From: a virus
Reading direction: 5' to 3' (one strand)
Virus record (IMG/VR): IMGVR_UViG_3300033142_001588
Span: 1-64,000 of that record
Length of the DNA: 64,000 bases
Numbering within the stretch: position 1 is the first letter of the stretch; the number at the start of each line of letters is the position of its first letter. The position numbers and the translations under genes were made by a program. The notes under the pieces are model-generated. The model searched no databases, was not told the DNA's origin, and saw only the letters and a program-made list of their open reading frames with translations. This document shows positions 1-64,000 of this stretch, piece by piece.

Positions 1-1
1 A

Positions 2-1219
2 CGAAAAGAAGAAGCAAAGCATTTAAGCAGTATTCTAGCACTTAGAACAGTTCCTCAAAATGTTCGTAGATTTGCTGGTAAACTAAGACGACTAGAAATT
101 GCTAGACTTATTCATGACCAGGGTGCTCTTCTTCAAGAGAAGATGTCTGAGATTGATGGAACAGAAGCTGTGTCTGAATTATTAGGCATTGCGGAAAATA
201 CAATCTTCGACTTTACTTCAATGTTCGACGGTGAGAGCGAATTAAAGCCTACTCAAGTTGGCGATGGGATTGAAGAGTATGTTAAATATCTTGAAGACAA
301 CCCATGTCAACAAATCGGTGTTAGTACAGGGTTCCCTCAGTTTGACGAATCAATTGGTGGTGGTCTTAATCCTGGTGTAGCTATGATTGGAGCCAGACCC
401 AAAGTTGGTAAAACAACGTTATCAATTAATGTTGCGTACAATATCGCAAAATCTGGTGTTCCAGTTCTCTACGTTGACACAGAAATGATCGAAAAGGGTA
501 GGTATCGAGACATCTCCGATAAATTATTGGCCTCTATTAGTGGCCAAGATATCAAAGACATTAAAACTGGAGCATTTTCTGATTCTCCTGCTGCTAGGGC
601 TAATGTTCACGATGCAGCCGAACAAATAGCGAAGTCTCCTCTTTATCGTATTGATATTGCTGGAAAGCCATTTGAAGATCAGCTTTATGTTATTCGTAGA
701 TGGGTACAGTCTACTGTAGGCTTAAACCCAGATGGCACCGCAAAGGAATGTGTCATTATTTACGATTACCTAAAAATGATGGATATGGAGGGTGTTAACG
801 ATGCAGTCCGAGAATTCCAGATGCTTGGAATGATGATGACCGCATTACAAAATTTTGGAACACGGTACGCAGTACCAATTCTAGCTTTTACGCAGTTGAA
901 TAGAGATGGTATTGACAATGAAACGTCGGCAGTTGTATCTGGTTCTGATAGATTAACATGGTTTTGCACAAGCTTCTCCATCTTAAAGCATAAGTCAGAA
1001 GAAGAAATTGCTGAGGATGGGCCAGAACTAGGTAATAGAAAGATGGTGACTGTTTTGTCACGTTATGGTCCTGGTCACGATTTTGGAGAGTATGTGAATG
1101 CTCAAATGAATAAATATAAGGCTCAACTTATTGAGATTGACCCCGCTTTACTAAATAACATTGGCGATAACTTTGTGGTGGTAGAAGATGATAACGATGA
1201 CCAAATCCCGTTCGAATAA
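2..1219 (+). CDS. dnaB: DnaB-type replicative helicase, 5'-partial
   Basis: Replicative helicase that would unwind the phage fork 5'-3' as a hexamer. The frame is open from base 2, so the ATG at 143 is probably internal; the 47 upstream codons read as the arginine- and leucine-rich helices of the DnaB N-terminal/linker region. The RecA-like core has a Walker A motif (GARPKVGKTT, bases 392-421), a glutamate after the second strand (VLYVDTEM) and a Walker B strand (VIIYDYLKMMD). A QLNRDG segment follows, like the Q-loop of DnaB. The C-terminus is acidic and ends DDQIPFE, resembling an SSB tip. The next gene, a DnaG-type primase, overlaps by 32 nt, so the pair is probably translationally coupled. 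The start lies left of the window. The family call is confident. Confidence 0.9.
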   Translation, partial: RKEEAKHLSSILALRTVPQNVRRFAGKLRRLEIARLIHDQGALLQEKMSEIDGTEAVSELLGIAENTIFDFTSMFDGESELKPTQVGDGIEEYVKYLEDNPCQQIGVSTGFPQFDESIGGGLNPGVAMIGARPKVGKTTLSINVAYNIAKSGVPVLYVDTEMIEKGRYRDISDKLLASISGQDIKDIKTGAFSDSPAARANVHDAAEQIAKSPLYRIDIAGKPFEDQLYVIRRWVQSTVGLNPDGTAKECVIIYDYLKMMDMEGVNDAVREFQMLGMMMTALQNFGTRYAVPILAFTQLNRDGIDNETSAVVSGSDRLTWFCTSFSILKHKSEEEIAEDGPELGNRKMVTVLSRYGPGHDFGEYVNAQMNKYKAQLIEIDPALLNNIGDNFVVVEDDNDDQIPFE

Positions 1220-2387
1220 AAGAGTTCATAACCAAGGCCTGCTCCAAGTGTTGGATAAAGCAGCAGGCGAAAAATTAGAAGATCTTTTAGAATACCTTGG
1301 TTTAAAAGAATCTATGCGTAGAACTTCTAGGTATTACGTTGGGGCTTGTCCTGTCCATGGAGGAGGAGGAAAAAGCGCTTTTAATATTTTCCATACTGGA
1401 GATCAAATCATAGGTAATTGGAGATGTTTTTCTCATGGTTGCCATGAGCATTTCCATCCAACATTAATTGGTTTTATTAGAGGTTATTTATCAAGAACGA
1501 AGTATGGTTGGGGCGATAAAAAAGATGTAGAAAAAGAATGCCCTTTTCCAGAAGCTGTGAAATTTTTACAAGCTTTTACTGGTAATACTGATAATTTTTC
1601 AGATATTGAAATTGATTTTGCTGCCATCGAAAGACAAAAATTTAGCAGTCAAATGAAAAATATCTATGCTAGGGACGAACCAAAGAAAAGCTTAAACCTA
1701 CCAAGAGAAACTGTTACTAAAGGATTAAGCATTCCCTCTGAATACTTTATAAGCCGAGGTTTTTCTTCTGAAATTTTAGAAAAATATGATGTCGGGTTAT
1801 GTACAACCCCTGGCAAAGAAATGTCTATGAGGGCAGTCGCTCCTATTTATGATGATAACCATGAAATGGTAATAGGCTGTACTGGTAGATCTATTTGGGA
1901 CGCTTGTCCTTTGTGTGAAACTTACCACAATCCCTCTCACTCCTGCCCAGACACAAGGTCTAAATGGAAGTTCTGTAAATGGAAGCATAATCACGGGTTT
2001 AAAGGCGAGGACTATTTATATAATTATTGGTTTGCAAAAGACCGTATCGCCGAAGAAGGATATGCTATAATTGTTGAAAGTCCTGGTAATGTTTGGAGAT
2101 TAGAAGAAGCTGGTTTTCATACTTCCTTAGCTACATTTGGTGCGCATTTAACGGACGGCCAAAGACATATCTTAGATAGATCTGGTGCTTTATCATTAAT
2201 TGTGTTGACAGACCCCGATGAAGCGGGTAGAATAGCTGCAAAGGGTATTCGTAAGTCCTGTGGAAATAGTTATAAAATCTACGAACCAAAAATTGGCCAA
2301 GGCGATATTGCTGATAATGAAGTGGAAGTAATTAAAGCAAAATTATCTCCAGTTATTAAACAAGTAAAGAAAGATTTAGGGATATGA
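1188..2387 (+). CDS. dnaG: DnaG-type DNA primase (zinc finger + TOPRIM)
   Basis: Primase that makes RNA primers for lagging-strand synthesis. Residues about 50-85 form the zinc-binding domain (CPVHGGGGK ... WRCFSHGC). The central part carries the DnaG-like ISRGFSSEILEKYDVG segment. The TOPRIM fold is seen as VESPGNVWRLEEAGF (catalytic Glu) and LTDPDEAG (DxD). It lacks the long C-terminal helicase-binding domain of bacterial DnaG; at about 399 residues it is a short phage form. A second Cys cluster (CPLCETYHNPSHSC ... FC, near bases 1905-1980) sits inside the catalytic core and may bind another zinc. ATG 1188 and ATG 1197 are both possible starts; neither has a strong ribosome binding site, which fits coupling to the overlapping helicase gene. 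Confidence 0.87.
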   Translation: MITMTKSRSNKRVHNQGLLQVLDKAAGEKLEDLLEYLGLKESMRRTSRYYVGACPVHGGGGKSAFNIFHTGDQIIGNWRCFSHGCHEHFHPTLIGFIRGYLSRTKYGWGDKKDVEKECPFPEAVKFLQAFTGNTDNFSDIEIDFAAIERQKFSSQMKNIYARDEPKKSLNLPRETVTKGLSIPSEYFISRGFSSEILEKYDVGLCTTPGKEMSMRAVAPIYDDNHEMVIGCTGRSIWDACPLCETYHNPSHSCPDTRSKWKFCKWKHNHGFKGEDYLYNYWFAKDRIAEEGYAIIVESPGNVWRLEEAGFHTSLATFGAHLTDGQRHILDRSGALSLIVLTDPDEAGRIAAKGIRKSCGNSYKIYEPKIGQGDIADNEVEVIKAKLSPVIKQVKKDLGI

Positions 2388-3184
2388 GTCAAAAAATTCT
2401 AGCACTTTGTGGAAGAAAACAGTCAGGTAAAAACACATCTTTTAATTTTTTACTTGGTATTGAAATGCTAAAACTCGCTGTTGTCCGAGAAAAAATCGAA
2501 GTTAGAACAGATGGAAGACTTTGGATCAGTGATATCTTCGGAGACGATGCTTATGAAGGCATTTTTGACGTTGATAGAAATAACAATACCGTGAGAGAAT
2601 TTTGTGCAGAATTTGTTTGGCCTTTTATTAAAAGCTATAGCTTTGCCGACTGCCTGAAACGAGATGTGTGCATTAACCTCTTGGGATTAACTCATGATCA
2701 ATGTTACGGCACTGATCAGAACAAGAATGAAGCAACCCATTTAAAATGGGAAGATATGCCTAAAAGTGTTGAAGGTCAAAAAACAGAAGGAGCTATGACT
2801 GCAAGAGAAGTTATGCAGTTTGTAGGAACTGAGTTCTTTCGTAAGATTTATGAGCCTGTCTGGGCCGAAGGAACTCTAAATAGAATTACGGAACATGGCA
2901 GCCAAATGGCTGTGATTACAGACTGTAGATTTCCCAATGAAGTTGAAGCAGTCAAAAAAAGAGGAGGAAAAGTAATTAGGTTGACTCGTGGTCAACATTC
3001 CAGCGATGCTCATGCAAGTGAGTTGGCCTTGGATAAGGAAAATTACGATTGGAATAACTTTGATGCTATTATTGATAATGCTGAAATGAGTATTTCCGAT
3101 CAAAACCAAGCCTTGTATCAAATACTCCACCAATGGGAGTGGATGGATGCTATACAGGTTCCAGAAAACATAGAGGTAAAATGA
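2384..3184 (+). CDS. Deoxynucleoside monophosphate kinase
   Basis: Phosphorylates dNMPs to dNDPs to feed phage DNA synthesis, like T4 gp1. The N-terminal P-loop is GRKQSGKNT (residues 9-17). The family block ITDCRFPNEVEAVKKRGG near residue 180 is clear, followed by VIRLTR. The 266-residue length fits phage dNMP kinases. It starts in an ATGA overlap with the primase stop and ends in an ATGA overlap with the nuclease gene, so it is part of one translationally coupled replication operon. Substrate preference (dGMP, dTMP, hydroxymethyl-dCMP and so on) cannot be read from sequence. Confidence 0.87.
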   Translation: MSQKILALCGRKQSGKNTSFNFLLGIEMLKLAVVREKIEVRTDGRLWISDIFGDDAYEGIFDVDRNNNTVREFCAEFVWPFIKSYSFADCLKRDVCINLLGLTHDQCYGTDQNKNEATHLKWEDMPKSVEGQKTEGAMTAREVMQFVGTEFFRKIYEPVWAEGTLNRITEHGSQMAVITDCRFPNEVEAVKKRGGKVIRLTRGQHSSDAHASELALDKENYDWNNFDAIIDNAEMSISDQNQALYQILHQWEWMDAIQVPENIEVK

Positions 3185-4236
3185 TTATTACATATCTTCG
3201 TAGTAGCTCTTACGGCTCCCACGAGATGTGTCCGATGAAATATTTTCTTGAATATAATTTAGGTTGGAAAGGGCCGAGCAATATTAAAGCCGAGAAAGGC
3301 ACTATTGTTCATAAGGTTCTAGAGATTCTTGGTGAAATTAAGTTACAGCAACAGCTTGGTGCGGACACTTTTGAAGACGATGTTGTGGGCACGGTAGACG
3401 TTTCCGATTATGATGTAGATGATCTAATTGGTAAATGTTATGACTACTATGTCCATTACTCTATTCATAAATGGAAGCCGATAGACAGGAAGCACTGTTT
3501 TCAATGGACGTACAAGGCTCTTGAATATCGAGACGGAGAGTTTGATCCTAGAAACTCTGAGATGGTTAAAGCCGAACAGGCTTTTGATTTCGAAGTAAAT
3601 AAACCTTGGGCAATGTATGAGTACGAACTTCCTAATGGAGATACTGTAGAAGGATTCTTGGCCTTAAAAGGTACGATAGATCAAATTAGTAAAATTGATG
3701 ACGAGACATACCAAATCTTAGATTGGAAAACTGGAAGAAGATTAAATTGGGCAACTGGAGAGGAAAAGGATTATGCGGCATTAAACAAAGACCCGCAATT
3801 AATGCTTTACTACTACGCTGCTCAACATCTCTATCCAGACATTGAAAATATTCAGATTGTAATTTATTTTATAAACGATGGTGGTCCTTTTACTATCTGT
3901 TTTTCCAGAAGTGATATTCCAAAAATCGAGAATATGTTAAAGGAAAAATTTGAAGATATTAAAAACAGTGAAATGCCAGCGTTAAATAAGTCTTGGAAAT
4001 GTACTAAATTTTGTCATTATGGAACAACGACTTTTGAAGATACTCATATCAAACCGATTATTGAGCGTAGAGAGGGAGAAGTGACCCCAAAAGGTCAATG
4101 TATGACTAAGTGTGAACAAACCAAATATTGTTTACAGAATAGATCCATGAATTCTGTTATAAAAAATATGTCTGCTAAAGGACATGATATTAATAAATAT
4201 GATGCTCCAGGTGAAGTAAAGGAAGAAACCAAATGA
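3181..4236 (+). CDS. Cas4/RecB-like PD-(D/E)XK nuclease with Fe-S cluster motif
   Basis: Single-strand exonuclease of the Cas4/RecB family, probably used in recombination or DNA end processing. Conserved features are the N-terminal SHEMCPMKYF (Cys17), GTIVHKVLE (motif with His), GTIDQI (Asp) and ILDWKTGR (the D-x-K of PD-(D/E)XK). Three further cysteines near the C-terminus (GQCMTKCEQTKYC) plus Cys17 match the four-Cys Fe-S staple; KCTKFC adds two more. A frame upstream of 3181 is open, but ATG 3181 overlaps the kinase stop as ATGA and begins the family core, so it is chosen. No cas genes or CRISPR array are nearby, so this is a stand-alone phage nuclease, not an adaptation module. Confidence 0.83.
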   Translation: MIITYLRSSSYGSHEMCPMKYFLEYNLGWKGPSNIKAEKGTIVHKVLEILGEIKLQQQLGADTFEDDVVGTVDVSDYDVDDLIGKCYDYYVHYSIHKWKPIDRKHCFQWTYKALEYRDGEFDPRNSEMVKAEQAFDFEVNKPWAMYEYELPNGDTVEGFLALKGTIDQISKIDDETYQILDWKTGRRLNWATGEEKDYAALNKDPQLMLYYYAAQHLYPDIENIQIVIYFINDGGPFTICFSRSDIPKIENMLKEKFEDIKNSEMPALNKSWKCTKFCHYGTTTFEDTHIKPIIERREGEVTPKGQCMTKCEQTKYCLQNRSMNSVIKNMSAKGHDINKYDAPGEVKEETK

Positions 4237-4742
4237 TTATCGAAAAAAAAGATTGCAATTTTTGGGACGAAGTTTATAATGAAAACGGTAATGCTGAAGA
4301 GCCTTATGATGCAATCGTGTGTGATATCACTAAAAGTGTTAGAGGAAATGGAATGCTGGTGATGGAAACAGGTATTGAGCAAGAGTTCAAAGAAAGATTT
4401 GAAGGATTGTGTGAAACCTGGGGACATAGACTTGTAACAGGTTTAAATGCCGATGGAGTTATGTGCAATCCAACTTTTCTTAAAAGAAAAAATCAGCCAG
4501 AGGAACTTGAAGGAAATGTTGATTTAACATTTATTACAGCATTTCCAACTAGAGAAGAATTTAAAAATACTCCAGATAAAGAAACCATTTCTTTGTCTTG
4601 CGAAGTAATGAAAAAACTTGTAGATACGATGGGTTGGGACAGAGTTTTAATGTCTGCTCCATCTAATATTGATTGGGAAGAAATTAAGCCTATTTTTGTA
4701 AAACATTTTGATACTAGATTTACGGTGGTTATTAATGAGTAA
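4233..4742 (+). CDS. Macro-domain-like protein, probably degenerate
   Basis: Looks like a small phage macro domain, the fold that binds ADP-ribose. Family-like segments are DAIVCDITKSVRGNGMLVME then EQEFKERF near the N-terminus, ITAFPTREEF in the middle, and WDRVLMSAPSNIDWEEIKPI near the C-terminus. In typical members the last segment carries a glycine-rich GCGNGGL loop that contacts ADP-ribose; here it is shortened to APSNIDW. Ligand binding may therefore be altered or lost. It overlaps the nuclease upstream (ATGA) and the polymerase downstream (8 nt), so it is co-translated with replication proteins. ADP-ribose-related anti-defence activity is possible but is inference only. Confidence 0.6.
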   Translation: MIIEKKDCNFWDEVYNENGNAEEPYDAIVCDITKSVRGNGMLVMETGIEQEFKERFEGLCETWGHRLVTGLNADGVMCNPTFLKRKNQPEELEGNVDLTFITAFPTREEFKNTPDKETISLSCEVMKKLVDTMGWDRVLMSAPSNIDWEEIKPIFVKHFDTRFTVVINE

Positions 4743-6624
4743 ATATTTTCCGTTACACGTTCATTCTCACTACAGCCTACTCGACGGTCTTAGCAAACCA
4801 GAAGATATCTCTTCTCGTTGTGAAGAAATAGGTTCTGAAGGTTCTGCTCTGACAGACCATGGTTCTATGAGTGGGCACATTCAGTTTCTATCACAGATGA
4901 ATAGGTCTGGTAAAAAGCCTCTTTTAGGATGTGAGTTTTACATCTGTAAAGAAAATGCCGATGTGAAGAATGATCGTAACAGGAAATTGGCTCATTTGTG
5001 CGTAATTGCTCGCAATGATCAAGGATGGAGAGATTTAGTACAAATGGTCTCTATGGCTAACCAAAAGGATCATTTCTATCATAAACCACGCCTAAGTTTA
5101 AAACAAATAGAACCATTTGCACAAAAAGGAAACTTAATGGCTTTTAGTGGTCATTTAGGATCTAATATGGCCAACGTTCTATTTGATGAAGATGGTGAGA
5201 TTTCCAATCACTGGAAAACAGAAGGCACCCGTTTAGCAAGATGGTTTAGTGATACATTTGGTAAAGATAATTTCTTTTTAGAAGTTCAGTTAATGGATTG
5301 TGTGCTAAACCCAACTCAAAAGATTGTTGCTGATTGTATTCGAGAAATTAGTAAAGATACTGGAATTCCATGCGTTGCTACTCCTGATGCTCATTATGCT
5401 CGCAAAGAAGACGCACAAGACCAAAGAATTCTACTATGTTCTAATATGAAAACCACTATCCAACAGGCTAATAGGCCTGAATTTGGACTTGGAACATTTT
5501 TCAAATCTAATCAATACCATATTCCATCATATGAGGAGATGCGTCAATGGCATACGGCAGAGGAACTGGACAACACAAATCTTTTTGCAGCCAGGGTAGA
5601 GGAATACAAAAACATTCTACGTCCACCAATGCTTCCAAATTTCCCCTGTCCAGACGGGATGAATCCAGAGGAGTATTTACGTCATTTGTGTCGAGAAGGT
5701 TGGAGGCAGAAGATTCAAAACGTAGTACCCAAAGAGAAGCATCCAGAATATGTTCAGAGAATCGAGAAAGAGATGGCGGTTCTGCAAGGAGCAGGGCTAT
5801 CTAGTTATTTCTTAATTGTTGCAGATATTATAGATTTCGTGCGAAAAAGCGGATGGTTGCCTGGACCTGGACGAGGTTCCGCTGCTGGTTGTCTAGTATC
5901 TTATCTTTTGGGTATTACTTCAATTGATCCTATGCCTTTTGACTTAATTTTTGAAAGATTTTATAATGCTGGTCGTAACACGGGAGGCAGAGTATCTATG
6001 CCAGATGTAGATATGGATGTTCCCAAATATGCTCGCGAACACGTTATTCAGTATATGAGAGATACGTATGGAGAGCAGAATGTCGGCCAAATGATTACAT
6101 TTACGACCATGAAGGGACGTGGGGCAATTAAGGATGTTTTGCGTGCTTATGGCGGAATTCCTTTTGAAGAAATGAATAAAATCACTAAAAATATTATTGA
6201 AGAACAAAAGATTGCGGATGAATTACAGAAGATGAAAGAGGATCAGGGAGAATCTTCAATCATTAAATGGTGTTTGGAAAATACTCCTGATAAACTTTCT
6301 GAATGGTGTAGAATTGAAGATAGCGGAAAATTAACAGGCCCATTAGCACCTAGATTTGAACAAGCCATTAGATTAGAAGGTACTAAAACAGTTCAATCTA
6401 AACATGCTGCTGGGGTTGTTATTGCTCCAGAACCATTGGCGAATATGTGTCCCATGGTTTTAGATACAGAAAGCGGAAGACAAATAGCTGGTTTAGAAAT
6501 GGAAGACTTGGAAAACGTCGGCGGAATTAAATTTGACGTTTTAGGAATTACTGCTCTAGATAAAGCTATGGGTGTTCAACAAGATTTATGCTTAGGAGAA
6601 ATAAATGAAATTTCAAGAGCTTGA
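4735..6624 (+). CDS. dnaE: DNA polymerase III alpha, N-terminal half (PHP + palm)
   Basis: First half of a split C-family replicative polymerase. It starts with a PHP domain (LHVHSHYSLLDG, residues 7-18; ALTDHGSMSG). The palm carries PGPGRGSAAGCLVSYLLGI and the catalytic Asp cluster MPDVDMDV (Asp424/426). SKHAAGVVI and IKFDVLGITALDK follow; the Asp near residue 601 corresponds to the third catalytic Asp of DnaE. The protein then ends about 20 residues later, where full-length DnaE would run on into the fingers. The rest is encoded at 8084-9787. ATG 4735 overlaps the macro-domain stop and is preferred over 4708. No intein start motifs or splicing domain are seen at the break, so the halves probably assemble non-covalently. 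Confidence 0.9.
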   Translation: MSKYFPLHVHSHYSLLDGLSKPEDISSRCEEIGSEGSALTDHGSMSGHIQFLSQMNRSGKKPLLGCEFYICKENADVKNDRNRKLAHLCVIARNDQGWRDLVQMVSMANQKDHFYHKPRLSLKQIEPFAQKGNLMAFSGHLGSNMANVLFDEDGEISNHWKTEGTRLARWFSDTFGKDNFFLEVQLMDCVLNPTQKIVADCIREISKDTGIPCVATPDAHYARKEDAQDQRILLCSNMKTTIQQANRPEFGLGTFFKSNQYHIPSYEEMRQWHTAEELDNTNLFAARVEEYKNILRPPMLPNFPCPDGMNPEEYLRHLCREGWRQKIQNVVPKEKHPEYVQRIEKEMAVLQGAGLSSYFLIVADIIDFVRKSGWLPGPGRGSAAGCLVSYLLGITSIDPMPFDLIFERFYNAGRNTGGRVSMPDVDMDVPKYAREHVIQYMRDTYGEQNVGQMITFTTMKGRGAIKDVLRAYGGIPFEEMNKITKNIIEEQKIADELQKMKEDQGESSIIKWCLENTPDKLSEWCRIEDSGKLTGPLAPRFEQAIRLEGTKTVQSKHAAGVVIAPEPLANMCPMVLDTESGRQIAGLEMEDLENVGGIKFDVLGITALDKAMGVQQDLCLGEINEISRA

Positions 6625-7273
6625 TATAAACGACGAATTCTATGTCGTTGACTGGAAAAATCTAATATTAAACGATGTTAAAGAGGATACTGTTTTTACA
6701 AAGCTGAAAAAGCGTAATAAAAGCTGTTGTTCACCTGGATATAATTGCTCATGGGTTACGACAAAGCAAAATTTCACTATGATGGATGAATCAACTGAAG
6801 TAATTTTGGTAGAAGAAGATCCAGAGCCTGAACCTGAATCCGAACCTTTAAAATTAAAGAAAGAAATTATAATGAATTACGACACATCTGCTGGCGACCT
6901 TGAATTAGGTGGCATTTTTTATTACGAAAACAACGGATTATCTGAGTACGTAGTAACAAAAAAAAGACAGGGGTTGTTTGTAGTAGCACAAAATACAAAT
7001 GATCCTAAAGATAGATTGTCACTTGATTGGAGTACGAAAGTAATATCAGGAGATTCTGAATCTCACATTGGTGAAATGTTGCCAAACGAACCATCAGTGA
7101 ATATACTTACTGAAGAAACACTTGAACCTGAAGAAAAAGATGAAGAATATTTTTTAGGCGTTTTTAAGGATGTGCAAGAAGAAATTAAAGAAATGGTTGC
7201 TGGAAAAATCCAAGCTGAAGAAGCTGAAGAAGCTGAAGAAGCTGAAACCGAGGAAGAAAAAGAAGAAGAATAA
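6605..7273 (+). CDS. Acidic protein with two small-barrel-like repeats
   Basis: Unknown function. It starts inside the end of the polymerase gene (20-nt overlap) with a good ribosome binding site, AGGAGA, just upstream. Residues about 1-70 and 95-155 look like two copies of a small beta-rich phage domain: FQELDINDEFYV / GDLELGGIFYY, then a strand with TKLKKR / VTKKRQ, then STEVILV / STKVIS. The C-terminus is a low-complexity acidic tail with a GCTGAAGAA microsatellite (about 7212-7245) encoding EEAEEAEEA. Just before it, IKEMVAGKIQ is encoded by 30 nt identical to a stretch in the tape measure gene. Its position between the polymerase halves suggests a replication-linked role, but that is inference. 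Confidence 0.62.
   Translation: MKFQELDINDEFYVVDWKNLILNDVKEDTVFTKLKKRNKSCCSPGYNCSWVTTKQNFTMMDESTEVILVEEDPEPEPESEPLKLKKEIIMNYDTSAGDLELGGIFYYENNGLSEYVVTKKRQGLFVVAQNTNDPKDRLSLDWSTKVISGDSESHIGEMLPNEPSVNILTEETLEPEEKDEEYFLGVFKDVQEEIKEMVAGKIQAEEAEEAEEAETEEEKEEE
7184..7213 (+). repeat. 30-nt exact repeat, copy 1 (inverted relative to 29490-29519)
   Basis: Thirty bases, beginning ATTAAAGAAATGG and ending AAAAATCCAA, are identical to the reverse strand of 29490-29519 in the tape measure gene. Both copies are read in the same frame and encode IKEMVAGKIQ. Codon-exact identity between two otherwise unrelated genes 22 kb apart is far beyond chance. Confidence 0.9.
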
Positions 7274-7292
7274 ATTTAATAAGGAATATATT

Positions 7293-8009
7293 GTGAAGAA
7301 CTTTGTTTGTGTATACGATTTTGAAACTGATGGAAGTAATCCTAAAAAATGCGAGCCAGTACAAATTGCGGCTTGCATGATCAATCCAATTACTTTAGAG
7401 ATTGTTGACAATTCAGAATTTTGTTCTTGGATGAGGCCTCAAGGTATAGATGAAAAAGATTATTTTGAAAAACATTGTGATACCATTCGTTGGCACGCCA
7501 AGAACTACACAGAGAATTATGACGACTTAACTCAGGAAGATCGCGATAAAGCTGATCAAGGCATTTACCAAACATGGTTGGATGCTCCTGAACAAAAGCA
7601 AGTCTGGGATGATTTCACAAATTACCTTTTAATTTATAATAAGAACCAGTCTCGTAGAAGCCGATTTACCGCACCTATTCGAGCAGGCATTAATATTAGA
7701 CGCTTCGATAACGTGATTGCAGATCGGCTTTGCGAGCGGTTCGGATATATTACTAAAGAAGAAGAGCAAAAAATCTTTAATCCAAGAGATTGTATTGATA
7801 TTATGGAAATGGCTTTCTACTGGTTTGAAAATCTGCCAGAGCCTAAATCATACAGTATGGACGAATTGAGAAAATTCTTTGGTATGTCTGGTCATGGCGC
7901 TCATGATGCTTTAAACGATGTTCGAGATGAAGCACTGGTAATCCAAAAATTCTTGAGATTGCATAGACGAACATCTTCTAAAGTAAAATTCAAAAATGCT
8001 ATGGCATAA
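7293..8009 (+). CDS. DEDDh 3'-5' exonuclease (proofreading / exonuclease I-like)
   Basis: Probable proofreading or single-strand 3'-5' exonuclease. Exo I motif is VYDFETDGSNP (Asp9, Glu11), Exo II is NIRRFDNVIADRL, and Exo III is GHGAHDALNDVRDEA with the DEDDh His and Asp. Spacing and the HGAHDALNDV block resemble E. coli exonuclease I (SbcB) and DnaQ. GTG 7293 is chosen: AAGGAA lies at 7281-7286, the catalytic fold begins at once, and the longer frame from 7170 adds only a lysine-rich shadow of the acidic tail of the upstream gene. It sits between the two polymerase halves, neither of which carries an exonuclease domain, so it is the likely epsilon-like partner. Confidence 0.85.
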   Translation: MKNFVCVYDFETDGSNPKKCEPVQIAACMINPITLEIVDNSEFCSWMRPQGIDEKDYFEKHCDTIRWHAKNYTENYDDLTQEDRDKADQGIYQTWLDAPEQKQVWDDFTNYLLIYNKNQSRRSRFTAPIRAGINIRRFDNVIADRLCERFGYITKEEEQKIFNPRDCIDIMEMAFYWFENLPEPKSYSMDELRKFFGMSGHGAHDALNDVRDEALVIQKFLRLHRRTSSKVKFKNAMA

Positions 8010-8029
8010 TTTGAAAAATAGAGTATAAT
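8001..8029 (+). promoter_or_regulatory. Sigma70-like promoter before polymerase C-half
   Basis: A perfect -10 TATAAT (8024-8029) lies 17 nt after ATGGCA (8001-8006), which matches TTGACA at four of six positions. The surrounding TAGAGTATAAT is close to TAGAGTATATTAT in the ssb promoter, suggesting a shared recognition sequence. The leader to the ATG at 8084 is about 50 nt. Confidence 0.5.
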
Positions 8030-8083
8030 AGAAGTATACCTTTTATTTTATTTGGTTATTTTTTGTTGTAGGACTTTTGTAAT

Positions 8084-9787
8084 ATGATCGAGATTAAGAA
8101 TGGTTATGCATATTTTGAGTGTGGCTGCAAATTTGAAGTTGAGGAAGAAGGGCCGCCAGTCAAGCTAAAGTGGGATTTTGATCTTCCTCTTAATTGCCAA
8201 AGAACTTGGGATTTAATTGGTGAAGGTAATACCAAAGGCGTATTCCAACTAGAAACACGATTCGGCCAACAATACGCTAAAAAGCTCAAACCAGAAAATA
8301 TTGAGCAGCTTGCAGCTCTATCTGCAATCCTAAGACCTGGATGTATCCAATCTATTCGTGACGGTAAGAATATTGCCGAGCATTACATGGATAGAAAAAA
8401 CGGTCTAGAAGAAGTTACAATCTCACATCCTGCTCTAGAACCTATTCTTTCGCCAACCTTTGGTGAAATGATTTACCAGGAGCAGGCAATGAGAATTGCC
8501 CAGGATATTGCTGGCTTTGATCTCCAACAAGCTGATGTACTTCGTAAAGCTATTGGTAAGAAAAAGGCCGACATTATGGCCAAGCTTGAAAATGAGTTTC
8601 TTGAAGGGTGTGAAAAACAAGGAATTCTAAATAAAGAAGAAGCCCAAGAGCTGTGGGATCAGATCGAAAAATCACAACGATATTCTTTTAATAAAAGCCA
8701 CTCAGTATCTTATGCAATGAATGGTTATTTATCTGCTTATGCAAAAGCACATTTTCCAGCATCATTCTTTACTTCATATCTATGGTATGCCAAAGATAAG
8801 CAGAAGAAGTTTGATGAAATCAAATTACTAGTTGCTAATGCTAGAGTCATGGGTATTAATATCTACCCCCCAGATTTTAGATACGCCAATGAACATTTTA
8901 AACGTATCTCGAATTCTGTACCAGGACAACCAACATATAATCCTTATGATGACAAAATTTATTTCGGTCTTTCTAATATTAAAGGAATCGGGAAAAGCGC
9001 TGTCGTAAAAGTTGCTAATGCAATTTATCTTGCAGAAACAGCAATTAATCGCCCTCGCAAAGATTGGTCATGGACCGATTTTCTTGTATATTTTTCGCAA
9101 GATGTAGGTAGCACTGTAGTAGCTGGTATGATTGAAGCAGGAGCTTTAGACTATTTAAAAACAGCAAGAACGCAAATGTTATTTGATTATGAACAATATT
9201 CCAAATTAACAAATAAAGAACATGCGTGGATTAAGCAGAATATAAAAAATGCCAGTTCGCTAAAACAAATATTGGAAGAATCATTAAAACGACATGATAA
9301 CCCTGATAAAAAAGTAAAGGGTCCGTGTGCTAATAAAAACAGAATACAGAAAATGAAAGACATTTTAAGCTTAGTTGTAAATCCGCCTTATGCTTTAAGG
9401 GATGCTCCCGATTGGATTGCTAGGGTAGAAGAAGCCAGACTCGGAATTTCCATTACTGCTTCAATTCTAGATGGTTGCAAAAATGCGGATCAAGCAAATT
9501 GCACTATTTTAGAATTTCAGAAACATAAGGAAAAAACTAGCGGAATTTTTATTGCTTGTCAAATCGACGAAATAAAAACCCATATTACTAGAAACAATGA
9601 ACAGGAAATGGCTTTTGTTACTGTTAGTGACGGCGAATGCTCTATGGACTGCGTAATATTTCCAAATGACTGGGATGAAATTCGCAGTAAAGGAATTTGT
9701 GTTGCGGAAAATACTGTTCTTGTTAGTGGAGATAGATCAAGAAATAGCGATAGTTTGATTGTTAAAAAAATGTGGCAATTGACTTGA
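8084..9787 (+). CDS. dnaE: DNA polymerase III alpha, C-terminal half (fingers, HhH, OB fold)
   Basis: Second half of the split C-family polymerase. After about 30 residues not typical of DnaE (Cys-containing YFECGCKFEV), the DnaE line resumes with LPLNCQRTWDLIGEGNTKGV and FQLETRFGQ. LSAILRPG, YQEQAMRIAQDIAGF, LRKAIGKKK and YSFNKSHSVSYAMNGY are all DnaE finger motifs. Next come FGLSNIKGIGKSAV (helix-hairpin-helix) and a C-terminal OB-like region ending in VSGDRSRNSDSLIVKK. Fragment 1 supplies PHP, palm and all three catalytic Asp; this protein supplies fingers and DNA and clamp contacts. It has its own promoter-like site and ribosome binding site (TAGGAC), so it can be made separately from the first half. 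Confidence 0.9.
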   Translation: MIEIKNGYAYFECGCKFEVEEEGPPVKLKWDFDLPLNCQRTWDLIGEGNTKGVFQLETRFGQQYAKKLKPENIEQLAALSAILRPGCIQSIRDGKNIAEHYMDRKNGLEEVTISHPALEPILSPTFGEMIYQEQAMRIAQDIAGFDLQQADVLRKAIGKKKADIMAKLENEFLEGCEKQGILNKEEAQELWDQIEKSQRYSFNKSHSVSYAMNGYLSAYAKAHFPASFFTSYLWYAKDKQKKFDEIKLLVANARVMGINIYPPDFRYANEHFKRISNSVPGQPTYNPYDDKIYFGLSNIKGIGKSAVVKVANAIYLAETAINRPRKDWSWTDFLVYFSQDVGSTVVAGMIEAGALDYLKTARTQMLFDYEQYSKLTNKEHAWIKQNIKNASSLKQILEESLKRHDNPDKKVKGPCANKNRIQKMKDILSLVVNPPYALRDAPDWIARVEEARLGISITASILDGCKNADQANCTILEFQKHKEKTSGIFIACQIDEIKTHITRNNEQEMAFVTVSDGECSMDCVIFPNDWDEIRSKGICVAENTVLVSGDRSRNSDSLIVKKMWQLT

Positions 9788-9813
9788 CATATTCAGTTTT
9801 TAGAGTATATTAT
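9784..9813 (+). promoter_or_regulatory. Sigma70-like promoter for ssb
   Basis: A perfect -35 TTGACA (9784-9789) is followed by TATATT (spacer 16) or TATTAT (spacer 18). It lies across the stop of the polymerase half and before the ssb leader hairpin. The element TTTAGAGTATATTATG resembles the site at 8017-8031. Confidence 0.7.
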
Positions 9814-9847
9814 GATAAACTACTTCTATCAAAAAAAGTAAGTTTCA

Positions 9848-9905
9848 GACGGTTCTTATCTAAGATGGAAGAGAAGACAAAACCGTCATTTTTTATTTTT
9901 TAATT
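9848..9905 (+). terminator. Hairpin plus T-run in the ssb leader (possible attenuator)
   Basis: GACGGTT (9848-9854) pairs with AACCGTC (9881-9887) around a 26-nt loop and is followed by long T-rich runs up to about 9918. It lies between the ssb promoter and the ssb ribosome binding site. It could end readthrough from the polymerase gene, attenuate ssb, or define a short leader RNA. The stem is only 7 bp, so strength is uncertain. Confidence 0.5.
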
Positions 9906-9932
9906 TTTGTTTTTTATTTTGGAGGAAAAGGT

Positions 9933-10364
9933 ATGAACATTGTAGTTCTAAAAGGCAATCTCACCCGCGATCCTGAAGTTCGGCAAATCAATGCTGGTGG
10001 ACGAGAAACGCAAGTCGCTAATTTTACGATTGCGGTAAATCGTCATTTTAAGCGTGCTGATGGAACTCGCGATAAGGAAACTACTTATGTAGATTGTGAA
10101 GCATGGGATACGGGCGCTAATACTCTAGGGCAATATTTCCATCGCGGAGATCCTATTTTAGTGCAAGGAGCATTGAAGCTCGACACTTGGGAGACTGATG
10201 GACAGAAGCGTTCTAAGTTGAAAGTTAGAGTAAATAACTTTGAGCGACTTTATCGTGCTCCCGAATCTGAAGATTCCGAATCTAATTTTCGTGATCAAAA
10301 ATCAACACAGGCAGCGCCAGTTACGGCGGATTCAGGGGCTGCTGGAGAAGACATCCCATTTTAA
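9933..10364 (+). CDS. ssb: Single-stranded DNA-binding protein
   Basis: OB-fold SSB that coats single-stranded DNA at the phage fork. It starts MNIVVLKGNLTRDPEVR and has the family blocks VANFTIAVNRHFKR, TTYVDCEAWD and GDPILVQGAL, then a disordered acidic tail ending GEDIPF. That tip matches the bacterial SSB tail that recruits partner proteins, so it may engage host SSB-interacting proteins. The 143-residue size is usual. GGAGG at 9921-9925 is a strong ribosome binding site. The stop overlaps the ATG of the next gene by one base. It has its own promoter and leader hairpin, consistent with high expression. Confidence 0.95.
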   Translation: MNIVVLKGNLTRDPEVRQINAGGRETQVANFTIAVNRHFKRADGTRDKETTYVDCEAWDTGANTLGQYFHRGDPILVQGALKLDTWETDGQKRSKLKVRVNNFERLYRAPESEDSESNFRDQKSTQAAPVTADSGAAGEDIPF

Positions 10365-10879
10365 TGGGTGGTGATCTAACTAATGCTGCAACAGAACAAC
10401 TAGACTCCATCATGGAAAATAATATGGGGCTAGTTGTTTTAGTTGCAAAATCTTTTAATCCACAGAATGAAGAACAGTTGGATGAGTTTGTTCAACTGGG
10501 GCGTATTGGTATGTGGAAAGCTATTAAAAAATACGATCCGTCTCGTGCTAAACTTTCTACTTTAATTTGGCTTTATGTGCGGTGGGAAATTTTAAGGCAT
10601 CTTAAAAAAAATAATAAAAAAGAAATACAAATGGACGAAAATTTGTATTTAGAGGATAATCTAATTATAGATTCTTATTTTTGGGAATATTTACCTGAAC
10701 AGTTAACATACAACGAAAAATCTGTTATTAACTTAAGATTGCAGGGGCATACGTTTTTTGAAATAGGAAAAGAACTTGGGTATTCTAGAGGTTGGGCTAA
10801 CAACACATTTAAAACGGCTATAAGCAAGATTAAAAATGGAAATGAAAAAAAGAAAAAAGAGAATACTCATAGTAAATGA
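10364..10879 (+). CDS. RNA polymerase sigma factor-like protein
   Basis: Small sigma70-family protein, probably directing host RNA polymerase to phage promoters. Region 2 is seen as DEFVQLGRIGMWKAIKKYDP and then STLIWLYVRWEILRHLKK, which includes the -10-recognising helix. Region 4 is a helix-turn-helix: LTYNEKSVINLRLQGHTFFE followed by IGKELGYSRGWANNTFKTAI. Regions 1 and 3 are absent, as in phage and ECF-type sigmas; 171 residues is in that range. It overlaps the ssb stop and the next gene. It may serve late genes by analogy with T4 gp55, but its promoter is not shown by the sequence. Confidence 0.75.
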   Translation: MGGDLTNAATEQLDSIMENNMGLVVLVAKSFNPQNEEQLDEFVQLGRIGMWKAIKKYDPSRAKLSTLIWLYVRWEILRHLKKNNKKEIQMDENLYLEDNLIIDSYFWEYLPEQLTYNEKSVINLRLQGHTFFEIGKELGYSRGWANNTFKTAISKIKNGNEKKKKENTHSK

Positions 10880-12593
10880 GGCCCATTTTCTATATACTGG
10901 ATTTGCTAAATATGGAAAAGAAATTCTTAAAAGACTAGCTGCTACTGGAAAATATGAGTTAGCAGAACTAGGTTGTTATGGAGAAATGGCTGACGCAAGA
11001 CTTCCAGTAAATGAATTAAAATGGAAATATTATGGAAATATGCCCGATACCTCCATGATAAAAAAGTCGCAATTAGCAGCGCCTAATAACAGACTAACTA
11101 CAGCAGAACAGAAAAAACTGGAGGAGCAAAAAAAGCAAAAAGATATATATGATACTACAGCAGATGCCCCTTTTGGCAGATGGAGATTTGAACGTGTTTG
11201 TTTAGACTTTAAGCCAGATTTTGTTATTGATGTAAGAGATCCCTGGATGATAAAAGCCGTGGTAAATTCTCAACTGCGTGATTTTTTTCATCTTGTATTA
11301 ATGCCAACTGTTGATTCTGCACCACAAAAACCAGAGTTTATATATGATTTTGAATCAGCTGATGGAATCTTAGTCTATACTGAATATGGAAAAAGAGTTC
11401 TTGAAGAACAGTCTGAAAAAATTAAAGTTTTTTCTTCAGCTCCTCCAGGCGTTGATATTAATCAGTTTAAGCCTTTACAGAAGGACAAATGTAGGGAACA
11501 CTTTGGTCTTGATAAAGAAATGATCATTTTTGGTACTATTATGCGTAACCAAATGAGAAAACTCTATCCAGATCTTTTCGAAGCATTTAAAAAATACCTA
11601 GACCTGTGTTACGAAAACGGTAACGCAGAAATAGCAAAAAGAAGTTATTTACATATTCATTGTGGTTATCCCGACTCAGGTTGGGACATACCACAATTTA
11701 TTAGAGATATGGGTATTAGTAATAATGTGTTGATGACACAGGTTTGTTCAAAATGTAAGAATCCGACAATGGGGCTTTTTAGTAATTTCCCCATATGTAA
11801 GTGCGGATCTATGTGTAGTTTTCCTTCTACAAGCATGGCAACAAGTGATGCTAATCTAGCACGTATTATAAATACGTATGATGCGTATATTCAATATTCT
11901 GTTTGCGAAGGATTTGGAATGCCTCAAGTAGAAGCTGCTGCCTGTGGAATTCCAGTTATGACTCCTAATTATTCTGCTATGGAAGATATTTTAAATTATT
12001 CCAAAGGAATTGAAATACCTATTAAAACAATGTTTTGGGACAACGGGACTCATGCAAAAAGATTGATTCCTGATAATGAAGTTTTCGGAAAAAATCTTTA
12101 TGACTTTGCATTACTTCCACAGTCTGCAAAAAGGCATCTGGGTATATCTTCTAGAATAGCAACTGAAAAACATTGGAATTGGGATAATACAGCTAAAGTA
12201 TGGGAAGATTATATTGATAATGCGGAATTAACTGGCCTTCAAGGAAAATGGGAAGAGACTCCTCCAAAAACTTTTTCAAAAATTCCAGAAACTGTTCCTG
12301 ATAATTTATCCGATTCTGAGTTTTGCAAATGGGTTATTGTAAATATTGCGCAAAAGCCAGAGCTTTTAAATACATATTTTGAAAAAATAATGACTTTACG
12401 AATTATGTATCGACATCGCATCACCGACAGATCTGCCTTTTCAAGGCAAATGTTTATTGATCTATGCACAGCCATACATAGAAACTCTATTGATTGTGAA
12501 TCAGGAAGAGTAAATCCAAATTCATTGTTACAGCAAGATTACATAGATTATGCTAATAAGTTATATGATCATGTACAGAAAGTTAATAATTAA
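10836..12593 (+). CDS. GT-B glycosyltransferase (GT4-like) with zinc-ribbon insert
   Basis: Retaining GT4-like glycosyltransferase, first gene of the glycan cluster. The N-terminal Rossmann fold begins ILIVNEAHFLYTGFAKYGKE. The donor-binding half has FKVF-type substitutes and a clear E-x7-E motif, EGFGMPQVEAAACGIPV. Before that motif, QVCSKCKNPTMG and ICKCGSMC form a Cys-x2-Cys ... Cys-x-Cys knuckle that probably binds zinc; such an insert is not part of the GT4 core. A C-terminal helical region (bases about 12240-12590) is extra. It overlaps the sigma gene by 44 nt; ATG 10842 is an alternative start. The acceptor could be virion protein, modified DNA or host glycan. Confidence 0.78.
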   Translation: MEMKKRKKRILIVNEAHFLYTGFAKYGKEILKRLAATGKYELAELGCYGEMADARLPVNELKWKYYGNMPDTSMIKKSQLAAPNNRLTTAEQKKLEEQKKQKDIYDTTADAPFGRWRFERVCLDFKPDFVIDVRDPWMIKAVVNSQLRDFFHLVLMPTVDSAPQKPEFIYDFESADGILVYTEYGKRVLEEQSEKIKVFSSAPPGVDINQFKPLQKDKCREHFGLDKEMIIFGTIMRNQMRKLYPDLFEAFKKYLDLCYENGNAEIAKRSYLHIHCGYPDSGWDIPQFIRDMGISNNVLMTQVCSKCKNPTMGLFSNFPICKCGSMCSFPSTSMATSDANLARIINTYDAYIQYSVCEGFGMPQVEAAACGIPVMTPNYSAMEDILNYSKGIEIPIKTMFWDNGTHAKRLIPDNEVFGKNLYDFALLPQSAKRHLGISSRIATEKHWNWDNTAKVWEDYIDNAELTGLQGKWEETPPKTFSKIPETVPDNLSDSEFCKWVIVNIAQKPELLNTYFEKIMTLRIMYRHRITDRSAFSRQMFIDLCTAIHRNSIDCESGRVNPNSLLQQDYIDYANKLYDHVQKVNN

Positions 12594-13753
12594 TGAAAAA
12601 TATACTTTTTTGCGGTCCTTATAGACAAAAAGACGGTTGGGGCAATGCTTCTAAGGAATATCTTAGGGCTTTAAAGCTAACTGGTTATAATATAGCTGCT
12701 AGACCATTATATACAAACAGGGATATGTTTTATAATGACGACATCTCTTCTTTTGAAGATTCTAAAGAATTTTCAGGTTTGGAAAATAAAAGCTATGATA
12801 GTTATGATATAATCATTCAACACTGTCTTCCTCATATGACTAAGCATTATGGAGGTGTTAAAAATATATCACTACTTCATTTGGAAAATACAATTAAGCA
12901 CACCGAATTATATTATCCCCTTAGCTTAATGGATGAGATATGGGTATCGACAGAATTTGAAAAAAGAATGCTAGAAGAAAGTGATATTAAACAATCTATA
13001 TCTGTAATTAAGCTGCCTTGTAATATTGAAAAATATGGCCACAAAACAAATATAGAATTTGGAGAACAGTTCAAGGTTTTAGAAAGCACTTATAATTTTT
13101 ATTTTATTGGAGAATCTATTTGGAGAAAAAATCTAGACGATTTAATCAAAGCATTCCATGGAGAATTTAATCCAAGTGAGAATGTTTCTTTAGTTATAAA
13201 AACACATCATTTTGGTAAATCAGAACAACAAACCTTAAGTATAATTAAAGAAAAAATAGCTAATATAAAAAAAGAAATAAAGATGTATTACTACCAGAAT
13301 ATGCCTTATAAAAAAGAATTAATAATACCTGAACACATGCCTCAAAAAAAACTTTACGAACTACATTCAGTTTTGGATTGTCTTGTTGTTCCATCTAGGG
13401 GAGAGGGTTTTTGTATTCCAGCTTTTGACGCTATTATGCACGGATCAAAAGTTATAGCCAATGAGAATGCTGGATCATCACAATTTTTAAATGAACATAA
13501 TTCTAAACCAATTAAAAGCTATAAAACCCCAATGATTTCTCCAGAAGAATATGTACCTCTCCATAATTTTTATAATAATAGAAATTACTGGCACCAAATA
13601 AGCGTCTGTGATTTAAAAGAAAAAATGAGAGAAGCATATGAAGAAAATAAAGATAAGGACGAATCAGAAGAAATAAAAAAACATTCTCGTGAAAATATTT
13701 TACCTCTTTATTCATACGAAAACGTAGCCAAAGAAATGTTGGAAGTATTATGA
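12593..13753 (+). CDS. GT-B glycosyltransferase (GT4-like)
   Basis: Second GT-B glycosyltransferase. It starts ILFCGPYRQKDGWGNASKEY, with the small-residue loop of GT4 enzymes, then IIIQHCLPHM and DEIWVSTEFEKRMLEES. The donor half shows FYFIGESIWRKNLDDLIKAF and VVPSRGEGFCIPAFDAIMHG; here the second Glu of E-x7-E is Asp, which may lower activity or change the donor. Its start shares a base with the upstream stop and its end overlaps the next gene by 4 nt, so it is part of one coupled cluster. Confidence 0.78.
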   Translation: MKNILFCGPYRQKDGWGNASKEYLRALKLTGYNIAARPLYTNRDMFYNDDISSFEDSKEFSGLENKSYDSYDIIIQHCLPHMTKHYGGVKNISLLHLENTIKHTELYYPLSLMDEIWVSTEFEKRMLEESDIKQSISVIKLPCNIEKYGHKTNIEFGEQFKVLESTYNFYFIGESIWRKNLDDLIKAFHGEFNPSENVSLVIKTHHFGKSEQQTLSIIKEKIANIKKEIKMYYYQNMPYKKELIIPEHMPQKKLYELHSVLDCLVVPSRGEGFCIPAFDAIMHGSKVIANENAGSSQFLNEHNSKPIKSYKTPMISPEEYVPLHNFYNNRNYWHQISVCDLKEKMREAYEENKDKDESEEIKKHSRENILPLYSYENVAKEMLEVL

Positions 13754-14805
13754 AAAATTATGTAGATCAGGTGATGCATTCCGCTTTAAGAAAAACTGGC
13801 CAAGAGGTTAATACAATTTATTATCCCTTCGATGGCCTGTTTGAAAATATATTTGGAACAATTCCTGTAATTAACCATTTTGTTAGTTTTTTCAAAAAGT
13901 ACCCTTTTAATATTGCAATTCCTAACAATTATAACGAATTGCCTAATGAAGCATTGGGTCGTACAGAAAATTATGCCACTAGTTTTCCAGATAGAGTTGA
14001 TGTTGATTGCATTATTTGTAATGATATATTAACGGAACAAAATAATACTAACTCCAGTATGATTTCAACTGGTTGGCATGTTCCATTAATTGTAAATGTT
14101 CATGCAGATGTGGATCTTATTAACACGCACATGATTGAAGACAAAATAAATAGCACTTGCATTAAAGATGAAAATGTTTATTCTGTTTTTGGTCATGATG
14201 TAATAAAATCACGTTGGGGATTAGAAAACCATCCCCGTGCTGTAACCATACCTTATGGTATACCGTTTTTAAACAACCAAAATAATTTTGACGAAAGAGA
14301 AAACATTGCGCTGATTTGCGATGTTCTTAATCCTGAAACTGTAGATTTTATAAATAAAGTAAATCAAAAAATCCCAAATCTAAATATTTATACAACGACT
14401 CCACTGTCCATCGAAGTAAATCCAAATAACACTCCTACATTCTGCCCAACGTTTAGAGATTTATTAAAGGTTATGAATAATAATAAAATATGCATTGCGA
14501 TTAATAGCGAAGCATCTCACGCTCCTATTATTCCTATGTTGGCAGCTGCTAATGGATGTGCTATAATAACAAATGACTGCGTTTGGTCTAGCCTTATTTT
14601 TAATCATAATCATGATGCATTATTGTTTAAAAGCCTAGACCAATTACAAGAACAGGTTTTTGGCCTAATGTTTAATTCAGAATTAATTAATTTTTTATCT
14701 GATAATGCAAAACAAAATATGAGGTCGAATTATAATATGGTAGATTTCCAACAAAAATGGATTACCTTTATAAGTAACGTTATTAACAAGGTGTATATTC
14801 GATGA
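13750..14805 (+). CDS. GT-B-like glycosyltransferase, divergent
   Basis: Divergent member of the same GT-B group. It lacks the first strand of the fold and begins with a helix (VDQVMHSALRKTGQEV). Related segments are CIICNDILTEQNN, PLIVNVHADVDL, VYSVFGHDVIKSRWG and AVTIPYGIPFL. In the donor half the E-x7-E site is replaced by INSEASHAPIIPMLAAANGC, with only the first Glu left. It is probably an inactive or partner subunit, or a very diverged enzyme. Overlaps of 4 nt at both ends place it in the cluster operon. Confidence 0.6.
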   Translation: MKNYVDQVMHSALRKTGQEVNTIYYPFDGLFENIFGTIPVINHFVSFFKKYPFNIAIPNNYNELPNEALGRTENYATSFPDRVDVDCIICNDILTEQNNTNSSMISTGWHVPLIVNVHADVDLINTHMIEDKINSTCIKDENVYSVFGHDVIKSRWGLENHPRAVTIPYGIPFLNNQNNFDERENIALICDVLNPETVDFINKVNQKIPNLNIYTTTPLSIEVNPNNTPTFCPTFRDLLKVMNNNKICIAINSEASHAPIIPMLAAANGCAIITNDCVWSSLIFNHNHDALLFKSLDQLQEQVFGLMFNSELINFLSDNAKQNMRSNYNMVDFQQKWITFISNVINKVYIR

Positions 14806-15230
14806 AAATTTGCGTACAACATCCAAATTCACAAATTAAACCCCAGTCAAATGAAGTTCCAGTTAAATTAAATGAACTTTCTGATATACAAAACTCTAGC
14901 TGTGTTTCTGTTTATTTGTCAGACTGCTTGGATTTTATACCCTTGAATGAGAGAACAAGTCTAATAGATATCGCAATCTTAAAATTAAGACAGGGCGGAG
15001 ATCTAATAATAGATGGAGCAGATATATTTGCAATTAGCCATGCGTTACAATCTGGCATTCGAAGCATAGAAACATTGAACAATGTTTTATTTAATGGTAA
15101 ACTTTCAGCCGACAGTGTGATTAGTGTTGTTAATTATATTGAAAAAAATGATAATATGACAGTAATTAGTTATAAAGTAGATAGTTTACATTACACAATA
15201 AAGGCGAGAAGAAAAAATGCAAACCGATAA
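14802..15230 (+). CDS. Methyltransferase-like protein lacking SAM motif I
   Basis: Short (142 residues) protein that looks like the C-terminal half of a class I SAM-dependent methyltransferase. It shows VYLSDCLDFIPLNERTSLID then LKLRQGGDLIIDGADIFA, resembling the E/D-hLPp and vLkpGG segments after the SAM site. The N-terminal glycine-rich SAM-binding loop is missing, so catalysis is doubtful. Such proteins accompany phage glycosyltransferases. It overlaps both neighbours (4 and 14 nt). Confidence 0.5.
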   Translation: MKICVQHPNSQIKPQSNEVPVKLNELSDIQNSSCVSVYLSDCLDFIPLNERTSLIDIAILKLRQGGDLIIDGADIFAISHALQSGIRSIETLNNVLFNGKLSADSVISVVNYIEKNDNMTVISYKVDSLHYTIKARRKNANR

Positions 15231-16098
15231 TAATACATCGTGTAAAGATTGCATATTTGCAGAATACGAGGGAATTACCCAAGTTAGCTGTAAAAAGAAT
15301 ATGTTAGACAAATATACACAAGTTATAGAAGCATATGACGAAGATAAAGAATTTTTTGTAATTTTTAATAGAAAGTGCCCAAACTATAGACCACAAAAAT
15401 GGCTAACTTATTTAAAGTCTAAATTAGAAGATAACGAAGATCATAAAGATGATGATATAAATTCTGTCGTAGAAAGAATGATGGATTTTGAAAATTCTCT
15501 AATTTTTCATGTTATGGTTTTTGTTGAAGATGGTTCCTTAGAAGGTATTACTAAAACTTTACAATCTTTAAAAAATCAAATAAGACCACCTTCTTATGTT
15601 ACTTTCTTTTGCGATCAAAGCAAAATGCATTTTAATATATACTCATTAATAAAACAATTAGAAGATGACACAATACCATTTAAATGGAAGACGATGGACT
15701 TGTTATTTTCTAGAAAAGATCATTTAATGGTCAATCTAGCTACGAAGAATTTTGATGCACAGTATTATTCAGTTTGTAAAGCTGGTTATGAATACGAACA
15801 GGATTTTTTCAACAATATTAATAAAGCAGTAATAGATCATGCTATTCAATTTGCTATGATAGAACCAGAAGAAAAAGAAGAAAATTTGCCATATCAAAAC
15901 GGATCAGTTGTTCCATATTCCGTACACGAGTTTTGGCTTTATGAAAACGAATCAAATCTAAAGAACGAGCCAGACAATATCACCCCAATACCTGAAAAAT
16001 TAAGAGAATTCCAATGTCAGAACAAGGATCAAAAAGTATTATACAGCATAAAAGAGATACAGGATATTTTGAGCACTTGCCAGAAAGACGTGATGTAG
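15217..16098 (+). CDS. GT-A (GT2-like) glycosyltransferase with N-terminal Cys domain
   Basis: GT2-like protein. The N-terminus carries a small four-Cys domain: CKDCIFAEYEGITQVSCKKN ... AYDEDKEFFVIFNRKCPNYR, known from other phage glycosyltransferases and probably metal-binding. The GT-A region begins FHVMVFVEDGSLEGITKTLQ, followed by SYVTFFCDQSK. Where a metal-binding DxD would be expected the sequence reads AQYYSVCKAGYEY, so the canonical site is altered. Late segments (NGSVVPYSVHEFW) fit phage GT2 proteins. It overlaps the next frame by 85 nt. Confidence 0.6.
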   Translation: MQTDNNTSCKDCIFAEYEGITQVSCKKNMLDKYTQVIEAYDEDKEFFVIFNRKCPNYRPQKWLTYLKSKLEDNEDHKDDDINSVVERMMDFENSLIFHVMVFVEDGSLEGITKTLQSLKNQIRPPSYVTFFCDQSKMHFNIYSLIKQLEDDTIPFKWKTMDLLFSRKDHLMVNLATKNFDAQYYSVCKAGYEYEQDFFNNINKAVIDHAIQFAMIEPEEKEENLPYQNGSVVPYSVHEFWLYENESNLKNEPDNITPIPEKLREFQCQNKDQKVLYSIKEIQDILSTCQKDVM

Positions 16099-16706
16099 AA
16101 ATTTTAGCCAGAAAAAATTTGTCGAAAACCATATCGCTTGAAGATGGTCCTAGTTTACTAACATTAGTACTGGGAGAAAAAAGAGAAATTCCTACAAATT
16201 ATCCTAATATGGATATTGTTTTTCAATCAGAATATGAGAATCTCGACAACCCCTCAGATTTTTTAAACAATTTTTTGTATGAAACACTTTATGAGGCTGT
16301 TTTATTCATCGGAAAAGGCCAAACTGCAACAGATGAAAATTCTATAAAAAGAATGGTTAAGGGCTTATTTGAAATAAAAAACAGTGTTTTCACATTTAGT
16401 GACACATTAGCTGTAAACGATAACCAAGAAACCCTGTATGTTCAACGTAATTCTATATTAGATAATTTAAGTAACCAAGTTGTAAACACTCCTTTTATAT
16501 GTAAAATGGAATGTATGCCAAAATTTAATCGTGAGATTCAAGACCTTGTTTTATATTACGGATTTAACGAATTGAAAAAAACTCATAAAGAATGCGGAAC
16601 ACACATCGCCGAATCCTTATTTAAAAACAATTGGAAAAATGATCATATTACTGCGTCTTCCATGAAGGATCATGAAATTATAAAAGCGGAAAGCAATGGC
16701 TCGTAA
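16014..16706 (+). CDS. Glycan-cluster protein, possibly GT-A-like
   Basis: Not firmly recognised. Segments LNNFLYETLYEAVLFIGKGQ and IKRMVKGLFEIKNSVFTFSD, with LYVQRNSILDNL, weakly resemble the middle of phage GT2-like proteins such as its upstream neighbour. No DxD is evident. It begins 85 nt inside the upstream gene in another frame; internal starts are possible, but the frame is open throughout and its end overlaps the nucleotidyltransferase by 11 nt. It most likely acts with the other cluster proteins. Confidence 0.5.
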   Translation: MSEQGSKSIIQHKRDTGYFEHLPERRDVEILARKNLSKTISLEDGPSLLTLVLGEKREIPTNYPNMDIVFQSEYENLDNPSDFLNNFLYETLYEAVLFIGKGQTATDENSIKRMVKGLFEIKNSVFTFSDTLAVNDNQETLYVQRNSILDNLSNQVVNTPFICKMECMPKFNREIQDLVLYYGFNELKKTHKECGTHIAESLFKNNWKNDHITASSMKDHEIIKAESNGS

Positions 16707-17412
16707 TATAGCACCTGCAATTAGGAATGATAATAGACCAATTTCTGTTATAATACCTGCTGCTGGACTTGGCAGTAGAATGAAATCCTATGGCCCAAAG
16801 TCTTTGGTAAAAATCAAAGATAATTTAAGTATTATTGAAAATCAATTAAAGTTTATTTATAAGTACTTAAACAAACCTCAAATAATTTTAGTAACTGGAT
16901 ATGAATCAAAATTAGTAGAATCTTGTGTTCAAAAATATAAAAATATTACAGTTGTTAGAAATGAAGAATGGGAAGATACAAATGTTGTTGCCAGTATAGC
17001 CAAAGGCCTAGAATTTGTAAAACATGAAAATGTTCTTATTATTTATGGCGACTTGGTTTTTAATGCGTGGACTTTAAAAGTTCCATTTGGGAATGACTCC
17101 ATGGTATTGGTTGACAAAAAAGGTTTTATGAAAGAAGAAGAAGTAGGATGTACAGTACAGTCAAATATGTTAGAGAATATGATGTATGGATTAAATTATA
17201 AATGGGCTCAGATATCATATTTTACCAAACATGAATTAATATTATTGAAAAGGTTTTTAAAAAATCCTTTGTACAATACGTTTTTTGGTTTTGAAATCAT
17301 AAATATGATAATAAGCTCTGGCGGTAAATTTATAGCACATTCAAATCCAAGAATGAAAATTATAGACATAGATTCTTCTAGGGATTTAATACAAGTCGAG
17401 GAAATTATATGA
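16696..17412 (+). CDS. Sugar-1-phosphate/phosphocholine-type nucleotidyltransferase
   Basis: Activates a sugar or choline-like phosphate with an NTP, supplying a donor to the neighbouring transferases. The signature is ISVIIPAAGLGSRMKSYGPK then SLVKI (bases about 16740-16815), with the glycine-rich loop and the Lys. IILVTGYESK and the DTNVVASIAKGLEF segment match LicC/GlmU-type enzymes. The metal-binding Asp is in IIYGDLVFN. The 238-residue length is that of a single-domain enzyme without an acyltransferase tail. Overlaps of 11 and 4 nt link it to its neighbours. The exact substrate is not readable. Confidence 0.83.
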   Translation: MARNIAPAIRNDNRPISVIIPAAGLGSRMKSYGPKSLVKIKDNLSIIENQLKFIYKYLNKPQIILVTGYESKLVESCVQKYKNITVVRNEEWEDTNVVASIAKGLEFVKHENVLIIYGDLVFNAWTLKVPFGNDSMVLVDKKGFMKEEEVGCTVQSNMLENMMYGLNYKWAQISYFTKHELILLKRFLKNPLYNTFFGFEIINMIISSGGKFIAHSNPRMKIIDIDSSRDLIQVEEII

Positions 17413-18329
17413 GATTTTTTGCAACACCTTTGCCCCTAAGATACCAGGGAATTATAAAATCTGCTACCAATATTTTTGATCAGTCTTTCTTATGGAATCC
17501 AGAAAAACAAAATTTCTTTGACTCTTTGGATTCTTTTTCGCCAGACATTTTATTTTGCGATGTGGACAATGTTAATAACGCAATTATATCTGCGTGTAAC
17601 AATTTTACAAATTTGAAAAAAATTGTTTTATTTTCTAATCGTCCAATAAACTCCCTTCGCTCTGATTTGATTTGTGCTGAACCTTCCATTTCCGCAACAA
17701 TGAAAAGAAACTTAGAAAGAAATGGCTCAACGTTATTTTATTTAAGTGACTATGCGGATATTTCAAACTTGTCCAATGAGAAAAAAGAAGAACAGTTTAA
17801 ATCAGATTTTTCATATTATTTTAGTGCAGAAGAAAAAGCCCAAGTAGAGAAATCTATGGCGGCATCGGCTGAGAAATTCTCATCATTATTAGCATATTTA
17901 AAATCTTTATCAGAAATTGGCAAGTTAAAAATTACAGGTGCGTCCAAGTTACCTGTTCCAGAACATTTAGGATACTTGCCTCCAGATAGAGTTATATCGT
18001 TTTTAAAATCTTCTAAAATATCTCTTGATATATGTGGTGGAAATTTATTTAATCAAGCCGCTAATGGAATTTTTACAGTATCTACTACGGATAATTACTT
18101 ATTTCCCACGATTAAAATAAATAAAGACGCAAAAGATAAAATTAAAGAACTGTTAGAAAATCCAGAAACAAGAGATAAAATAACAAAAGAAGCCCAAGAA
18201 AAAGTTTTTCGAAATGATACGTCTTATCAACGACTATCAACAATCTTGGATAAAATAGGATTAAATGAGTTTGCACAAAAATCTAAAAATAAAATAAAGG
18301 AAATTAAATGCGAGCTGGAATTATTATAA
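17409..18329 (+). CDS. Divergent GT-B-like protein
   Basis: Likely diverged glycosyltransferase of the GT-B fold. The N-terminal half has Rossmann-like strands (DILFCDVDNVNNAIISACNN, LKKIVLFSNRP). A helical segment at about residues 130-175 (EEKAQVEKSMAASAEKFSSL) is inserted. The last third resembles the donor domain: HLGYLPPDRVISFLKSSKIS then LDICGGNLFNQAANGIFTVS, where the usual Glu is replaced by Asn/Gln. A lysine-rich helix ends the protein. It may be a pseudo-enzyme partner in the cluster. Confidence 0.52.
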   Translation: MRFFATPLPLRYQGIIKSATNIFDQSFLWNPEKQNFFDSLDSFSPDILFCDVDNVNNAIISACNNFTNLKKIVLFSNRPINSLRSDLICAEPSISATMKRNLERNGSTLFYLSDYADISNLSNEKKEEQFKSDFSYYFSAEEKAQVEKSMAASAEKFSSLLAYLKSLSEIGKLKITGASKLPVPEHLGYLPPDRVISFLKSSKISLDICGGNLFNQAANGIFTVSTTDNYLFPTIKINKDAKDKIKELLENPETRDKITKEAQEKVFRNDTSYQRLSTILDKIGLNEFAQKSKNKIKEIKCELELL

Positions 18330-18772
18330 ATAACTTTAAGGCTAATCAAATTGGCAATACGATATTGCAAGAAATTTCTAAAATAAAAAAACAAGAATAT
18401 CATTCTGACATAATTTGTTTTTGTGAAAACAGAAGTTTCGCAAGTATTAGTGGAAATAAAGATATAACATTTTTACATCAAGGTCATTTATGGGGTTATA
18501 ACGGAACTTGCATTGCAAACGATTTAGACACTTGTTTAACAATGATAAATTGTAGTTCTATAAAAAATAAGTATTTTTACTTGTGGGATTTGGAATGGAT
18601 GGGTCAAAATTATGATTTAGACTATTTGTGTAGCATATATTTAAACCCACTTGTAAAACTAATAGCTAGAAGTGAAGAACATGCTCAAATTATAGAGTCC
18701 TGTTGGAAAAAACCAGTAGCGACCATAGAGGATTTTAATTATGAAGAAATTACCAAAATCATTAATGAATGA
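18308..18772 (+). CDS. Small glycan-cluster protein
   Basis: A 154-residue protein with two Rossmann-like strands (AGIIINNFKANQIGNTILQE; SDIICFCEN) and a WDLEWMGQNYDLD segment, which looks like the N-terminal half of a GT-B protein without a donor domain. It is the last gene of the glycan cluster, overlapping its neighbours by 22 and 32 nt. Function is unknown; pairing with the preceding donor-domain-like protein is a possibility. Confidence 0.5.
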   Translation: MRAGIIINNFKANQIGNTILQEISKIKKQEYHSDIICFCENRSFASISGNKDITFLHQGHLWGYNGTCIANDLDTCLTMINCSSIKNKYFYLWDLEWMGQNYDLDYLCSIYLNPLVKLIARSEEHAQIIESCWKKPVATIEDFNYEEITKIINE

Positions 18773-19571
18773 AGTTAATGCTTATTCGTCATTAGAAGCA
18801 AACGGAAAAAGAAATGTACTAGAGAAATTATATATTGAATATGAATTCAGTTGGGCAGAAATAGCAAAGTTATGTGGAACTTATGCAAACAAGGTACGAA
18901 GAGATGCAAAAAAATTTGAAATAAAGTCAAGAGACAAGAGTGAAGCCCAAAAATCAGCTTTACAATCAGGTCGTCACTCACACCCAACAAAAGGAACTAA
19001 GCATACTGAAGAAACTAAAATAAAGATCAGCGAATCAGTAGCTAAAGACTGGGAAAATATGACTGAAGACCAGAGAGACAAAAAAAGAGAAGAGGCCAAA
19101 AAAAGATGGGACGCAAAATCAGAGGAAGAAATCAGGCAATTTAGACAGGCTGCTGGAGACGGAGTTCGCAAAGCGTCTAAAGAAGGATCGGCACTTGAAC
19201 ATTTTCTGCTAAATGAATTAATTGCTGCTGGGTATAAAATAGAATTTCACAAAAAACAGTGGGTAGGAAGAGAAAATCTTGAAATTGATCTATATCTTCC
19301 TGAATTAAACGTTGCTTTAGAAGTTGACGGACCCAGCCATTTTGAAAATATTTGGGGTGCAGATAACTTAGCAAAAAACAAACAAAGAGACAATGAAAAA
19401 TCTGGATTGCTTTTAGGTAGGGGCTGTGTTATACTTAGAGTCAGGCAGAAAAAGGGATTGACAAACAAATATAAAAGAGATATATTAGCTAGTGTGTTAG
19501 AGACTTTAGAACAAATTAAGCGTAAAAAGCCCGAAAAGGGAAAACGTCATATTATCTTGGGAGAAAATTAA
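18741..19571 (+). CDS. Free-standing homing endonuclease, EDxHD/Vsr-like with NUMOD3
   Basis: Probable selfish endonuclease. The N-terminus has a helix-turn-helix (FSWAEIAKLCGTYANKVRRD), then a NUMOD3-like DNA-binding motif (HPTKGTKHTEETKIKISES) and a charged helix linker. The C-terminal third is a PD-(D/E)XK-fold Vsr-like domain: SALEHFLLNELIAAGYKIEF, LEIDLYLPELNVALEVDGPS and HF. This domain layout is that of the I-Bth0305I/F-CphI group, where E, D and H-D residues form the active site. There is no intron or intein around it; it overlaps its neighbours as a normal coding gene, like T4 Seg enzymes. Confidence 0.72.
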   Translation: MKKLPKSLMNEVNAYSSLEANGKRNVLEKLYIEYEFSWAEIAKLCGTYANKVRRDAKKFEIKSRDKSEAQKSALQSGRHSHPTKGTKHTEETKIKISESVAKDWENMTEDQRDKKREEAKKRWDAKSEEEIRQFRQAAGDGVRKASKEGSALEHFLLNELIAAGYKIEFHKKQWVGRENLEIDLYLPELNVALEVDGPSHFENIWGADNLAKNKQRDNEKSGLLLGRGCVILRVRQKKGLTNKYKRDILASVLETLEQIKRKKPEKGKRHIILGEN

Positions 19572-20314
19572 TGAGCGATCAAGAAAGCGCTATTGCTGAT
19601 GCTGACTTTTTAGACGAGTTTACCCCCGTTGATGAAGATGCTCCAAATGCACCTGAATCTAGTCCAGAGAAATTTTCACCAGAATGGACTGATTATGTGT
19701 TAAGTCTTTTAACAAAGGACGAATTTATTAATGAACGTCCTCGTGCTGATGGTTTAGTTCGTCTATGTGGTGTCCTGGTTGGTGATGTTAACTGGGGAAG
19801 TCCAGAAGTTCATCATGTTGGAGTAGACTACGCTGCCGTTACTGTTGCTCCAACCCTGCCCAATGGAGTAAAAGTTTTTGGGTCGGCAGAATGTACCGTT
19901 AATAATACAGATGCTCCTTATAATAGATACCCTCTAGCCACAGCAGAAACACGGGCTATTGGTAGAGCAGCTAAGAGAATCCTGGGCCTTACCAATGTTC
20001 TCACTGCCGAAGAGACTTCTAAGGTAGCGGAATTGACTGTACCTGAAGTTAGTAATGAAGATCGCACAGAAGGTAGTATTACTGATACCCAGATCAAGTT
20101 TATTGATCGTATGTGTAAGAAGCTAAATGTTGATGTGAAAAAGTCTATCACAGAGATTTGTGGGGAACATGGCAACATTAGAGAACTAAGTCATGCTGAA
20201 GCTTTGCAGGTCAATACAGTGCTTGATGAGTGGACGCGAGAAGAGGACCAGGAATACGCCAAATTTGGTCCTTATGAAGATGATTGGCGAAACTCGTTTG
20301 AGAAAGAGAGTTAG
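19571..20314 (+). CDS. Probable ssDNA-annealing/recombination protein
   Basis: Likely recombination mediator. The core shows VDYAAVTVAP, VFGSAECTVNNTD and ATAETRAIGRAAKRILGL, a motif shared by phage annealing proteins (Rad52/ERF-like groups). The C-terminus, ITDTQIKFIDRMCKKLNVDV, looks like the small helical domain often appended to such proteins. The N-terminal 35 residues are acidic and probably disordered. It starts on the last base of the homing endonuclease stop. The exact family is not certain without a profile search. Confidence 0.5.
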   Translation: MSDQESAIADADFLDEFTPVDEDAPNAPESSPEKFSPEWTDYVLSLLTKDEFINERPRADGLVRLCGVLVGDVNWGSPEVHHVGVDYAAVTVAPTLPNGVKVFGSAECTVNNTDAPYNRYPLATAETRAIGRAAKRILGLTNVLTAEETSKVAELTVPEVSNEDRTEGSITDTQIKFIDRMCKKLNVDVKKSITEICGEHGNIRELSHAEALQVNTVLDEWTREEDQEYAKFGPYEDDWRNSFEKES

Positions 20315-20316
20315 AA

Positions 20317-20727
20317 ATGGCTAATATGGAAATTTTCTATAGACCTTCAGCCGAAATTACAATTAAGGTAGAAGCAAGAGGCATCCAAGAGATGTTTCAA
20401 GAACTCGGTCCATTACAAGAAGTATTGGGCGGAAATTCCAAATGTGGCAAATGTGGCGGTGACAAAATTCGTATGGTTCACCGTAAAGCGGACGGCAAAT
20501 ACGATGTTTACGAACTTCTTTGCGAAACGCCCACAGGAAACGGTATTTGTGGAGCAAAATTGTCTCTAGGGCATAATGATCTTGGAAATTTATTTCCTCG
20601 TCGTTATGAACAAACAAAAGGAGATGATGGAAAATGGAAGCCGAAAGTTGATGCTGATGGTAAAAAGGTTTGGCTGCCAAATAAAGGCTGGGTTAGGTGG
20701 GATTCAAAATCAAAGAGTTTTAGCTAA
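20317..20727 (+). CDS. Zinc-ribbon phage protein
   Basis: 136-residue protein of unknown function. The centre is a zinc ribbon, KCGKCGGDKIRMV ... ELLCETPTGNGICGAK. The C-terminal part (GWVRWD) is conserved-looking and hydrophilic. It begins two bases after the upstream stop and is the last rightward gene before the terminator, so it is probably co-expressed with the annealing protein. Confidence 0.72.
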   Translation: MANMEIFYRPSAEITIKVEARGIQEMFQELGPLQEVLGGNSKCGKCGGDKIRMVHRKADGKYDVYELLCETPTGNGICGAKLSLGHNDLGNLFPRRYEQTKGDDGKWKPKVDADGKKVWLPNKGWVRWDSKSKSFS

Positions 20728-20764
20728 ACCAATCGCGTTGGAATCGCTGTGATTTAAAAATAGA

Positions 20765-20793
20765 AAAGGTGGGTATAAACACCCGCCTTTTTT
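20765..20793. terminator. Bidirectional terminator between convergent operons
   Basis: AAAGGTGGGT (20765-20774) pairs with ACCCGCCTTT (20781-20790) through one G-T wobble around ATAAAC, followed by TTTTTT rightwards. Leftwards, the complement of the upstream A-rich stretch gives TTTTCTATTTTT. It lies between the convergent stops at 20727 and 20825. Confidence 0.85.
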
Positions 20794-20824
20794 ATTTAAA
20801 TTCGTTAGAGAGTCAACCAGCCCC

Positions 20825-21106
20825 CTAGTTTTCAACATCTGCACCCCAACGAGAAGGGTCGTCTGGACAATGAGTAGTACCCCAGGCTATTTTATTCAAT
20901 GTTTCTGAACTTGGATTAAGATTGCATTTACAAATATCACATTGATCCATTCCTGGGACCATCCCCTGCCCTTTATTAAAGAATGGGCACTTTTCGCAGA
21001 TAGAATATATCTCCTCCATTCTTTCTTTTGAGCGAATGGGTTTTCCAGCTTTTTTCCAAATACGTTTTTCTTTTTCGTATTGTTGTACTAATTTAAAGAT
21101 ATCCAT
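20825..21106 (-). CDS. Small Cys-rich (zinc-binding) protein
   Basis: 93 residues: a lysine-rich helix at the N-terminus (IFKLVQQYEKEKRIWKKAG), then a Cys cluster, ICEKCPFFNKG ... QCDICKCNLN, with one more Cys near the end. The Cys spacing suggests zinc binding. It is the last gene of the leftward virion operon, 13 nt after the hub gene. Role unknown. Confidence 0.68.
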   Translation of the reverse strand: MDIFKLVQQYEKEKRIWKKAGKPIRSKERMEEIYSICEKCPFFNKGQGMVPGMDQCDICKCNLNPSSETLNKIAWGTTHCPDDPSRWGADVEN

Positions 21107-21119
21107 AAATTAAATCCTT

Positions 21120-24100
21120 TTAAGCGCAGTTAGGAGTGGTAGTATTAATATTTTCCGAATAACCTAATAAAATACCGCACTCACTAAAATGTAATTGGCT
21201 AACATTTAGACTCAAGCTTTGAATCGCGCCGTCGCCGTCGCAGGTGAATCCAACATTACTTCCAGTAACACTAGCAACATTAATAGTATAATTTTTAGTC
21301 GAATTCAGATTATAATACTCACTAGAAACATTACCGCCCGCAGTAAGACTACCATTATTCCTATCTCTAAAATCTATTTTTACATGACAATTCGCAGCAT
21401 TATCAGTTGTGCCGCCATCCGCAACAGGATCTACAAATGTGTGAATATTAAGACAATCACCAAGTTCTAATGCAGCAAAATGCATGACTACGGTAGCGCC
21501 TTCATCTGGATCAACCGCACTAGTCCCATCGTTCAGCTCGGCTTTTTGTCCGCTTAGAGGAATCCACGCTCCAAGAAGCCCAACCTTATCGTCACTTGTA
21601 TCTTGATTGTAAGCAAGACCCATTCCAATTCCAATATCTGATTGTTTTTTCGTCCCATCCAACCAAACCGCAGTAGATCCATTTGGTTGCACGCAAACAC
21701 CAGAACTGTTCCTGACTTGTATATAAGATTCTAATTCTATTTCACAATTATCTGCGCCGTAACCATAGTCAAGCCCAGCTTTCAGATGTATATTACTAAA
21801 ACTTTTATCACTGGAGCTTGCGCTAGTTTCAACATTTGTGATTGTATTGTCATCTGTAAGGCCAATTTTAAATCCAGCCCCTAAATGTAATATATCACAA
21901 CCACTTTCAGGAGAGTTTAATTCGCCACTTCCAATCATTCCTTGTCTTAAAACAATGCTACTATATTGCCCACTTCCAAGAGCTGTGTTATTTTGCTTGC
22001 CTAGACAGGACTCAGTAACCCCAGCATCAAAGCCTAATGCAATTGTAGCTTCACAATTAGCCGCATCGCCAACCAATAAACCTTTTCCAACAAAAAGCCC
22101 GTTTACAGCAGCAGCGTTTTCTTGAGTGGCAACGCAACTATCACTTTCAAGCAGATCAATGCCAGCACCTATTCTAAGTGTTTCATCATCAGGCATACTG
22201 GCAAACATACCATTGGCCAACTGTAATTTCCAGGGTTTTTTACTAGCACCCAAAGGAGCTGTACTGTCTTCACAAGTGTCAACTATTGAAGGCTCCATAA
22301 AAGCGCCTACATGTACTGCGCAATCACTTCCAGCATTTTCCGTCCCGACCCAAGTACCCTTCCCAAATTGCAAAGTGCTTTTTAAAAGACTTAGATTACT
22401 TCCTGCGTCACCTGTTTCATATCCACCGTTATTGTCTGTATATACGCCAGCACCCATTTTAAAGGTGTCATCTCCATCCATCTCGCCAGCCAAACCACTT
22501 CCCAGGTCTAATCTAAATGGTCTTGCGGTCAAAGCCACGGCAGCTCTACTAGTAACACATTCTGCTAATATAGAAGGCTTAAAATAACCACCAATTGCTA
22601 AATCGCAACCTATCCCCGACTCCGCAGCTGAAACGCCTCCTCCGAACGTTATCTCATTCCTTACTCCGTTTAAGGCTCCTCCTACTGATGTGTCAATCCA
22701 TTGATCATTATCAACCGACTTGGCTATTCCAGCCACAATTCTAGCTTTATTAGCCGCCGCTGTCCCAGCCCCTGATATAGTTTGTACACCTATCCCTTTG
22801 CCAAATTCAATTTCGTCTACACCTGAACAAGAAGTAATATGTTCACTATACCACGCCCCATAACTTCGCACTCCATTATTAGTTTCTCCTGGTTGAGCTA
22901 TGCACTCACCAGTTGTTTGTATACAAAGAGCCCCGCCTCCACCAACATTATATACAGAAACAACGGCACCACAATCGGTTCCATCTGGCTCAACATTTAA
23001 ACCACTTCCAAATTTTAAATTTTGAACAAGAGTAGTTGGAACATTGTCAACAGGAACAACAGTACTATCAGAAGAAAGAGTTATTCCAGCCATAATCTCT
23101 ATGGCCTCTGGTCTGCCAGCTTTATCCCTGGCTTTTAAACCTGTTCCAAATTGAAGATTATGAAAAGGTCGTGATCCGTCAGAAGTAAGGCTGTCAGTCC
23201 CGCTCCAACAAACATCGCTATCAACAGGAACTATTCCACCAACAACATCTAAAAATGCTTCTTTTTGTATTTTTCCGTCTATATCTAAAGGATTAGACCC
23301 AGTAACACAGCCAGTGGCATAATTACTGTTATTATTATGAACGTCAATCCATAAACCACCCCCAAAATTTATAGCTTCAAATCTATGCAACACTCCAGTT
23401 GCAGTCTCAGAAAAACCTGTTCCAAAAATAAGGTCTGAAGTGCCAGCAGAATATTTACCTTCAATCCTTTGCGCACCAGACTCTGCCGCTCCACCAGAAC
23501 CAGGAACTATTGTCAAACCAACGCCAAGTTCTAGATCAGTATAATGACCTGACGATATAATATTTCCCGTATCTGCAACAAGAGGCTCAACACTGTTTAA
23601 AACACATAAATCTCTAAAAACAGATGATACTCCTGACGAAGAAGCTTTTGATTCAATAATATTATATTCACATGAGAAAGGATTAAATTCTGCGATAACC
23701 TTACTTCCAGCCTTCAGTCCTGATTGACCAACTTTATCATGAACATTAATTGTTGGACTACCAATTGGGGAACCAGTTGTATCATATAAAGTTTCACCAG
23801 TATTTAAGTCAACAACTGCACTACCGCTACCATTAGGGTTGATATCTTGTGATAATGTAGCAACAACACTTCTATATTGAGGAATTGTCCAAACAGCCCG
23901 ATCTCTATCCCATCTTAAATCAACAGGACCAACAGGCCAAGTCTTTGGGTTTCTTAAATGATTATCAAGAAATTTATTTTCTAAAGACGAGTCGGTAAAT
24001 GTTCCAGTTTCAGCAGCCGATTGAGTATCTGCCGCATTAGGAACTGGAAATCCATCAAGATCATAACCCCATCCTTGCATAAGCAAGGGACCACGCAAAG

Positions 24101-27100
24101 CCAAAGCTCTATAGTCAGCTGCATAATCCATAGACCCAACGTCGCCATCGTTGAGAATTCCCTGCTTTGCTAATCCCATATTTTCGGGAATACCAGTTCC
24201 TCGCCCAATAACTTCTATATCGTGACCAACAGCACTTGTATTCGATTTATTGGTGGCCACATCACTAAAACTGCCTATTATAGCAGGGTTTTGAAAAGGC
24301 TGCAAATAATTTAAATTAATTTCTGGATTATACTGATTCAGTTGATCGACTTGTCCAGGGACATCGACTGGAGGATGAGTTCCTTTACCAGTAGACTTTC
24401 GACAATCAGATGTATTAAGAGGGGTTGCATATCTAGGTAAAGTGCTAGTAAGGTCCGACATAGAAACTGGCCTAACTAAGCCGTCCATACTCATAATAGC
24501 TTTTTTCTGATAATCTGCATCAGCAATATTTATTTCAGAATTAATCTCAATGGGAGACAGGCTATAAACAGGACTTCTATAATAAGCATTATTTCCGCCT
24601 GTTACGCCACTCCATGGAACTAATTCAGAAACAAAAGCATAATGAGGGCTTGAAGACTGCTCTAGTCGAGATTCTCTAGATTTTAATCTTCGCGAGCGGT
24701 CGCCACCACCTTTTCCAACGTTAGCTAATTTAGAACGTTGATTCTGTTCTTTTATAAGTTCTCTAATCTGCCTTTGTGCCGTCATTCTGGTTTCTGACAC
24801 TTGCTTGATTCTATCGGCATTTAATTTTGCAAAATTTCCCCATTTAGGAGTCCATGTTCTAAGAGTATACGTAGTTTGTAATCCTTGTGGGCCAACTTGG
24901 ACATTAATTCCAGTAACATTCGGTCCATATGTACCAACCCATCGACCATAATTAACATAATAAGTGACTATTAAAGTCCCGTTTAAATTTACAACACTTG
25001 TCAAGACATTGGTAGCATCTCTACCTTCAACTAAATTAAGTTTGTCGCCGCCAGCGTATGGTCCTCCAATATCAGCCGCCCTCAATTCTGAACCAAGAGG
25101 CAATTCAGGATAACCCGCAACAGTTACCTGCCCCTGTTCAAAAACTTGATTTACAGATCTACCCTGTTCTGCAAAAGCAGTTCCAGCAGCATTTAAATAA
25201 CCAAACGTGGCTGGATTATGACCGTTATATTCCCAAGGGACAAGACTTTCTTGATTAATAACTCTAACAGTTCCAGCTAGACCAGCACTTATAGTATTAC
25301 CATCAATTTCGGTGCTAGTCCATGGGCCATAAGTTAAAATATTTGACTGTATGCCTAAAGCAACCGCATCGGGCATAACGGGTCTGTCTATCCATATTTC
25401 CTGTGTAAGAATACCTCCAACAAGTTTTTCAACATCTTCTACTGCGGTTTTTATTTGTGCTTCACTTAAAGCTGCTCCCACGGACTTATTTAATATCTGT
25501 ACGAGCATATTTACAGCATTATGATGCTGATCAAATTTATTTTCTCCAGGTATACTATCTCCAGCTCCAGTAAGTTTCTTTTCGTCTAAAGATACTCTTT
25601 CTGGAAGTGTTATTACAGCTCTTGGACTGAACAACAAACTTTTACTAACAAATACATATTCTGGATCTACAGAAACACCTACAAAAGGTATGTCGGATCT
25701 TATTTGATTGCCCGTGGAAAAGTCTGAAATGTCTCTAATAATCAGATCGTCTTGATCTAAAGACTGTGTTTTTACTATGCTATTATTTTCATCATCAACA
25801 AAATAAAGCCTAGCAAATGCTTGATGTCTATTGTCATCTGTTCTAAAAGCAGAATCCGTAAATGAATTGGTTATTCCAAGTACAGTGGGGACGGAAATGT
25901 CTGTATAACCTTGCTGTACGGGATTTGTATCTAAAATTACTTGGCCAGATTGTACATCCTGTTTACCACAAACAAAAGGCACTCGCACTTGGAATTTTTT
26001 ACCATAGTATTCATCGGCCAGTTTCCTAATCCATTCAAAACAAACATTCATTATCTCTGTTTGATTAGTATCCCTGTCTTGAGGAATAGTATTTTTTCCA
26101 ACTTTTATCCAGTCGCCAGGAACTCCTGTTGCTCCATCTGCTATCCATTTTGTAATAGCGTCAAGGTCTTGAACTGTAAAAGAAAAAAGCCCTTTTATTT
26201 GTACGGCATCAAGTCCAGAAGTAGCTATGCCAAATAAAGCAGTATCCAAAGCCGAGGCATAACTTACCCATACATCATAACTAGAAAGAGCTGCGATTAA
26301 TTCATTCTCTTTTATTTCTACTTGAAAGCCAGGAACTTCAACATCATAAGGAAATAAAGAGGAAGCAAGATCAAGAGCATTAGCATTAAAGTACCATTCA
26401 TCATTATCATCTAATGAAGGAATAATTACATTTTCGTTTAAATCTAATCCAAAATAAGGGGCGATGGTTCTATCTACAACATTACCAGTGCTATTTGTTT
26501 GATAAGCCTGATATAAAGAATTTTTCTTTCCACCTATAACAAAAGTTTGTGTAGGATTATTTCTTAATTCTCTTCCCTTATTCCAATTTATAACTGTAGT
26601 GTTTGACCCTAGTCCAGTACCAGGAAAATCTCCAGAAGTTTGTCTTTCATTAACAAAACCTTCAATAGCATTACTAGCTGGAGCAACGTTTCTATCAGTA
26701 ACTCTAACTTTGATAAATTTTGTAACACCACTACTGGAATTGAGATCGCCAAAGTTTATAACTGGTACTAATTCAATATAATAATCATACCCAGCGTTCT
26801 CACAAACCTCACTGACTATATCCATGACTGAAACAGTCGAACCATTAATTCTCCAATAGTTTAAAAGAGCATCGTCAAAACCGTCTGGTAATTCGGTAAT
26901 ATCAAGAGCGTACTCAGCTAAATTTTCTGCTTGGCCTATTGAATTAAAAGAACGGTCTCTCCACATAAGCCCCATGGCTTGTGCTTCTACTACACCACCT
27001 CCAGGTTCTGGCGCTTTAAAAACAAGTCTACCATATGGAGAAAATCTTCCTCTTCCTAAATACTCATTTGTTTGATTAATATTAGGCCATTGACCCAATA

Positions 27101-27791
27101 ATGTTTGAATGCCTTGCTTTAACTGTAAATATAGAAAACCTTTTTCATTAACATCAGCACCATATCCTTGAGCAGGAGAACCGAAAACACCCTGATCGGC
27201 AGATTGATAAGTGGAATCTGCTGTAGGAACAACAGTTGGTGGAGATAGCTGATGAATACCATATACACCAGGACTAATTTGCTCAACTTCTTTGCAATTA
27301 TCAGTATTATAAAATGATTCTAAATAACCGAAAGGATTAATAATATTTGCAAGACTGCCAACGCCTCCAGCATAATCATTTATAATAACTTGGGCATTTT
27401 CTAATAAAGTTCTTGGGTCTACAATTTTTACAGTATAAGTTGGATTACCAGATGTGCTATAACTCTCTTCCCAGTTCTGCACAAGACCAGCAAATTCAAA
27501 ATCACCAACCCTAAAATATACAGGAGCACCAATAATAGGTCTCAATAAACCATAAAAACCAGGGTCTGCTGCTGTCCACGTTTGTTTTGCTAATGCATTA
27601 TCATAATAATATTTTGTTCCTTCGCAATTATCTTCCACTAATTGCACAGTAATTTCAGATTGCTGCTCATTCCAGCCAGCTGAAGCAGAAAAAGACATAA
27701 TGCTACAGCCTAAAAATAGCGTTTGTTCAAAACCGCCTACAATACCAGTGCCTCCGCACTGCGCAGAATCATTTTTTACTGGAGCTGCCAT
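21120..27791 (-). CDS. Tail hub / tip protein with long repeat fibre
   Basis: 2223-residue structural protein. The N-terminus (SAGWNEQQSEITVQLVEDN, FRVGDFEFAGLVQNWEES, YTVKIVDPRTLLENAQVI) resembles the hub domains that close the tail tube below the tape measure. A basic helical stretch lies near residue 1000 (RQIRELIKEQNQRS). From about residue 1415 to 2125 there are some fourteen repeats with a core like LQFGTGL, LKFGSGL, IEFGKGI, LDLGSGL or LFVGKGL, most followed by a Cys-containing strand pair (for example GIGCDLAIGGYF). This forms a probable trimeric fibre or spike. Its place two genes after the tape measure supports a tail-tip role. Enzyme motifs were not recognised. Confidence 0.7.
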   Translation of the reverse strand: MAAPVKNDSAQCGGTGIVGGFEQTLFLGCSIMSFSASAGWNEQQSEITVQLVEDNCEGTKYYYDNALAKQTWTAADPGFYGLLRPIIGAPVYFRVGDFEFAGLVQNWEESYSTSGNPTYTVKIVDPRTLLENAQVIINDYAGGVGSLANIINPFGYLESFYNTDNCKEVEQISPGVYGIHQLSPPTVVPTADSTYQSADQGVFGSPAQGYGADVNEKGFLYLQLKQGIQTLLGQWPNINQTNEYLGRGRFSPYGRLVFKAPEPGGGVVEAQAMGLMWRDRSFNSIGQAENLAEYALDITELPDGFDDALLNYWRINGSTVSVMDIVSEVCENAGYDYYIELVPVINFGDLNSSSGVTKFIKVRVTDRNVAPASNAIEGFVNERQTSGDFPGTGLGSNTTVINWNKGRELRNNPTQTFVIGGKKNSLYQAYQTNSTGNVVDRTIAPYFGLDLNENVIIPSLDDNDEWYFNANALDLASSLFPYDVEVPGFQVEIKENELIAALSSYDVWVSYASALDTALFGIATSGLDAVQIKGLFSFTVQDLDAITKWIADGATGVPGDWIKVGKNTIPQDRDTNQTEIMNVCFEWIRKLADEYYGKKFQVRVPFVCGKQDVQSGQVILDTNPVQQGYTDISVPTVLGITNSFTDSAFRTDDNRHQAFARLYFVDDENNSIVKTQSLDQDDLIIRDISDFSTGNQIRSDIPFVGVSVDPEYVFVSKSLLFSPRAVITLPERVSLDEKKLTGAGDSIPGENKFDQHHNAVNMLVQILNKSVGAALSEAQIKTAVEDVEKLVGGILTQEIWIDRPVMPDAVALGIQSNILTYGPWTSTEIDGNTISAGLAGTVRVINQESLVPWEYNGHNPATFGYLNAAGTAFAEQGRSVNQVFEQGQVTVAGYPELPLGSELRAADIGGPYAGGDKLNLVEGRDATNVLTSVVNLNGTLIVTYYVNYGRWVGTYGPNVTGINVQVGPQGLQTTYTLRTWTPKWGNFAKLNADRIKQVSETRMTAQRQIRELIKEQNQRSKLANVGKGGGDRSRRLKSRESRLEQSSSPHYAFVSELVPWSGVTGGNNAYYRSPVYSLSPIEINSEINIADADYQKKAIMSMDGLVRPVSMSDLTSTLPRYATPLNTSDCRKSTGKGTHPPVDVPGQVDQLNQYNPEINLNYLQPFQNPAIIGSFSDVATNKSNTSAVGHDIEVIGRGTGIPENMGLAKQGILNDGDVGSMDYAADYRALALRGPLLMQGWGYDLDGFPVPNAADTQSAAETGTFTDSSLENKFLDNHLRNPKTWPVGPVDLRWDRDRAVWTIPQYRSVVATLSQDINPNGSGSAVVDLNTGETLYDTTGSPIGSPTINVHDKVGQSGLKAGSKVIAEFNPFSCEYNIIESKASSSGVSSVFRDLCVLNSVEPLVADTGNIISSGHYTDLELGVGLTIVPGSGGAAESGAQRIEGKYSAGTSDLIFGTGFSETATGVLHRFEAINFGGGLWIDVHNNNSNYATGCVTGSNPLDIDGKIQKEAFLDVVGGIVPVDSDVCWSGTDSLTSDGSRPFHNLQFGTGLKARDKAGRPEAIEIMAGITLSSDSTVVPVDNVPTTLVQNLKFGSGLNVEPDGTDCGAVVSVYNVGGGGALCIQTTGECIAQPGETNNGVRSYGAWYSEHITSCSGVDEIEFGKGIGVQTISGAGTAAANKARIVAGIAKSVDNDQWIDTSVGGALNGVRNEITFGGGVSAAESGIGCDLAIGGYFKPSILAECVTSRAAVALTARPFRLDLGSGLAGEMDGDDTFKMGAGVYTDNNGGYETGDAGSNLSLLKSTLQFGKGTWVGTENAGSDCAVHVGAFMEPSIVDTCEDSTAPLGASKKPWKLQLANGMFASMPDDETLRIGAGIDLLESDSCVATQENAAAVNGLFVGKGLLVGDAANCEATIALGFDAGVTESCLGKQNNTALGSGQYSSIVLRQGMIGSGELNSPESGCDILHLGAGFKIGLTDDNTITNVETSASSSDKSFSNIHLKAGLDYGYGADNCEIELESYIQVRNSSGVCVQPNGSTAVWLDGTKKQSDIGIGMGLAYNQDTSDDKVGLLGAWIPLSGQKAELNDGTSAVDPDEGATVVMHFAALELGDCLNIHTFVDPVADGGTTDNAANCHVKIDFRDRNNGSLTAGGNVSSEYYNLNSTKNYTINVASVTGSNVGFTCDGDGAIQSLSLNVSQLHFSECGILLGYSENINTTTPNCA
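21200..23560 (-). repeat. Tandem Cys-paired fibre repeats in the hub protein
   Basis: About fourteen diverged repeats of roughly 45-60 residues with core (L/I)-x-(F/L)-G-x-G-(L/I/V). Several carry two Cys per unit, one before and one after the core. Nucleotide identity between units is low, so they are old or under selection for variation. Confidence 0.65.
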
Positions 27792-27824
27792 TATATTATA
27801 TAATTCCTATAAAATTTTTAAAAA

Positions 27825-29417
27825 TTAGCAAATAGTTGTGTCGTAATCTGTGCCACAGTCTTGATAAGTCCAAGACACTGATCTAGAATATCTTCCATTA
27901 ATCGGATTCCAATTTATTATATCATTTGTTTTGAAAACTTGGTCATTTGCAGTAGTCAATGCAGTCTCATAATTACAAATAAATGTTTCCACTTGAGTGC
28001 CAGGATTAAATGCTTCTAAATCATTATATGTGGAACATGCAGTAGGAGGAGGAACCACTAATTCTACCGTAACATCTCTACTAGGCGCTGTAACGGTATC
28101 TATTGCTTGTAAAACTGGACCTCTTCCTCTTCCTAAGACTTGCAGGGTTGCAAACACGTCTGTAGGATTATTATCCACAATTGTTACATTTTCACTTAAA
28201 ACATTGGTAAAAAATGAACATGGGCGATCATTAAACTCATAACTATAACTTATAGTACCTTGAGAAGGCGAATGTGAAACTTGCTTTGACGCAGGAGATG
28301 GATTTAAATTATTTGTATAGTCTTTAAAATAAACAAATTGAGCACGAGGAAAAAGTCTATCTTGAATTTCTGTCCATCCAGATGCCGCATTATCGTATGC
28401 TGAAGTAGCGGTATTTGTTTTCAATCCCGTTGTGGAATAATCATTTACTTGCAAACCCTGAATTGTTCCCTGTATAGAAACATTTACATTGTTTTGATCT
28501 ATGCCTTGCCTAATATCTACAGAAAAATCTTCTGTTATATTTCTTTCAATAGCGGCTAATCCCGTATTAGCACCAATAATATAAAATAATTCAGTAGCGG
28601 AAGCAGTTCCGTTGCTTTCATTAACATTGCTAGATCTAAAATTATCTAAAACAATAAAATCAGCCGTGTTATTTGATAAATTGAAAAACGGTTGAATGGC
28701 ATGTCCCCACATTTTACCATCGTCTGTATTTGTGGCATCATACCCCAAGTCACTTCCAACACCGACTGTAGTAATAAAATCCCAAGCATTTTCTGCCGCT
28801 TCTTTTAATGTTCCAGGTTCTGCTACACCAGTCCATGATCTACGGCCTTGGCAAGTTACATTATGAACAATTTTACATTCAAAAGGATTGTTTTGATCTT
28901 CAGTATATGTTGAACTTCCATCTTGTTTGCCAGTAGGGATGTTGGTATTGTCGGCGGTATCCCAAATAAAATACCTTTTTGTCTCATTTAGAAATTCTAC
29001 ATCCCATGTTTCTTCATAGCTTTCAATTTTTGCAATATCCCCACTTGGATTGTCAGCAGAATCATCATACTCTATTTCAATAGTATACGGGATTGTGTCA
29101 ATCCAGTTATTATTAGACTCATTAAAAGTTATATCATTGATCCAAGCACGTTCTTTAAAAATTTCTGTAACACCACAAAGAATAGTTAAATATTTTCCGT
29201 CTTGATTTAAGCCAGACCTTAAGTTTTCCATTAAAGTCCAAAGACTGTCCAAACCATTTGGATCTGCCACTAAAACACCATTCAAGGTCATAGTAAACGG
29301 AAAATTAAATGGATTTAACTTATTATCAGCTTGAACCGCTCGCCTAGTGATATTAATAATCGGGACTGGATCAAAAGTATAAGCACCATAGGTCATAGTT
29401 GTACTTTGAAGAGTCAT
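27825..29417 (-). CDS. Tail-tip structural protein (distal tail-like)
   Basis: 530-residue protein directly after the tape measure and before the hub, the slot of distal tail proteins. The N-terminal half is beta-rich and similar in style to tail tube/distal tail domains: FPFTMTLNGVLVADPNGLDS, LMENLRSGLN, GKYLTILCGVTEIFKERAWI and IPYTIEIEY. Later YSYEFNDRP and YSRSVSWTYQDCG resemble strands of tube-like folds. The C-terminus ends with paired Cys (DCGTDYDTTIC). The family was judged from position and strand patterns, not from a signature motif. Confidence 0.6.
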   Translation of the reverse strand: MTLQSTTMTYGAYTFDPVPIINITRRAVQADNKLNPFNFPFTMTLNGVLVADPNGLDSLWTLMENLRSGLNQDGKYLTILCGVTEIFKERAWINDITFNESNNNWIDTIPYTIEIEYDDSADNPSGDIAKIESYEETWDVEFLNETKRYFIWDTADNTNIPTGKQDGSSTYTEDQNNPFECKIVHNVTCQGRRSWTGVAEPGTLKEAAENAWDFITTVGVGSDLGYDATNTDDGKMWGHAIQPFFNLSNNTADFIVLDNFRSSNVNESNGTASATELFYIIGANTGLAAIERNITEDFSVDIRQGIDQNNVNVSIQGTIQGLQVNDYSTTGLKTNTATSAYDNAASGWTEIQDRLFPRAQFVYFKDYTNNLNPSPASKQVSHSPSQGTISYSYEFNDRPCSFFTNVLSENVTIVDNNPTDVFATLQVLGRGRGPVLQAIDTVTAPSRDVTVELVVPPPTACSTYNDLEAFNPGTQVETFICNYETALTTANDQVFKTNDIINWNPINGRYSRSVSWTYQDCGTDYDTTIC

Positions 29418-29429
29418 AATTCTACCTTT

Positions 29430-32400
29430 TTAAACAAACGATGTATTAGTTTCACCAGTTATTGGGTTCACCGACTGATTAATAGCTGTTTGGATTTTTC
29501 CAGCAACCATTTCTTTAATACCTTCTTCCATATTTGCTAAAGCCTCAGCTCCATTAATAACCACATTAACTTGTATTGGAGCAGATTCAATTTGAATTCT
29601 TTCTGGAATAACTATATTTTTCAAACTTTCAGCAGCCTGATTAAGGCTAGTAGAAAATTGAGCCAAATTATTTAAACTATTTAAAGCAGATGTTAATTCT
29701 TGACTGGACGTACTAAACATGTCCAATGATCTAATAGCTTCAACACCAAGTAAAGGCTTGCCCCCATTAACTTCAATATTAGTAACAGAGCCGCCAGATG
29801 TTGTGTTGCCTGCTCCTGCCCCTAGTACCAAACCGCCATTTTGGAATCTTTGTATACCCCCTATTGTGGACGGCTTACGTGCAAAATTTCCATTAATACT
29901 TTCTAATAATCCACGATTTTGTTGTGTGGCGCTTTTATTAACAACAAACTCCCCAGGCTGAACAGCAATTAAAGTGTTGTCTGCTCCCAACATGCCACCA
30001 GATCTAAATCTTGGCCTGTTCAAAATGCCTAATCCTAACCTATCTAATATTTCCTCTGGCCTTGAATTTATAGTGTTTCTTAGAGAGCGACCCAGCCCCT
30101 TAGCTTTAAACTTCAGTCGCTGATCAAAATTAGGACTAAATTGGACGGGGGCAGGACCAGCTTCACGTATCACCTTTAAAAATCCTGGGGCGTCTGCACC
30201 CAAACCATCCACCGCTGTAGCGCCGTCAAAACCAAAGGCTCCCTTTAAAAAGGCGGCAGTTTGACCACGCTGTGAACCAGGAGGAATAATATCCCCAGCC
30301 TTCCCTGTTCCTGCAAGATCGAGAAAATTCCTTACATCTTTACTTGGGTCTGTCTTGGAAAGAAGAGAAGGCACATCTAGTAATGTTCGGCGATTTCTAC
30401 TTTCTTTGGCTCTCCTAACTCCTATTTCGAATTGTGCGCGTCGTCTATCATCGGCGGATAGTCTTCGTCGTTTATCAATAGCTGGCCCTGGCAGAATAAG
30501 AGACTTTTTCCGAGGCCCAGGCCCGAATCTAAGTTCGTTTTCTCTTTTTTCCGCTTCTCTGTCAAAGAAAGGATCAAAACCTGGGATATTTTTCTTGCCA
30601 AATTCTAGTGCGGCTTTTTCTCTTTCTCGTCGCCGTTCTTGTACTCGCTTTTCTACAGATCTACCAGTGATTTCCTCAATCTGTTTTGATCGGGCTGCTC
30701 TTTCTTGTCTTTCTGCTTCTACTGAATCTAAAAGACGGTCTCGGAAAGATTTTACCTTGTCAGTTGGTTCTTTGTCTGGTCCAAAACGAAAGAGTTTAGA
30801 CTTGGGATCAATGCCAGACCTAATTAAAAAATCTCTTCTAGATTGTTCTCTTTTTTCTTCTTTTAGTCTTTCTGCTTCTGCTGCTTCCGCATCTCTTCGC
30901 GTTATTCTTTCAGATTCTCCTCTGACGCCACCAGCTATACGACCAAAAAAAGATCCGATTTTAGAAAACCTAGCTTTGTTTCTTTGAAAAGCTTGTATAT
31001 TTTCACTTTCTTTAAAAAGAGCATCCGTATCAATGTCTTCAGACCCAACAGCCTGTTTTGCTCGGGCTGCTCTTTCTTGTCTTTTTAATTCTAAATTTCT
31101 TTGAGCAGTTGCGCGTAAGAAATCACTTGAACCTGATGTAACTTTTGGTCTAAATCTATCAGTGCCATCAGTTACAAAAATATCCGAACGAACGGCAGCC
31201 TGTAACTCTCCCGCTGATGGTCTTGGTTTAGTTAGATCAACTGGGAGTTTTGCGATTGTCTCTTCCGCCGATGGTCTTGGTTTAGTTAGATCAAAAAACG
31301 GTGCTTCCTGACTCTCCTGTCGCCTTCGTCCTCTCAGCCGTCTCCTTCTATTTAGAATAGCTTGAGCGCTTAAACCACCGCCGTTCCTAAACCCAGGAAT
31401 TTCTCCACCAAACCTAAAGTTACCATTATTCAGATTTTCCAAGAAATCCCGATTACCTCTAACAGCCTCACGACGAACAACAAATTCCCCTGGTTGCGCA
31501 TTGATTAATTTAGAATCTTTATTACTTCCCTGTATAGCACCTGGAATAAAGCCACCACTTCTAAGAGCAGGAGGAACAGGTCCGACCTCGCCTAAAGGCG
31601 ACTTTGCGTCTATAATTACAACTGGAATAGCCTTGTCTGTCGGAATTTTTACAGTTACGTCTTTAAACTTATCTGCTATAATATCAGGGATCTTTCCAAA
31701 TGCAGTTTTCTGCTCATTAAAAACTCTTTCTGAATTTGTTTGCACATTATTGGCAATGTCCTGAAATGCTTGTGCTTGAGCATCTAAGGCAGCTTTCTGA
31801 TTTCTTAAAGCGTCTCCAAACTGATTTGTAAGATCTCGTTCTTGGCCTTTTCCCTCAGCATCTGTAAGGAATTTAGCAAAACCAGCATCTAAACCAATGG
31901 CTCGCAGAAAATCTGTATTACTTTTTGCAATTGCGTCACCGACTTGTTTAGGAGCATCTCCGCCTTGAATTTCTCCTAATTGTCTTAAAAGACTGCTACC
32001 TCCAGCAAATTCTTGAGCTGAAACTTTTCCTCCTCCAATAATTTTTTGAGCTGATAATACATCTTCAGCAAGTCTTTGCAATTCTTGTGGGTCTGAAGCA
32101 GCTATTCTCAACCTAGAAGAGAAATCCCTCCCAGCTTCTCTTCTTTTTTGGAGTTGAGCTAATTCTTTTTCAATCGCCGCCAACTCTAATGTATTATTAG
32201 AAAGATCATCAAGTGCTTGTTGAAGTTTTATTTGTTCTAAATTGCTTTTCCTAATTTCTTCAGCTAATCTTTTAGATTCTTCAGGAGTAGTTGCGGCTCT
32301 TTGTTGTGCTTCAAGATCACGAACATTTGCTCTTTCTGCAATAAGCGTACTAGCGATTTGTCTTGGGTCTAAAGTTCCAACACTAGCTACAATACTAGAC

Positions 32401-35400
32401 TCAAATTGTCTCTGAGGAGCACGAAAGTCTTCTTGCAACCCTTGGAATCTTCTAACTCTATTAGCTATATTAGCCCCAAACTGATCGGCTTTTCGTTGTG
32501 CAGAAATTGATTTTAGTAAAGCCTTATTAAGATTTGCGTAATTTTTATTTAACTCGTTGGTAATTTTATTAATGGCATCAATATTAGCACGGAATGTTTC
32601 GAGGCCTACGGCACTTAACTGATTAGTAATCTTATCAATAATTTCAGTAGGATCAGCGCCTTCAAGTAATTCCTGTAAATTTCTCTGCCCCTCTTTTTCG
32701 CCTTTGCCCGTCGCTAACTCACTTATAGCGGTAATAAATGCGTTTTGGGCTTGTTGACCAAGACCCTGAAATTCAGTTTTTTCAAATAATTTTTTTACAA
32801 CCTGTTCAGCACTTGCGCCCTCAATACCAGAACCACCAGCTGCTGCTGCAAGAATTTGTGGACCTTTATCAGCCAGGAATTTTGCGTCTTGTATAGTAGA
32901 TCTTAAATCTTTGATAATTGCTGCTTCTTGGCCTTGTTGATCCGTACCTATAAATCCACTAATACGGTCCAACTGTTGATTAAGAAGACTCTCGTCTGCA
33001 AGCGCTAAATTTTTAGGCAATTGAGTACTAATTGTAGCCGCACCACCTTGAGGTCCAGCCTGAATACTTGCTAATGTAGACCTAGCATCTTCACCAGCAC
33101 TAGCAGCAAGACTAGCGGCCTCTCCCAAAGCAGCAAGTCTAAAATTCAATAAATTTATTTCCACGCCCGCTTTCCTAGCAGCTTCAGCAGCAGCAATCTC
33201 AGCATCTATTAATTTATTCCTAACATCAATTGTTTTCCGTTGCTCGTTTAATATGGCCAGCCCTTCCGACTTAAGAGCCGCATCTCTTATTGTGGCATTA
33301 GTAAAATCGTCGCCAAGTTCCTGTCTTACTTTTTCAGCGCGAGTAGCGCCAAGCTGTCTTGCTACATTCTCAAGTCCGCCTAAATCTCTAATAAGATCGT
33401 CAACATTACGTCTTTCATCTGGTGTCCCAATAGCTCTATTTAAAAAGTTGAGGCTTTGATTAGCACTTTCTCTAAAACTATCAGAAATATCTTTAGCAAA
33501 CTGGTCCAAAACCTGAGACCTTGCTTCAGCTCTAGCCTCATCAGCACCTAAATTTGGACCTAAAAAATCACGAGTAATCGCTAAGAAAAAGCCTTCTTGA
33601 TTTCTAATTGCTTTTTCTAAATTTCTTTCAGTGGTATCTTGACCAACACCAAACGCACCACCTGCGCTAATAAGACTTTCTCCCGTCAAAATTTTATTAA
33701 GAAAACCCAAGCCAGTAAATGCAGTGCTTATCTTAGTTACATCAGAAGTAAGAGTAGCGAGACTGGTTCCAGTATCAAATTGAGCTTGACTTGCTAAATC
33801 AGCAGCTTTAGTAGCTTCAATATTTGCTTTGGCTAGGTCTTCTCCAGTTGTTATACCAGTATCGAGCCCTTTTAAAGCATCCGCAACTCCTTGCACAGTT
33901 TCTGCAAGCTCAACTCTTGCTAGATCTGATGTTTTTTGATCGAAGGCGTCTGTTGCACTCGCAAAAGCCCCTGTTAAACCACCTAGAACACCGCCAACAA
34001 CCGTTCCCACGCCAGGAGCTATTGCACTTCCAATAGCCGCACCAGTTGTCGCACCACCAAGAGCACCAGAGATACCAGCACCAGTAGCAGCCCGTCCTGC
34101 GGTTTCATCCCCAATAGCGCCCTGAATCAAAGGAGCAGCAAAAGAAGTAGCTATTAATGCGCCTGGACTTCCTAATTTACTTCCTATTGATAATGCTTTT
34201 GGTCCAAGTTTAGACGCAGCGCCAGCGATAGATCTTCCAGCAGTTACTCCAGCACGACCTGCAAGCCCCCTAACACCACGAGTTCTTCCAAAACCAAACT
34301 GATTGGGTCTTGGTCGACGTGCCGCTCTATTGTTTGAACCTCTTATCTGAGCTGTTTCACCAGCTATTTCTGCTTCAATTATATTGCCCGCTTTTTTAGA
34401 TCCTACCGTCATACCGTCTACAATTGAACTACTGAGGTTATCACCTGCTCTGTCTATTGAAGTCGGATCTATTACAACTTCAATGGTTTCGCCAACGTTG
34501 GGAGAGGTTAATTGTGAAACAGTTGCTCTACCGCCTCCCTGGAATTTTTTAACCATTCCGCCAGAAGCAAATCTCATCAATCCGCCATTTGCCGCTCTTC
34601 TAGAAGATCCAGAACCAGAAGACTTTTTAGTATTATTAAAATTACCGACAACATCCTCAGCAAAAGCTTTACGAATTACAAAACTGCCTTCTGGAATATC
34701 TGTTCTAAATGAATCCGAATTGCCTCTACCAGGAACCCGACTAACATCAGATAAATCAAAAGAACCTAAAGCACTAGGATCACCAGTCTCATTAAATTTA
34801 CGCAATGCGTTCTCGCCAGCTTGACGTGTTGACTTTGGACCAAAAATCAATTCTCCAGGCATGGTTAACGCAGGAACAAGGCCTTCTTCATCAAAGGCAA
34901 GATCTACAATTTCACCGCCGCCTGCCCTAGCAACAAAGTTAGCATTCCTAAGATTACCAGCAACTGCTTTGGATACACCAAAACTCTCTTGAACATCTTT
35001 AGAAGAAAGACTTTTTTTACCACGTTGGTCTTTTTGCAATGACTGTAAAATAGGTTGAAATTCTTTATCAAGATCATCATCAATCTTGTTCAACTCAGGA
35101 CGAAGATTGTCTACTGTTTGATTTCTTACTTTTTTGATTAATGATCTGAGCGAATCTCTAGTGAATGAATTTTTTGCATCTGTTGCTTCATTGGCTAATT
35201 TTGAATCAAATTTAGCACCGAGACCTGGGCCTAAACCTGACGGAAAATCAAAAGTAGTATTAGAAAATTCTTTTTCTGAAAAAGGATTGCCTGCTTTTAA
35301 AAGCAATCCTTCAAAAATATTACCACTGATCTGGTCAACATTAATTTTCTTTAAAAATCCAGCATCTATATTAGGAGCAGTATTTAGATTAAGTTCTGGT

Positions 35401-38030
35401 TTAAGTAATTGTGCAGCACCTTCAACAGTGTCTATAACACCAGATAAAATCCTGTCTTCTATTCTTACACTGTCATCTGCATCTAATCCTCTAATTAATA
35501 AATTAAAGTCCGTGCCTTGTTTTAACCTGTTTTCAATTCCTTTTTTCTGTTTGTCATATTGTTGCAAAGCTTGTCTAACTTGCGCATTGCCAACGCTTTT
35601 AGCATTTATTGTTTTTGGAAAAGCCGCTCTTGCAGCGGAAGGTCCAGCAATACCTGCAAATTCAGAACCTTCAACGCGACCAATTGTATTTTCACTGATA
35701 TCCCCAGGTCTCAAGAAAATTGCACCAAAAGTACCCTCATCATCCAATAAAGCATCAGTCTTTTTAATAAAGCCAGCCTGTTTACCAGAGCTTCTAGAAA
35801 GTCTTACTGTATCAGAACTTGCAAATACATTTCCAATACCAGCTCTTTCTCTTCCTTCTTGTCTAATTTTTTGAATGCTTCCTCTATTAAATCGTTGAAC
35901 ATTGCCACCGCCACCAAAACGACTTACCTTACCACCGCTGGCAAATCGCTTTCTTCTTCCAGTGCTACCCCCACCTCCAAATCTTTTTCTAGGAGCCGAT
36001 CCTCCACCACCAAAAGAAGATACTCCAACATTGACGCCAACTTGTCCGCCAGTCTGAAATTTAATCGAACCGCCGCTTGCATTTCGACGGCGTGTAGAAG
36101 GACGCGATGCAGCTGATGCTCTAGCAGCCGTTTGGCCAGAACTAAAGCGACTTCCAGCTATTACCTGAGAAAGCCTATTTATTGCTGAAGTATTAGCAGT
36201 TGTTGCCGAAATACTAGACTGCATTATATTTATAGACGCTCTTAAGGCCGTAGTATTTGAATTTAAATTACCAGAATTTAAACCTAAAGCATTTGTGTTA
36301 GCCCTTAAAACAGCTTCTGTGGATTTACCTAAACCTATAAGAGTTTGCTGCACGGCAGCAGTAGATTTTTCCGTAGCAGTTTGAGCCTGCTGTGCCGCTG
36401 TATTTCGAGTAACAGCAGCAGTATTACTATTTGTAGAAGCAATGTCGGATTGATCAGCACCAAGACTACCAATTCTTGATCCTAAACCAGAAGCGCCTCC
36501 CGCACCAGCAACACCAGAACGAAAACCTCTTGTAAATTGAACAGCACTTTGAGCAGCTTTGAAAGCGGTAAATGCAGCAAGCAAAGGAAGAACGGGCTTG
36601 ACTGCGCCAGCCAAATCAATAAAAGTATTTGCTACTTGCAAAACTCCTTCGGCTATACTGCGAAAAGTATCAGTTTGACTGATATCACGAACTAATGCCA
36701 AAAAAGATTCTTGTGTCTTTTGAAACTGAACTGCAAGTGATTGCTGGGCAGTTATCGCATCTTTGGCCAAAGAGCCCTGGCCTTCTGTTGCAACCTTCAA
36801 AGCCTGTTGGGCAGTTTCAAATTGCTGAATAAGCGGAATAACTTTACCAATTTGTCTAAAACCACCAAGCTCTTCTACGATTTCTGCAAATCGGAGATCT
36901 TGTGGATCAAGAGAACTTAGGCCGTCGCTTAATCTCTTAATAGCTTCAAAAGGACCAACAAATTTACCGTCTAGAGTTTCAAGCTCAATACCCAACTCTT
37001 TCAAAGAATCAATTGTACTTCTTCTTTGGATACGAGTGAAAATTGTACGTAAACCAGTAGCAATCGTTTCAGCAGATTCACGAGTTGTTGCACGAACAGA
37101 TGTGAATAAAGCGATAAACTGACGAAGAGATTCGGTGGCTTCCTGATCATCTCCAGCAGCAGCAGCAAAAACGCCACCAGTACGTCTAATCGCTGCAATG
37201 ATATCGCCCGACTCAACAGCAAACTTACCAGCAACAGCATTGATTGAACTTAGAACGCCCTCAAGTTCAGAAGTCTCAATATTAAACTGACGTAATGCAG
37301 CAATAGATCCTTCAGTAGTTTGGGTGATATTATCAAATGTAGGAGCAAGATCTGTTTTGGCTAATGCTTCTAAAGCCTTTTGAGTTTCAGCAGCCGTGAA
37401 ACCAGCCTGTGATAATGTACGTGCAGCTAAAACCAATGAACTAGAAGAAGCACCGAACGTAGTTGACAATCTTGTTATTTCGTCTGTCAGTCCTTTTAAT
37501 AAAAACTGAGATGTTCCAGTGACCTGCTGAACTTTGATTAATTCTCTTTCAAACGCAATAGCTTCTTTAGTGGCGTCACGAACAGCATTAACAAAACCAA
37601 AAACGACGCTTGTGGCCACTGTAAATCCAGCAAATCGCCTAATAGCTAAACCAGAGACTCTACCAAAATCTTCCATCTCAGAAGCTGCTTCGGCAGCACC
37701 TCTAGCAGTAGAGGCAATAACGGCATTGGCCTGTGATTGAGACCTTACTGATTTTTGAGTAGAATTCGCAACATTAGAAAATGATTGAGAAAGACCTGAA
37801 AGATTATTTCTAGCCGCTGCGGAGGAAGCCTGAATATTTTTTAATCTTCTCTCCGTCTCTGCAAGTGCTTTGTTAGCTTCTTGTATTCTTTTAGTCACAC
37901 TAGCATCAAAGTTGATTTTCACATCACCCTTGACGTTATTTAATTGACTGCGAAGCTTGTCTACTACTGGCTTAACGCCAAACGGACCTTGGATATTTAA
38001 TCGGGCCGTTAGATTAAATGCTGTTGCCAT
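29430..38030 (-). CDS. Tail tape measure protein
   Basis: 2866-residue tape measure that sets tail length and passes into the cell at ejection. The N-terminus is coiled coil (VTKRIQEANKALAETERRLK). A TP901-type core spans about residues 150-420 (ETIATGLRTIFTRIQRRSTI, EIVEELGGFRQIGKVIPLIQ). Gly/Arg-rich linkers lie at 648-717. A possible PD-(D/E)XK-like segment is at about 860-970. A glycine-zipper hydrophobic region is near 1310-1370. Several PGEFVV-type motifs occur (MPGELIFGPKSTRQAG; QPGEFVVRREAVRGNR; QPGEFVVNKSATQQNRG). Long coiled coil covers the middle. At about 0.15 nm per residue the tail would be near 430 nm. IKEMVAGKIQ near the C-terminus is shared with the gene at 6605. The leader carries a terminator-like hairpin. 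Confidence 0.92.
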   Translation of the reverse strand: MATAFNLTARLNIQGPFGVKPVVDKLRSQLNNVKGDVKINFDASVTKRIQEANKALAETERRLKNIQASSAAARNNLSGLSQSFSNVANSTQKSVRSQSQANAVIASTARGAAEAASEMEDFGRVSGLAIRRFAGFTVATSVVFGFVNAVRDATKEAIAFERELIKVQQVTGTSQFLLKGLTDEITRLSTTFGASSSSLVLAARTLSQAGFTAAETQKALEALAKTDLAPTFDNITQTTEGSIAALRQFNIETSELEGVLSSINAVAGKFAVESGDIIAAIRRTGGVFAAAAGDDQEATESLRQFIALFTSVRATTRESAETIATGLRTIFTRIQRRSTIDSLKELGIELETLDGKFVGPFEAIKRLSDGLSSLDPQDLRFAEIVEELGGFRQIGKVIPLIQQFETAQQALKVATEGQGSLAKDAITAQQSLAVQFQKTQESFLALVRDISQTDTFRSIAEGVLQVANTFIDLAGAVKPVLPLLAAFTAFKAAQSAVQFTRGFRSGVAGAGGASGLGSRIGSLGADQSDIASTNSNTAAVTRNTAAQQAQTATEKSTAAVQQTLIGLGKSTEAVLRANTNALGLNSGNLNSNTTALRASINIMQSSISATTANTSAINRLSQVIAGSRFSSGQTAARASAASRPSTRRRNASGGSIKFQTGGQVGVNVGVSSFGGGGSAPRKRFGGGGSTGRRKRFASGGKVSRFGGGGNVQRFNRGSIQKIRQEGRERAGIGNVFASSDTVRLSRSSGKQAGFIKKTDALLDDEGTFGAIFLRPGDISENTIGRVEGSEFAGIAGPSAARAAFPKTINAKSVGNAQVRQALQQYDKQKKGIENRLKQGTDFNLLIRGLDADDSVRIEDRILSGVIDTVEGAAQLLKPELNLNTAPNIDAGFLKKINVDQISGNIFEGLLLKAGNPFSEKEFSNTTFDFPSGLGPGLGAKFDSKLANEATDAKNSFTRDSLRSLIKKVRNQTVDNLRPELNKIDDDLDKEFQPILQSLQKDQRGKKSLSSKDVQESFGVSKAVAGNLRNANFVARAGGGEIVDLAFDEEGLVPALTMPGELIFGPKSTRQAGENALRKFNETGDPSALGSFDLSDVSRVPGRGNSDSFRTDIPEGSFVIRKAFAEDVVGNFNNTKKSSGSGSSRRAANGGLMRFASGGMVKKFQGGGRATVSQLTSPNVGETIEVVIDPTSIDRAGDNLSSSIVDGMTVGSKKAGNIIEAEIAGETAQIRGSNNRAARRPRPNQFGFGRTRGVRGLAGRAGVTAGRSIAGAASKLGPKALSIGSKLGSPGALIATSFAAPLIQGAIGDETAGRAATGAGISGALGGATTGAAIGSAIAPGVGTVVGGVLGGLTGAFASATDAFDQKTSDLARVELAETVQGVADALKGLDTGITTGEDLAKANIEATKAADLASQAQFDTGTSLATLTSDVTKISTAFTGLGFLNKILTGESLISAGGAFGVGQDTTERNLEKAIRNQEGFFLAITRDFLGPNLGADEARAEARSQVLDQFAKDISDSFRESANQSLNFLNRAIGTPDERRNVDDLIRDLGGLENVARQLGATRAEKVRQELGDDFTNATIRDAALKSEGLAILNEQRKTIDVRNKLIDAEIAAAEAARKAGVEINLLNFRLAALGEAASLAASAGEDARSTLASIQAGPQGGAATISTQLPKNLALADESLLNQQLDRISGFIGTDQQGQEAAIIKDLRSTIQDAKFLADKGPQILAAAAGGSGIEGASAEQVVKKLFEKTEFQGLGQQAQNAFITAISELATGKGEKEGQRNLQELLEGADPTEIIDKITNQLSAVGLETFRANIDAINKITNELNKNYANLNKALLKSISAQRKADQFGANIANRVRRFQGLQEDFRAPQRQFESSIVASVGTLDPRQIASTLIAERANVRDLEAQQRAATTPEESKRLAEEIRKSNLEQIKLQQALDDLSNNTLELAAIEKELAQLQKRREAGRDFSSRLRIAASDPQELQRLAEDVLSAQKIIGGGKVSAQEFAGGSSLLRQLGEIQGGDAPKQVGDAIAKSNTDFLRAIGLDAGFAKFLTDAEGKGQERDLTNQFGDALRNQKAALDAQAQAFQDIANNVQTNSERVFNEQKTAFGKIPDIIADKFKDVTVKIPTDKAIPVVIIDAKSPLGEVGPVPPALRSGGFIPGAIQGSNKDSKLINAQPGEFVVRREAVRGNRDFLENLNNGNFRFGGEIPGFRNGGGLSAQAILNRRRRLRGRRRQESQEAPFFDLTKPRPSAEETIAKLPVDLTKPRPSAGELQAAVRSDIFVTDGTDRFRPKVTSGSSDFLRATAQRNLELKRQERAARAKQAVGSEDIDTDALFKESENIQAFQRNKARFSKIGSFFGRIAGGVRGESERITRRDAEAAEAERLKEEKREQSRRDFLIRSGIDPKSKLFRFGPDKEPTDKVKSFRDRLLDSVEAERQERAARSKQIEEITGRSVEKRVQERRREREKAALEFGKKNIPGFDPFFDREAEKRENELRFGPGPRKKSLILPGPAIDKRRRLSADDRRRAQFEIGVRRAKESRNRRTLLDVPSLLSKTDPSKDVRNFLDLAGTGKAGDIIPPGSQRGQTAAFLKGAFGFDGATAVDGLGADAPGFLKVIREAGPAPVQFSPNFDQRLKFKAKGLGRSLRNTINSRPEEILDRLGLGILNRPRFRSGGMLGADNTLIAVQPGEFVVNKSATQQNRGLLESINGNFARKPSTIGGIQRFQNGGLVLGAGAGNTTSGGSVTNIEVNGGKPLLGVEAIRSLDMFSTSSQELTSALNSLNNLAQFSTSLNQAAESLKNIVIPERIQIESAPIQVNVVINGAEALANMEEGIKEMVAGKIQTAINQSVNPITGETNTSFV
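29490..29519 (-). repeat. 30-nt exact repeat, copy 2 (inverted relative to 7184-7213)
   Basis: Reverse strand is identical to 7184-7213 and encodes IKEMVAGKIQ at residues about 2838-2847 of the tape measure. The flanks differ apart from a short GAAG upstream of each copy. Confidence 0.9.
31212..31294 (-). repeat. Tandem 29-nt repeat in the tape measure gene
   Basis: Bases 31212-31240 and 31266-31294 match at 28 of 29 positions and encode DLTKPRPSA twice, 18 residues apart, in a proline-containing linker. Confidence 0.85.
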
Positions 38031-38043
38031 AATTTTACTTTAT

Positions 38044-38114
38044 TAAAAAAAGTGGTCATATAAGAACAGTGATTAATGAGCAAAACTCACTACGCACTAT
38101 CCTATATGCCACTT
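38044..38114 (-). terminator. Long hairpin plus T-run before the tape measure gene
   Basis: Arms 38050-38080 and 38086-38114 form an imperfect stem of about 29-31 bp closed by a 5-nt loop (CAAAA on the + strand); the outer AAGTGG/CCACTT is perfect. Read leftwards it is followed by TTTTTTT (complement of 38044-38050), then only about 13 nt to the tape measure ATG. No promoter is visible after it, so it should reduce tape measure expression by partial termination. Confidence 0.72.
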
Positions 38115-38134
38115 TTCTTTCCGCTTGGGTTTAA

Positions 38135-39016
38135 CTATTTAGATTCAACAGTTTCTTCGTTTTTTGAATCAGCTTCTTCAGAAGAGCTTTCTTCTTCTTT
38201 ATCTTCTTCTTCAGAAACAATAGGATTATTATCATCGTCTAAAAATGGGCTTCTGTCAAATGAATAATTACCATCATCATCAAGTTTTAAGCCATCTTTA
38301 TCAACTCTATTACCATCTTCATCAATATAGTGGCCCTTTTCATTAATCAAACGGCCAGTTTCATCAACGAGTTTCCCTTCTTCGTTAACGAGTCTATTTT
38401 CACTATCTGCGAAACCAAATTCTCTCAAAAACTTGTTTTCTTCATAAGAATCATCAAAATTTTCAGACAAATTATACAATAAAGAAGCTAATTTTGAAGC
38501 TCCTTGAACAGCATAATCTTCAGCCTGATTGTTTAAATAATCGTCCATATTATTAAAAACAGGTTTCTGATTATCATTATACACCAAACAGGAACTTACC
38601 CAATAATTAAACCTAGCATTATCGGCTTGACCTTCAGCAGTATGAACATCTAACTCTGTTCTTTGTGCAATCATGTCTCTAAGATCTAATCTCAAACCGC
38701 GCAATTTTATAGCAAGCTTTTTTGCTTCAGATAACTTAATTCCACCTTTTGCAATACTTTTTTCTATAGAGATAATCTCTTCGCTGATTTTCCCTAGCTC
38801 CTCTTGCTTCTTATCGTCCCACATATTTTGATCACGCATAAAGTCATCTAATTTAGCACGAAGTAAAGCGCCTGAAGAAATAGCGTCATTAAAAGCCCTA
38901 TTATAAATCTTCTGGCCCTCCCTTTGCTGTACCATATTTGGTTTGCGAACCAAAATTTGCTTCATAGTTCCTTGAACTTCAGCTTCAAAAATAATTTTGT
39001 CAACTGTCTTACTCAT
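38135..39016 (-). CDS. Tail-assembly-region protein with heptapeptide repeats
   Basis: 293 residues, directly before the tape measure in transcription, where tail assembly chaperones usually lie. The N-terminal half is helical (DDFMRDQNMWDDKKQEELGK; LRGLRLDLRDMIAQRTEL). At about residues 205-253 seven-residue units follow one another: RLVNEEG, KLVDETG, RLINEKG, HYIDEDG, NRVDKDG, LKLDDDG. The C-terminus is highly acidic with a Glu/Ser run. It overlaps the upstream gene by 8 nt (ATGAGTAA), an ordinary stop-start overlap and not a frameshift site. A chaperone role is inferred from position only. Confidence 0.55.
   Translation of the reverse strand: MSKTVDKIIFEAEVQGTMKQILVRKPNMVQQREGQKIYNRAFNDAISSGALLRAKLDDFMRDQNMWDDKKQEELGKISEEIISIEKSIAKGGIKLSEAKKLAIKLRGLRLDLRDMIAQRTELDVHTAEGQADNARFNYWVSSCLVYNDNQKPVFNNMDDYLNNQAEDYAVQGASKLASLLYNLSENFDDSYEENKFLREFGFADSENRLVNEEGKLVDETGRLINEKGHYIDEDGNRVDKDGLKLDDDGNYSFDRSPFLDDDNNPIVSEEEDKEEESSSEEADSKNEETVESK
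38255..38405 (-). repeat. Seven-residue tandem repeat array
   Basis: Six to seven units of 21 nt encode x-(L/V/I)-(D/N)-(E/D)-x-G variants. The codons vary between units, so it is not a recent microsatellite. Confidence 0.75.
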
Positions 39017-39386
39017 TTTCGGTTAACTCCTGATTGTCCTGTTTTATTAAAAAATTATATTGGCTTTTATTGTATTTAATGGTATTATTATCTATTTCAG
39101 ATAAAGCTGCCCTCATCTGATTATTACCATTATTTAGTATTTCTGTTCTTGCTAATTGCCACTTTTCTTTGAATTTTCTCTGGGTTTCTGAAAGATCACT
39201 GTCTGGCAAACCGTGTCCCCACAAATCCCCAAATATTTTTTCAAATTTAGACAACGCACCAATCATAGTAGTTCTAAATTTAGTTTCCATGTGTCTTTTT
39301 AAGGTATTTTTTGAATGAGCCTCATACCTTTTTTCATTAGCTTTTTTATGCGCTCCTAAATATTTTTTATCCTCATTATTAGACAT
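39009..39386 (-). CDS. Tail-assembly-region hypothetical protein
   Basis: 125 residues, hydrophilic and mostly helical, with KFRTTMIGALSKFEKIFGDL and a GHGLPDSDLSETQRKFKEKW segment. No family is recognised. It lies between the tail tube and tape measure genes and overlaps the next gene by 8 nt, so a part in tail assembly is likely. Confidence 0.58.
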   Translation of the reverse strand: MSNNEDKKYLGAHKKANEKRYEAHSKNTLKRHMETKFRTTMIGALSKFEKIFGDLWGHGLPDSDLSETQRKFKEKWQLARTEILNNGNNQMRAALSEIDNNTIKYNKSQYNFLIKQDNQELTENE

Positions 39387-39410
39387 TGTAATTCCTTTTC
39401 CTGTTATGTT

Positions 39411-40445
39411 TTAATTTTTAATTTTTAATTGTTTAGCGGCACTAATTTGCATTTTTCTATCTTCAAAATTTGCGTCAATAGCTTTGCCTTTTGTTTCAAG
39501 AACTTTTTCTCTCTGTTTCTTAATAATTTTTCCTGCTACAGAATTCATATTATCTATTTGCTCGGCCTCTTCTTTAGAATTTGCCATAATATAAATTTCA
39601 TCTGCCTTAGCAAGCTTTTTGTTATTTTTTTCAAACTCTTGTTCTTTTTTACGTGATTCATTTTCTCTTCTTATAAAAACCATCCATCCGTCAAATAAAT
39701 CATCGTCTTGAATAACAGAATCATTTGGACAATCAGGATGTTCATAAGCAGAGTCATACATTCTAGAAAATAATATTAAACTTTTTTGTTCCTCAGACAA
39801 AACAAAGCTTTTATTTTGAGGAAAAGGATTACCTTTATTAATGCTCCAATAAGTTTTCCAAGGATCGTTTCTTGCTATATCTCTTATATCTTCAATTGAA
39901 ATAGAATATTCTATTTTTTTTGCCATTATTCTTTCCAATAAAGAAAAGTCAACATCGTCTATAGAATCCCAAACCTTTTCTTCATTATGATATAAAGTCT
40001 CCATTACAATATATTGCTGTCTAACCATTTCGGCAAAACCTTCAATCGTCAAGTAATCTAAAGAATGCCTAATATTTATTTGCTCTGTATACTTTTTTTT
40101 AACTAAATCCAATGTATTTCTTGTTTTTTTAAAAGACGCAGGATTCATTAAACTATTAAAAAGATTGCATTTTAAATTTTCAATTTGTTTGCTTATTTCT
40201 TCTAAATTTTTATCAATATCAAATGAACATAAATCTTGACTAACTAAAATTTTTAGACAATCGGATTGTCTTAAAATATTATCATATCTTAATTTATAAG
40301 CTGCTTGTTCATAGATACTATAAGATTTTAACCTAATTTCTGGGCTGGGATACAACAAGGAATAAATTTTATCATCTAGTGTTATTTCTGTATTATCAGA
40401 TATAAGTCTATAGAGAAGCATTTCTCTCCTTGTTCTTTTGTCCAT
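39411..40445 (-). CDS. Tail-assembly-region hypothetical protein
   Basis: 344 residues, largely helical, with a lysine/glutamate-rich C-terminal coiled coil (ESRKKEQEFEKNNKKLAKAD). Segments TLDLVKKKYTEQINIRHSLD and IARNDPWKTYWSINKG are well ordered. No known family is recognised. It lies in the cassette between tail tube and tape measure. Confidence 0.58.
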   Translation of the reverse strand: MDKRTRREMLLYRLISDNTEITLDDKIYSLLYPSPEIRLKSYSIYEQAAYKLRYDNILRQSDCLKILVSQDLCSFDIDKNLEEISKQIENLKCNLFNSLMNPASFKKTRNTLDLVKKKYTEQINIRHSLDYLTIEGFAEMVRQQYIVMETLYHNEEKVWDSIDDVDFSLLERIMAKKIEYSISIEDIRDIARNDPWKTYWSINKGNPFPQNKSFVLSEEQKSLILFSRMYDSAYEHPDCPNDSVIQDDDLFDGWMVFIRRENESRKKEQEFEKNNKKLAKADEIYIMANSKEEAEQIDNMNSVAGKIIKKQREKVLETKGKAIDANFEDRKMQISAAKQLKIKN

Positions 40446-40510
40446 TTTTAATTATCGCCCTCGCTCTTTTTAGAAACTAAATCTAACTGATTTCTACGTG
40501 CCTTACTGGG

Positions 40511-41398
40511 TCACGTTCCACTCATTAGATCCTCAAGAGAGTCATCTAAAAGACTTTTACCAAAGATTACCTCGGAATCATCTTGTTCAGCAGTAGGAGT
40601 TATGTCTACATTAGTTCCTTCTTCCATTATTTCAAGGTGCGTCCCTAGAAATTGTGGAATGTCTTTAGAAGGTTCTTCTTCAATAATATCTTCTTCCATT
40701 TCATCGTCAAACGATGGCTCTTCTCTAGTTTGAATATTATCAAGCGCCCATTGTTTACTAACTACTTTATACTCTACAGAATTCTCTGTTTCTTGTGTAT
40801 GTATTAAATACCCTTTTTCTTTGCAGAATTCATTAAGGGTGTTCATAATAAATTCTACATCAGTACTATTTCCTAACTTTTTTGTTAATTCCACCATATC
40901 CGAGTGGGGAACTCCATACTCATTAAGATCGTGTTCTAAACAAGGCTCACCACATGTTTCGTTTGATACATCACATGTTTCACATTCAGAAGACTCCGAA
41001 TCATCAGAATCAATTTTTTCTTCTAAAACAGGCAGAGTGCCGTCAGAGCTTGCGATATCAAAAGTATTATCTAAATCAAAAGAACCTGGAGAAACAAGAT
41101 TAGTTAAATCTTTTAATTTTTCTTGAGATTCTTTAAAATCGTTTTGAAGAACCTCGTTTGAAGCTAGTAATTCATCGTATTCTTCTTTTAGATTATCATA
41201 CTTTAATGAAAGCTTTTCTTTGCCATCCACTAGCTCTTGAAAATTTAATCTTATTTCATCAATTTGGTCGTTATGATTTTTTACGGTATTGGTAAGATTT
41301 TGTTTTACCGTTTGAAGCTCTATAAAAAGTTCTCCAACTTTTCGATAGATAAAATCAACGCTCTGTTGCGTAGAGATAACAGGGTTATTTCCAGACAT
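40511..41398 (-). CDS. Coiled-coil acidic protein carrying the SPG/TFDIAS motif
   Basis: 295 residues. Residues about 10-95 are coiled coil (ELQTVKQNLTNTVKNHNDQI; LKEEYDELLASNEVLQ). Next comes LVSPGSFDLDNTFDIASSDG, whose nucleotide sequence shares 21 exact bases with the 74-residue appendage protein gene. A Cys-rich patch (CETCDVSNETCGEPC) may bind metal. The rest is acidic. It is the first gene after the tail tube terminator and has a long structured leader, so it may be independently controlled. Function unknown. Confidence 0.6.
   Translation of the reverse strand: MSGNNPVISTQQSVDFIYRKVGELFIELQTVKQNLTNTVKNHNDQIDEIRLNFQELVDGKEKLSLKYDNLKEEYDELLASNEVLQNDFKESQEKLKDLTNLVSPGSFDLDNTFDIASSDGTLPVLEEKIDSDDSESSECETCDVSNETCGEPCLEHDLNEYGVPHSDMVELTKKLGNSTDVEFIMNTLNEFCKEKGYLIHTQETENSVEYKVVSKQWALDNIQTREEPSFDDEMEEDIIEEEPSKDIPQFLGTHLEIMEEGTNVDITPTAEQDDSEVIFGKSLLDDSLEDLMSGT
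41047..41067 (-). repeat. 21-nt repeat, copy 1 (matches 45214-45234)
   Basis: Same orientation and frame as 45214-45234; both encode part of TFDIAS. The neighbouring SPG codons are also shared in diverged form. Confidence 0.85.
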
Positions 41399-41443
41399 AA
41401 AATTTCCTTTTTCCTTTTTCCTAAGTGTTTTAATAAAATAAGG

Positions 41444-41523
41444 GGTTAATAAAGCACTTGCCAGTCAAGGTATTCGTCTATTCAACCTCGAAAAGAGGCG
41501 GCTATCGCGACATTATCAACCCA
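41444..41523. ncRNA. Structured leader element (possible ncRNA or riboregulator)
   Basis: GGGTTAATAA (41444-41453) pairs with TTATCAACCC (41514-41523) through one wobble, closing a region with two internal hairpins, CTTG-ccagt-CAAG and CCTC-gaaaa-GAGG. The layout is a multibranch fold of about 80 nt. It is not a recognisable tRNA: arm lengths and the T-loop do not fit. Read leftwards it lies in the leader of the 40511-41398 gene. Strand and function are not proven. Confidence 0.45.
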
Positions 41524-41532
41524 ATCCTAATA

Positions 41533-41559
41533 TTATATACAAAAATATAATATTTATAT
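41533..41559 (-). promoter_or_regulatory. Candidate late promoter after the tail tube terminator
   Basis: On the reverse strand, TATAAATA (complement of 41552-41559), identical to the T4 late promoter core, and a TATAAT (complement of 41533-41538) follow the terminator T-run. The region is very AT-rich, so a chance match is possible. It would drive 40511-41398 and the genes after it. Confidence 0.35.
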
Positions 41560-41560
41560 A

Positions 41561-41595
41561 AAAAAAACGGAGCCTAGTTTTTCATAGACCCCGTT
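41561..41595 (-). terminator. Rho-independent terminator after the tail tube gene
   Basis: An 11-bp stem (41567-41577 with 41585-41595, two G-T wobbles) has a 7-nt loop and, read leftwards, a run of eight T. It lies 15 nt past the tail tube stop. It marks the end of a highly expressed unit. Confidence 0.85.
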
Positions 41596-41609
41596 TTTAA
41601 GTTTTAGTC

Positions 41610-42845
41610 TTACTCAGTACCGCCTAAGTATGTATGACGATCAATCCAATCAAAATTAGCAGATGGATCGTTAACATGCATGACAGTAAAATCATTAAAC
41701 GTAGTAAACGAATAACTAACTGTAACATTACCACCACCAGCATCGCCACCACTGTAATTAACAGAGGCCAACTTGTTTTTAAGACCAAGATAAATTCTTG
41801 TTCCATCACAAGTAGCAATACGGATAGTTCTATCGGTCAAGTTACCGCTATCACCCTCACAGAACGATGCGCTTTGCGCGACTGGAGTAAGGATACCTTT
41901 TTCAGTAGCAGAAACCATGTCACCAGAAGTCGATGTAACTTCAATTTCACATGTAACTTCTACAGGGAAAGTAACGGTTCGGCTATATGGACCTTTTCTA
42001 CCAAGCTCATTAATGTCTTCTCGACCAAGATCAGTAGAAACAGTAATACTAGAAATATGAGCATCAAAATCAACACCGTTACTCTTTTCATTAGTACCAC
42101 TGTCAGAAATTCCCCAAACTTCGGGAGGAAGAACGGTGGAATCCGAGTCGCCGTATGCACCATTGCTATCAACACCAGAAGTCGACGCGGTATTATAAAC
42201 ACCATTGAAAATCATGTTTTCACGACGATTTACACCGCCCAATGGGGGATCACCAGCAGAACCAGTTAGTGGTGCGTCATTATTAGTCGTGAAAGCGCCG
42301 CTAAAAAGAACTTCGCCTGGAGAACCGATGCCAGTGCCAGCATTGGCTTTAGGATCATTTAACCATAACTTGTTATTACCAACAAGAGTAATATCTTCAT
42401 TAAAGTTATCATCTAGAGGGAAATTGTAAGAAAGACTACTTACAAACATACCAGAACATTCAACCTGAGATCTAGGATTATCTTCTGCCGCAGACTGTGC
42501 ATTATCTTTAAAGATACCTAGAGCAAAAATTGACTTTTCATTAGATCTTCCTGCTAAGTCAGGAGTATCAGCTGTTCTAGTAGCCAAGTGATACATCAAA
42601 GGATACCCATCGAGTACTTTATTCATAGTAACTTCGATGTCGGGAATTTCTTCGATATTTTCGTAAATAGCCAATTGACCAAGTTCGAAAACCTGTTCAA
42701 GGTTAAAATTGGTAGAAATACCAACTGATTGAACACCGTGAATCTCTGTAAAACCAGCTGTTTTAAGGCCACCCGACTGAGGGTCGGCTTTAAGACCAAC
42801 TTGCTGAACAGCATAATAAATTCTTTTATTTTCTTGCTCTGCCAT
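41610..42845 (-). CDS. Major tail tube protein
   Basis: 411-residue tube subunit. The N-terminus shows the tube-like pattern FTEIHGVQSVGISTNFNLEQ then VFELGQLAIYENIEEIPDIE and VTMNKVLDGYPLMYHLATR. The C-terminal half has KGPYSRTVTFPVEVTCEIEV, IYLGLKNKLASVNYSG and VSYSFTTFNDFTVMH strands. A glycine-rich insert lies between. It is in the right place (after tail completion proteins, before the tape measure cassette). It has its own leader with palindromes, a good ribosome binding site (GGAGAG) and a strong terminator, all consistent with high expression. No sheath gene is next to it. Confidence 0.8.
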   Translation of the reverse strand: MAEQENKRIYYAVQQVGLKADPQSGGLKTAGFTEIHGVQSVGISTNFNLEQVFELGQLAIYENIEEIPDIEVTMNKVLDGYPLMYHLATRTADTPDLAGRSNEKSIFALGIFKDNAQSAAEDNPRSQVECSGMFVSSLSYNFPLDDNFNEDITLVGNNKLWLNDPKANAGTGIGSPGEVLFSGAFTTNNDAPLTGSAGDPPLGGVNRRENMIFNGVYNTASTSGVDSNGAYGDSDSTVLPPEVWGISDSGTNEKSNGVDFDAHISSITVSTDLGREDINELGRKGPYSRTVTFPVEVTCEIEVTSTSGDMVSATEKGILTPVAQSASFCEGDSGNLTDRTIRIATCDGTRIYLGLKNKLASVNYSGGDAGGGNVTVSYSFTTFNDFTVMHVNDPSANFDWIDRHTYLGGTE

Positions 42846-42879
42846 CAGAAAACTCTCCTTTTAGGAATAGATGACTTCA

Positions 42880-42943
42880 ATTTTTTCGAAAAAATATAAT
42901 ATTTTAATTAAAATATGGGCGCTGTTTGTGCATAATTATACAC
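42880..42943 (-). promoter_or_regulatory. Palindrome-rich leader/promoter of the tail tube gene
   Basis: Three palindromes: 42880-42895 (ATTTTTTCGAAAAAAT), 42899-42916 (18 nt, perfect) and 42928-42943 (GTG-x-ATAATTAT-x-CAC, imperfect), the last holding a reverse-strand TATAAT preceded by GGTG. No good -35 is present. They could be a promoter plus mRNA-stabilising hairpins. Confidence 0.4.
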
Positions 42944-42959
42944 CGATTAAGGGAAAAAA

Positions 42960-43928
42960 CTAATCATTTAAAATAATCTCACAAGTCATTCTAACCACAC
43001 CTTCAAAAAGTCTAGAATTCAAAGATTCTACTTCAGCCACTTCTGTCCGACTAAATCTAACAGAAGACTGGTTCCAAACATAACCTGTATCTGGATTAAC
43101 TAAAGCTGGATACGTTTGGGAACTATCCACAATTTCTCCTCTATAGTCCAGAGGATAAGCATCAGCAGCAGCTATTGCGTCATTGTCAAATAAGTCGATA
43201 CTTGCGTCAAATTGGCCGCGAAAAATATCGACAAGTTTATTTCTATCATTTCTATTTTCAGCTAAAACATGAACTAGCACATCTTGCTCCACCCAAGCAG
43301 CACCATCTCCTAACTGATAAGGTCGAGACATAGATCTAGGAACCGCCTCAATAATTACGCAAGGCATTTGAAATCTATGTTGAGAACCAACAGACCAGCT
43401 ACCATCTTCTAGTTCTGTAAACTGAACATCGTCTGGTCTAAATGAACGATATTGTAATTCATTCCACCACGGAACATCATCGGCACGATAAACTTGAGCA
43501 TATCTATAACTATATTGAGCCTGTACAGTCGAACTAGAGGATATGGGAGTTGCAAAAATAACTCTTCCTAAAGGATAATTAATATGATCTGGTGCAGTTA
43601 CAACACTGTCCACTTGAACTACGGCTGGACTAGTTGGATTATAAGTTACCGTATCCGTACCAACATAATCTACCCCAGTTTCCCATACCCAATCTTTTCT
43701 AACCGACTCCCATACTGTTCCAGCAGTGTAAGATGGATCATCAACTTGTCTCAAAGTGCTAAAATCACCACCGTATGCTCCTGGCAATGGAATACTTACA
43801 TTTGTCCAGCCACCAGCACGTAACAAAGCCCAGTCGAACCATGTTTTTAAATTAACTTCTAGTTTATTCATAAGGTATGTATCACCAATGTGATTAACCT
43901 GCTTAAATGAATAATTTGTTGAAGGCAT
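42960..43928 (-). CDS. Tail completion/neck protein (tail terminator-like)
   Basis: 322 residues between the connector-region genes and the tail tube gene, the place of tail terminators. It shows beta-rich segments (TVTYNPTSPAVVQVDSVVTA; GRVIFATPISSSSTVQAQYS) and VEQDVLVHVLAENRNDRNKL followed by VDIF, which resembles the strand-helix part of tail terminator folds. It ends with SRLFEGVVRMTCEIIL. The role is inferred from order and fold-like pattern. Confidence 0.55.
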   Translation of the reverse strand: MPSTNYSFKQVNHIGDTYLMNKLEVNLKTWFDWALLRAGGWTNVSIPLPGAYGGDFSTLRQVDDPSYTAGTVWESVRKDWVWETGVDYVGTDTVTYNPTSPAVVQVDSVVTAPDHINYPLGRVIFATPISSSSTVQAQYSYRYAQVYRADDVPWWNELQYRSFRPDDVQFTELEDGSWSVGSQHRFQMPCVIIEAVPRSMSRPYQLGDGAAWVEQDVLVHVLAENRNDRNKLVDIFRGQFDASIDLFDNDAIAAADAYPLDYRGEIVDSSQTYPALVNPDTGYVWNQSSVRFSRTEVAEVESLNSRLFEGVVRMTCEIILND

Positions 43929-43938
43929 GACTGTAAAC

Positions 43939-44595
43939 CTACCGTATAGCTGATTTTAATTGATTTTGAATTATTAACGTAACTTCATCTTGAATATCAT
44001 CCAAAGCCCTAGTAACAAAATTATTATTATCAGTTCCAGCAAACTGAGGAGGGACTCTCCAAGTAGACCCTCTTGCACCTTGCATGATAGCAATACCAGT
44101 TCTAGAACGCTTTGTTTTAGAACTATCAAAAGTAATATTATAATCCCTAATTATGGCCCTATCTCCAAATCTAAGAAGCCACTCAAGCCAGTTTAACTGC
44201 TGTCCTTTTTCGGTTACTAAAGCAGCAAAGGGACTGCTTAAAACATCGGAATAGTCGCTTGGAACCATGTTTATAGTAAAACCAGCTTGTATTTTACCAT
44301 TTTTTAAAATAGCTTTATTTTTAGAAATTTTTATTCCTTTAGTCCATATCTGAACAATACTTTCAATTCTATTTCTTCCGTCTGGCAAACCAAATTCTCC
44401 AGCCAACTGGCCCCCACTTAAAGAAGAGACTTCAGGTTGATTTAATATTGAAATTTTTACTAAATCTTGAATTGGCTTTAAAGAACGTGTAATAACTTTA
44501 TCTAAAGCTTTATTTATATCTATAGCGAGAGCTTTTACAATCCTTTTTTCTATTTCTTTTTTACTCTCGACTAATTTTAATGACGCTTTAGCCAT
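43939..44595 (-). CDS. Tail completion protein (gp10-like)
   Basis: 218 residues. A long N-terminal helix (KEIEKRIVKALAIDINKALD) is followed by a beta core and a C-terminal ALDDIQDEVTLIIQNQLKSA helix, the pattern of HK97 gp10-like head-tail connector or tail completion proteins. It overlaps the upstream gene by 8 nt and is followed closely by the terminator-like protein. A moderate call based on layout. Confidence 0.55.
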   Translation of the reverse strand: MAKASLKLVESKKEIEKRIVKALAIDINKALDKVITRSLKPIQDLVKISILNQPEVSSLSGGQLAGEFGLPDGRNRIESIVQIWTKGIKISKNKAILKNGKIQAGFTINMVPSDYSDVLSSPFAALVTEKGQQLNWLEWLLRFGDRAIIRDYNITFDSSKTKRSRTGIAIMQGARGSTWRVPPQFAGTDNNNFVTRALDDIQDEVTLIIQNQLKSAIR

Positions 44596-45118
44596 TTTCT
44601 ATTCTCTTCCACATTGTTAAACAAAAATCACTAGCCCCCATTCCGCAAGGTTCTGGCTCACTATGTATTTCAAAACGAGGCCTAACTATCTTATCTAGAG
44701 AAGTGTCTATAATAATTTCTTTTGCTCTACGTAAAGTAGAAAATGTACTAAAAGCACTAACGGTTTGAACAAAGCCTTCTGGAGATTGAACATTTGAACT
44801 AATGCCTGGAATCCAACTTTTGTAATCATAAAGAGGACAAAGTTTAATGTCTTCGGTTTGCTCGTCTGCTATTTTTCCAGCACCACCGCACATAGGACAT
44901 TGACCCATGGCAAATGGGGCTGGACCTCCTGTTTGATATCTATTTGCGGATTTATTTCCAATTGGATCATAAACGCAATTAGCACAATCACTATATTTTG
45001 TAACGCCGAAATACAGCTTACAATCAACAGAACAACCTCGAATAACCTCGGTTATCATGTTTACATGCAACTGCTTAAAACTATCGGTAATCATGCCATT
45101 AAAAGGATTTGTAGACAT
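44588..45118 (-). CDS. Cys-rich neck-region protein
   Basis: 176 residues with several Cys pairs: CSVDCKLYFG, YSDCANCVYD and QCPMCGGAGK, suggesting two metal-binding knuckles. The C-terminal half (FSTLRRAKEIIIDTSLDKIV then RPRFEIHSEP) is beta-rich and ends with a Cys-containing strand. It lies among head-tail connector genes. Similar Cys-rich structural proteins occur in large phages, but no named family was recognised. Confidence 0.58.
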   Translation of the reverse strand: MSTNPFNGMITDSFKQLHVNMITEVIRGCSVDCKLYFGVTKYSDCANCVYDPIGNKSANRYQTGGPAPFAMGQCPMCGGAGKIADEQTEDIKLCPLYDYKSWIPGISSNVQSPEGFVQTVSAFSTFSTLRRAKEIIIDTSLDKIVRPRFEIHSEPEPCGMGASDFCLTMWKRIENG

Positions 45119-45127
45119 ATTTTACGC

Positions 45128-45352
45128 CTATGGAGCATCGCCAGTATAGTAACGGGGATCATCAAAACGTTCGTCAAGATTAGTACCATCTTGAGGAGTC
45201 GCGTCTAAATCAAAGCTTGCGATATCAAAAGTATCATCAAAACCAGGAGAATTCAACTGTTGAACAGTTGTTCGACCAGTCTTGATAGTTGTGATACCGT
45301 TTTGGACTTGACCAGTATCACCACCAGCATTATTTTTAACAGTATTAGCCAT
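45128..45352 (-). CDS. 74-residue paralogue of the giant appendage protein's N-terminus
   Basis: A complete small protein that aligns end to end with the first 70 or so residues of the 3021-residue protein upstream: MANTVKNNAGGDTG / MANTVKNNQGGDSG, then IKTGRTTVQQLNSPG / IKTGRINTQSLDSIG, then TNLDERFDDPRYYTGD / PNLDIRFDEIRYWTGD. This looks like a virion attachment or oligomerisation domain made both alone and fused to a fibre. It also carries the TFDIAS motif shared with 40511-41398. The leader has a TATAAT (in ACTTATAATAAC on the reverse strand, about 45393). Confidence 0.8.
   Translation of the reverse strand: MANTVKNNAGGDTGQVQNGITTIKTGRTTVQQLNSPGFDDTFDIASFDLDATPQDGTNLDERFDDPRYYTGDAP
45214..45234 (-). 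repeat. 21-nt repeat, copy 2 (matches 41047-41067)
   Basis: Identical to 41047-41067 in orientation and frame. It is part of SPG-FDDTFDIAS in the 74-residue protein; the giant protein has only a diverged form here. Confidence 0.85.
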
Positions 45353-45415
45353 GTGTTTAAGCCTTATTAAATAAAGTTAGTTATTATAAGTATCATCAAT
45401 TGCCAGGATGAACAC

Positions 45416-48400
45416 CTACAAGATGCCATTATAAGGATTATTCCCTGGCTCAAATTCAACCAATACGGCCACAGTGTTGTCTGTTCTACCAACAATAATT
45501 CTTTGCTCTCCTGAGCCAGAAACAATACCTAATCCAGCAGGAACGCTTCCTTTTACTTCCCAACCGTCGGGAAGCTGATAGGCGAGATAATCAGTATACG
45601 ATCTTGTGCCAACTGGATAAGATCCCATAGCCGTATCCCCTGGACCAATATCTCTAGCAGATTTGGTAGGCAGACTAAGCTTATTAATAATACCAGAATC
45701 AACTGCATTATCAAGATAAGGATTCAAAAACATTTCCGCGCCATCAAAATCAGAATCTTGAACACCAGCACCATACATAGTACCAGTAGGATTGGCTTTA
45801 ACCAAATCCATGGTTCCTTTAGCACCGTCGTTAAATTCTGTTTCCCAGTAACTACGAACACCATTCTCAGGAGAATTTCCTAATTGTTCATGCGGGGTTT
45901 TCTTTACGTCAACAGGCATCTGTGGAGGATTTAAGAAAACTGATGTTACCTGTTTTTCTCCCTTAACAATGGTTTTTCCAGTCAAAGTACAAGTATTTGC
46001 GGTAGAACCATCTAATGGACCTTCATTGATAAATCGGTCATGAGTATTAAGCTCAATTCTACTAGCGGTCACATTTGCTATTCTGTATTCACCATTATTG
46101 TCTTTTGAACCAACACCAGTAACCGTTAGATATTGACCAGCTTTAAATCCATCGGTAATAAAGCTACCGCTACTACATTCAACATAATCAACACCACCAT
46201 CACCGAAAAGAGAAACGAACTTAAAGGTTCTACTTCCACTAGCAGATGCCGTTGCATTACCAACGGAACTTTCAGCAGTTAGAGAATCTGTACCTTCTAA
46301 AGTCAAAGTTGTAGCAGCAACGCCTCCAGCAGCTACAGTATAAGTCCCGTCATTACTAGCACTACCAAGAACGGTGACAGTCATGCCAGCCGAATAACCG
46401 TCTGTTACAAAGCTTCCAGTACTTCTTGTTATAGTATCTGGGTTTGCATTATTGAAACTTAAAGTATCATCAGAAGTTGTTTCATCACTTCTTTCAGATC
46501 TTATGTTAAGGTCTTCTACAGAGTTTTCATCAACTTTTACATCTCTTGCTTGACTCCAAGTATCCCTAATAGCAGCTATTGATGTGCCAGGATAACCTTG
46601 ACGAGAACCAGGACCACTGTATTGAACATCGCCCCATAATTCATAATACGAATTTTTGTCCCACCACATTTCTCCCTTCATGACGCCACCAAGAGAAGAA
46701 CCTCCAGTTTCTTGGAACAAGTCATCGCCAAATGTATCACTACCTGCTACATGTCTTCTGGCTGCCCAGTAATTACCCGCCCAACACAAACCATTTGATT
46801 GACCAGGAACCTGATACACCGAGGACGAGCTTCCTTGTCCTCTGTTCCACCACATATGAGAATGAGCTGAACTCAAGCTGTTAGCATCCAACGGCGGTCT
46901 AAGTTTCAAAAAGGTGGTACTATCAGTCTTAATACTAATGCCAGTTCCCTGTATGTAAGACTGATAATGTCCAAAAGTCCAGGTTCCTCCTTGACCAAGA
47001 GACCATACCGAAATACCGTCAAGAGTACTTCTAACACTAGAAGCACCAGGATGACCAATGGGGTTTCTTTCTTGCTTTCTGTATTTTGAGTGCCTGTGCT
47101 CCCTTATATGGTTGCCCCAACCACAATAATCGCTTTCAATAATGTCGTCATAATGTTGAACGGTTTTTATGTTCCAAAAATCATTGCCACATGCTTCTCC
47201 CTCGTTTGCAGCACCTGTTCCACCAGCACTCCAAGCATCCATGGTATTAAAGAAAGTGGAATAAATCATAGTTCCCGCAGTCGACCGAACTTCAAAACCT
47301 TCTCTTATCATCCATCCAGTATTAGAAGGTTTGTTATTGAAATTGTTAGTAGTATCAGGCGTATTATCTATACCATTCTGCACAGTAGCCCCAACCGTAA
47401 AGTCTGATACATACATATGCGAAACAATATCATTGTCTGATGCAACAACTTGAGCGGCTATATTATGCCAATATCCGTCTTTTACGTTTTCAATACCTTC
47501 ACCGTTTAGATCATAAGTTTGGCACTTGTCCCAACTTAATTCACAGCGAGTCATCATAATTCCATCATGTGACAAGCCGCCTCCTTTAGCATTAATAACG
47601 ACGGTATTTACAAAAGACGATGACGTATCATTAATCCGATTTCTCATTATAGGCTCAAACTTTATATTATCAAACCAAATCCAGTCATTCGCAATAGTCC
47701 AGCGAGGAGTTCTAACATCACCATTACCTCTAATAATAAGTGGATTACTGGCAGTTCCACCAACTTGAGAAATAGTAATAGATTCACCATAGCTTGGTGA
47801 ATTATTTTGACCAAATCCATTTTCTCCTGGGTTATAACCAGTTGGATCAGTATAATAAGCAGCTCCATTTCCATCTAATGTAGCAGTAGAAGTAACATTT
47901 AATTCTTCGGTCATTTGATCAGTAAAGCTACCGATCATACCTAGTTTTGTTGTACTTACATTAGCAATAGTATATCTTCCATCATTAGAAGCCGTTCCAT
48001 TGACTACAAGAGACATACCCTCAATAAATCCGTCAGCCACAAAATCTCCTGGGGAAGCACCGCTCGCTTCTACTAAACCACCAGTTTCAAGAGTGCAAAT
48101 TTTAGAATTGGTTTCGTTTGTAAACGCTGAACCAACAGTTATTCCACTGGCAGTAACAGCAGTAATATCGTACCAACCAATATTATCAATTTTTGCACAC
48201 ATGGAACCATTTCTGTTTTCACCACCGTTTTCTGGACCTTGATCACTAATATCATCCCCAGCATCTAAGGTAATGATTTGGCAACTACCATTAATAGTAA
48301 GTCCATTGCCAACATTATTTTCAGTTGTTAAATCATCTCCTGCGATACTTGATTGATATCTATCTACAGTAAGCACACCACTTGAAACATTGCTTAAAAC

Positions 48401-51400
48401 ATATCTTCCATCATTACTCGCACTACCATCAACAATAATTTGCATCCCCTTGATAAACCCGTTGTCAAGGAAGTTAAAATTATCATTTGACGTAATTGTT
48501 TCATTCGTTGCAAAAGAAAATTCTTGAGAACCAGTAATACCGCTGGCTTGATTTGCCCCTGAGCTTGCTACAGAATCTATCGTTACAACCTTGTCATTAC
48601 CCATTCCATCAAGAGTTATTCCCATTCCAACTTCCCATCCGTCTGCCAGCACGTCTCCAGCAGAAATACGGATTGTATCGTTAGAACCGCCACCTTCAAC
48701 AAGAGTAATTCTTCTATTAGGAGTAGCAAAAAATCCGTTTTGACCACAAACACGAAGCTGCATACCAGATGCATACCCGTCATCAATAAACGAGCCGCCG
48801 TCACTTCTTGTTACTTCATTTGTTCCAGCAGTGAAGGTAAGAGTGTTAGTAGCGCTGGCCTGAACTTTAGTGGCCTGCTTAAAATTCAAAATTCTACTGG
48901 CAGAAGCTTGTACTTGTGTGGCAACTCTATCATCCTCATGCATGATAATAATGTCACCAGAAGCAACGTTCACACTGTCTGCAAGTACAGTATCAAGTTC
49001 AGCTCGATTATAAACATTCCAAACATTCTTGGCACCTAAAACAACACCACTGCCAATTGGCCCTTCATTAACTAAACTATCTCCAGAATCTAAAGTAAGA
49101 GTTCCAGCAGTAACAGCATTGATAGTATATTGACCATTATTATTTGCAGTACCAAGAACAGTTAATAAATTACCTGAAGCAAAACCGTCTGTAATAAAGC
49201 TTCCACTTGGACATGTAATAGTATCTGGAGTTTCGCCTAAAGAGTCAGTAAATGTAAATTCTCTTGAAGTGTCAATTCCTTCGGCAATTATAACACCAAT
49301 ACCTTCGCGAGGAAGTGCTTTTGTCTTTGCGGTCATCTCATAACTAGCAGTTCCAGAGGGAGTAAGCGTACCCTGTATCTGAGCACTAAAACTTGGACCT
49401 TCGCTAGTCAAAGTGCCAGAAGATACCGTCATGGAAGTACCAAATGGTGTCAAAGTTGCAGACGAGCTTAATGGACCTTCATCGGTCATTACAGGCGAAC
49501 CCGCACAATCAATAACACTAGAAGTAACACTAGATACTGCGTAAGTTTCGTTGTTATTTGAAGTACCAGTAACAGTTAGCGACATTCCTGGTTTAACGCC
49601 ATCCGCTACAAAATCACCAGTACTACCAGTAATAGTATTACCAGCAGCAGTAAATGTAAGCGTTCTTCCAGCAGAAGCAACGATAGCAGTAGGAGTTTCA
49701 TAAGTAACACTATCTATTTCATAATTACCGTCATTACTACTAGAGTTACTAACAGTTACAATCATGCCACTAACAAATGGTCTAAATGCTTCTTGATCAA
49801 TACTTGATAATCTGGATACATTGATAGTGTCAGTGTTATTTTGATCGGCTGGATTTTCAAGGTCTGCCGTACACATAAAGTAATCGGTTACATCATCAAC
49901 AAACGTAATAGCAACGCCATCAGCGGTGGCCTCACCAGAGATAGGACTTGACTGAACAGAAACATCAATTTTTACCTCATATTCTGTATCTGGAGCCAAG
50001 TTGCTTATCATTCCATTTAGTGTATTCCAGTATTTAGTACCGTCTGTGTCGCCTATTCCATAGGTTGGGTGAACCCTATGCATACCCAAGGTTGTTCTCC
50101 ATTCGCCAGACGGAGGATCTAATCTACGACGATATTGAAGATTACCTCTTGCAACAAGCTTGCTATCTCCTTCAATACCTTGTTCTATAAACAAAGAGTC
50201 TGTAGTGGGATAACAAATCATTTCGCTTACAGCCGCAAAAGTACTGCTATGTTTAGGCGAAGGACTATTGGTATTAATCTGATCAGAAATAATACCAAAA
50301 ATATTTCCACTTGGCGATACATATTCAGTTGCAGACGAGTCAACAGCTTTTATATGAGTTTGATGTTTCAAAGATCTCAAGAATGTCATCATCTCATCTT
50401 GAGCGTCTATATCATAATTTCCAGAAGCAGAACCACCGATAATTCTTAAAACACCGTTGTCATCAACTCTAGAAGCTGTCATATTGATAGTATCAGTATT
50501 ATCATGTATAACAGCACCAAAGCCATCTCTAAACTCTTTACGAGACATTAGAAGAGTGCCGCTTGGTTCGGTTAGAATTTCATCGTATCTTACCCAGGTA
50601 TCTTCCCAAGCTGGCATCGACAAAGGCGCACCAGAAGCCACATCCGTACTAGCGCCAGCATTCCAATTGGCTGCGCCACTAACACGATCAACAAAGTCAA
50701 GAGCAGGCTGAGTGATATAATTAATATCTATTCCACTAGCAAGAGTTAGGGTCGTGGCAACATTAATTGCAGGGCTTGTAGACTTATGAGTCAGATCCAA
50801 ATTAGTTAAAGAAGGATTGACGTAAACATCACTAGTTTCGCCTGACTCGTAAATAGCAATATTAAAGATGTCATTGTCACTACCACTGTTGTCGTCAAGG
50901 ACATTACCTTCACTATTTGAATTTACAAAAGTTCCTGCCGATAAAATACACCCGCTACCAACTGGACCTTCCGATGTCAAAGTTTCAGCAGCATCTAAAG
51001 TAAGAGTCGTTGCTGCTACAGCGGTAATTTTATAAGTACCGTTATTACTTGTTGTTCCGTTAACGATAACGTTCATTCCAGACTCAAATCCATCGGTTAT
51101 AAAGCTACCAGGACTAGCACCTCCAGCAGTAATAGTATCTGGGTCTACATCATTAAAGGTAAACTCTCTATTTGCATCACCTTCCACAGAATTTCTAGCC
51201 AAGGTTGCTGGGCGAGTTCCCGAACAAGTAAGAACATTATTCTTGAGGTCAACTTTATCAGTATTTAAAACCTTAATCAAAGAACTTGTGAGATCATTTA
51301 CCTCGCAGTCCAAAACCGTGTTATTATATACTCTAATAGAGTTATCTGCTTCTTCCGCTGGAGTAACGCTTAAAAACATACCAACACTTGAGCCTGTTCC

Positions 51401-54400
51401 TTGGAGACCGTAAATAAGATTGTTAGTAATCTTAATTTCACCATGGTCATCTCTACAATGGAATAAACCACCTAAGCTATTATTATTGGTATAACCGTGT
51501 AATAAACAACGATCTACAGTAAAATCTAAATTCGGACAATATCTGAATGTAAACAAGCCGCGATTCGCACCATTAGAATTCGGAGCATCTATTTCTATTT
51601 CTGTCCAAGTTATTTTTCCAAAAAGATTTGCATTATTACCATGGCCAAAACCATTGTCAGAATAATTATGCTCCAAAATAGTGCCATTACCGCCTGGAGT
51701 ACCATAAGGCTTGCCAGTAAACCCTTGGCTAGTAACCGTAAGTTCTGTAGCAATTTCATCCCAGGTTCCCTGGAAGTAATCATGAGTATATCTAGCAGCC
51801 GTATGAACTTCACCCTCTATGAAAATCGCTGTTAAAGGCAAAGCCCCAGCTTCCGAAGGATCGGAGAATGCGTACTCACCACTGTTTGATTGACAGAAAG
51901 CTGTCCAGTTAGCATAATCGCCAGTGCTACCAATCAGTACTGTTCTTGAAACAAGATTTACAGTAACATCAACTTGTCCTGAATTTGAAACCAGTGAGCC
52001 GTTTGTGCAGTCATAGTAAAATGTATCAGACCCATGGAATCCAGCATTAGCCGTATATTGTAACTCTTCACCAACCTGAGTAACAATTCCGCTAGAAGGC
52101 TGCGTAAAAGCATTAATAGTGAGCGGCAATGAATTAGGATCAGTATCGTTAGCGAGTACGTCGATAAGCACAACGCCACTAGTTATAGTATCATTGTCCA
52201 CAGACGCTGCATCGTCATTAGCAATAGGAGTACCAGCAACTTCTATAGTAATATCACATCTTGCCGTATCACTTCCGCCCTGTCCATCACTTGCAGTATA
52301 AGTAAAGAAGTCGCCACTGGTAGCACTTCCATCATGAGTATAATCATATGAACCGTCTGAATTTAAAGTAAACGCTGAGGCGTTACTAGGACTAGCAAGC
52401 ACAGTAGCTGTTAAAGTTTGGCCTTCTGGATCAGTATCATTTGCCAATACACCGCTAACAGCTGGTATATTAATAGTGCCGCTATTTGGGCAGGTAATTG
52501 GCGAAGTATCATTATTGGCATTAGGCCACAAATTAATAGTAATATCACATCTTGCTGTATCAGTTCCTCCAGCCCCATCACTTAAAGTATATGTGAAAGA
52601 ATCTCCACTGGTCGCAGTGCCATCATGAGTATAATCATAGGAACCATCAGAGTTTAAGGTAAATGACGAAGCATTACTTGGACTTGAAAGAATAGTCGAA
52701 GTCAACGTTCCATTTTCTGGATCAGTATCGTTTGATAATACACCACTAACAGCACCAATATTGATCGTACCACTCTGTTGGACAAGCTCTGGAGCCGTAA
52801 TGTTATTAGCATTAGGAGTAAGATTAATAGTAATACTACAGGTTGCGTTATCACTAGCCCCATTATTATCAGTAGCGGTATAAACAAAAGCATCTCCACT
52901 TGTAGCAGTTCCGTCGTGTGTATAGTTATACGAACCATCCGTATTCAACGTGAAAGATGAAGAATTATCTGGACCACTAACTAAAGAAGCAGTTAAACCG
53001 CCGCCTTCTGGATCAGTGTCATTTGACAAGACGCCACTAACAGCAGGAATATTAATCGTACCACTTTGCTGAACAACCACAGGAGCAGTAATATTATTAG
53101 CATCAGGAGTAAGATTAATCGTAATACTTACAGTACCAGAAGCAGAGGATACACCGCCATAAATATCAACAGCATTATAAGTAAATGAATCACCGCTGGT
53201 AGCAGTTCCGTCGTGAGTATAATCATAAGAACCATCAGCATTTAAAGTAAACGCCGATGCGTTGCTAGGACCACTGACCAAAGAAGCGGTCAACGCTTGA
53301 CCTTCTGGGTCTGTGTCGTTTGATAAAGCGCCGCTGGCAGCAATAACATTAATAACACCACTCTGCTGACAAACTACTGGAGCGGAGATATCATTAGCGG
53401 TTGGTCTTGGATTAATGTAAAGATTAACACTAGCTGTATTACTAACATTTCCAGCACTATCAGTTACATTATAAGTAAATGTATCCCCACTTGTAACAGT
53501 ATCATTATGAGTATAATCGAAACTACCATCTGCGTTTAATATTAACGTACCATTACTAGTAGTAGCAACTACAGCAGCAGTCAAATCTGGGAAAACGTCG
53601 CCTTCTGGATCACTATCATTAACAAGCACGCCATTAGCAGCGTTAACAAGATAATTGGCTTCTCCCTGTTGAATTACGTAAGTGGGAGGATCATAAGAAT
53701 TATTATTAGCTGTTGGTTTTAGATCAATTGTAAAGCTGGCTGTAGCAGTATCAGATAGACCTGATGGGTCGGTTGCTGCATAAGTAAATGAATCAGAATT
53801 AACAGCAGAATCATCATGGAAATACGTGAAAGAACCATCAGAATTAAATATAAATCCTGTGCCAGATGCCGAACCAGCAAGCAACGGGCCTTCATTAGTA
53901 AAGGTTTCATCTACAGTAATAACACCAGCAGTAACAGTATTAATGGTATAAACACCGTCATTCAAAGTTGTTCCAGCGATAGTTAACGCCTGACCAGAAG
54001 CAAAACCATCAACTGTAAGATCAACATTAGTGACACTTAAATTAGAAGGAGCAGTAAATACAAACAGTTCACTAGGACTAGCATCACGATAACCCGCTGT
54101 AGCATAAGTTGGATAAACGGTAACGGATGCGGTCAGAGGATCGCCGTTAGGATCGGTATCATTACTGAGAACACCGTCGCCACTAGCAACGACTAAAGAA
54201 TCGCCCTGATTTAATGTATAGAAATTATTACTGGATATTGGGGGTAGATTACCAGAACCATCAGCCGCTAAATCACCAGTCCAATAACGAATTTCATCAA
54301 AACGAATATCTAGATTTGGACCTTCACCCAATCCGTTGTTGTCAAAATCCTCTATTGGAAAAGTACTATATCCAATGGAATCTAAAGACTGAGTATTTAT

Positions 54401-54481
54401 TCTACCAGTCTTAATAATAATTCTACCATTATTAGAATTACCAGAGTCACCGCCCTGATTATTTTTTACTGTATTAGCCAT
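45416..54481 (-). CDS. Giant modular appendage protein (cadherin-like repeats, beta-helix, DGF modules)
   Basis: 3021-residue virion appendage. Residues 1-75 are a domain duplicated as the 74-residue protein. Residues about 80-780 hold seven cadherin/VCBS-like repeats of about 97 residues, with VLSNDTDPEG and YDYTHDGTATSGDSFTY. Residues about 845-1280 are a right-handed beta-helix with NN-containing coils. A fibronectin-like stretch (APDTEYEVKIDVSV) follows. About ten copies of a 65-75-residue module with the pattern GSFITDGF-x-x-GM ... GT-x-x-NDG-x-Y ... EGP occur from about 1540 to 2830, and one is embedded in the first cadherin-like repeat. A second beta-helix is at about 2235-2660. No enzyme motif is certain. 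Likely a neck or tail fibre binding host polysaccharide. Confidence 0.75.
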   Translation of the reverse strand: MANTVKNNQGGDSGNSNNGRIIIKTGRINTQSLDSIGYSTFPIEDFDNNGLGEGPNLDIRFDEIRYWTGDLAADGSGNLPPISSNNFYTLNQGDSLVVASGDGVLSNDTDPNGDPLTASVTVYPTYATAGYRDASPSELFVFTAPSNLSVTNVDLTVDGFASGQALTIAGTTLNDGVYTINTVTAGVITVDETFTNEGPLLAGSASGTGFIFNSDGSFTYFHDDSAVNSDSFTYAATDPSGLSDTATASFTIDLKPTANNNSYDPPTYVIQQGEANYLVNAANGVLVNDSDPEGDVFPDLTAAVVATTSNGTLILNADGSFDYTHNDTVTSGDTFTYNVTDSAGNVSNTASVNLYINPRPTANDISAPVVCQQSGVINVIAASGALSNDTDPEGQALTASLVSGPSNASAFTLNADGSYDYTHDGTATSGDSFTYNAVDIYGGVSSASGTVSITINLTPDANNITAPVVVQQSGTINIPAVSGVLSNDTDPEGGGLTASLVSGPDNSSSFTLNTDGSYNYTHDGTATSGDAFVYTATDNNGASDNATCSITINLTPNANNITAPELVQQSGTINIGAVSGVLSNDTDPENGTLTSTILSSPSNASSFTLNSDGSYDYTHDGTATSGDSFTYTLSDGAGGTDTARCDITINLWPNANNDTSPITCPNSGTINIPAVSGVLANDTDPEGQTLTATVLASPSNASAFTLNSDGSYDYTHDGSATSGDFFTYTASDGQGGSDTARCDITIEVAGTPIANDDAASVDNDTITSGVVLIDVLANDTDPNSLPLTINAFTQPSSGIVTQVGEELQYTANAGFHGSDTFYYDCTNGSLVSNSGQVDVTVNLVSRTVLIGSTGDYANWTAFCQSNSGEYAFSDPSEAGALPLTAIFIEGEVHTAARYTHDYFQGTWDEIATELTVTSQGFTGKPYGTPGGNGTILEHNYSDNGFGHGNNANLFGKITWTEIEIDAPNSNGANRGLFTFRYCPNLDFTVDRCLLHGYTNNNSLGGLFHCRDDHGEIKITNNLIYGLQGTGSSVGMFLSVTPAEEADNSIRVYNNTVLDCEVNDLTSSLIKVLNTDKVDLKNNVLTCSGTRPATLARNSVEGDANREFTFNDVDPDTITAGGASPGSFITDGFESGMNVIVNGTTSNNGTYKITAVAATTLTLDAAETLTSEGPVGSGCILSAGTFVNSNSEGNVLDDNSGSDNDIFNIAIYESGETSDVYVNPSLTNLDLTHKSTSPAINVATTLTLASGIDINYITQPALDFVDRVSGAANWNAGASTDVASGAPLSMPAWEDTWVRYDEILTEPSGTLLMSRKEFRDGFGAVIHDNTDTINMTASRVDDNGVLRIIGGSASGNYDIDAQDEMMTFLRSLKHQTHIKAVDSSATEYVSPSGNIFGIISDQINTNSPSPKHSSTFAAVSEMICYPTTDSLFIEQGIEGDSKLVARGNLQYRRRLDPPSGEWRTTLGMHRVHPTYGIGDTDGTKYWNTLNGMISNLAPDTEYEVKIDVSVQSSPISGEATADGVAITFVDDVTDYFMCTADLENPADQNNTDTINVSRLSSIDQEAFRPFVSGMIVTVSNSSSNDGNYEIDSVTYETPTAIVASAGRTLTFTAAGNTITGSTGDFVADGVKPGMSLTVTGTSNNNETYAVSSVTSSVIDCAGSPVMTDEGPLSSSATLTPFGTSMTVSSGTLTSEGPSFSAQIQGTLTPSGTASYEMTAKTKALPREGIGVIIAEGIDTSREFTFTDSLGETPDTITCPSGSFITDGFASGNLLTVLGTANNNGQYTINAVTAGTLTLDSGDSLVNEGPIGSGVVLGAKNVWNVYNRAELDTVLADSVNVASGDIIIMHEDDRVATQVQASASRILNFKQATKVQASATNTLTFTAGTNEVTRSDGGSFIDDGYASGMQLRVCGQNGFFATPNRRITLVEGGGSNDTIRISAGDVLADGWEVGMGITLDGMGNDKVVTIDSVASSGANQASGITGSQEFSFATNETITSNDNFNFLDNGFIKGMQIIVDGSASNDGRYVLSNVSSGVLTVDRYQSSIAGDDLTTENNVGNGLTINGSCQIITLDAGDDISDQGPENGGENRNGSMCAKIDNIGWYDITAVTASGITVGSAFTNETNSKICTLETGGLVEASGASPGDFVADGFIEGMSLVVNGTASNDGRYTIANVSTTKLGMIGSFTDQMTEELNVTSTATLDGNGAAYYTDPTGYNPGENGFGQNNSPSYGESITISQVGGTASNPLIIRGNGDVRTPRWTIANDWIWFDNIKFEPIMRNRINDTSSSFVNTVVINAKGGGLSHDGIMMTRCELSWDKCQTYDLNGEGIENVKDGYWHNIAAQVVASDNDIVSHMYVSDFTVGATVQNGIDNTPDTTNNFNNKPSNTGWMIREGFEVRSTAGTMIYSTFFNTMDAWSAGGTGAANEGEACGNDFWNIKTVQHYDDIIESDYCGWGNHIREHRHSKYRKQERNPIGHPGASSVRSTLDGISVWSLGQGGTWTFGHYQSYIQGTGISIKTDSTTFLKLRPPLDANSLSSAHSHMWWNRGQGSSSSVYQVPGQSNGLCWAGNYWAARRHVAGSDTFGDDLFQETGGSSLGGVMKGEMWWDKNSYYELWGDVQYSGPGSRQGYPGTSIAAIRDTWSQARDVKVDENSVEDLNIRSERSDETTSDDTLSFNNANPDTITRSTGSFVTDGYSAGMTVTVLGSASNDGTYTVAAGGVAATTLTLEGTDSLTAESSVGNATASASGSRTFKFVSLFGDGGVDYVECSSGSFITDGFKAGQYLTVTGVGSKDNNGEYRIANVTASRIELNTHDRFINEGPLDGSTANTCTLTGKTIVKGEKQVTSVFLNPPQMPVDVKKTPHEQLGNSPENGVRSYWETEFNDGAKGTMDLVKANPTGTMYGAGVQDSDFDGAEMFLNPYLDNAVDSGIINKLSLPTKSARDIGPGDTAMGSYPVGTRSYTDYLAYQLPDGWEVKGSVPAGLGIVSGSGEQRIIVGRTDNTVAVLVEFEPGNNPYNGIL
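52140..54240 (-). repeat. Seven cadherin/VCBS-like tandem repeats
   Basis: Units of about 291-297 nt with the core VL(S/A/V)ND(T/S)DPEG, then ADGSYDYTHDGTATSGD. The middle units are regular, and codons differ between them. The first contains an inserted DGF module and the last ends at the beta-helix. Confidence 0.82.
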
Positions 54482-54482
54482 A

Positions 54483-55013
54483 TTATCTTAGAGTCCTAAG
54501 AGCATTGGATACATTGAAGTGGCCTTCTGTACCATAATTACTAGGTACAAAAGTTTCATTAATAAAGGGACTAAGGATACCTTTGCAGAAAGCAGAATTA
54601 CCAAAGTCATATTGATGTTTCAATTCTTCGTATGTTCTACAATAACCTTTGTCAATCAGGGTGCCAAAACCTTCCATTCTTCTGACAGTTTTCATAACGG
54701 TAGGCCCACATCTTGCCTCAAGACCAGAAGCAAAAGCGGCACAACGAAGAGAACCTTGATCAATCATGCAGGCAGCTCTTAGTACAACAAAATTAACAAA
54801 AATATCATCAACTGGACTAGATGTAGTTGGATCTGGAGAAATATCAGGAGTAATTACATCAATTGTGTAATCCTGGTCCAGAATTATATCATTGTCAACA
54901 TACTGTGCTGACACAGCTAAAATCTGCTTTAATCTGTCGTCCGAGAAATCTACCCCATCGAAGTCTTGAATAAGCACTCGGAGCATAGTGATCATTGTAG
55001 TATCCCAGGCCAT
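54483..55013 (-). CDS. Structural protein, possible head-tail connector
   Basis: 176 residues. It starts with a helix (TMITMLRVLIQDFDGVDFSD) and continues DRLKQILAVSAQYVDNDIIL, DDIFVNFVVLRAACMIDQGS and HQYDFGNSAFCKGILSPF. The helical bundle plus size resemble gp6-type connector proteins, but no signature was found. It ends 1 nt before the giant gene. Confidence 0.48.
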   Translation of the reverse strand: MAWDTTMITMLRVLIQDFDGVDFSDDRLKQILAVSAQYVDNDIILDQDYTIDVITPDISPDPTTSSPVDDIFVNFVVLRAACMIDQGSLRCAAFASGLEARCGPTVMKTVRRMEGFGTLIDKGYCRTYEELKHQYDFGNSAFCKGILSPFINETFVPSNYGTEGHFNVSNALRTLR

Positions 55014-55024
55014 TTTTTAACTCC

Positions 55025-55387
55025 TTAGAGGTTCTCGTGTACTCGGAATTGACCAATATCAGATCGCCAAGATCCAGTAGGAAGCACAATATATGCCTGA
55101 ATTTTCCAGTTTCCCACTTCGTCTAAATCACCTAATATCGTTGTATATTGGATCTGACCATCACTACCATCTGTAGTAAAGCCAGCTGTAAAAGTCTTAA
55201 CAACCCCTTTTGGAGATTTAAAAATCAGTTCCAAGGTTGTAGCAGAAGAAATATCAATAGCGGTTTGTGTGGCAACCCCATTTGTTTCGGTGCAATCATT
55301 GATTGTAGCACGAAATATCGTACCGATATCACCTAAATGGACTTCTTCTGGACAAGAAGTCGAAGCAGAACAAGAATTAGTTGCCAT
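55025..55387 (-). CDS. Small beta-sandwich protein (BppU N-terminal-like)
   Basis: 120 residues. HLGDIGTIFRATINDCTETN, ISSATTLELIFKSPKG, DGSDGQIQYTTILGDLDEVG and NWKIQAYIVLPTGSW follow the strand order of BppU/Ig-like baseplate domains (dominant fkkPdG ... dGkv-yt ... GtWkiq pattern). It probably anchors an adhesin or belongs to the appendage base. Confidence 0.6.
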   Translation of the reverse strand: MATNSCSASTSCPEEVHLGDIGTIFRATINDCTETNGVATQTAIDISSATTLELIFKSPKGVVKTFTAGFTTDGSDGQIQYTTILGDLDEVGNWKIQAYIVLPTGSWRSDIGQFRVHENL

Positions 55388-55391
55388 TTGA

Positions 55392-55610
55392 TTAACGCTC
55401 CACGTTTGGGAATTCTACTGTTTGTTCTATTATACGGTTTTCTGACAATAACTGCACAATTTCAAAATCTTGCTCATTTGTTCTATAAACTGTTCTTGGG
55501 TCGTCTAGCAGCTGGGAAACTGTAAAACTAATACTTACAATATCTGGATCTCCCAGATCTGCACTAGCCCCCTCGTGATATGCCCACAATAACAATGAAC
55601 CGTCTATCAT
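55392..55610 (-). CDS. Small structural-region protein
   Basis: 72 residues, starting after TAGGGAATAATT with a leader hairpin. MIDGSLLLWAYHEGASADLG and VSISFTVSQLLDDPRTVYRT suggest a small beta protein. Unknown function; it lies in the appendage cassette. Confidence 0.55.
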   Translation of the reverse strand: MIDGSLLLWAYHEGASADLGDPDIVSISFTVSQLLDDPRTVYRTNEQDFEIVQLLSENRIIEQTVEFPNVER

Positions 55611-55630
55611 AATTATTCCCTAATAATATA

Positions 55631-55652
55631 GGTGTATTCTTTATAATACACC
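55631..55652 (-). promoter_or_regulatory. Perfect 8-bp hairpin between structural genes
   Basis: GGTGTATT (55631-55638) and AATACACC (55645-55652) form a perfect stem with a 6-nt loop just after the stop of the 251-residue gene. There is no T-run, so it is more likely an mRNA processing or stability element than a terminator. TTAAT-x-GGTGTAT is also present in the tail tube leader. Confidence 0.45.
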
Positions 55653-55654
55653 AA

Positions 55655-56410
55655 TTAAGGTTCCCCGTGATACATAACACCACAAAACATTTTTAATTGA
55701 CCAGAACCATTAGTAACTCTAAGAACAATATCTCCAACAGCTGGCGTTACCGTCCCCGCACCTCTTGGACTATTCATAGAAACGCCCGTATTAATACTGC
55801 TATCGTTTAAAATCTTGTAATCACTAATTATTCTGGTTGTATCGCCACCTGAAACCTCAAACTTTAATTGAGAAGGTGCAAAATTAAAATCTTCTCTAAC
55901 ATCAGTATTAACTGGCAAATTGAAATCTACAGCAAATGCCCAACAAATATCGGAGTCAACACCGTCTATCCTGGTAATAACACCAATCTCAAATTCGCCT
56001 TCAGGGTTTCCAGAGGCTTGAGCTAGGTGAACATTTATAGTAGAAATGTCAATTCGCCCACTGGCATCATGAGGGAAATTAACCGTATCATCCAGGTCAA
56101 TTAAGATCCAATCAGTATTTCCAGTACCAACTGCATCATCATGAACAACAGCATAAACATTTCGCTCACGTTCGGTACTAGTAGTAGCCAGTTCGCCATC
56201 TTCAGTTACTTTAGCGTCATATTTTGTGGCACCAGAAAAGAACTCATCACCACGAATCTTCATGGGAACTGGATTAGAGTCGGAAACATCCCCGTCATTA
56301 GAGCCATCAGCACCAATAACCATTTTAGATCTAGGGTATTTTACGCCTAGTATCTCATCGGCTGCTATATTAACCCCAGCTCCAGGTGTAATCGGTACAT
56401 TGTCTGCCAT
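55655..56410 (-). CDS. Structural/decoration-like protein
   Basis: 251 residues. The N-terminus, VPITPGAGVNIAADEILGVK then SKMVIGADGSNDGDVSDSNP, is a segment common in phage appendage or decoration proteins. The C-terminal part is a beta-sandwich-like region (WAFAVDFNLPVNT; GDIVLRVTNGSGQLKMFCGV). It ends 44 nt before the next gene, with a hairpin in the gap. The exact role is unknown. Confidence 0.55.
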   Translation of the reverse strand: MADNVPITPGAGVNIAADEILGVKYPRSKMVIGADGSNDGDVSDSNPVPMKIRGDEFFSGATKYDAKVTEDGELATTSTERERNVYAVVHDDAVGTGNTDWILIDLDDTVNFPHDASGRIDISTINVHLAQASGNPEGEFEIGVITRIDGVDSDICWAFAVDFNLPVNTDVREDFNFAPSQLKFEVSGGDTTRIISDYKILNDSSINTGVSMNSPRGAGTVTPAVGDIVLRVTNGSGQLKMFCGVMYHGEP

Positions 56411-56415
56411 TTATA

Positions 56416-56604
56416 TTACCTCGTTAAATCTATGTCGATGAGTCGTTGAATAACTAATGCGAAAAATACTAAATCAGGATCACCAGGAACTACAACACCC
56501 GAATCAAAAAACCAACCGTAGGTTGAAATAGGAGTAAGCTCCTCGTCTATTGCAGTACCAGTATACCAACCATGGGTAGAGATTAATGTTAAATCAGCCG
56601 ACAT
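56416..56604 (-). CDS. Small protein with internal repeat
   Basis: 62 residues with a duplicated element, LTLISTHGWYTG and LTPISTYGWFFDSG, then a hydrophobic helix-like VFFALVIQRLIDIDLTR. It is linked to its neighbours (its start shares a base with the upstream stop). Role unknown. Confidence 0.52.
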   Translation of the reverse strand: MSADLTLISTHGWYTGTAIDEELTPISTYGWFFDSGVVVPGDPDLVFFALVIQRLIDIDLTR

Positions 56605-59555
56605 TAGGTTCTATTCCTTTCATTGCCAGCCTTAGTCAAAATATATCTAACAGTAGTATTATCTCTATCATAGAAAGTAAATGTACCAGCTGGGCTTTCA
56701 ACTATTTTACCAGCCGACATAGCCCACAAATCATTCATAACTTGGCCCATGGAATTAGCAGTATCAAACGATGCTGCGGTAGCTTCCCAAACGTCTTCCA
56801 TAACATATTGAGGACTAACAAGCTCATCTCTATCTACTACAGCCGTACCACCAGAATTATCTATAAGCTCACCTACTCCAAACACACGAATGTTTCCGTT
56901 TGTCACGGTGGCATCTAGCTCTACCCTTGCGCCATTTAAAGCAAGAGACATAGGCTCTGCACCTGTTTTATTTTGAATTTTAACTTCACCAATAAGTCCA
57001 CGGAAAGCTACTGATTGACCAGCTCCTGCACAATCTATAATTGGGATATCTGTACCTGGACCTGAAGCAGAAACTGCAACACATTTATTAAACATGGCAA
57101 TACCAGCACCACCCAAAGTATTAGTTCCCTCTCGGATAACACACTGTTCAAAGTGACCAATTAGCCCAGCAACATCTTTCAATGCACATTGAGTAATATA
57201 TGTATTACCAGTTAATACACCAGTAAGAAGCAAATTCTCAAACTCACAATTACTTGTAGTAACAGCTCCCCCTACTGTAAGAGTAGTTGTTCTAGGACTT
57301 CTGCCAAAGAAATTAATATCATCATGATCTGCTGTTAACGTAACATCGCTTTCAATAGTAACATTTCTAATATTGTTTGCTTGATAAACTGTTTTTGCAT
57401 CAGCATCATTCTTGCAGGGAAGACGAACTGTACCATGAGGGAAAAACGTACCAGCGACTGGCTCATTTTCATCAATGTAAACTGATCCATCAATAAACTC
57501 AGAAAACTGAATACCTTCTGGATTAATTAGGCGATTCTCGATAGTAGCACCGCCTGTGAAATCTGGGTTTAACCAATCCGCAGTTCCGTTTAGAATAATA
57601 GTGCCAGAAACACAACTGTTATCTATCGTTATTTTACCAGACAAAAAGTTGATTTCAAAAAGGTCGCCAGAACTAGCCATATTCGTAACGATGAAGTCAC
57701 CATGAGCATTTTCAAAGTCAACAGCACAGCTGTCATCAATATACCCACCAAAGTCTACCGTAATATCAGAATTGGCCTGAATAGGAGTCACATTATTGAA
57801 AAGAATATTACATCCATTAGCTACCTCAATAGTTCCACCTAAAGCAATAACGTTTGCTTGTCCATTGGCCCCACTTACGTCAATCATCCCGCAGGTTTCA
57901 AGAAATGGAACGCCTCCATTTTGCTGTCCTGTTAAAATACATTTTATAAAGTTTGTAGAACCAACACTAAAATTATTCATATCAATATATGGAAGATTTT
58001 CACCAGTTATAGTATACCCATCAATATTTCTATCTAATGCAACATCACCTAGAATTTCAAGATGCGTTAAATTTCTATCACTAACTGCTTGAACAGCATC
58101 TGGGAAATTATTAAATGGAGCGCCTTGATAACCATTTCCATTAGTTAAAGCAGTTTCATCAAGGAACACACTACGAACAACCTGACCGTGCGTTTCATCA
58201 ACTCTTGTAAAGATTGTTTCATCAACAATTGAAGCGCCACCAGTATAAGTAAATTTATTAGCCCATTTGGCAACACCGCGAAGAGTTACATTTCCAGTTG
58301 TTACACTATTATCTATAACAATTTCTCCAGACGACATATCTAAAAATGCAGTCTCAAGACCATTCTTATTTGATAAAGTTACTTTACCATGATAATTTGT
58401 CATGATTAAACCAGTTCCACTTCCATCAAAGTCAATTATGGGACCATTAGAATCAGATTCATGACAATCGACAATTTGTAATGTCGGATTAAGTCCACTT
58501 AAAGTAAGAGTTCCAAGCAAACCAGATTTTTTAATAATTCCATCAATAAAATCTAAATCCTGAGCAATAGCATCCGTGATAACAGCACCACCATCTAGAG
58601 TTCCAGTGATAGTAGCACTACGAAATTCACAATTAGTAACGACGGCAGCTGGATCAATAGTTATTGTCGTTTTAGTCTCAGATTCTCCGACAAACTCAAA
58701 ATCAGTAAAATCATTTCCGCCATCAAGAGTAGTATTACCAATTACATAAATTCTTTTAAACCCTCTTTCAACAGCAATAAGCAAGGCATCCGCAAAATTA
58801 TTAACTGGTTGTCTAGGGGTTCCAGTTGGATAAGTAGTACCGCTATTACTAGTCGTTAAATCAACACTAACACCGTCATTGAAACTAGCATACTGAATGT
58901 CTAATTGTTCCTGAAGCGTAGCGGACGACGAAGCGGTTCGGACGACTTGCACAAAAGCTGAAGGAAATATAGAGGTAATTCTAGAACCAACATCATCTTG
59001 TGCAACTAAGTTACCACCAGTAGCATTACATTGGGTTATATTAAATACTTGATACTCATCACCGACTTCATATAAATTATCAGTTCCATTGACCAATATT
59101 CTAGTACGCAATTCTGTAGGAGATATTACTTCAACCACGTCAGCAATACTATGATCAGTAAAATTAATTACTAAAGAACCTCTTTGAATTCCAGCAGCAA
59201 CGAAATCAGCATTGGTATCAATAAAATTATAGGTTGGCCCTAAAGGACTACCAGCCTGTGCGCCGCTACCAGTAGTAACAGTTCCAGTCTCAGCGGGAGT
59301 TCTTCTTGCTTGGAAAGAAAGCTGTGCATCTTGAAGGTCAGCAGTAATACCAACCAAAACCCCGCCCCCCAAGTCTTCCTTACCAGAAGCATTGAGGAGT
59401 TTGGGGTTGGCCATACCTGGAGTAGAAAAACTATATTCATCTATGCGGACAGTATCTACTAAATCCTGCATAGTGATTTCAGTAGATGGTGCGGCAATTT
59501 CGATGATTCTCGGACTTTCCAAATAATCAACGGTTAAATCATCCCTAGTAACCAT
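56604..59555 (-). CDS. Tail fibre with three beta-helix modules
   Basis: 983-residue fibre. The N-terminal domain (SPRIIEIAAPSTEITMQDLV, KEDLGGGVLVGITADLQDAQ, QVVRTASSSATLQEQ) is shared by many phage fibres and attaches them to the virion. Three modules of about 235 residues follow, each opening with a PxGTxxxPxxN-type line: TYPTGTPRQPVNNFADAL, GYQGAPFNNFPDAVQAV and FFPHGTVRLPCKNDADAK. Each continues into hydrophobic beta-helix coils with FxxC or ITxC positions and an IDNS element. The C-terminus (WAMSAGKIVESPAGTFTFYD) is a short fold seen at the end of such fibres. No lyase motif is certain. Confidence 0.72.
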   Translation of the reverse strand: MVTRDDLTVDYLESPRIIEIAAPSTEITMQDLVDTVRIDEYSFSTPGMANPKLLNASGKEDLGGGVLVGITADLQDAQLSFQARRTPAETGTVTTGSGAQAGSPLGPTYNFIDTNADFVAAGIQRGSLVINFTDHSIADVVEVISPTELRTRILVNGTDNLYEVGDEYQVFNITQCNATGGNLVAQDDVGSRITSIFPSAFVQVVRTASSSATLQEQLDIQYASFNDGVSVDLTTSNSGTTYPTGTPRQPVNNFADALLIAVERGFKRIYVIGNTTLDGGNDFTDFEFVGESETKTTITIDPAAVVTNCEFRSATITGTLDGGAVITDAIAQDLDFIDGIIKKSGLLGTLTLSGLNPTLQIVDCHESDSNGPIIDFDGSGTGLIMTNYHGKVTLSNKNGLETAFLDMSSGEIVIDNSVTTGNVTLRGVAKWANKFTYTGGASIVDETIFTRVDETHGQVVRSVFLDETALTNGNGYQGAPFNNFPDAVQAVSDRNLTHLEILGDVALDRNIDGYTITGENLPYIDMNNFSVGSTNFIKCILTGQQNGGVPFLETCGMIDVSGANGQANVIALGGTIEVANGCNILFNNVTPIQANSDITVDFGGYIDDSCAVDFENAHGDFIVTNMASSGDLFEINFLSGKITIDNSCVSGTIILNGTADWLNPDFTGGATIENRLINPEGIQFSEFIDGSVYIDENEPVAGTFFPHGTVRLPCKNDADAKTVYQANNIRNVTIESDVTLTADHDDINFFGRSPRTTTLTVGGAVTTSNCEFENLLLTGVLTGNTYITQCALKDVAGLIGHFEQCVIREGTNTLGGAGIAMFNKCVAVSASGPGTDIPIIDCAGAGQSVAFRGLIGEVKIQNKTGAEPMSLALNGARVELDATVTNGNIRVFGVGELIDNSGGTAVVDRDELVSPQYVMEDVWEATAASFDTANSMGQVMNDLWAMSAGKIVESPAGTFTFYDRDNTTVRYILTKAGNERNRT

Positions 59556-59581
59556 CTATAACACCTCTTATTATATTATTT

Positions 59582-60115
59582 TTATGTATTTCTTAATTCT
59601 TTATCTCTTTGTTCCGCAAGAGCTAGAACTTCTCTAATCTCACTGATGCTATCATAATCCTTTTCTATGGTAGAATCACATCGCTCAATCGCTTCTTCAA
59701 ATTGCTCAATTTGTTGATTTAAAGCTTCAATATTATAAGGAGGAGTTTTTCTTCTAATATTTTTAATCTGTTCTTTATGCTCTTCAGGATCTAATTCTTT
59801 AATTTGCTGATCAGCCAAAGTAACTTCTTTAATCAAAAGTCTGTACTCACCAATCTTCTGTTTTAGATCCTGCTTGAAATTTTTAATCTTTTTAATATTT
59901 CCTTCGCACTCCTTGATTTGGCTCTGTAGAAATTTCACGTTATGTTTAGGGAATTTAGCAGCAATATTGCTTCTTTTAGTTTCTCGATCTGATTTCAAGA
60001 ACTCGGCTAATCCCTCCTTGGCCTCATTTCCTTGACCAAGGGGGAGATTACCGATTTGCATTCCGTCAACTCTAAGTGAATCTACGCCTGTTTTTCCAAT
60101 ATTATTATCTTTCAT
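59582..60115 (-). CDS. Coiled-coil structural-region protein
   Basis: 177 residues, mainly two long coiled coils (LQSQIKECEGNIKKIKNFKQ; IEALNQQIEQFEEAIERCDS). The N-terminus has a short DSLRVDGMQIGNLPLGQG stretch. Between fibre genes; perhaps a fibre chaperone or spacer. Unknown function. Confidence 0.6.
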   Translation of the reverse strand: MKDNNIGKTGVDSLRVDGMQIGNLPLGQGNEAKEGLAEFLKSDRETKRSNIAAKFPKHNVKFLQSQIKECEGNIKKIKNFKQDLKQKIGEYRLLIKEVTLADQQIKELDPEEHKEQIKNIRRKTPPYNIEALNQQIEQFEEAIERCDSTIEKDYDSISEIREVLALAEQRDKELRNT

Positions 60116-60146
60116 TTCCTATTTGTCCTTTCTTTTTTTAAATTAA

Positions 60147-62732
60147 TTATTGAGCAATCGTATCAGGCTGACGCACAACCGTAACCGTCGTGTTACCATC
60201 GCCCTGAGTCTGATTTAGCGTAAAAGGAAGAATAACCTTACCTTGACGCACATTTACTACAACATCAAAGTCTGCACCAGTCTGCTTAGTAAATGTATTA
60301 TTAATCGAGGTTGTTGTAGCCTCAGCATCAATAATCAAGTCATAAAGATTATCAGTAGTGGCATAATCTTGAATCAAAACATTGATTTCATAACTATCAC
60401 CATTTGTGAAAGTACCAGCACCAACAGTGTCATGTACTTCAGCAATAACACAACTTCCATTAGAAGCACTAACAATCTCATAGTACTCATCTTTGGCTGG
60501 AACTAATACAAGCATACCTGGATTAACACCAGATGTAGCAAAGTCAACAGCAGAATCATCAAGCAGTGTTGTAGTAGTACTAGCACCAGCTGTTCTTGGC
60601 CCATCAATAGGTTGAATTAAAGTAAATTCTCCAGCACTACCAGTAGTTCTAGACGAATACTCATACTTATGCTCTTGTTCTTTAGTTGTCTCGACAATTC
60701 TGACGTAACCAACCTGTGGAACCTCAACGTCGACAGTACCAGAAGCTTTAACAACTTCAGTCTGCTTGGCGTTATAATTTGAAGCTGAAAGATCGTGCAT
60801 TCCACCAAACTGATCTTTATTAATGATACCAGCAGTACCAGTATCGCGAGCTACAAGGATTCTGTCCGATGCAGCGGTATTCGTAACGGTAAACGAAACA
60901 GTATTCGGAGGAGTTCTCAGAGTACCAAGATCGTCCGTAAGAATATAAGACTGCTCATCACCAGTATTAAAGTTAATATATGAAACTCCGCGAGCACCGA
61001 AGATCTGTGAACCCGTAAAGGTTCCAAATGGACTTGCTTTAGGAGAAGTAAAGTTATTAATACCTAAAGTGCCAGTATTTACTTCAACAGAATCACCAGC
61101 ACCGCCTTCATCTTCAACTCTATCACCATCAGAGAGAGAATCAAGAGATGTTTGCTGATCAGTAGTTGAGAAATAGGTTGGCGAATTAGTAGTATTGTCG
61201 TGCAGGAGACGAGCTGTCCAAGTTCCTGCTGTTACTGTAATATCATCACCTTCAGTGAATGAACCACTAGCATTAGTGTATTCGATAACACCGTCCAAAC
61301 CACGGTAAGATTCACCAGGAATATTTACACCAGCACCAAAAAGATCGTTTTCATCAGCACCACGGCGTGTGATATACTTGATTCTTTCATAAACCTTGGC
61401 GATTGGAACATTACCTTGGCAATCAAACTGAACAGAATAAGGCTCTGGACCAGTTTCTTCATCATGGTCGACAAGAAATCCACCAAGAGCTAATGTAACA
61501 GTACCACCTTCACCAGCGCCAGCATCTTTGGGACCACCACTAGTATCACCAGGAGCGCCATTAACACTACCGTCACCATCATCATTAGCAGCAGTATCAA
61601 AATCATACTCTTGCAAAACATCAGCATTACTAAAGTCGGTCAAGTCACCAACAAGGTAATACTCGATAGTGGGTGTAGTTGTAGAAGGATTAACAACGTT
61701 GGTAATAACACCTTTTGAAGCGGCATCTGCCCATGTACTACCACCACCAGTGGTACTGAAAATACCATTTCCAACTTCCCATACATCCGCAGTAGCACCA
61801 GTAACATTTAAGGTTGCATAACCTGTAGTGTTATTAATATCTGGAGCAGAAGCCAACGGAAGTGCAGAGAAACCACCAGCAGCAACGTTAAGACGGAAAT
61901 TATCGTACAAAGATGTATATCTTCGCGCGAAGACTTCCACGTCGCCGTCTGCGATTGTTACGCCAGAGTTCTGAACCTGGACAAGAATCGAAATAATACC
62001 AAGAGAAACATCAGGATCAGTAGCCCACCACTGGAAACCACCAGTGCTATCGGGAAGCTTAATACGATCTTGATAAATATAAACTTCTGTTGCACTTGGA
62101 ACGGCACCAATCGCCTGAATTGCAGACCATTGAGTTGTACCAGAAATAGCGGCTACACTAGTGTTAGGTCCAGCACTTCCATTAGTAATACTCAAAGCAC
62201 CAGTTCCATCAAAAAGATCTTCGTTTGGAACTTCTGGACGAATCCAAGCAATTAAGCTTCCATCAGGATCTTGATCAAAGTCAAGCAGGGTTCCAGTATC
62301 GCCAGTACCACTTTGAGTAATTCGCTTACCAATATCGGAAGTAGCGAAATCAGTACCACCGCCGACGACATAACCAACCTTTAAAACACCGTCGCCAGTT
62401 CTTGTAGTAGCAGCAGCTGTCCAGGCTGCGGTAATAGCACCTTCTTTAAGATATTCAGTTGAAGAACGAGGAATAAAATACCAGTTCTCCATCGTGAAAG
62501 CGTTCGGCGTCGTAGGAAGCATAGCATTACGAAAACCCATAGCAATGAAATCGTCCATTGCGTCAGCAACAGCCGAATACAAAGCACGGGTTGTGATAAC
62601 ACTTGGAGTACCGACGAAAGAAGGATCAATACGAACTTGTCTAAGACCAGCAACAGCTGCTGCGTCATTGGTCTCGTCATCAAGTTCCATAATCCACTCG
62701 TCGTTAAGACCAGGAAGTACGATTTTAGTCAT
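60147..62732 (-). CDS. Large appendage/structural protein
   Basis: 861-residue beta-rich protein. It starts MTKIVLPGLNDEWIMELDDE, then RALYSAVADAMDDFIAMGFR. Later segments such as FDCQGNVPIAKVYERIKYIT and GIINKDQFGGMHDLSASNYN, and a C-terminal sandwich (VVNVRQGKVILPFTLNQTQG), look like phage fibre or appendage domains. Two modules resemble the DGF type in the giant protein (DFATSGVNPGMLVLVPAKDE). Followed closely by a coiled-coil protein and a fibre; probably part of the tail or neck fibres. Confidence 0.6.
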   Translation of the reverse strand: MTKIVLPGLNDEWIMELDDETNDAAAVAGLRQVRIDPSFVGTPSVITTRALYSAVADAMDDFIAMGFRNAMLPTTPNAFTMENWYFIPRSSTEYLKEGAITAAWTAAATTRTGDGVLKVGYVVGGGTDFATSDIGKRITQSGTGDTGTLLDFDQDPDGSLIAWIRPEVPNEDLFDGTGALSITNGSAGPNTSVAAISGTTQWSAIQAIGAVPSATEVYIYQDRIKLPDSTGGFQWWATDPDVSLGIISILVQVQNSGVTIADGDVEVFARRYTSLYDNFRLNVAAGGFSALPLASAPDINNTTGYATLNVTGATADVWEVGNGIFSTTGGGSTWADAASKGVITNVVNPSTTTPTIEYYLVGDLTDFSNADVLQEYDFDTAANDDGDGSVNGAPGDTSGGPKDAGAGEGGTVTLALGGFLVDHDEETGPEPYSVQFDCQGNVPIAKVYERIKYITRRGADENDLFGAGVNIPGESYRGLDGVIEYTNASGSFTEGDDITVTAGTWTARLLHDNTTNSPTYFSTTDQQTSLDSLSDGDRVEDEGGAGDSVEVNTGTLGINNFTSPKASPFGTFTGSQIFGARGVSYINFNTGDEQSYILTDDLGTLRTPPNTVSFTVTNTAASDRILVARDTGTAGIINKDQFGGMHDLSASNYNAKQTEVVKASGTVDVEVPQVGYVRIVETTKEQEHKYEYSSRTTGSAGEFTLIQPIDGPRTAGASTTTTLLDDSAVDFATSGVNPGMLVLVPAKDEYYEIVSASNGSCVIAEVHDTVGAGTFTNGDSYEINVLIQDYATTDNLYDLIIDAEATTTSINNTFTKQTGADFDVVVNVRQGKVILPFTLNQTQGDGNTTVTVVRQPDTIAQ

Positions 62733-62768
62733 TTTTTATTCTCCCCTAGAAAGAATATTAATCATAAA

Positions 62769-64000
62769 TTAAAAATTAGTTGAAAATTCTGATATATTAT
62801 CCTCAATCCAGTTGGCAACGACTGTTAAGCCAGTGGATTCAATTGTTCTGTTTTGTGTGAAAGGCAAATACCTTTGTGTGTCTAATCTACCCCATTTTCC
62901 AAGAGGTTCTGTTGTTGTGCTAGTAAAAGAATTTAATCTAAACTTAATAGGCCAAAGAAGACCAATGCCCGTAATAGGTTCCTGTGTCCATCCAGTCAAA
63001 TCTGCTAGATCCCATTCTACAACACCGTTTTGTGTTAATTCATTTGTTCCATCTGTAACATTTGGAATATCTGCCCAATTTCCATTGTTGAAGAATCCAC
63101 CTCCTTGGTAATATCTCCAAACAAGATCCCAAGTACCAACTCCTGGTTGCGACATTTCAATCCAGATTTTACTAAATTGATCACCGTGAGCAAAGTAAAA
63201 ATCATCAAGTGCCGCAGCAGTACCACCAAACCAAAATTGAACATCATCTGTAGTAGAACTATTAAATTCCGTAGTATTACTAATTATACCTGATCCAGCT
63301 CGTCTACTGGCACAAAAGCGGGCATTTCCCTGCCCTCTAGCCCTAACTATAACGTCTAAATCCCCTTCATAATTCTGAACAAAGCTGTATGACCCATTGG
63401 TTATATCAGCGAAACCTTCCGCTAATGTATCTCCTTCTGTAACGCTTCCGACTGTAGCATCAGCAATAACCTTTACAGCAGCGCCACTAGTACCAAAACC
63501 CTCAACCTCAACAGTAACCGAATTATTAATAGTTAAAGTACCCGTATACCCAGTGTCATCTACCGAGGGAGTATCTCCATCATTAATGATATTAATAGTA
63601 ATATCAGCTGTTGAAGTAACTGGATTAACATAAATTACTCGGTTAGCAGCAGTTCCAAGATCATCTGCATAATCATTAAATGTCCAATTGTCAAAAGTAA
63701 ATTCAAATGGTCCAGCTCCAGTAGGTCTTATATGTATTGCATGTCCAGTTCCATCACTATTAAACACCAAATTCTTCTGAGTTCCCGCACTTCCTGCTGT
63801 AGTATCTTGAGCTTCAGTTACAAGTATTGCTCCATCCGCATCATTGGACCCATTAAAAGTTATTGTGTCCATTGGAAAACTGTCAGCAAGAATTTTATCG
63901 CAGTTAGAAAACGTGCAATTATTAAAAAACTTATCTCCGCTTGCGTCATCTGCTTGCAGCGTTATCGTACCAAGATCAGAAAAAGAACAACTGGTAAATT
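62769..64000 (-). CDS. Beta-helix-like fibre protein, 5'-partial (runs off right edge)
   Basis: The reverse frame is open from 64000 down to the stop at 62769; the ATG at 63872 is internal, since 42 further open codons precede it (including TSCSFSDLGTITLQADD and FFNNCTFSNCDKILADS). These FxxC units are beta-helix coils. The C-terminal part has YTGTLTINNSVTVEVEGFG and a beta-sandwich with QFWFGGTAAALDDFYFAHGD. It is followed by 36 nt and the 861-residue gene. The start lies beyond the window. Confidence 0.65.
   Translation of the reverse strand, partial: FTSCSFSDLGTITLQADDASGDKFFNNCTFSNCDKILADSFPMDTITFNGSNDADGAILVTEAQDTTAGSAGTQKNLVFNSDGTGHAIHIRPTGAGPFEFTFDNWTFNDYADDLGTAANRVIYVNPVTSTADITINIINDGDTPSVDDTGYTGTLTINNSVTVEVEGFGTSGAAVKVIADATVGSVTEGDTLAEGFADITNGSYSFVQNYEGDLDVIVRARGQGNARFCASRRAGSGIISNTTEFNSSTTDDVQFWFGGTAAALDDFYFAHGDQFSKIWIEMSQPGVGTWDLVWRYYQGGGFFNNGNWADIPNVTDGTNELTQNGVVEWDLADLTGWTQEPITGIGLLWPIKFRLNSFTSTTTEPLGKWGRLDTQRYLPFTQNRTIESTGLTVVANWIEDNISEFSTNF

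Follow-up and report, generated by a model that had tools for sequence, protein, structure and literature searches.

A DNA polymerase III alpha subunit encoded in two genes around an exonuclease gene in a group of uncultivated tailed phages

Cyanobacterial DnaE is encoded by two far-apart genes, cut before CFNKSHS, and its parts are rejoined by a split intein. 'Fractured genes' that carry split inteins together with a free-standing endonuclease were reportedly described by Dassa and colleagues in 2009. Split genes of T4-like phages have been linked to homing-endonuclease insertion; the split NrdA of phage Aeh1 is active, and gp43A and gp43B of phage 25 co-purify with polymerase activity (PMC2988022). 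The literature on split Pol III alpha yielded only the case of the group 2.2 jumbo phages, in which two proteins were proposed to reconstitute the enzyme (Iyer et al. 2021, PMC7824862). These proteins hold minimal core domains, their genes lie far apart and a family B polymerase is present alongside (PMC7824862). Among annotated phage genomes, the mycobacteriophage Fowlmouth (gp85/gp86) and the corynephage P1201 (gp59/gp58) have a DnaE cut at the same linker as the one described here, with adjacent or overlapping genes, while in the actinophages LilyPad, Rope and OverHedge the PHP domain is separated instead.

Here we describe a Pol III alpha encoded by two genes in a stretch of 64,000 nucleotides (the window) from the IMG/VR virus record IMGVR_UViG_3300033142_001588, which has 85,119 bp in full. 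Four open reading frames follow each other on the plus strand, namely the alpha N-half (alpha-N), a small acidic protein (S), a DEDDh exonuclease and the alpha C-half (alpha-C), and their positions are given in Table 1. The first-pass annotation had proposed an alpha subunit split around its exonuclease, and this is borne out by the reading frames, by Pfam and PHROG matches and by 81 of 82 relatives. The cassette lies among genes for a DnaB-like helicase, a Toprim primase, a PD-(D/E)XK nuclease, SSB and a sigma-70-like factor, all recognised by Pfam. Beside this replication cluster, glycosyltransferase and NTP-transferase genes stand in a row (window 10836-18329), and counterparts of this run also adjoin the replication cluster in the relatives L168 and L075.

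Table 1. Positions of the cassette genes, of features within or next to them, and of further cuts in relatives.
Feature	Sequence	Position	Strand	Basis
Pol III alpha N-half (alpha-N), PHP and palm/thumb, 629 aa	window	4735-6624	+	Pfam, alignment, AF2/Foldseek
Small acidic protein S, 222 aa, overlaps the 3' end of the N-half gene	window	6605-7273	+	ORF
DEDDh exonuclease, 238 aa, most likely start GTG 7293	window	7293-8009	+	RNase_T, PHROG 192, motifs
Pol III alpha C-half (alpha-C), fingers, HhH and OB, 567 aa	window	8084-9787	+	Pfam, alignment, AF2/Foldseek
C-half head, residues 1-32, C13-x-C15	window	8084-8179	+	alignment, pN/pS, AF2
Promoter-like site before the C-half, ATGGCA-17-TATAAT, 10/12, probably chance	window	8001-8029	+	shuffles
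SSB gene adjoining the cassette	window	9933-10364	+	Pfam SSB 1.6e-26
Split-intein locus in the N-half	L026	4032-7108
Split-intein locus in the N-half	L046	4026-7119
IS^MPDID cut	L057 and kin (positions for L057)	4123-7116
IS^MPDID cut	L075	5107-7373

The two chains share the domain order, the catalytic Asp residues and the PHP metal residues of the DnaE-type alpha subunits of Thermus (2HPI), E. coli (2HNH) and M. tuberculosis (7PU7), but they differ from these in being two, in an extra C-x-C head, in a His (His140) at a PHP position occupied by Cys in the cellular DnaE compared, and in the lack of an obvious internal clamp-binding motif. The C-half has 567 aa and does not extend beyond the OB domain, so it appears to lack the C-terminal tau-binding region as well. 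Like the cyanobacterial DnaE the polymerase has two genes, but the cut lies elsewhere and the halves carry neither IntN nor IntC; the cyanobacterial split-intein site, which had been called intact, is indeed present in the C-half as YSFNKSHS. The fractured genes find a parallel in the relatives L026 and L046, at a different position in this gene, whereas the palm/finger split is without an intein. In the T4-like phages an essential gene is split likewise and the chains reassemble into an active enzyme, but these are other enzymes (RNR and a family B polymerase) and no proofreader gene lies between the parts. In contrast to the jumbo-phage proteins, the window encodes a full set of domains from PHP to OB in clustered genes, and no PolB match was obtained in 15 records. 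Fowlmouth and P1201 have neither an exonuclease nor a small protein between the halves, and Fowlmouth is without the C-x-C head; because Fowlmouth is sister to Rope, in which palm and finger are fused, its cut is independent.

In Pfam the N-half matches PHP (E 7e-32) and DNA_pol3_alpha (1e-70, complete 1-260), and the C-half matches DNA_pol3_finger (1e-45) and HHH_6. Together with Foldseek and phmmer comparisons to Pol III alpha, these matches place PHP, palm, finger and HhH in DnaE order across both chains, although the single polypeptide typical of DnaE-type alpha is replaced by two reading frames in the window and likewise in 81 of 82 relatives. In alignments of the N-half with the Taq, E. 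coli and M. tuberculosis proteins and of the C-half with those of Taq and E. coli, the N-half extends past residue 625 of Thermus (Taq) alpha and the C-half takes over at 637. As the halves abut on Taq alpha, no conserved core residue has been lost. The cut lies in the palm/finger linker, after the helix behind the third catalytic Asp, and each half therefore represents a complete domain set. The window N-half ends past the helix 'LDKAMGVQQDLCLGEINEISRA', with about 10-20 residues between LDKxM and the stop, and the C-half core restarts at 'VKLKWDFDLPLNCQRTWDLI'; in fused relatives the corresponding junction reads, for instance, 'KFDFLGLKTLTVIKHTLDLIRAASG-TSIDIDKIPLDDRATY' (L171). The break had been placed just after the third catalytic Asp, and the second half had been taken to resume at the finger motif GVFQLE, whereas it starts about 50 residues earlier, with a head. 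In the alignment the catalytic residues D424, D426 and D428 (PDVDMD) and D601 are conserved and all belong to the N-half, with Glu, Ser or Gln in four alignment rows being artefacts at another fracture site; the conserved PHP metal-site residues are all in the N-half as well. Modelled as single chains by AF2, the N-half reaches a mean pLDDT of 87.2 and finds Pol III alpha 2hpi as its best Foldseek match (E 6e-46), and the C-half reaches 86.6 and matches Pol III alpha 4iqj/7pu7 (E 1e-22). The C-half is under strong purifying selection (pN/pS 0.11).

A scan of viral_contigs with the C-half returned 232 relatives, of which 80 loci were kept, and further scans added more. Both halves are present in 82 distinct loci; 81 of these share the split and have the exonuclease gene in the gap, and in the remaining one, L075, the halves are joined. 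Two other metagenome assemblies (L002 and L003) are 100% identical to the window over all four genes; because of these and the 81 split relatives, an assembly error, which had been named as a possible source of the break, is excluded. The nearest distinct relatives, L004/L005, have a C-half 64% identical to that of the window, and the C-halves of the others are 41-50% identical. Across the deep divergence outside the nearest relative, identity to the window is 45-50% for C-halves and 51-57% for N-halves. The isolate phage collection holds no close relative of either half and no record that reaches 60% identity, and among the best 60 matches listed identity is about 27-30% for the C-half and 30-34% for the N-half. 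An assignment to hosts from a Flavobacteriales MAG (L167) and a Lokiarchaeota MAG (L168) was not trusted, as these contigs are probably mis-binned. The record of the window and those of 14 relatives (94-200 kb) each encode one finger domain, and searches in which the controls behaved as expected gave no match to a family A or B polymerase and no recognisable beta clamp in these 15 records. The split alpha is thus provisionally the sole recognisable polymerase in these 15 records; the lack of another is provisional, as the records may be incomplete, yet it is consistent over all 15.

In L075, which is represented by one contig, palm and finger form one ORF of 816 aa and are joined at exactly the linker that is cut in the window, which indicates that both halves belong to one enzyme and act together. 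Two DNA-pattern scans of viral_contigs found no fused contig beyond it. L075 is without the C-x-C head, and its exonuclease gene lies further downstream, after a glycosyltransferase-like gene. The first-pass annotation had treated one intact gene with the same junction in a related phage as evidence against separate chains; such a gene was found in L075 only, and the non-covalent reading survives because 81 of the 82 loci are split. L075 could represent the original joined gene, with a single split afterwards, and AU tests do not reject a tree with L075 outside a single clade of the split sequences (p 0.08, 0.12 and 0.32). However, several best trees place the window/L004 and L006 outside L075 and the core, and L075 retains C38 of the C-half, a position at which eight fused cellular DnaE have Asp. 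The position of L075 inside the split clade in several of the best trees suggests a re-fusion, and we regard an original joined gene in L075 as conceivable but doubtful.

The split C-halves all start with the extra head, which comprises about 20-40 residues (about 30 in the window) and contains the C-x-C motif. All 62 split sequences checked have C13, C15 and C38, whereas in the alignment C13/C15 fall into a gap in L075 and in the eight cellular DnaE, the head being missing from the fused forms. The head shows a pN/pS of 0.24 compared to 0.11 for the remainder, and changes are mostly synonymous per site; it is therefore a translated protein under selection and not part of an intron. AF2 predicts a small beta structure with strands at 2-5, 8-10 and 16-21. 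A search for an N-half Cys that co-varies with the C-x-C head gave no obvious candidate, and the invariant N-half Cys are also present in fused L075. The head may have arisen with the split or have been fixed by it, and its probable role is to cap or stabilise the N-terminus newly created in alpha-C, perhaps via a metal site with C38.

The exonuclease matches RNase_T in Pfam (E 1.5e-7) and PHROG 192 'DNA polymerase exonuclease subunit' (2e-14), and the DEDDh motifs DFETDG and HDALND can be read from its sequence. Its counterparts in relatives are 40-66% identical and stand in the same place; in most relatives the exonuclease gene runs 1-8 nt into the C-half gene. The C-half had been credited with its own promoter. 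This did not hold, since 21 promoter-like sites compared to 19 +/- 5 expected from shuffles amount to chance, and the genes overlap in most relatives. In L019, L039 and L040, insertions of 1-3.6 kb part the exonuclease gene from the C-half gene; in L019 (5590-6573) and L040 (5803-6876) a DUF1559 prepilin-like gene and ThyX lie at this place. DUF1559 is typical of Planctomycetota and gives a hint at such a host.

The small acidic protein reported between the halves is present, but it is actually a doubled form: S of the window consists of two copies of a domain of about 60 aa, with an SCC motif in the first, and an acidic tail, and thus is a duplicated and elongated version of the ~60-aa protein of most relatives. 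S of the window has no Pfam or PHROG match. The S gene and the 3'-terminal part of the tape-measure gene have a 30-bp perfect repeat (40/44) in common (window 7170-7213, plus strand, and 29490-29533, minus strand), including the shared peptide IKEMVAGKIQ, and S in the window has apparently taken up part of that gene. Of 60 loci scanned, 57 have a small ORF at the S position, which contains an [SN]CC motif in 49 of them, and in L168 an unrelated 71-aa ORF replaces S, which weakens a universal role for S.

We consider it very probable that the alpha subunit is a non-covalent enzyme of two chains. This reading is best supported because the split is conserved, both halves are under purifying selection and are predicted to fold separately, neither an intein nor an Rfam intron was detected at the junction, and a fused form exists in L075. 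Two or three chains had been suggested initially; the two-chain version is the one best supported, and the exonuclease as a third chain is suggested by its gene position only. Alpha-N, with PHP, palm, thumb and the catalytic Asp residues, and alpha-C, with fingers, HhH and OB, would form the phage replicative polymerase by assembling non-covalently at the palm/finger interface, which is internal in ordinary DnaE. The exonuclease is most likely the proofreading subunit, a partnership that we infer from gene position, and would dock on the PHP domain of alpha-N in the manner of DnaQ and E. coli alpha. The tight packing and frequent overlap of the four genes favour co-translation and balanced amounts. 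Counting against this reading on the side of processivity, no phage clamp was found, and a regular expression detected the clamp-binding motif in just 2 of 60 C-halves.

It is possible, though unlikely, that the exonuclease or S or both are obligatory bridging subunits, and that the enzyme assembles only as a complex of three or four chains. The constant place of the exonuclease and, in most loci, of a small ORF between the halves would fit such a role, as would the displaced exonuclease gene of fused L075. On the other hand, L168 without S keeps both the split and the head, insertions part the exonuclease from the C-half in L019, L039 and L040, and gene position may reflect only the origin of the split or co-regulation. 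A joint reading, in which the exonuclease (perhaps with S) is integral to a stable multi-chain replicase, the C-x-C head is a new metal-bearing docking module evolved for holding the two polymerase halves together, and the L057 type has three chains with heads gained, appears to us a little less likely still. Returning to the two-chain enzyme, it is very improbable that the two genes are remnants in decay or encode an accessory repair enzyme while a host polymerase replicates the phage. The lack of a recognisable phage clamp would agree with a replisome from the host, but the purifying selection on the C-half, the intact catalytic residues, the place of the cassette within a helicase/primase/SSB replication cluster and the lack of another recognisable polymerase in the 15 records all speak against it.

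The gene is also cut at other sites. In L026 and L046 a split intein interrupts the N-half at GPGRG^SAAG with an endonuclease-like ORF between the parts, the IntN of L026 ending in '...TKDHKFLT' and the IntC of both loci in '...GIGVHN^S'. In L057-type loci and in L075, a LAGLIDADG-type gene interrupts the N-half at IS^MPDID. The part downstream of this cut carries a conserved head of about 85 residues (NSYIMWI), which has no PHROG match, so that alpha of the L057 type may consist of three chains. L018 carries a cis intein within the finger domain of the C-half (7977-10367). The conclusion that intein motifs are missing thus holds for the window, but in relatives both split and cis inteins occur at other sites of the gene. 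That a split intein or RNA (trans-)splicing joins the halves into one chain has hardly any likelihood, in spite of the true split inteins of L026 and L046, as the C-half head is coding, under selection and without the HN-[CST] end of an IntC, the window proteins have no Hint/intein match, most relatives have overlapping frames for the exonuclease and the C-half, and no Rfam intron passes the gathering threshold in the window or nine relatives, a search that divergent introns may escape.

Split inteins and homing-endonuclease genes elsewhere in the gene suggest how the fracture arises. An HNH/homing-endonuclease-like gene of ~930 bp lies precisely in the palm/finger split of L006 (~5957-6891), and L018, the >91% identical sibling of L006, has no HNH gene there. 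From these sequences it is plausible that a homing-endonuclease-type element invaded the linker; the split would then probably have arisen by this invasion, with the element later lost or replaced by S and the exonuclease. In the neighbouring PD-(D/E)XK nuclease gene, an intein-like insert can be read from the sequence in L057 (2138-4126) and L075 (3086-5110). The window itself has weak NUMOD3 and restriction-endonuclease-like matches at 18741-19571, a possible homing endonuclease of this phage.

Split phage polymerases were already known, while the conserved four-gene arrangement with a cysteine-bearing cap is new within the scope of our search, as it was not found in the open-licence papers or annotated phage genomes searched. 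The phages that carry it form a large, widespread and uncultivated group of tailed phages known from metagenomes only. Cuts recur at one linker, at least two of them independent, and together with fused L075 they allow the formation, persistence and re-fusion of split enzymes to be compared. With split inteins, cis inteins and homing-endonuclease genes all occurring in one gene, the origin of fractured genes becomes testable, and the split alpha provides a natural two-part polymerase for studies of subunit assembly. Separately made chains can between them hold the active centre of a bacterial-type replicative polymerase, and this state has been kept over deep divergence.
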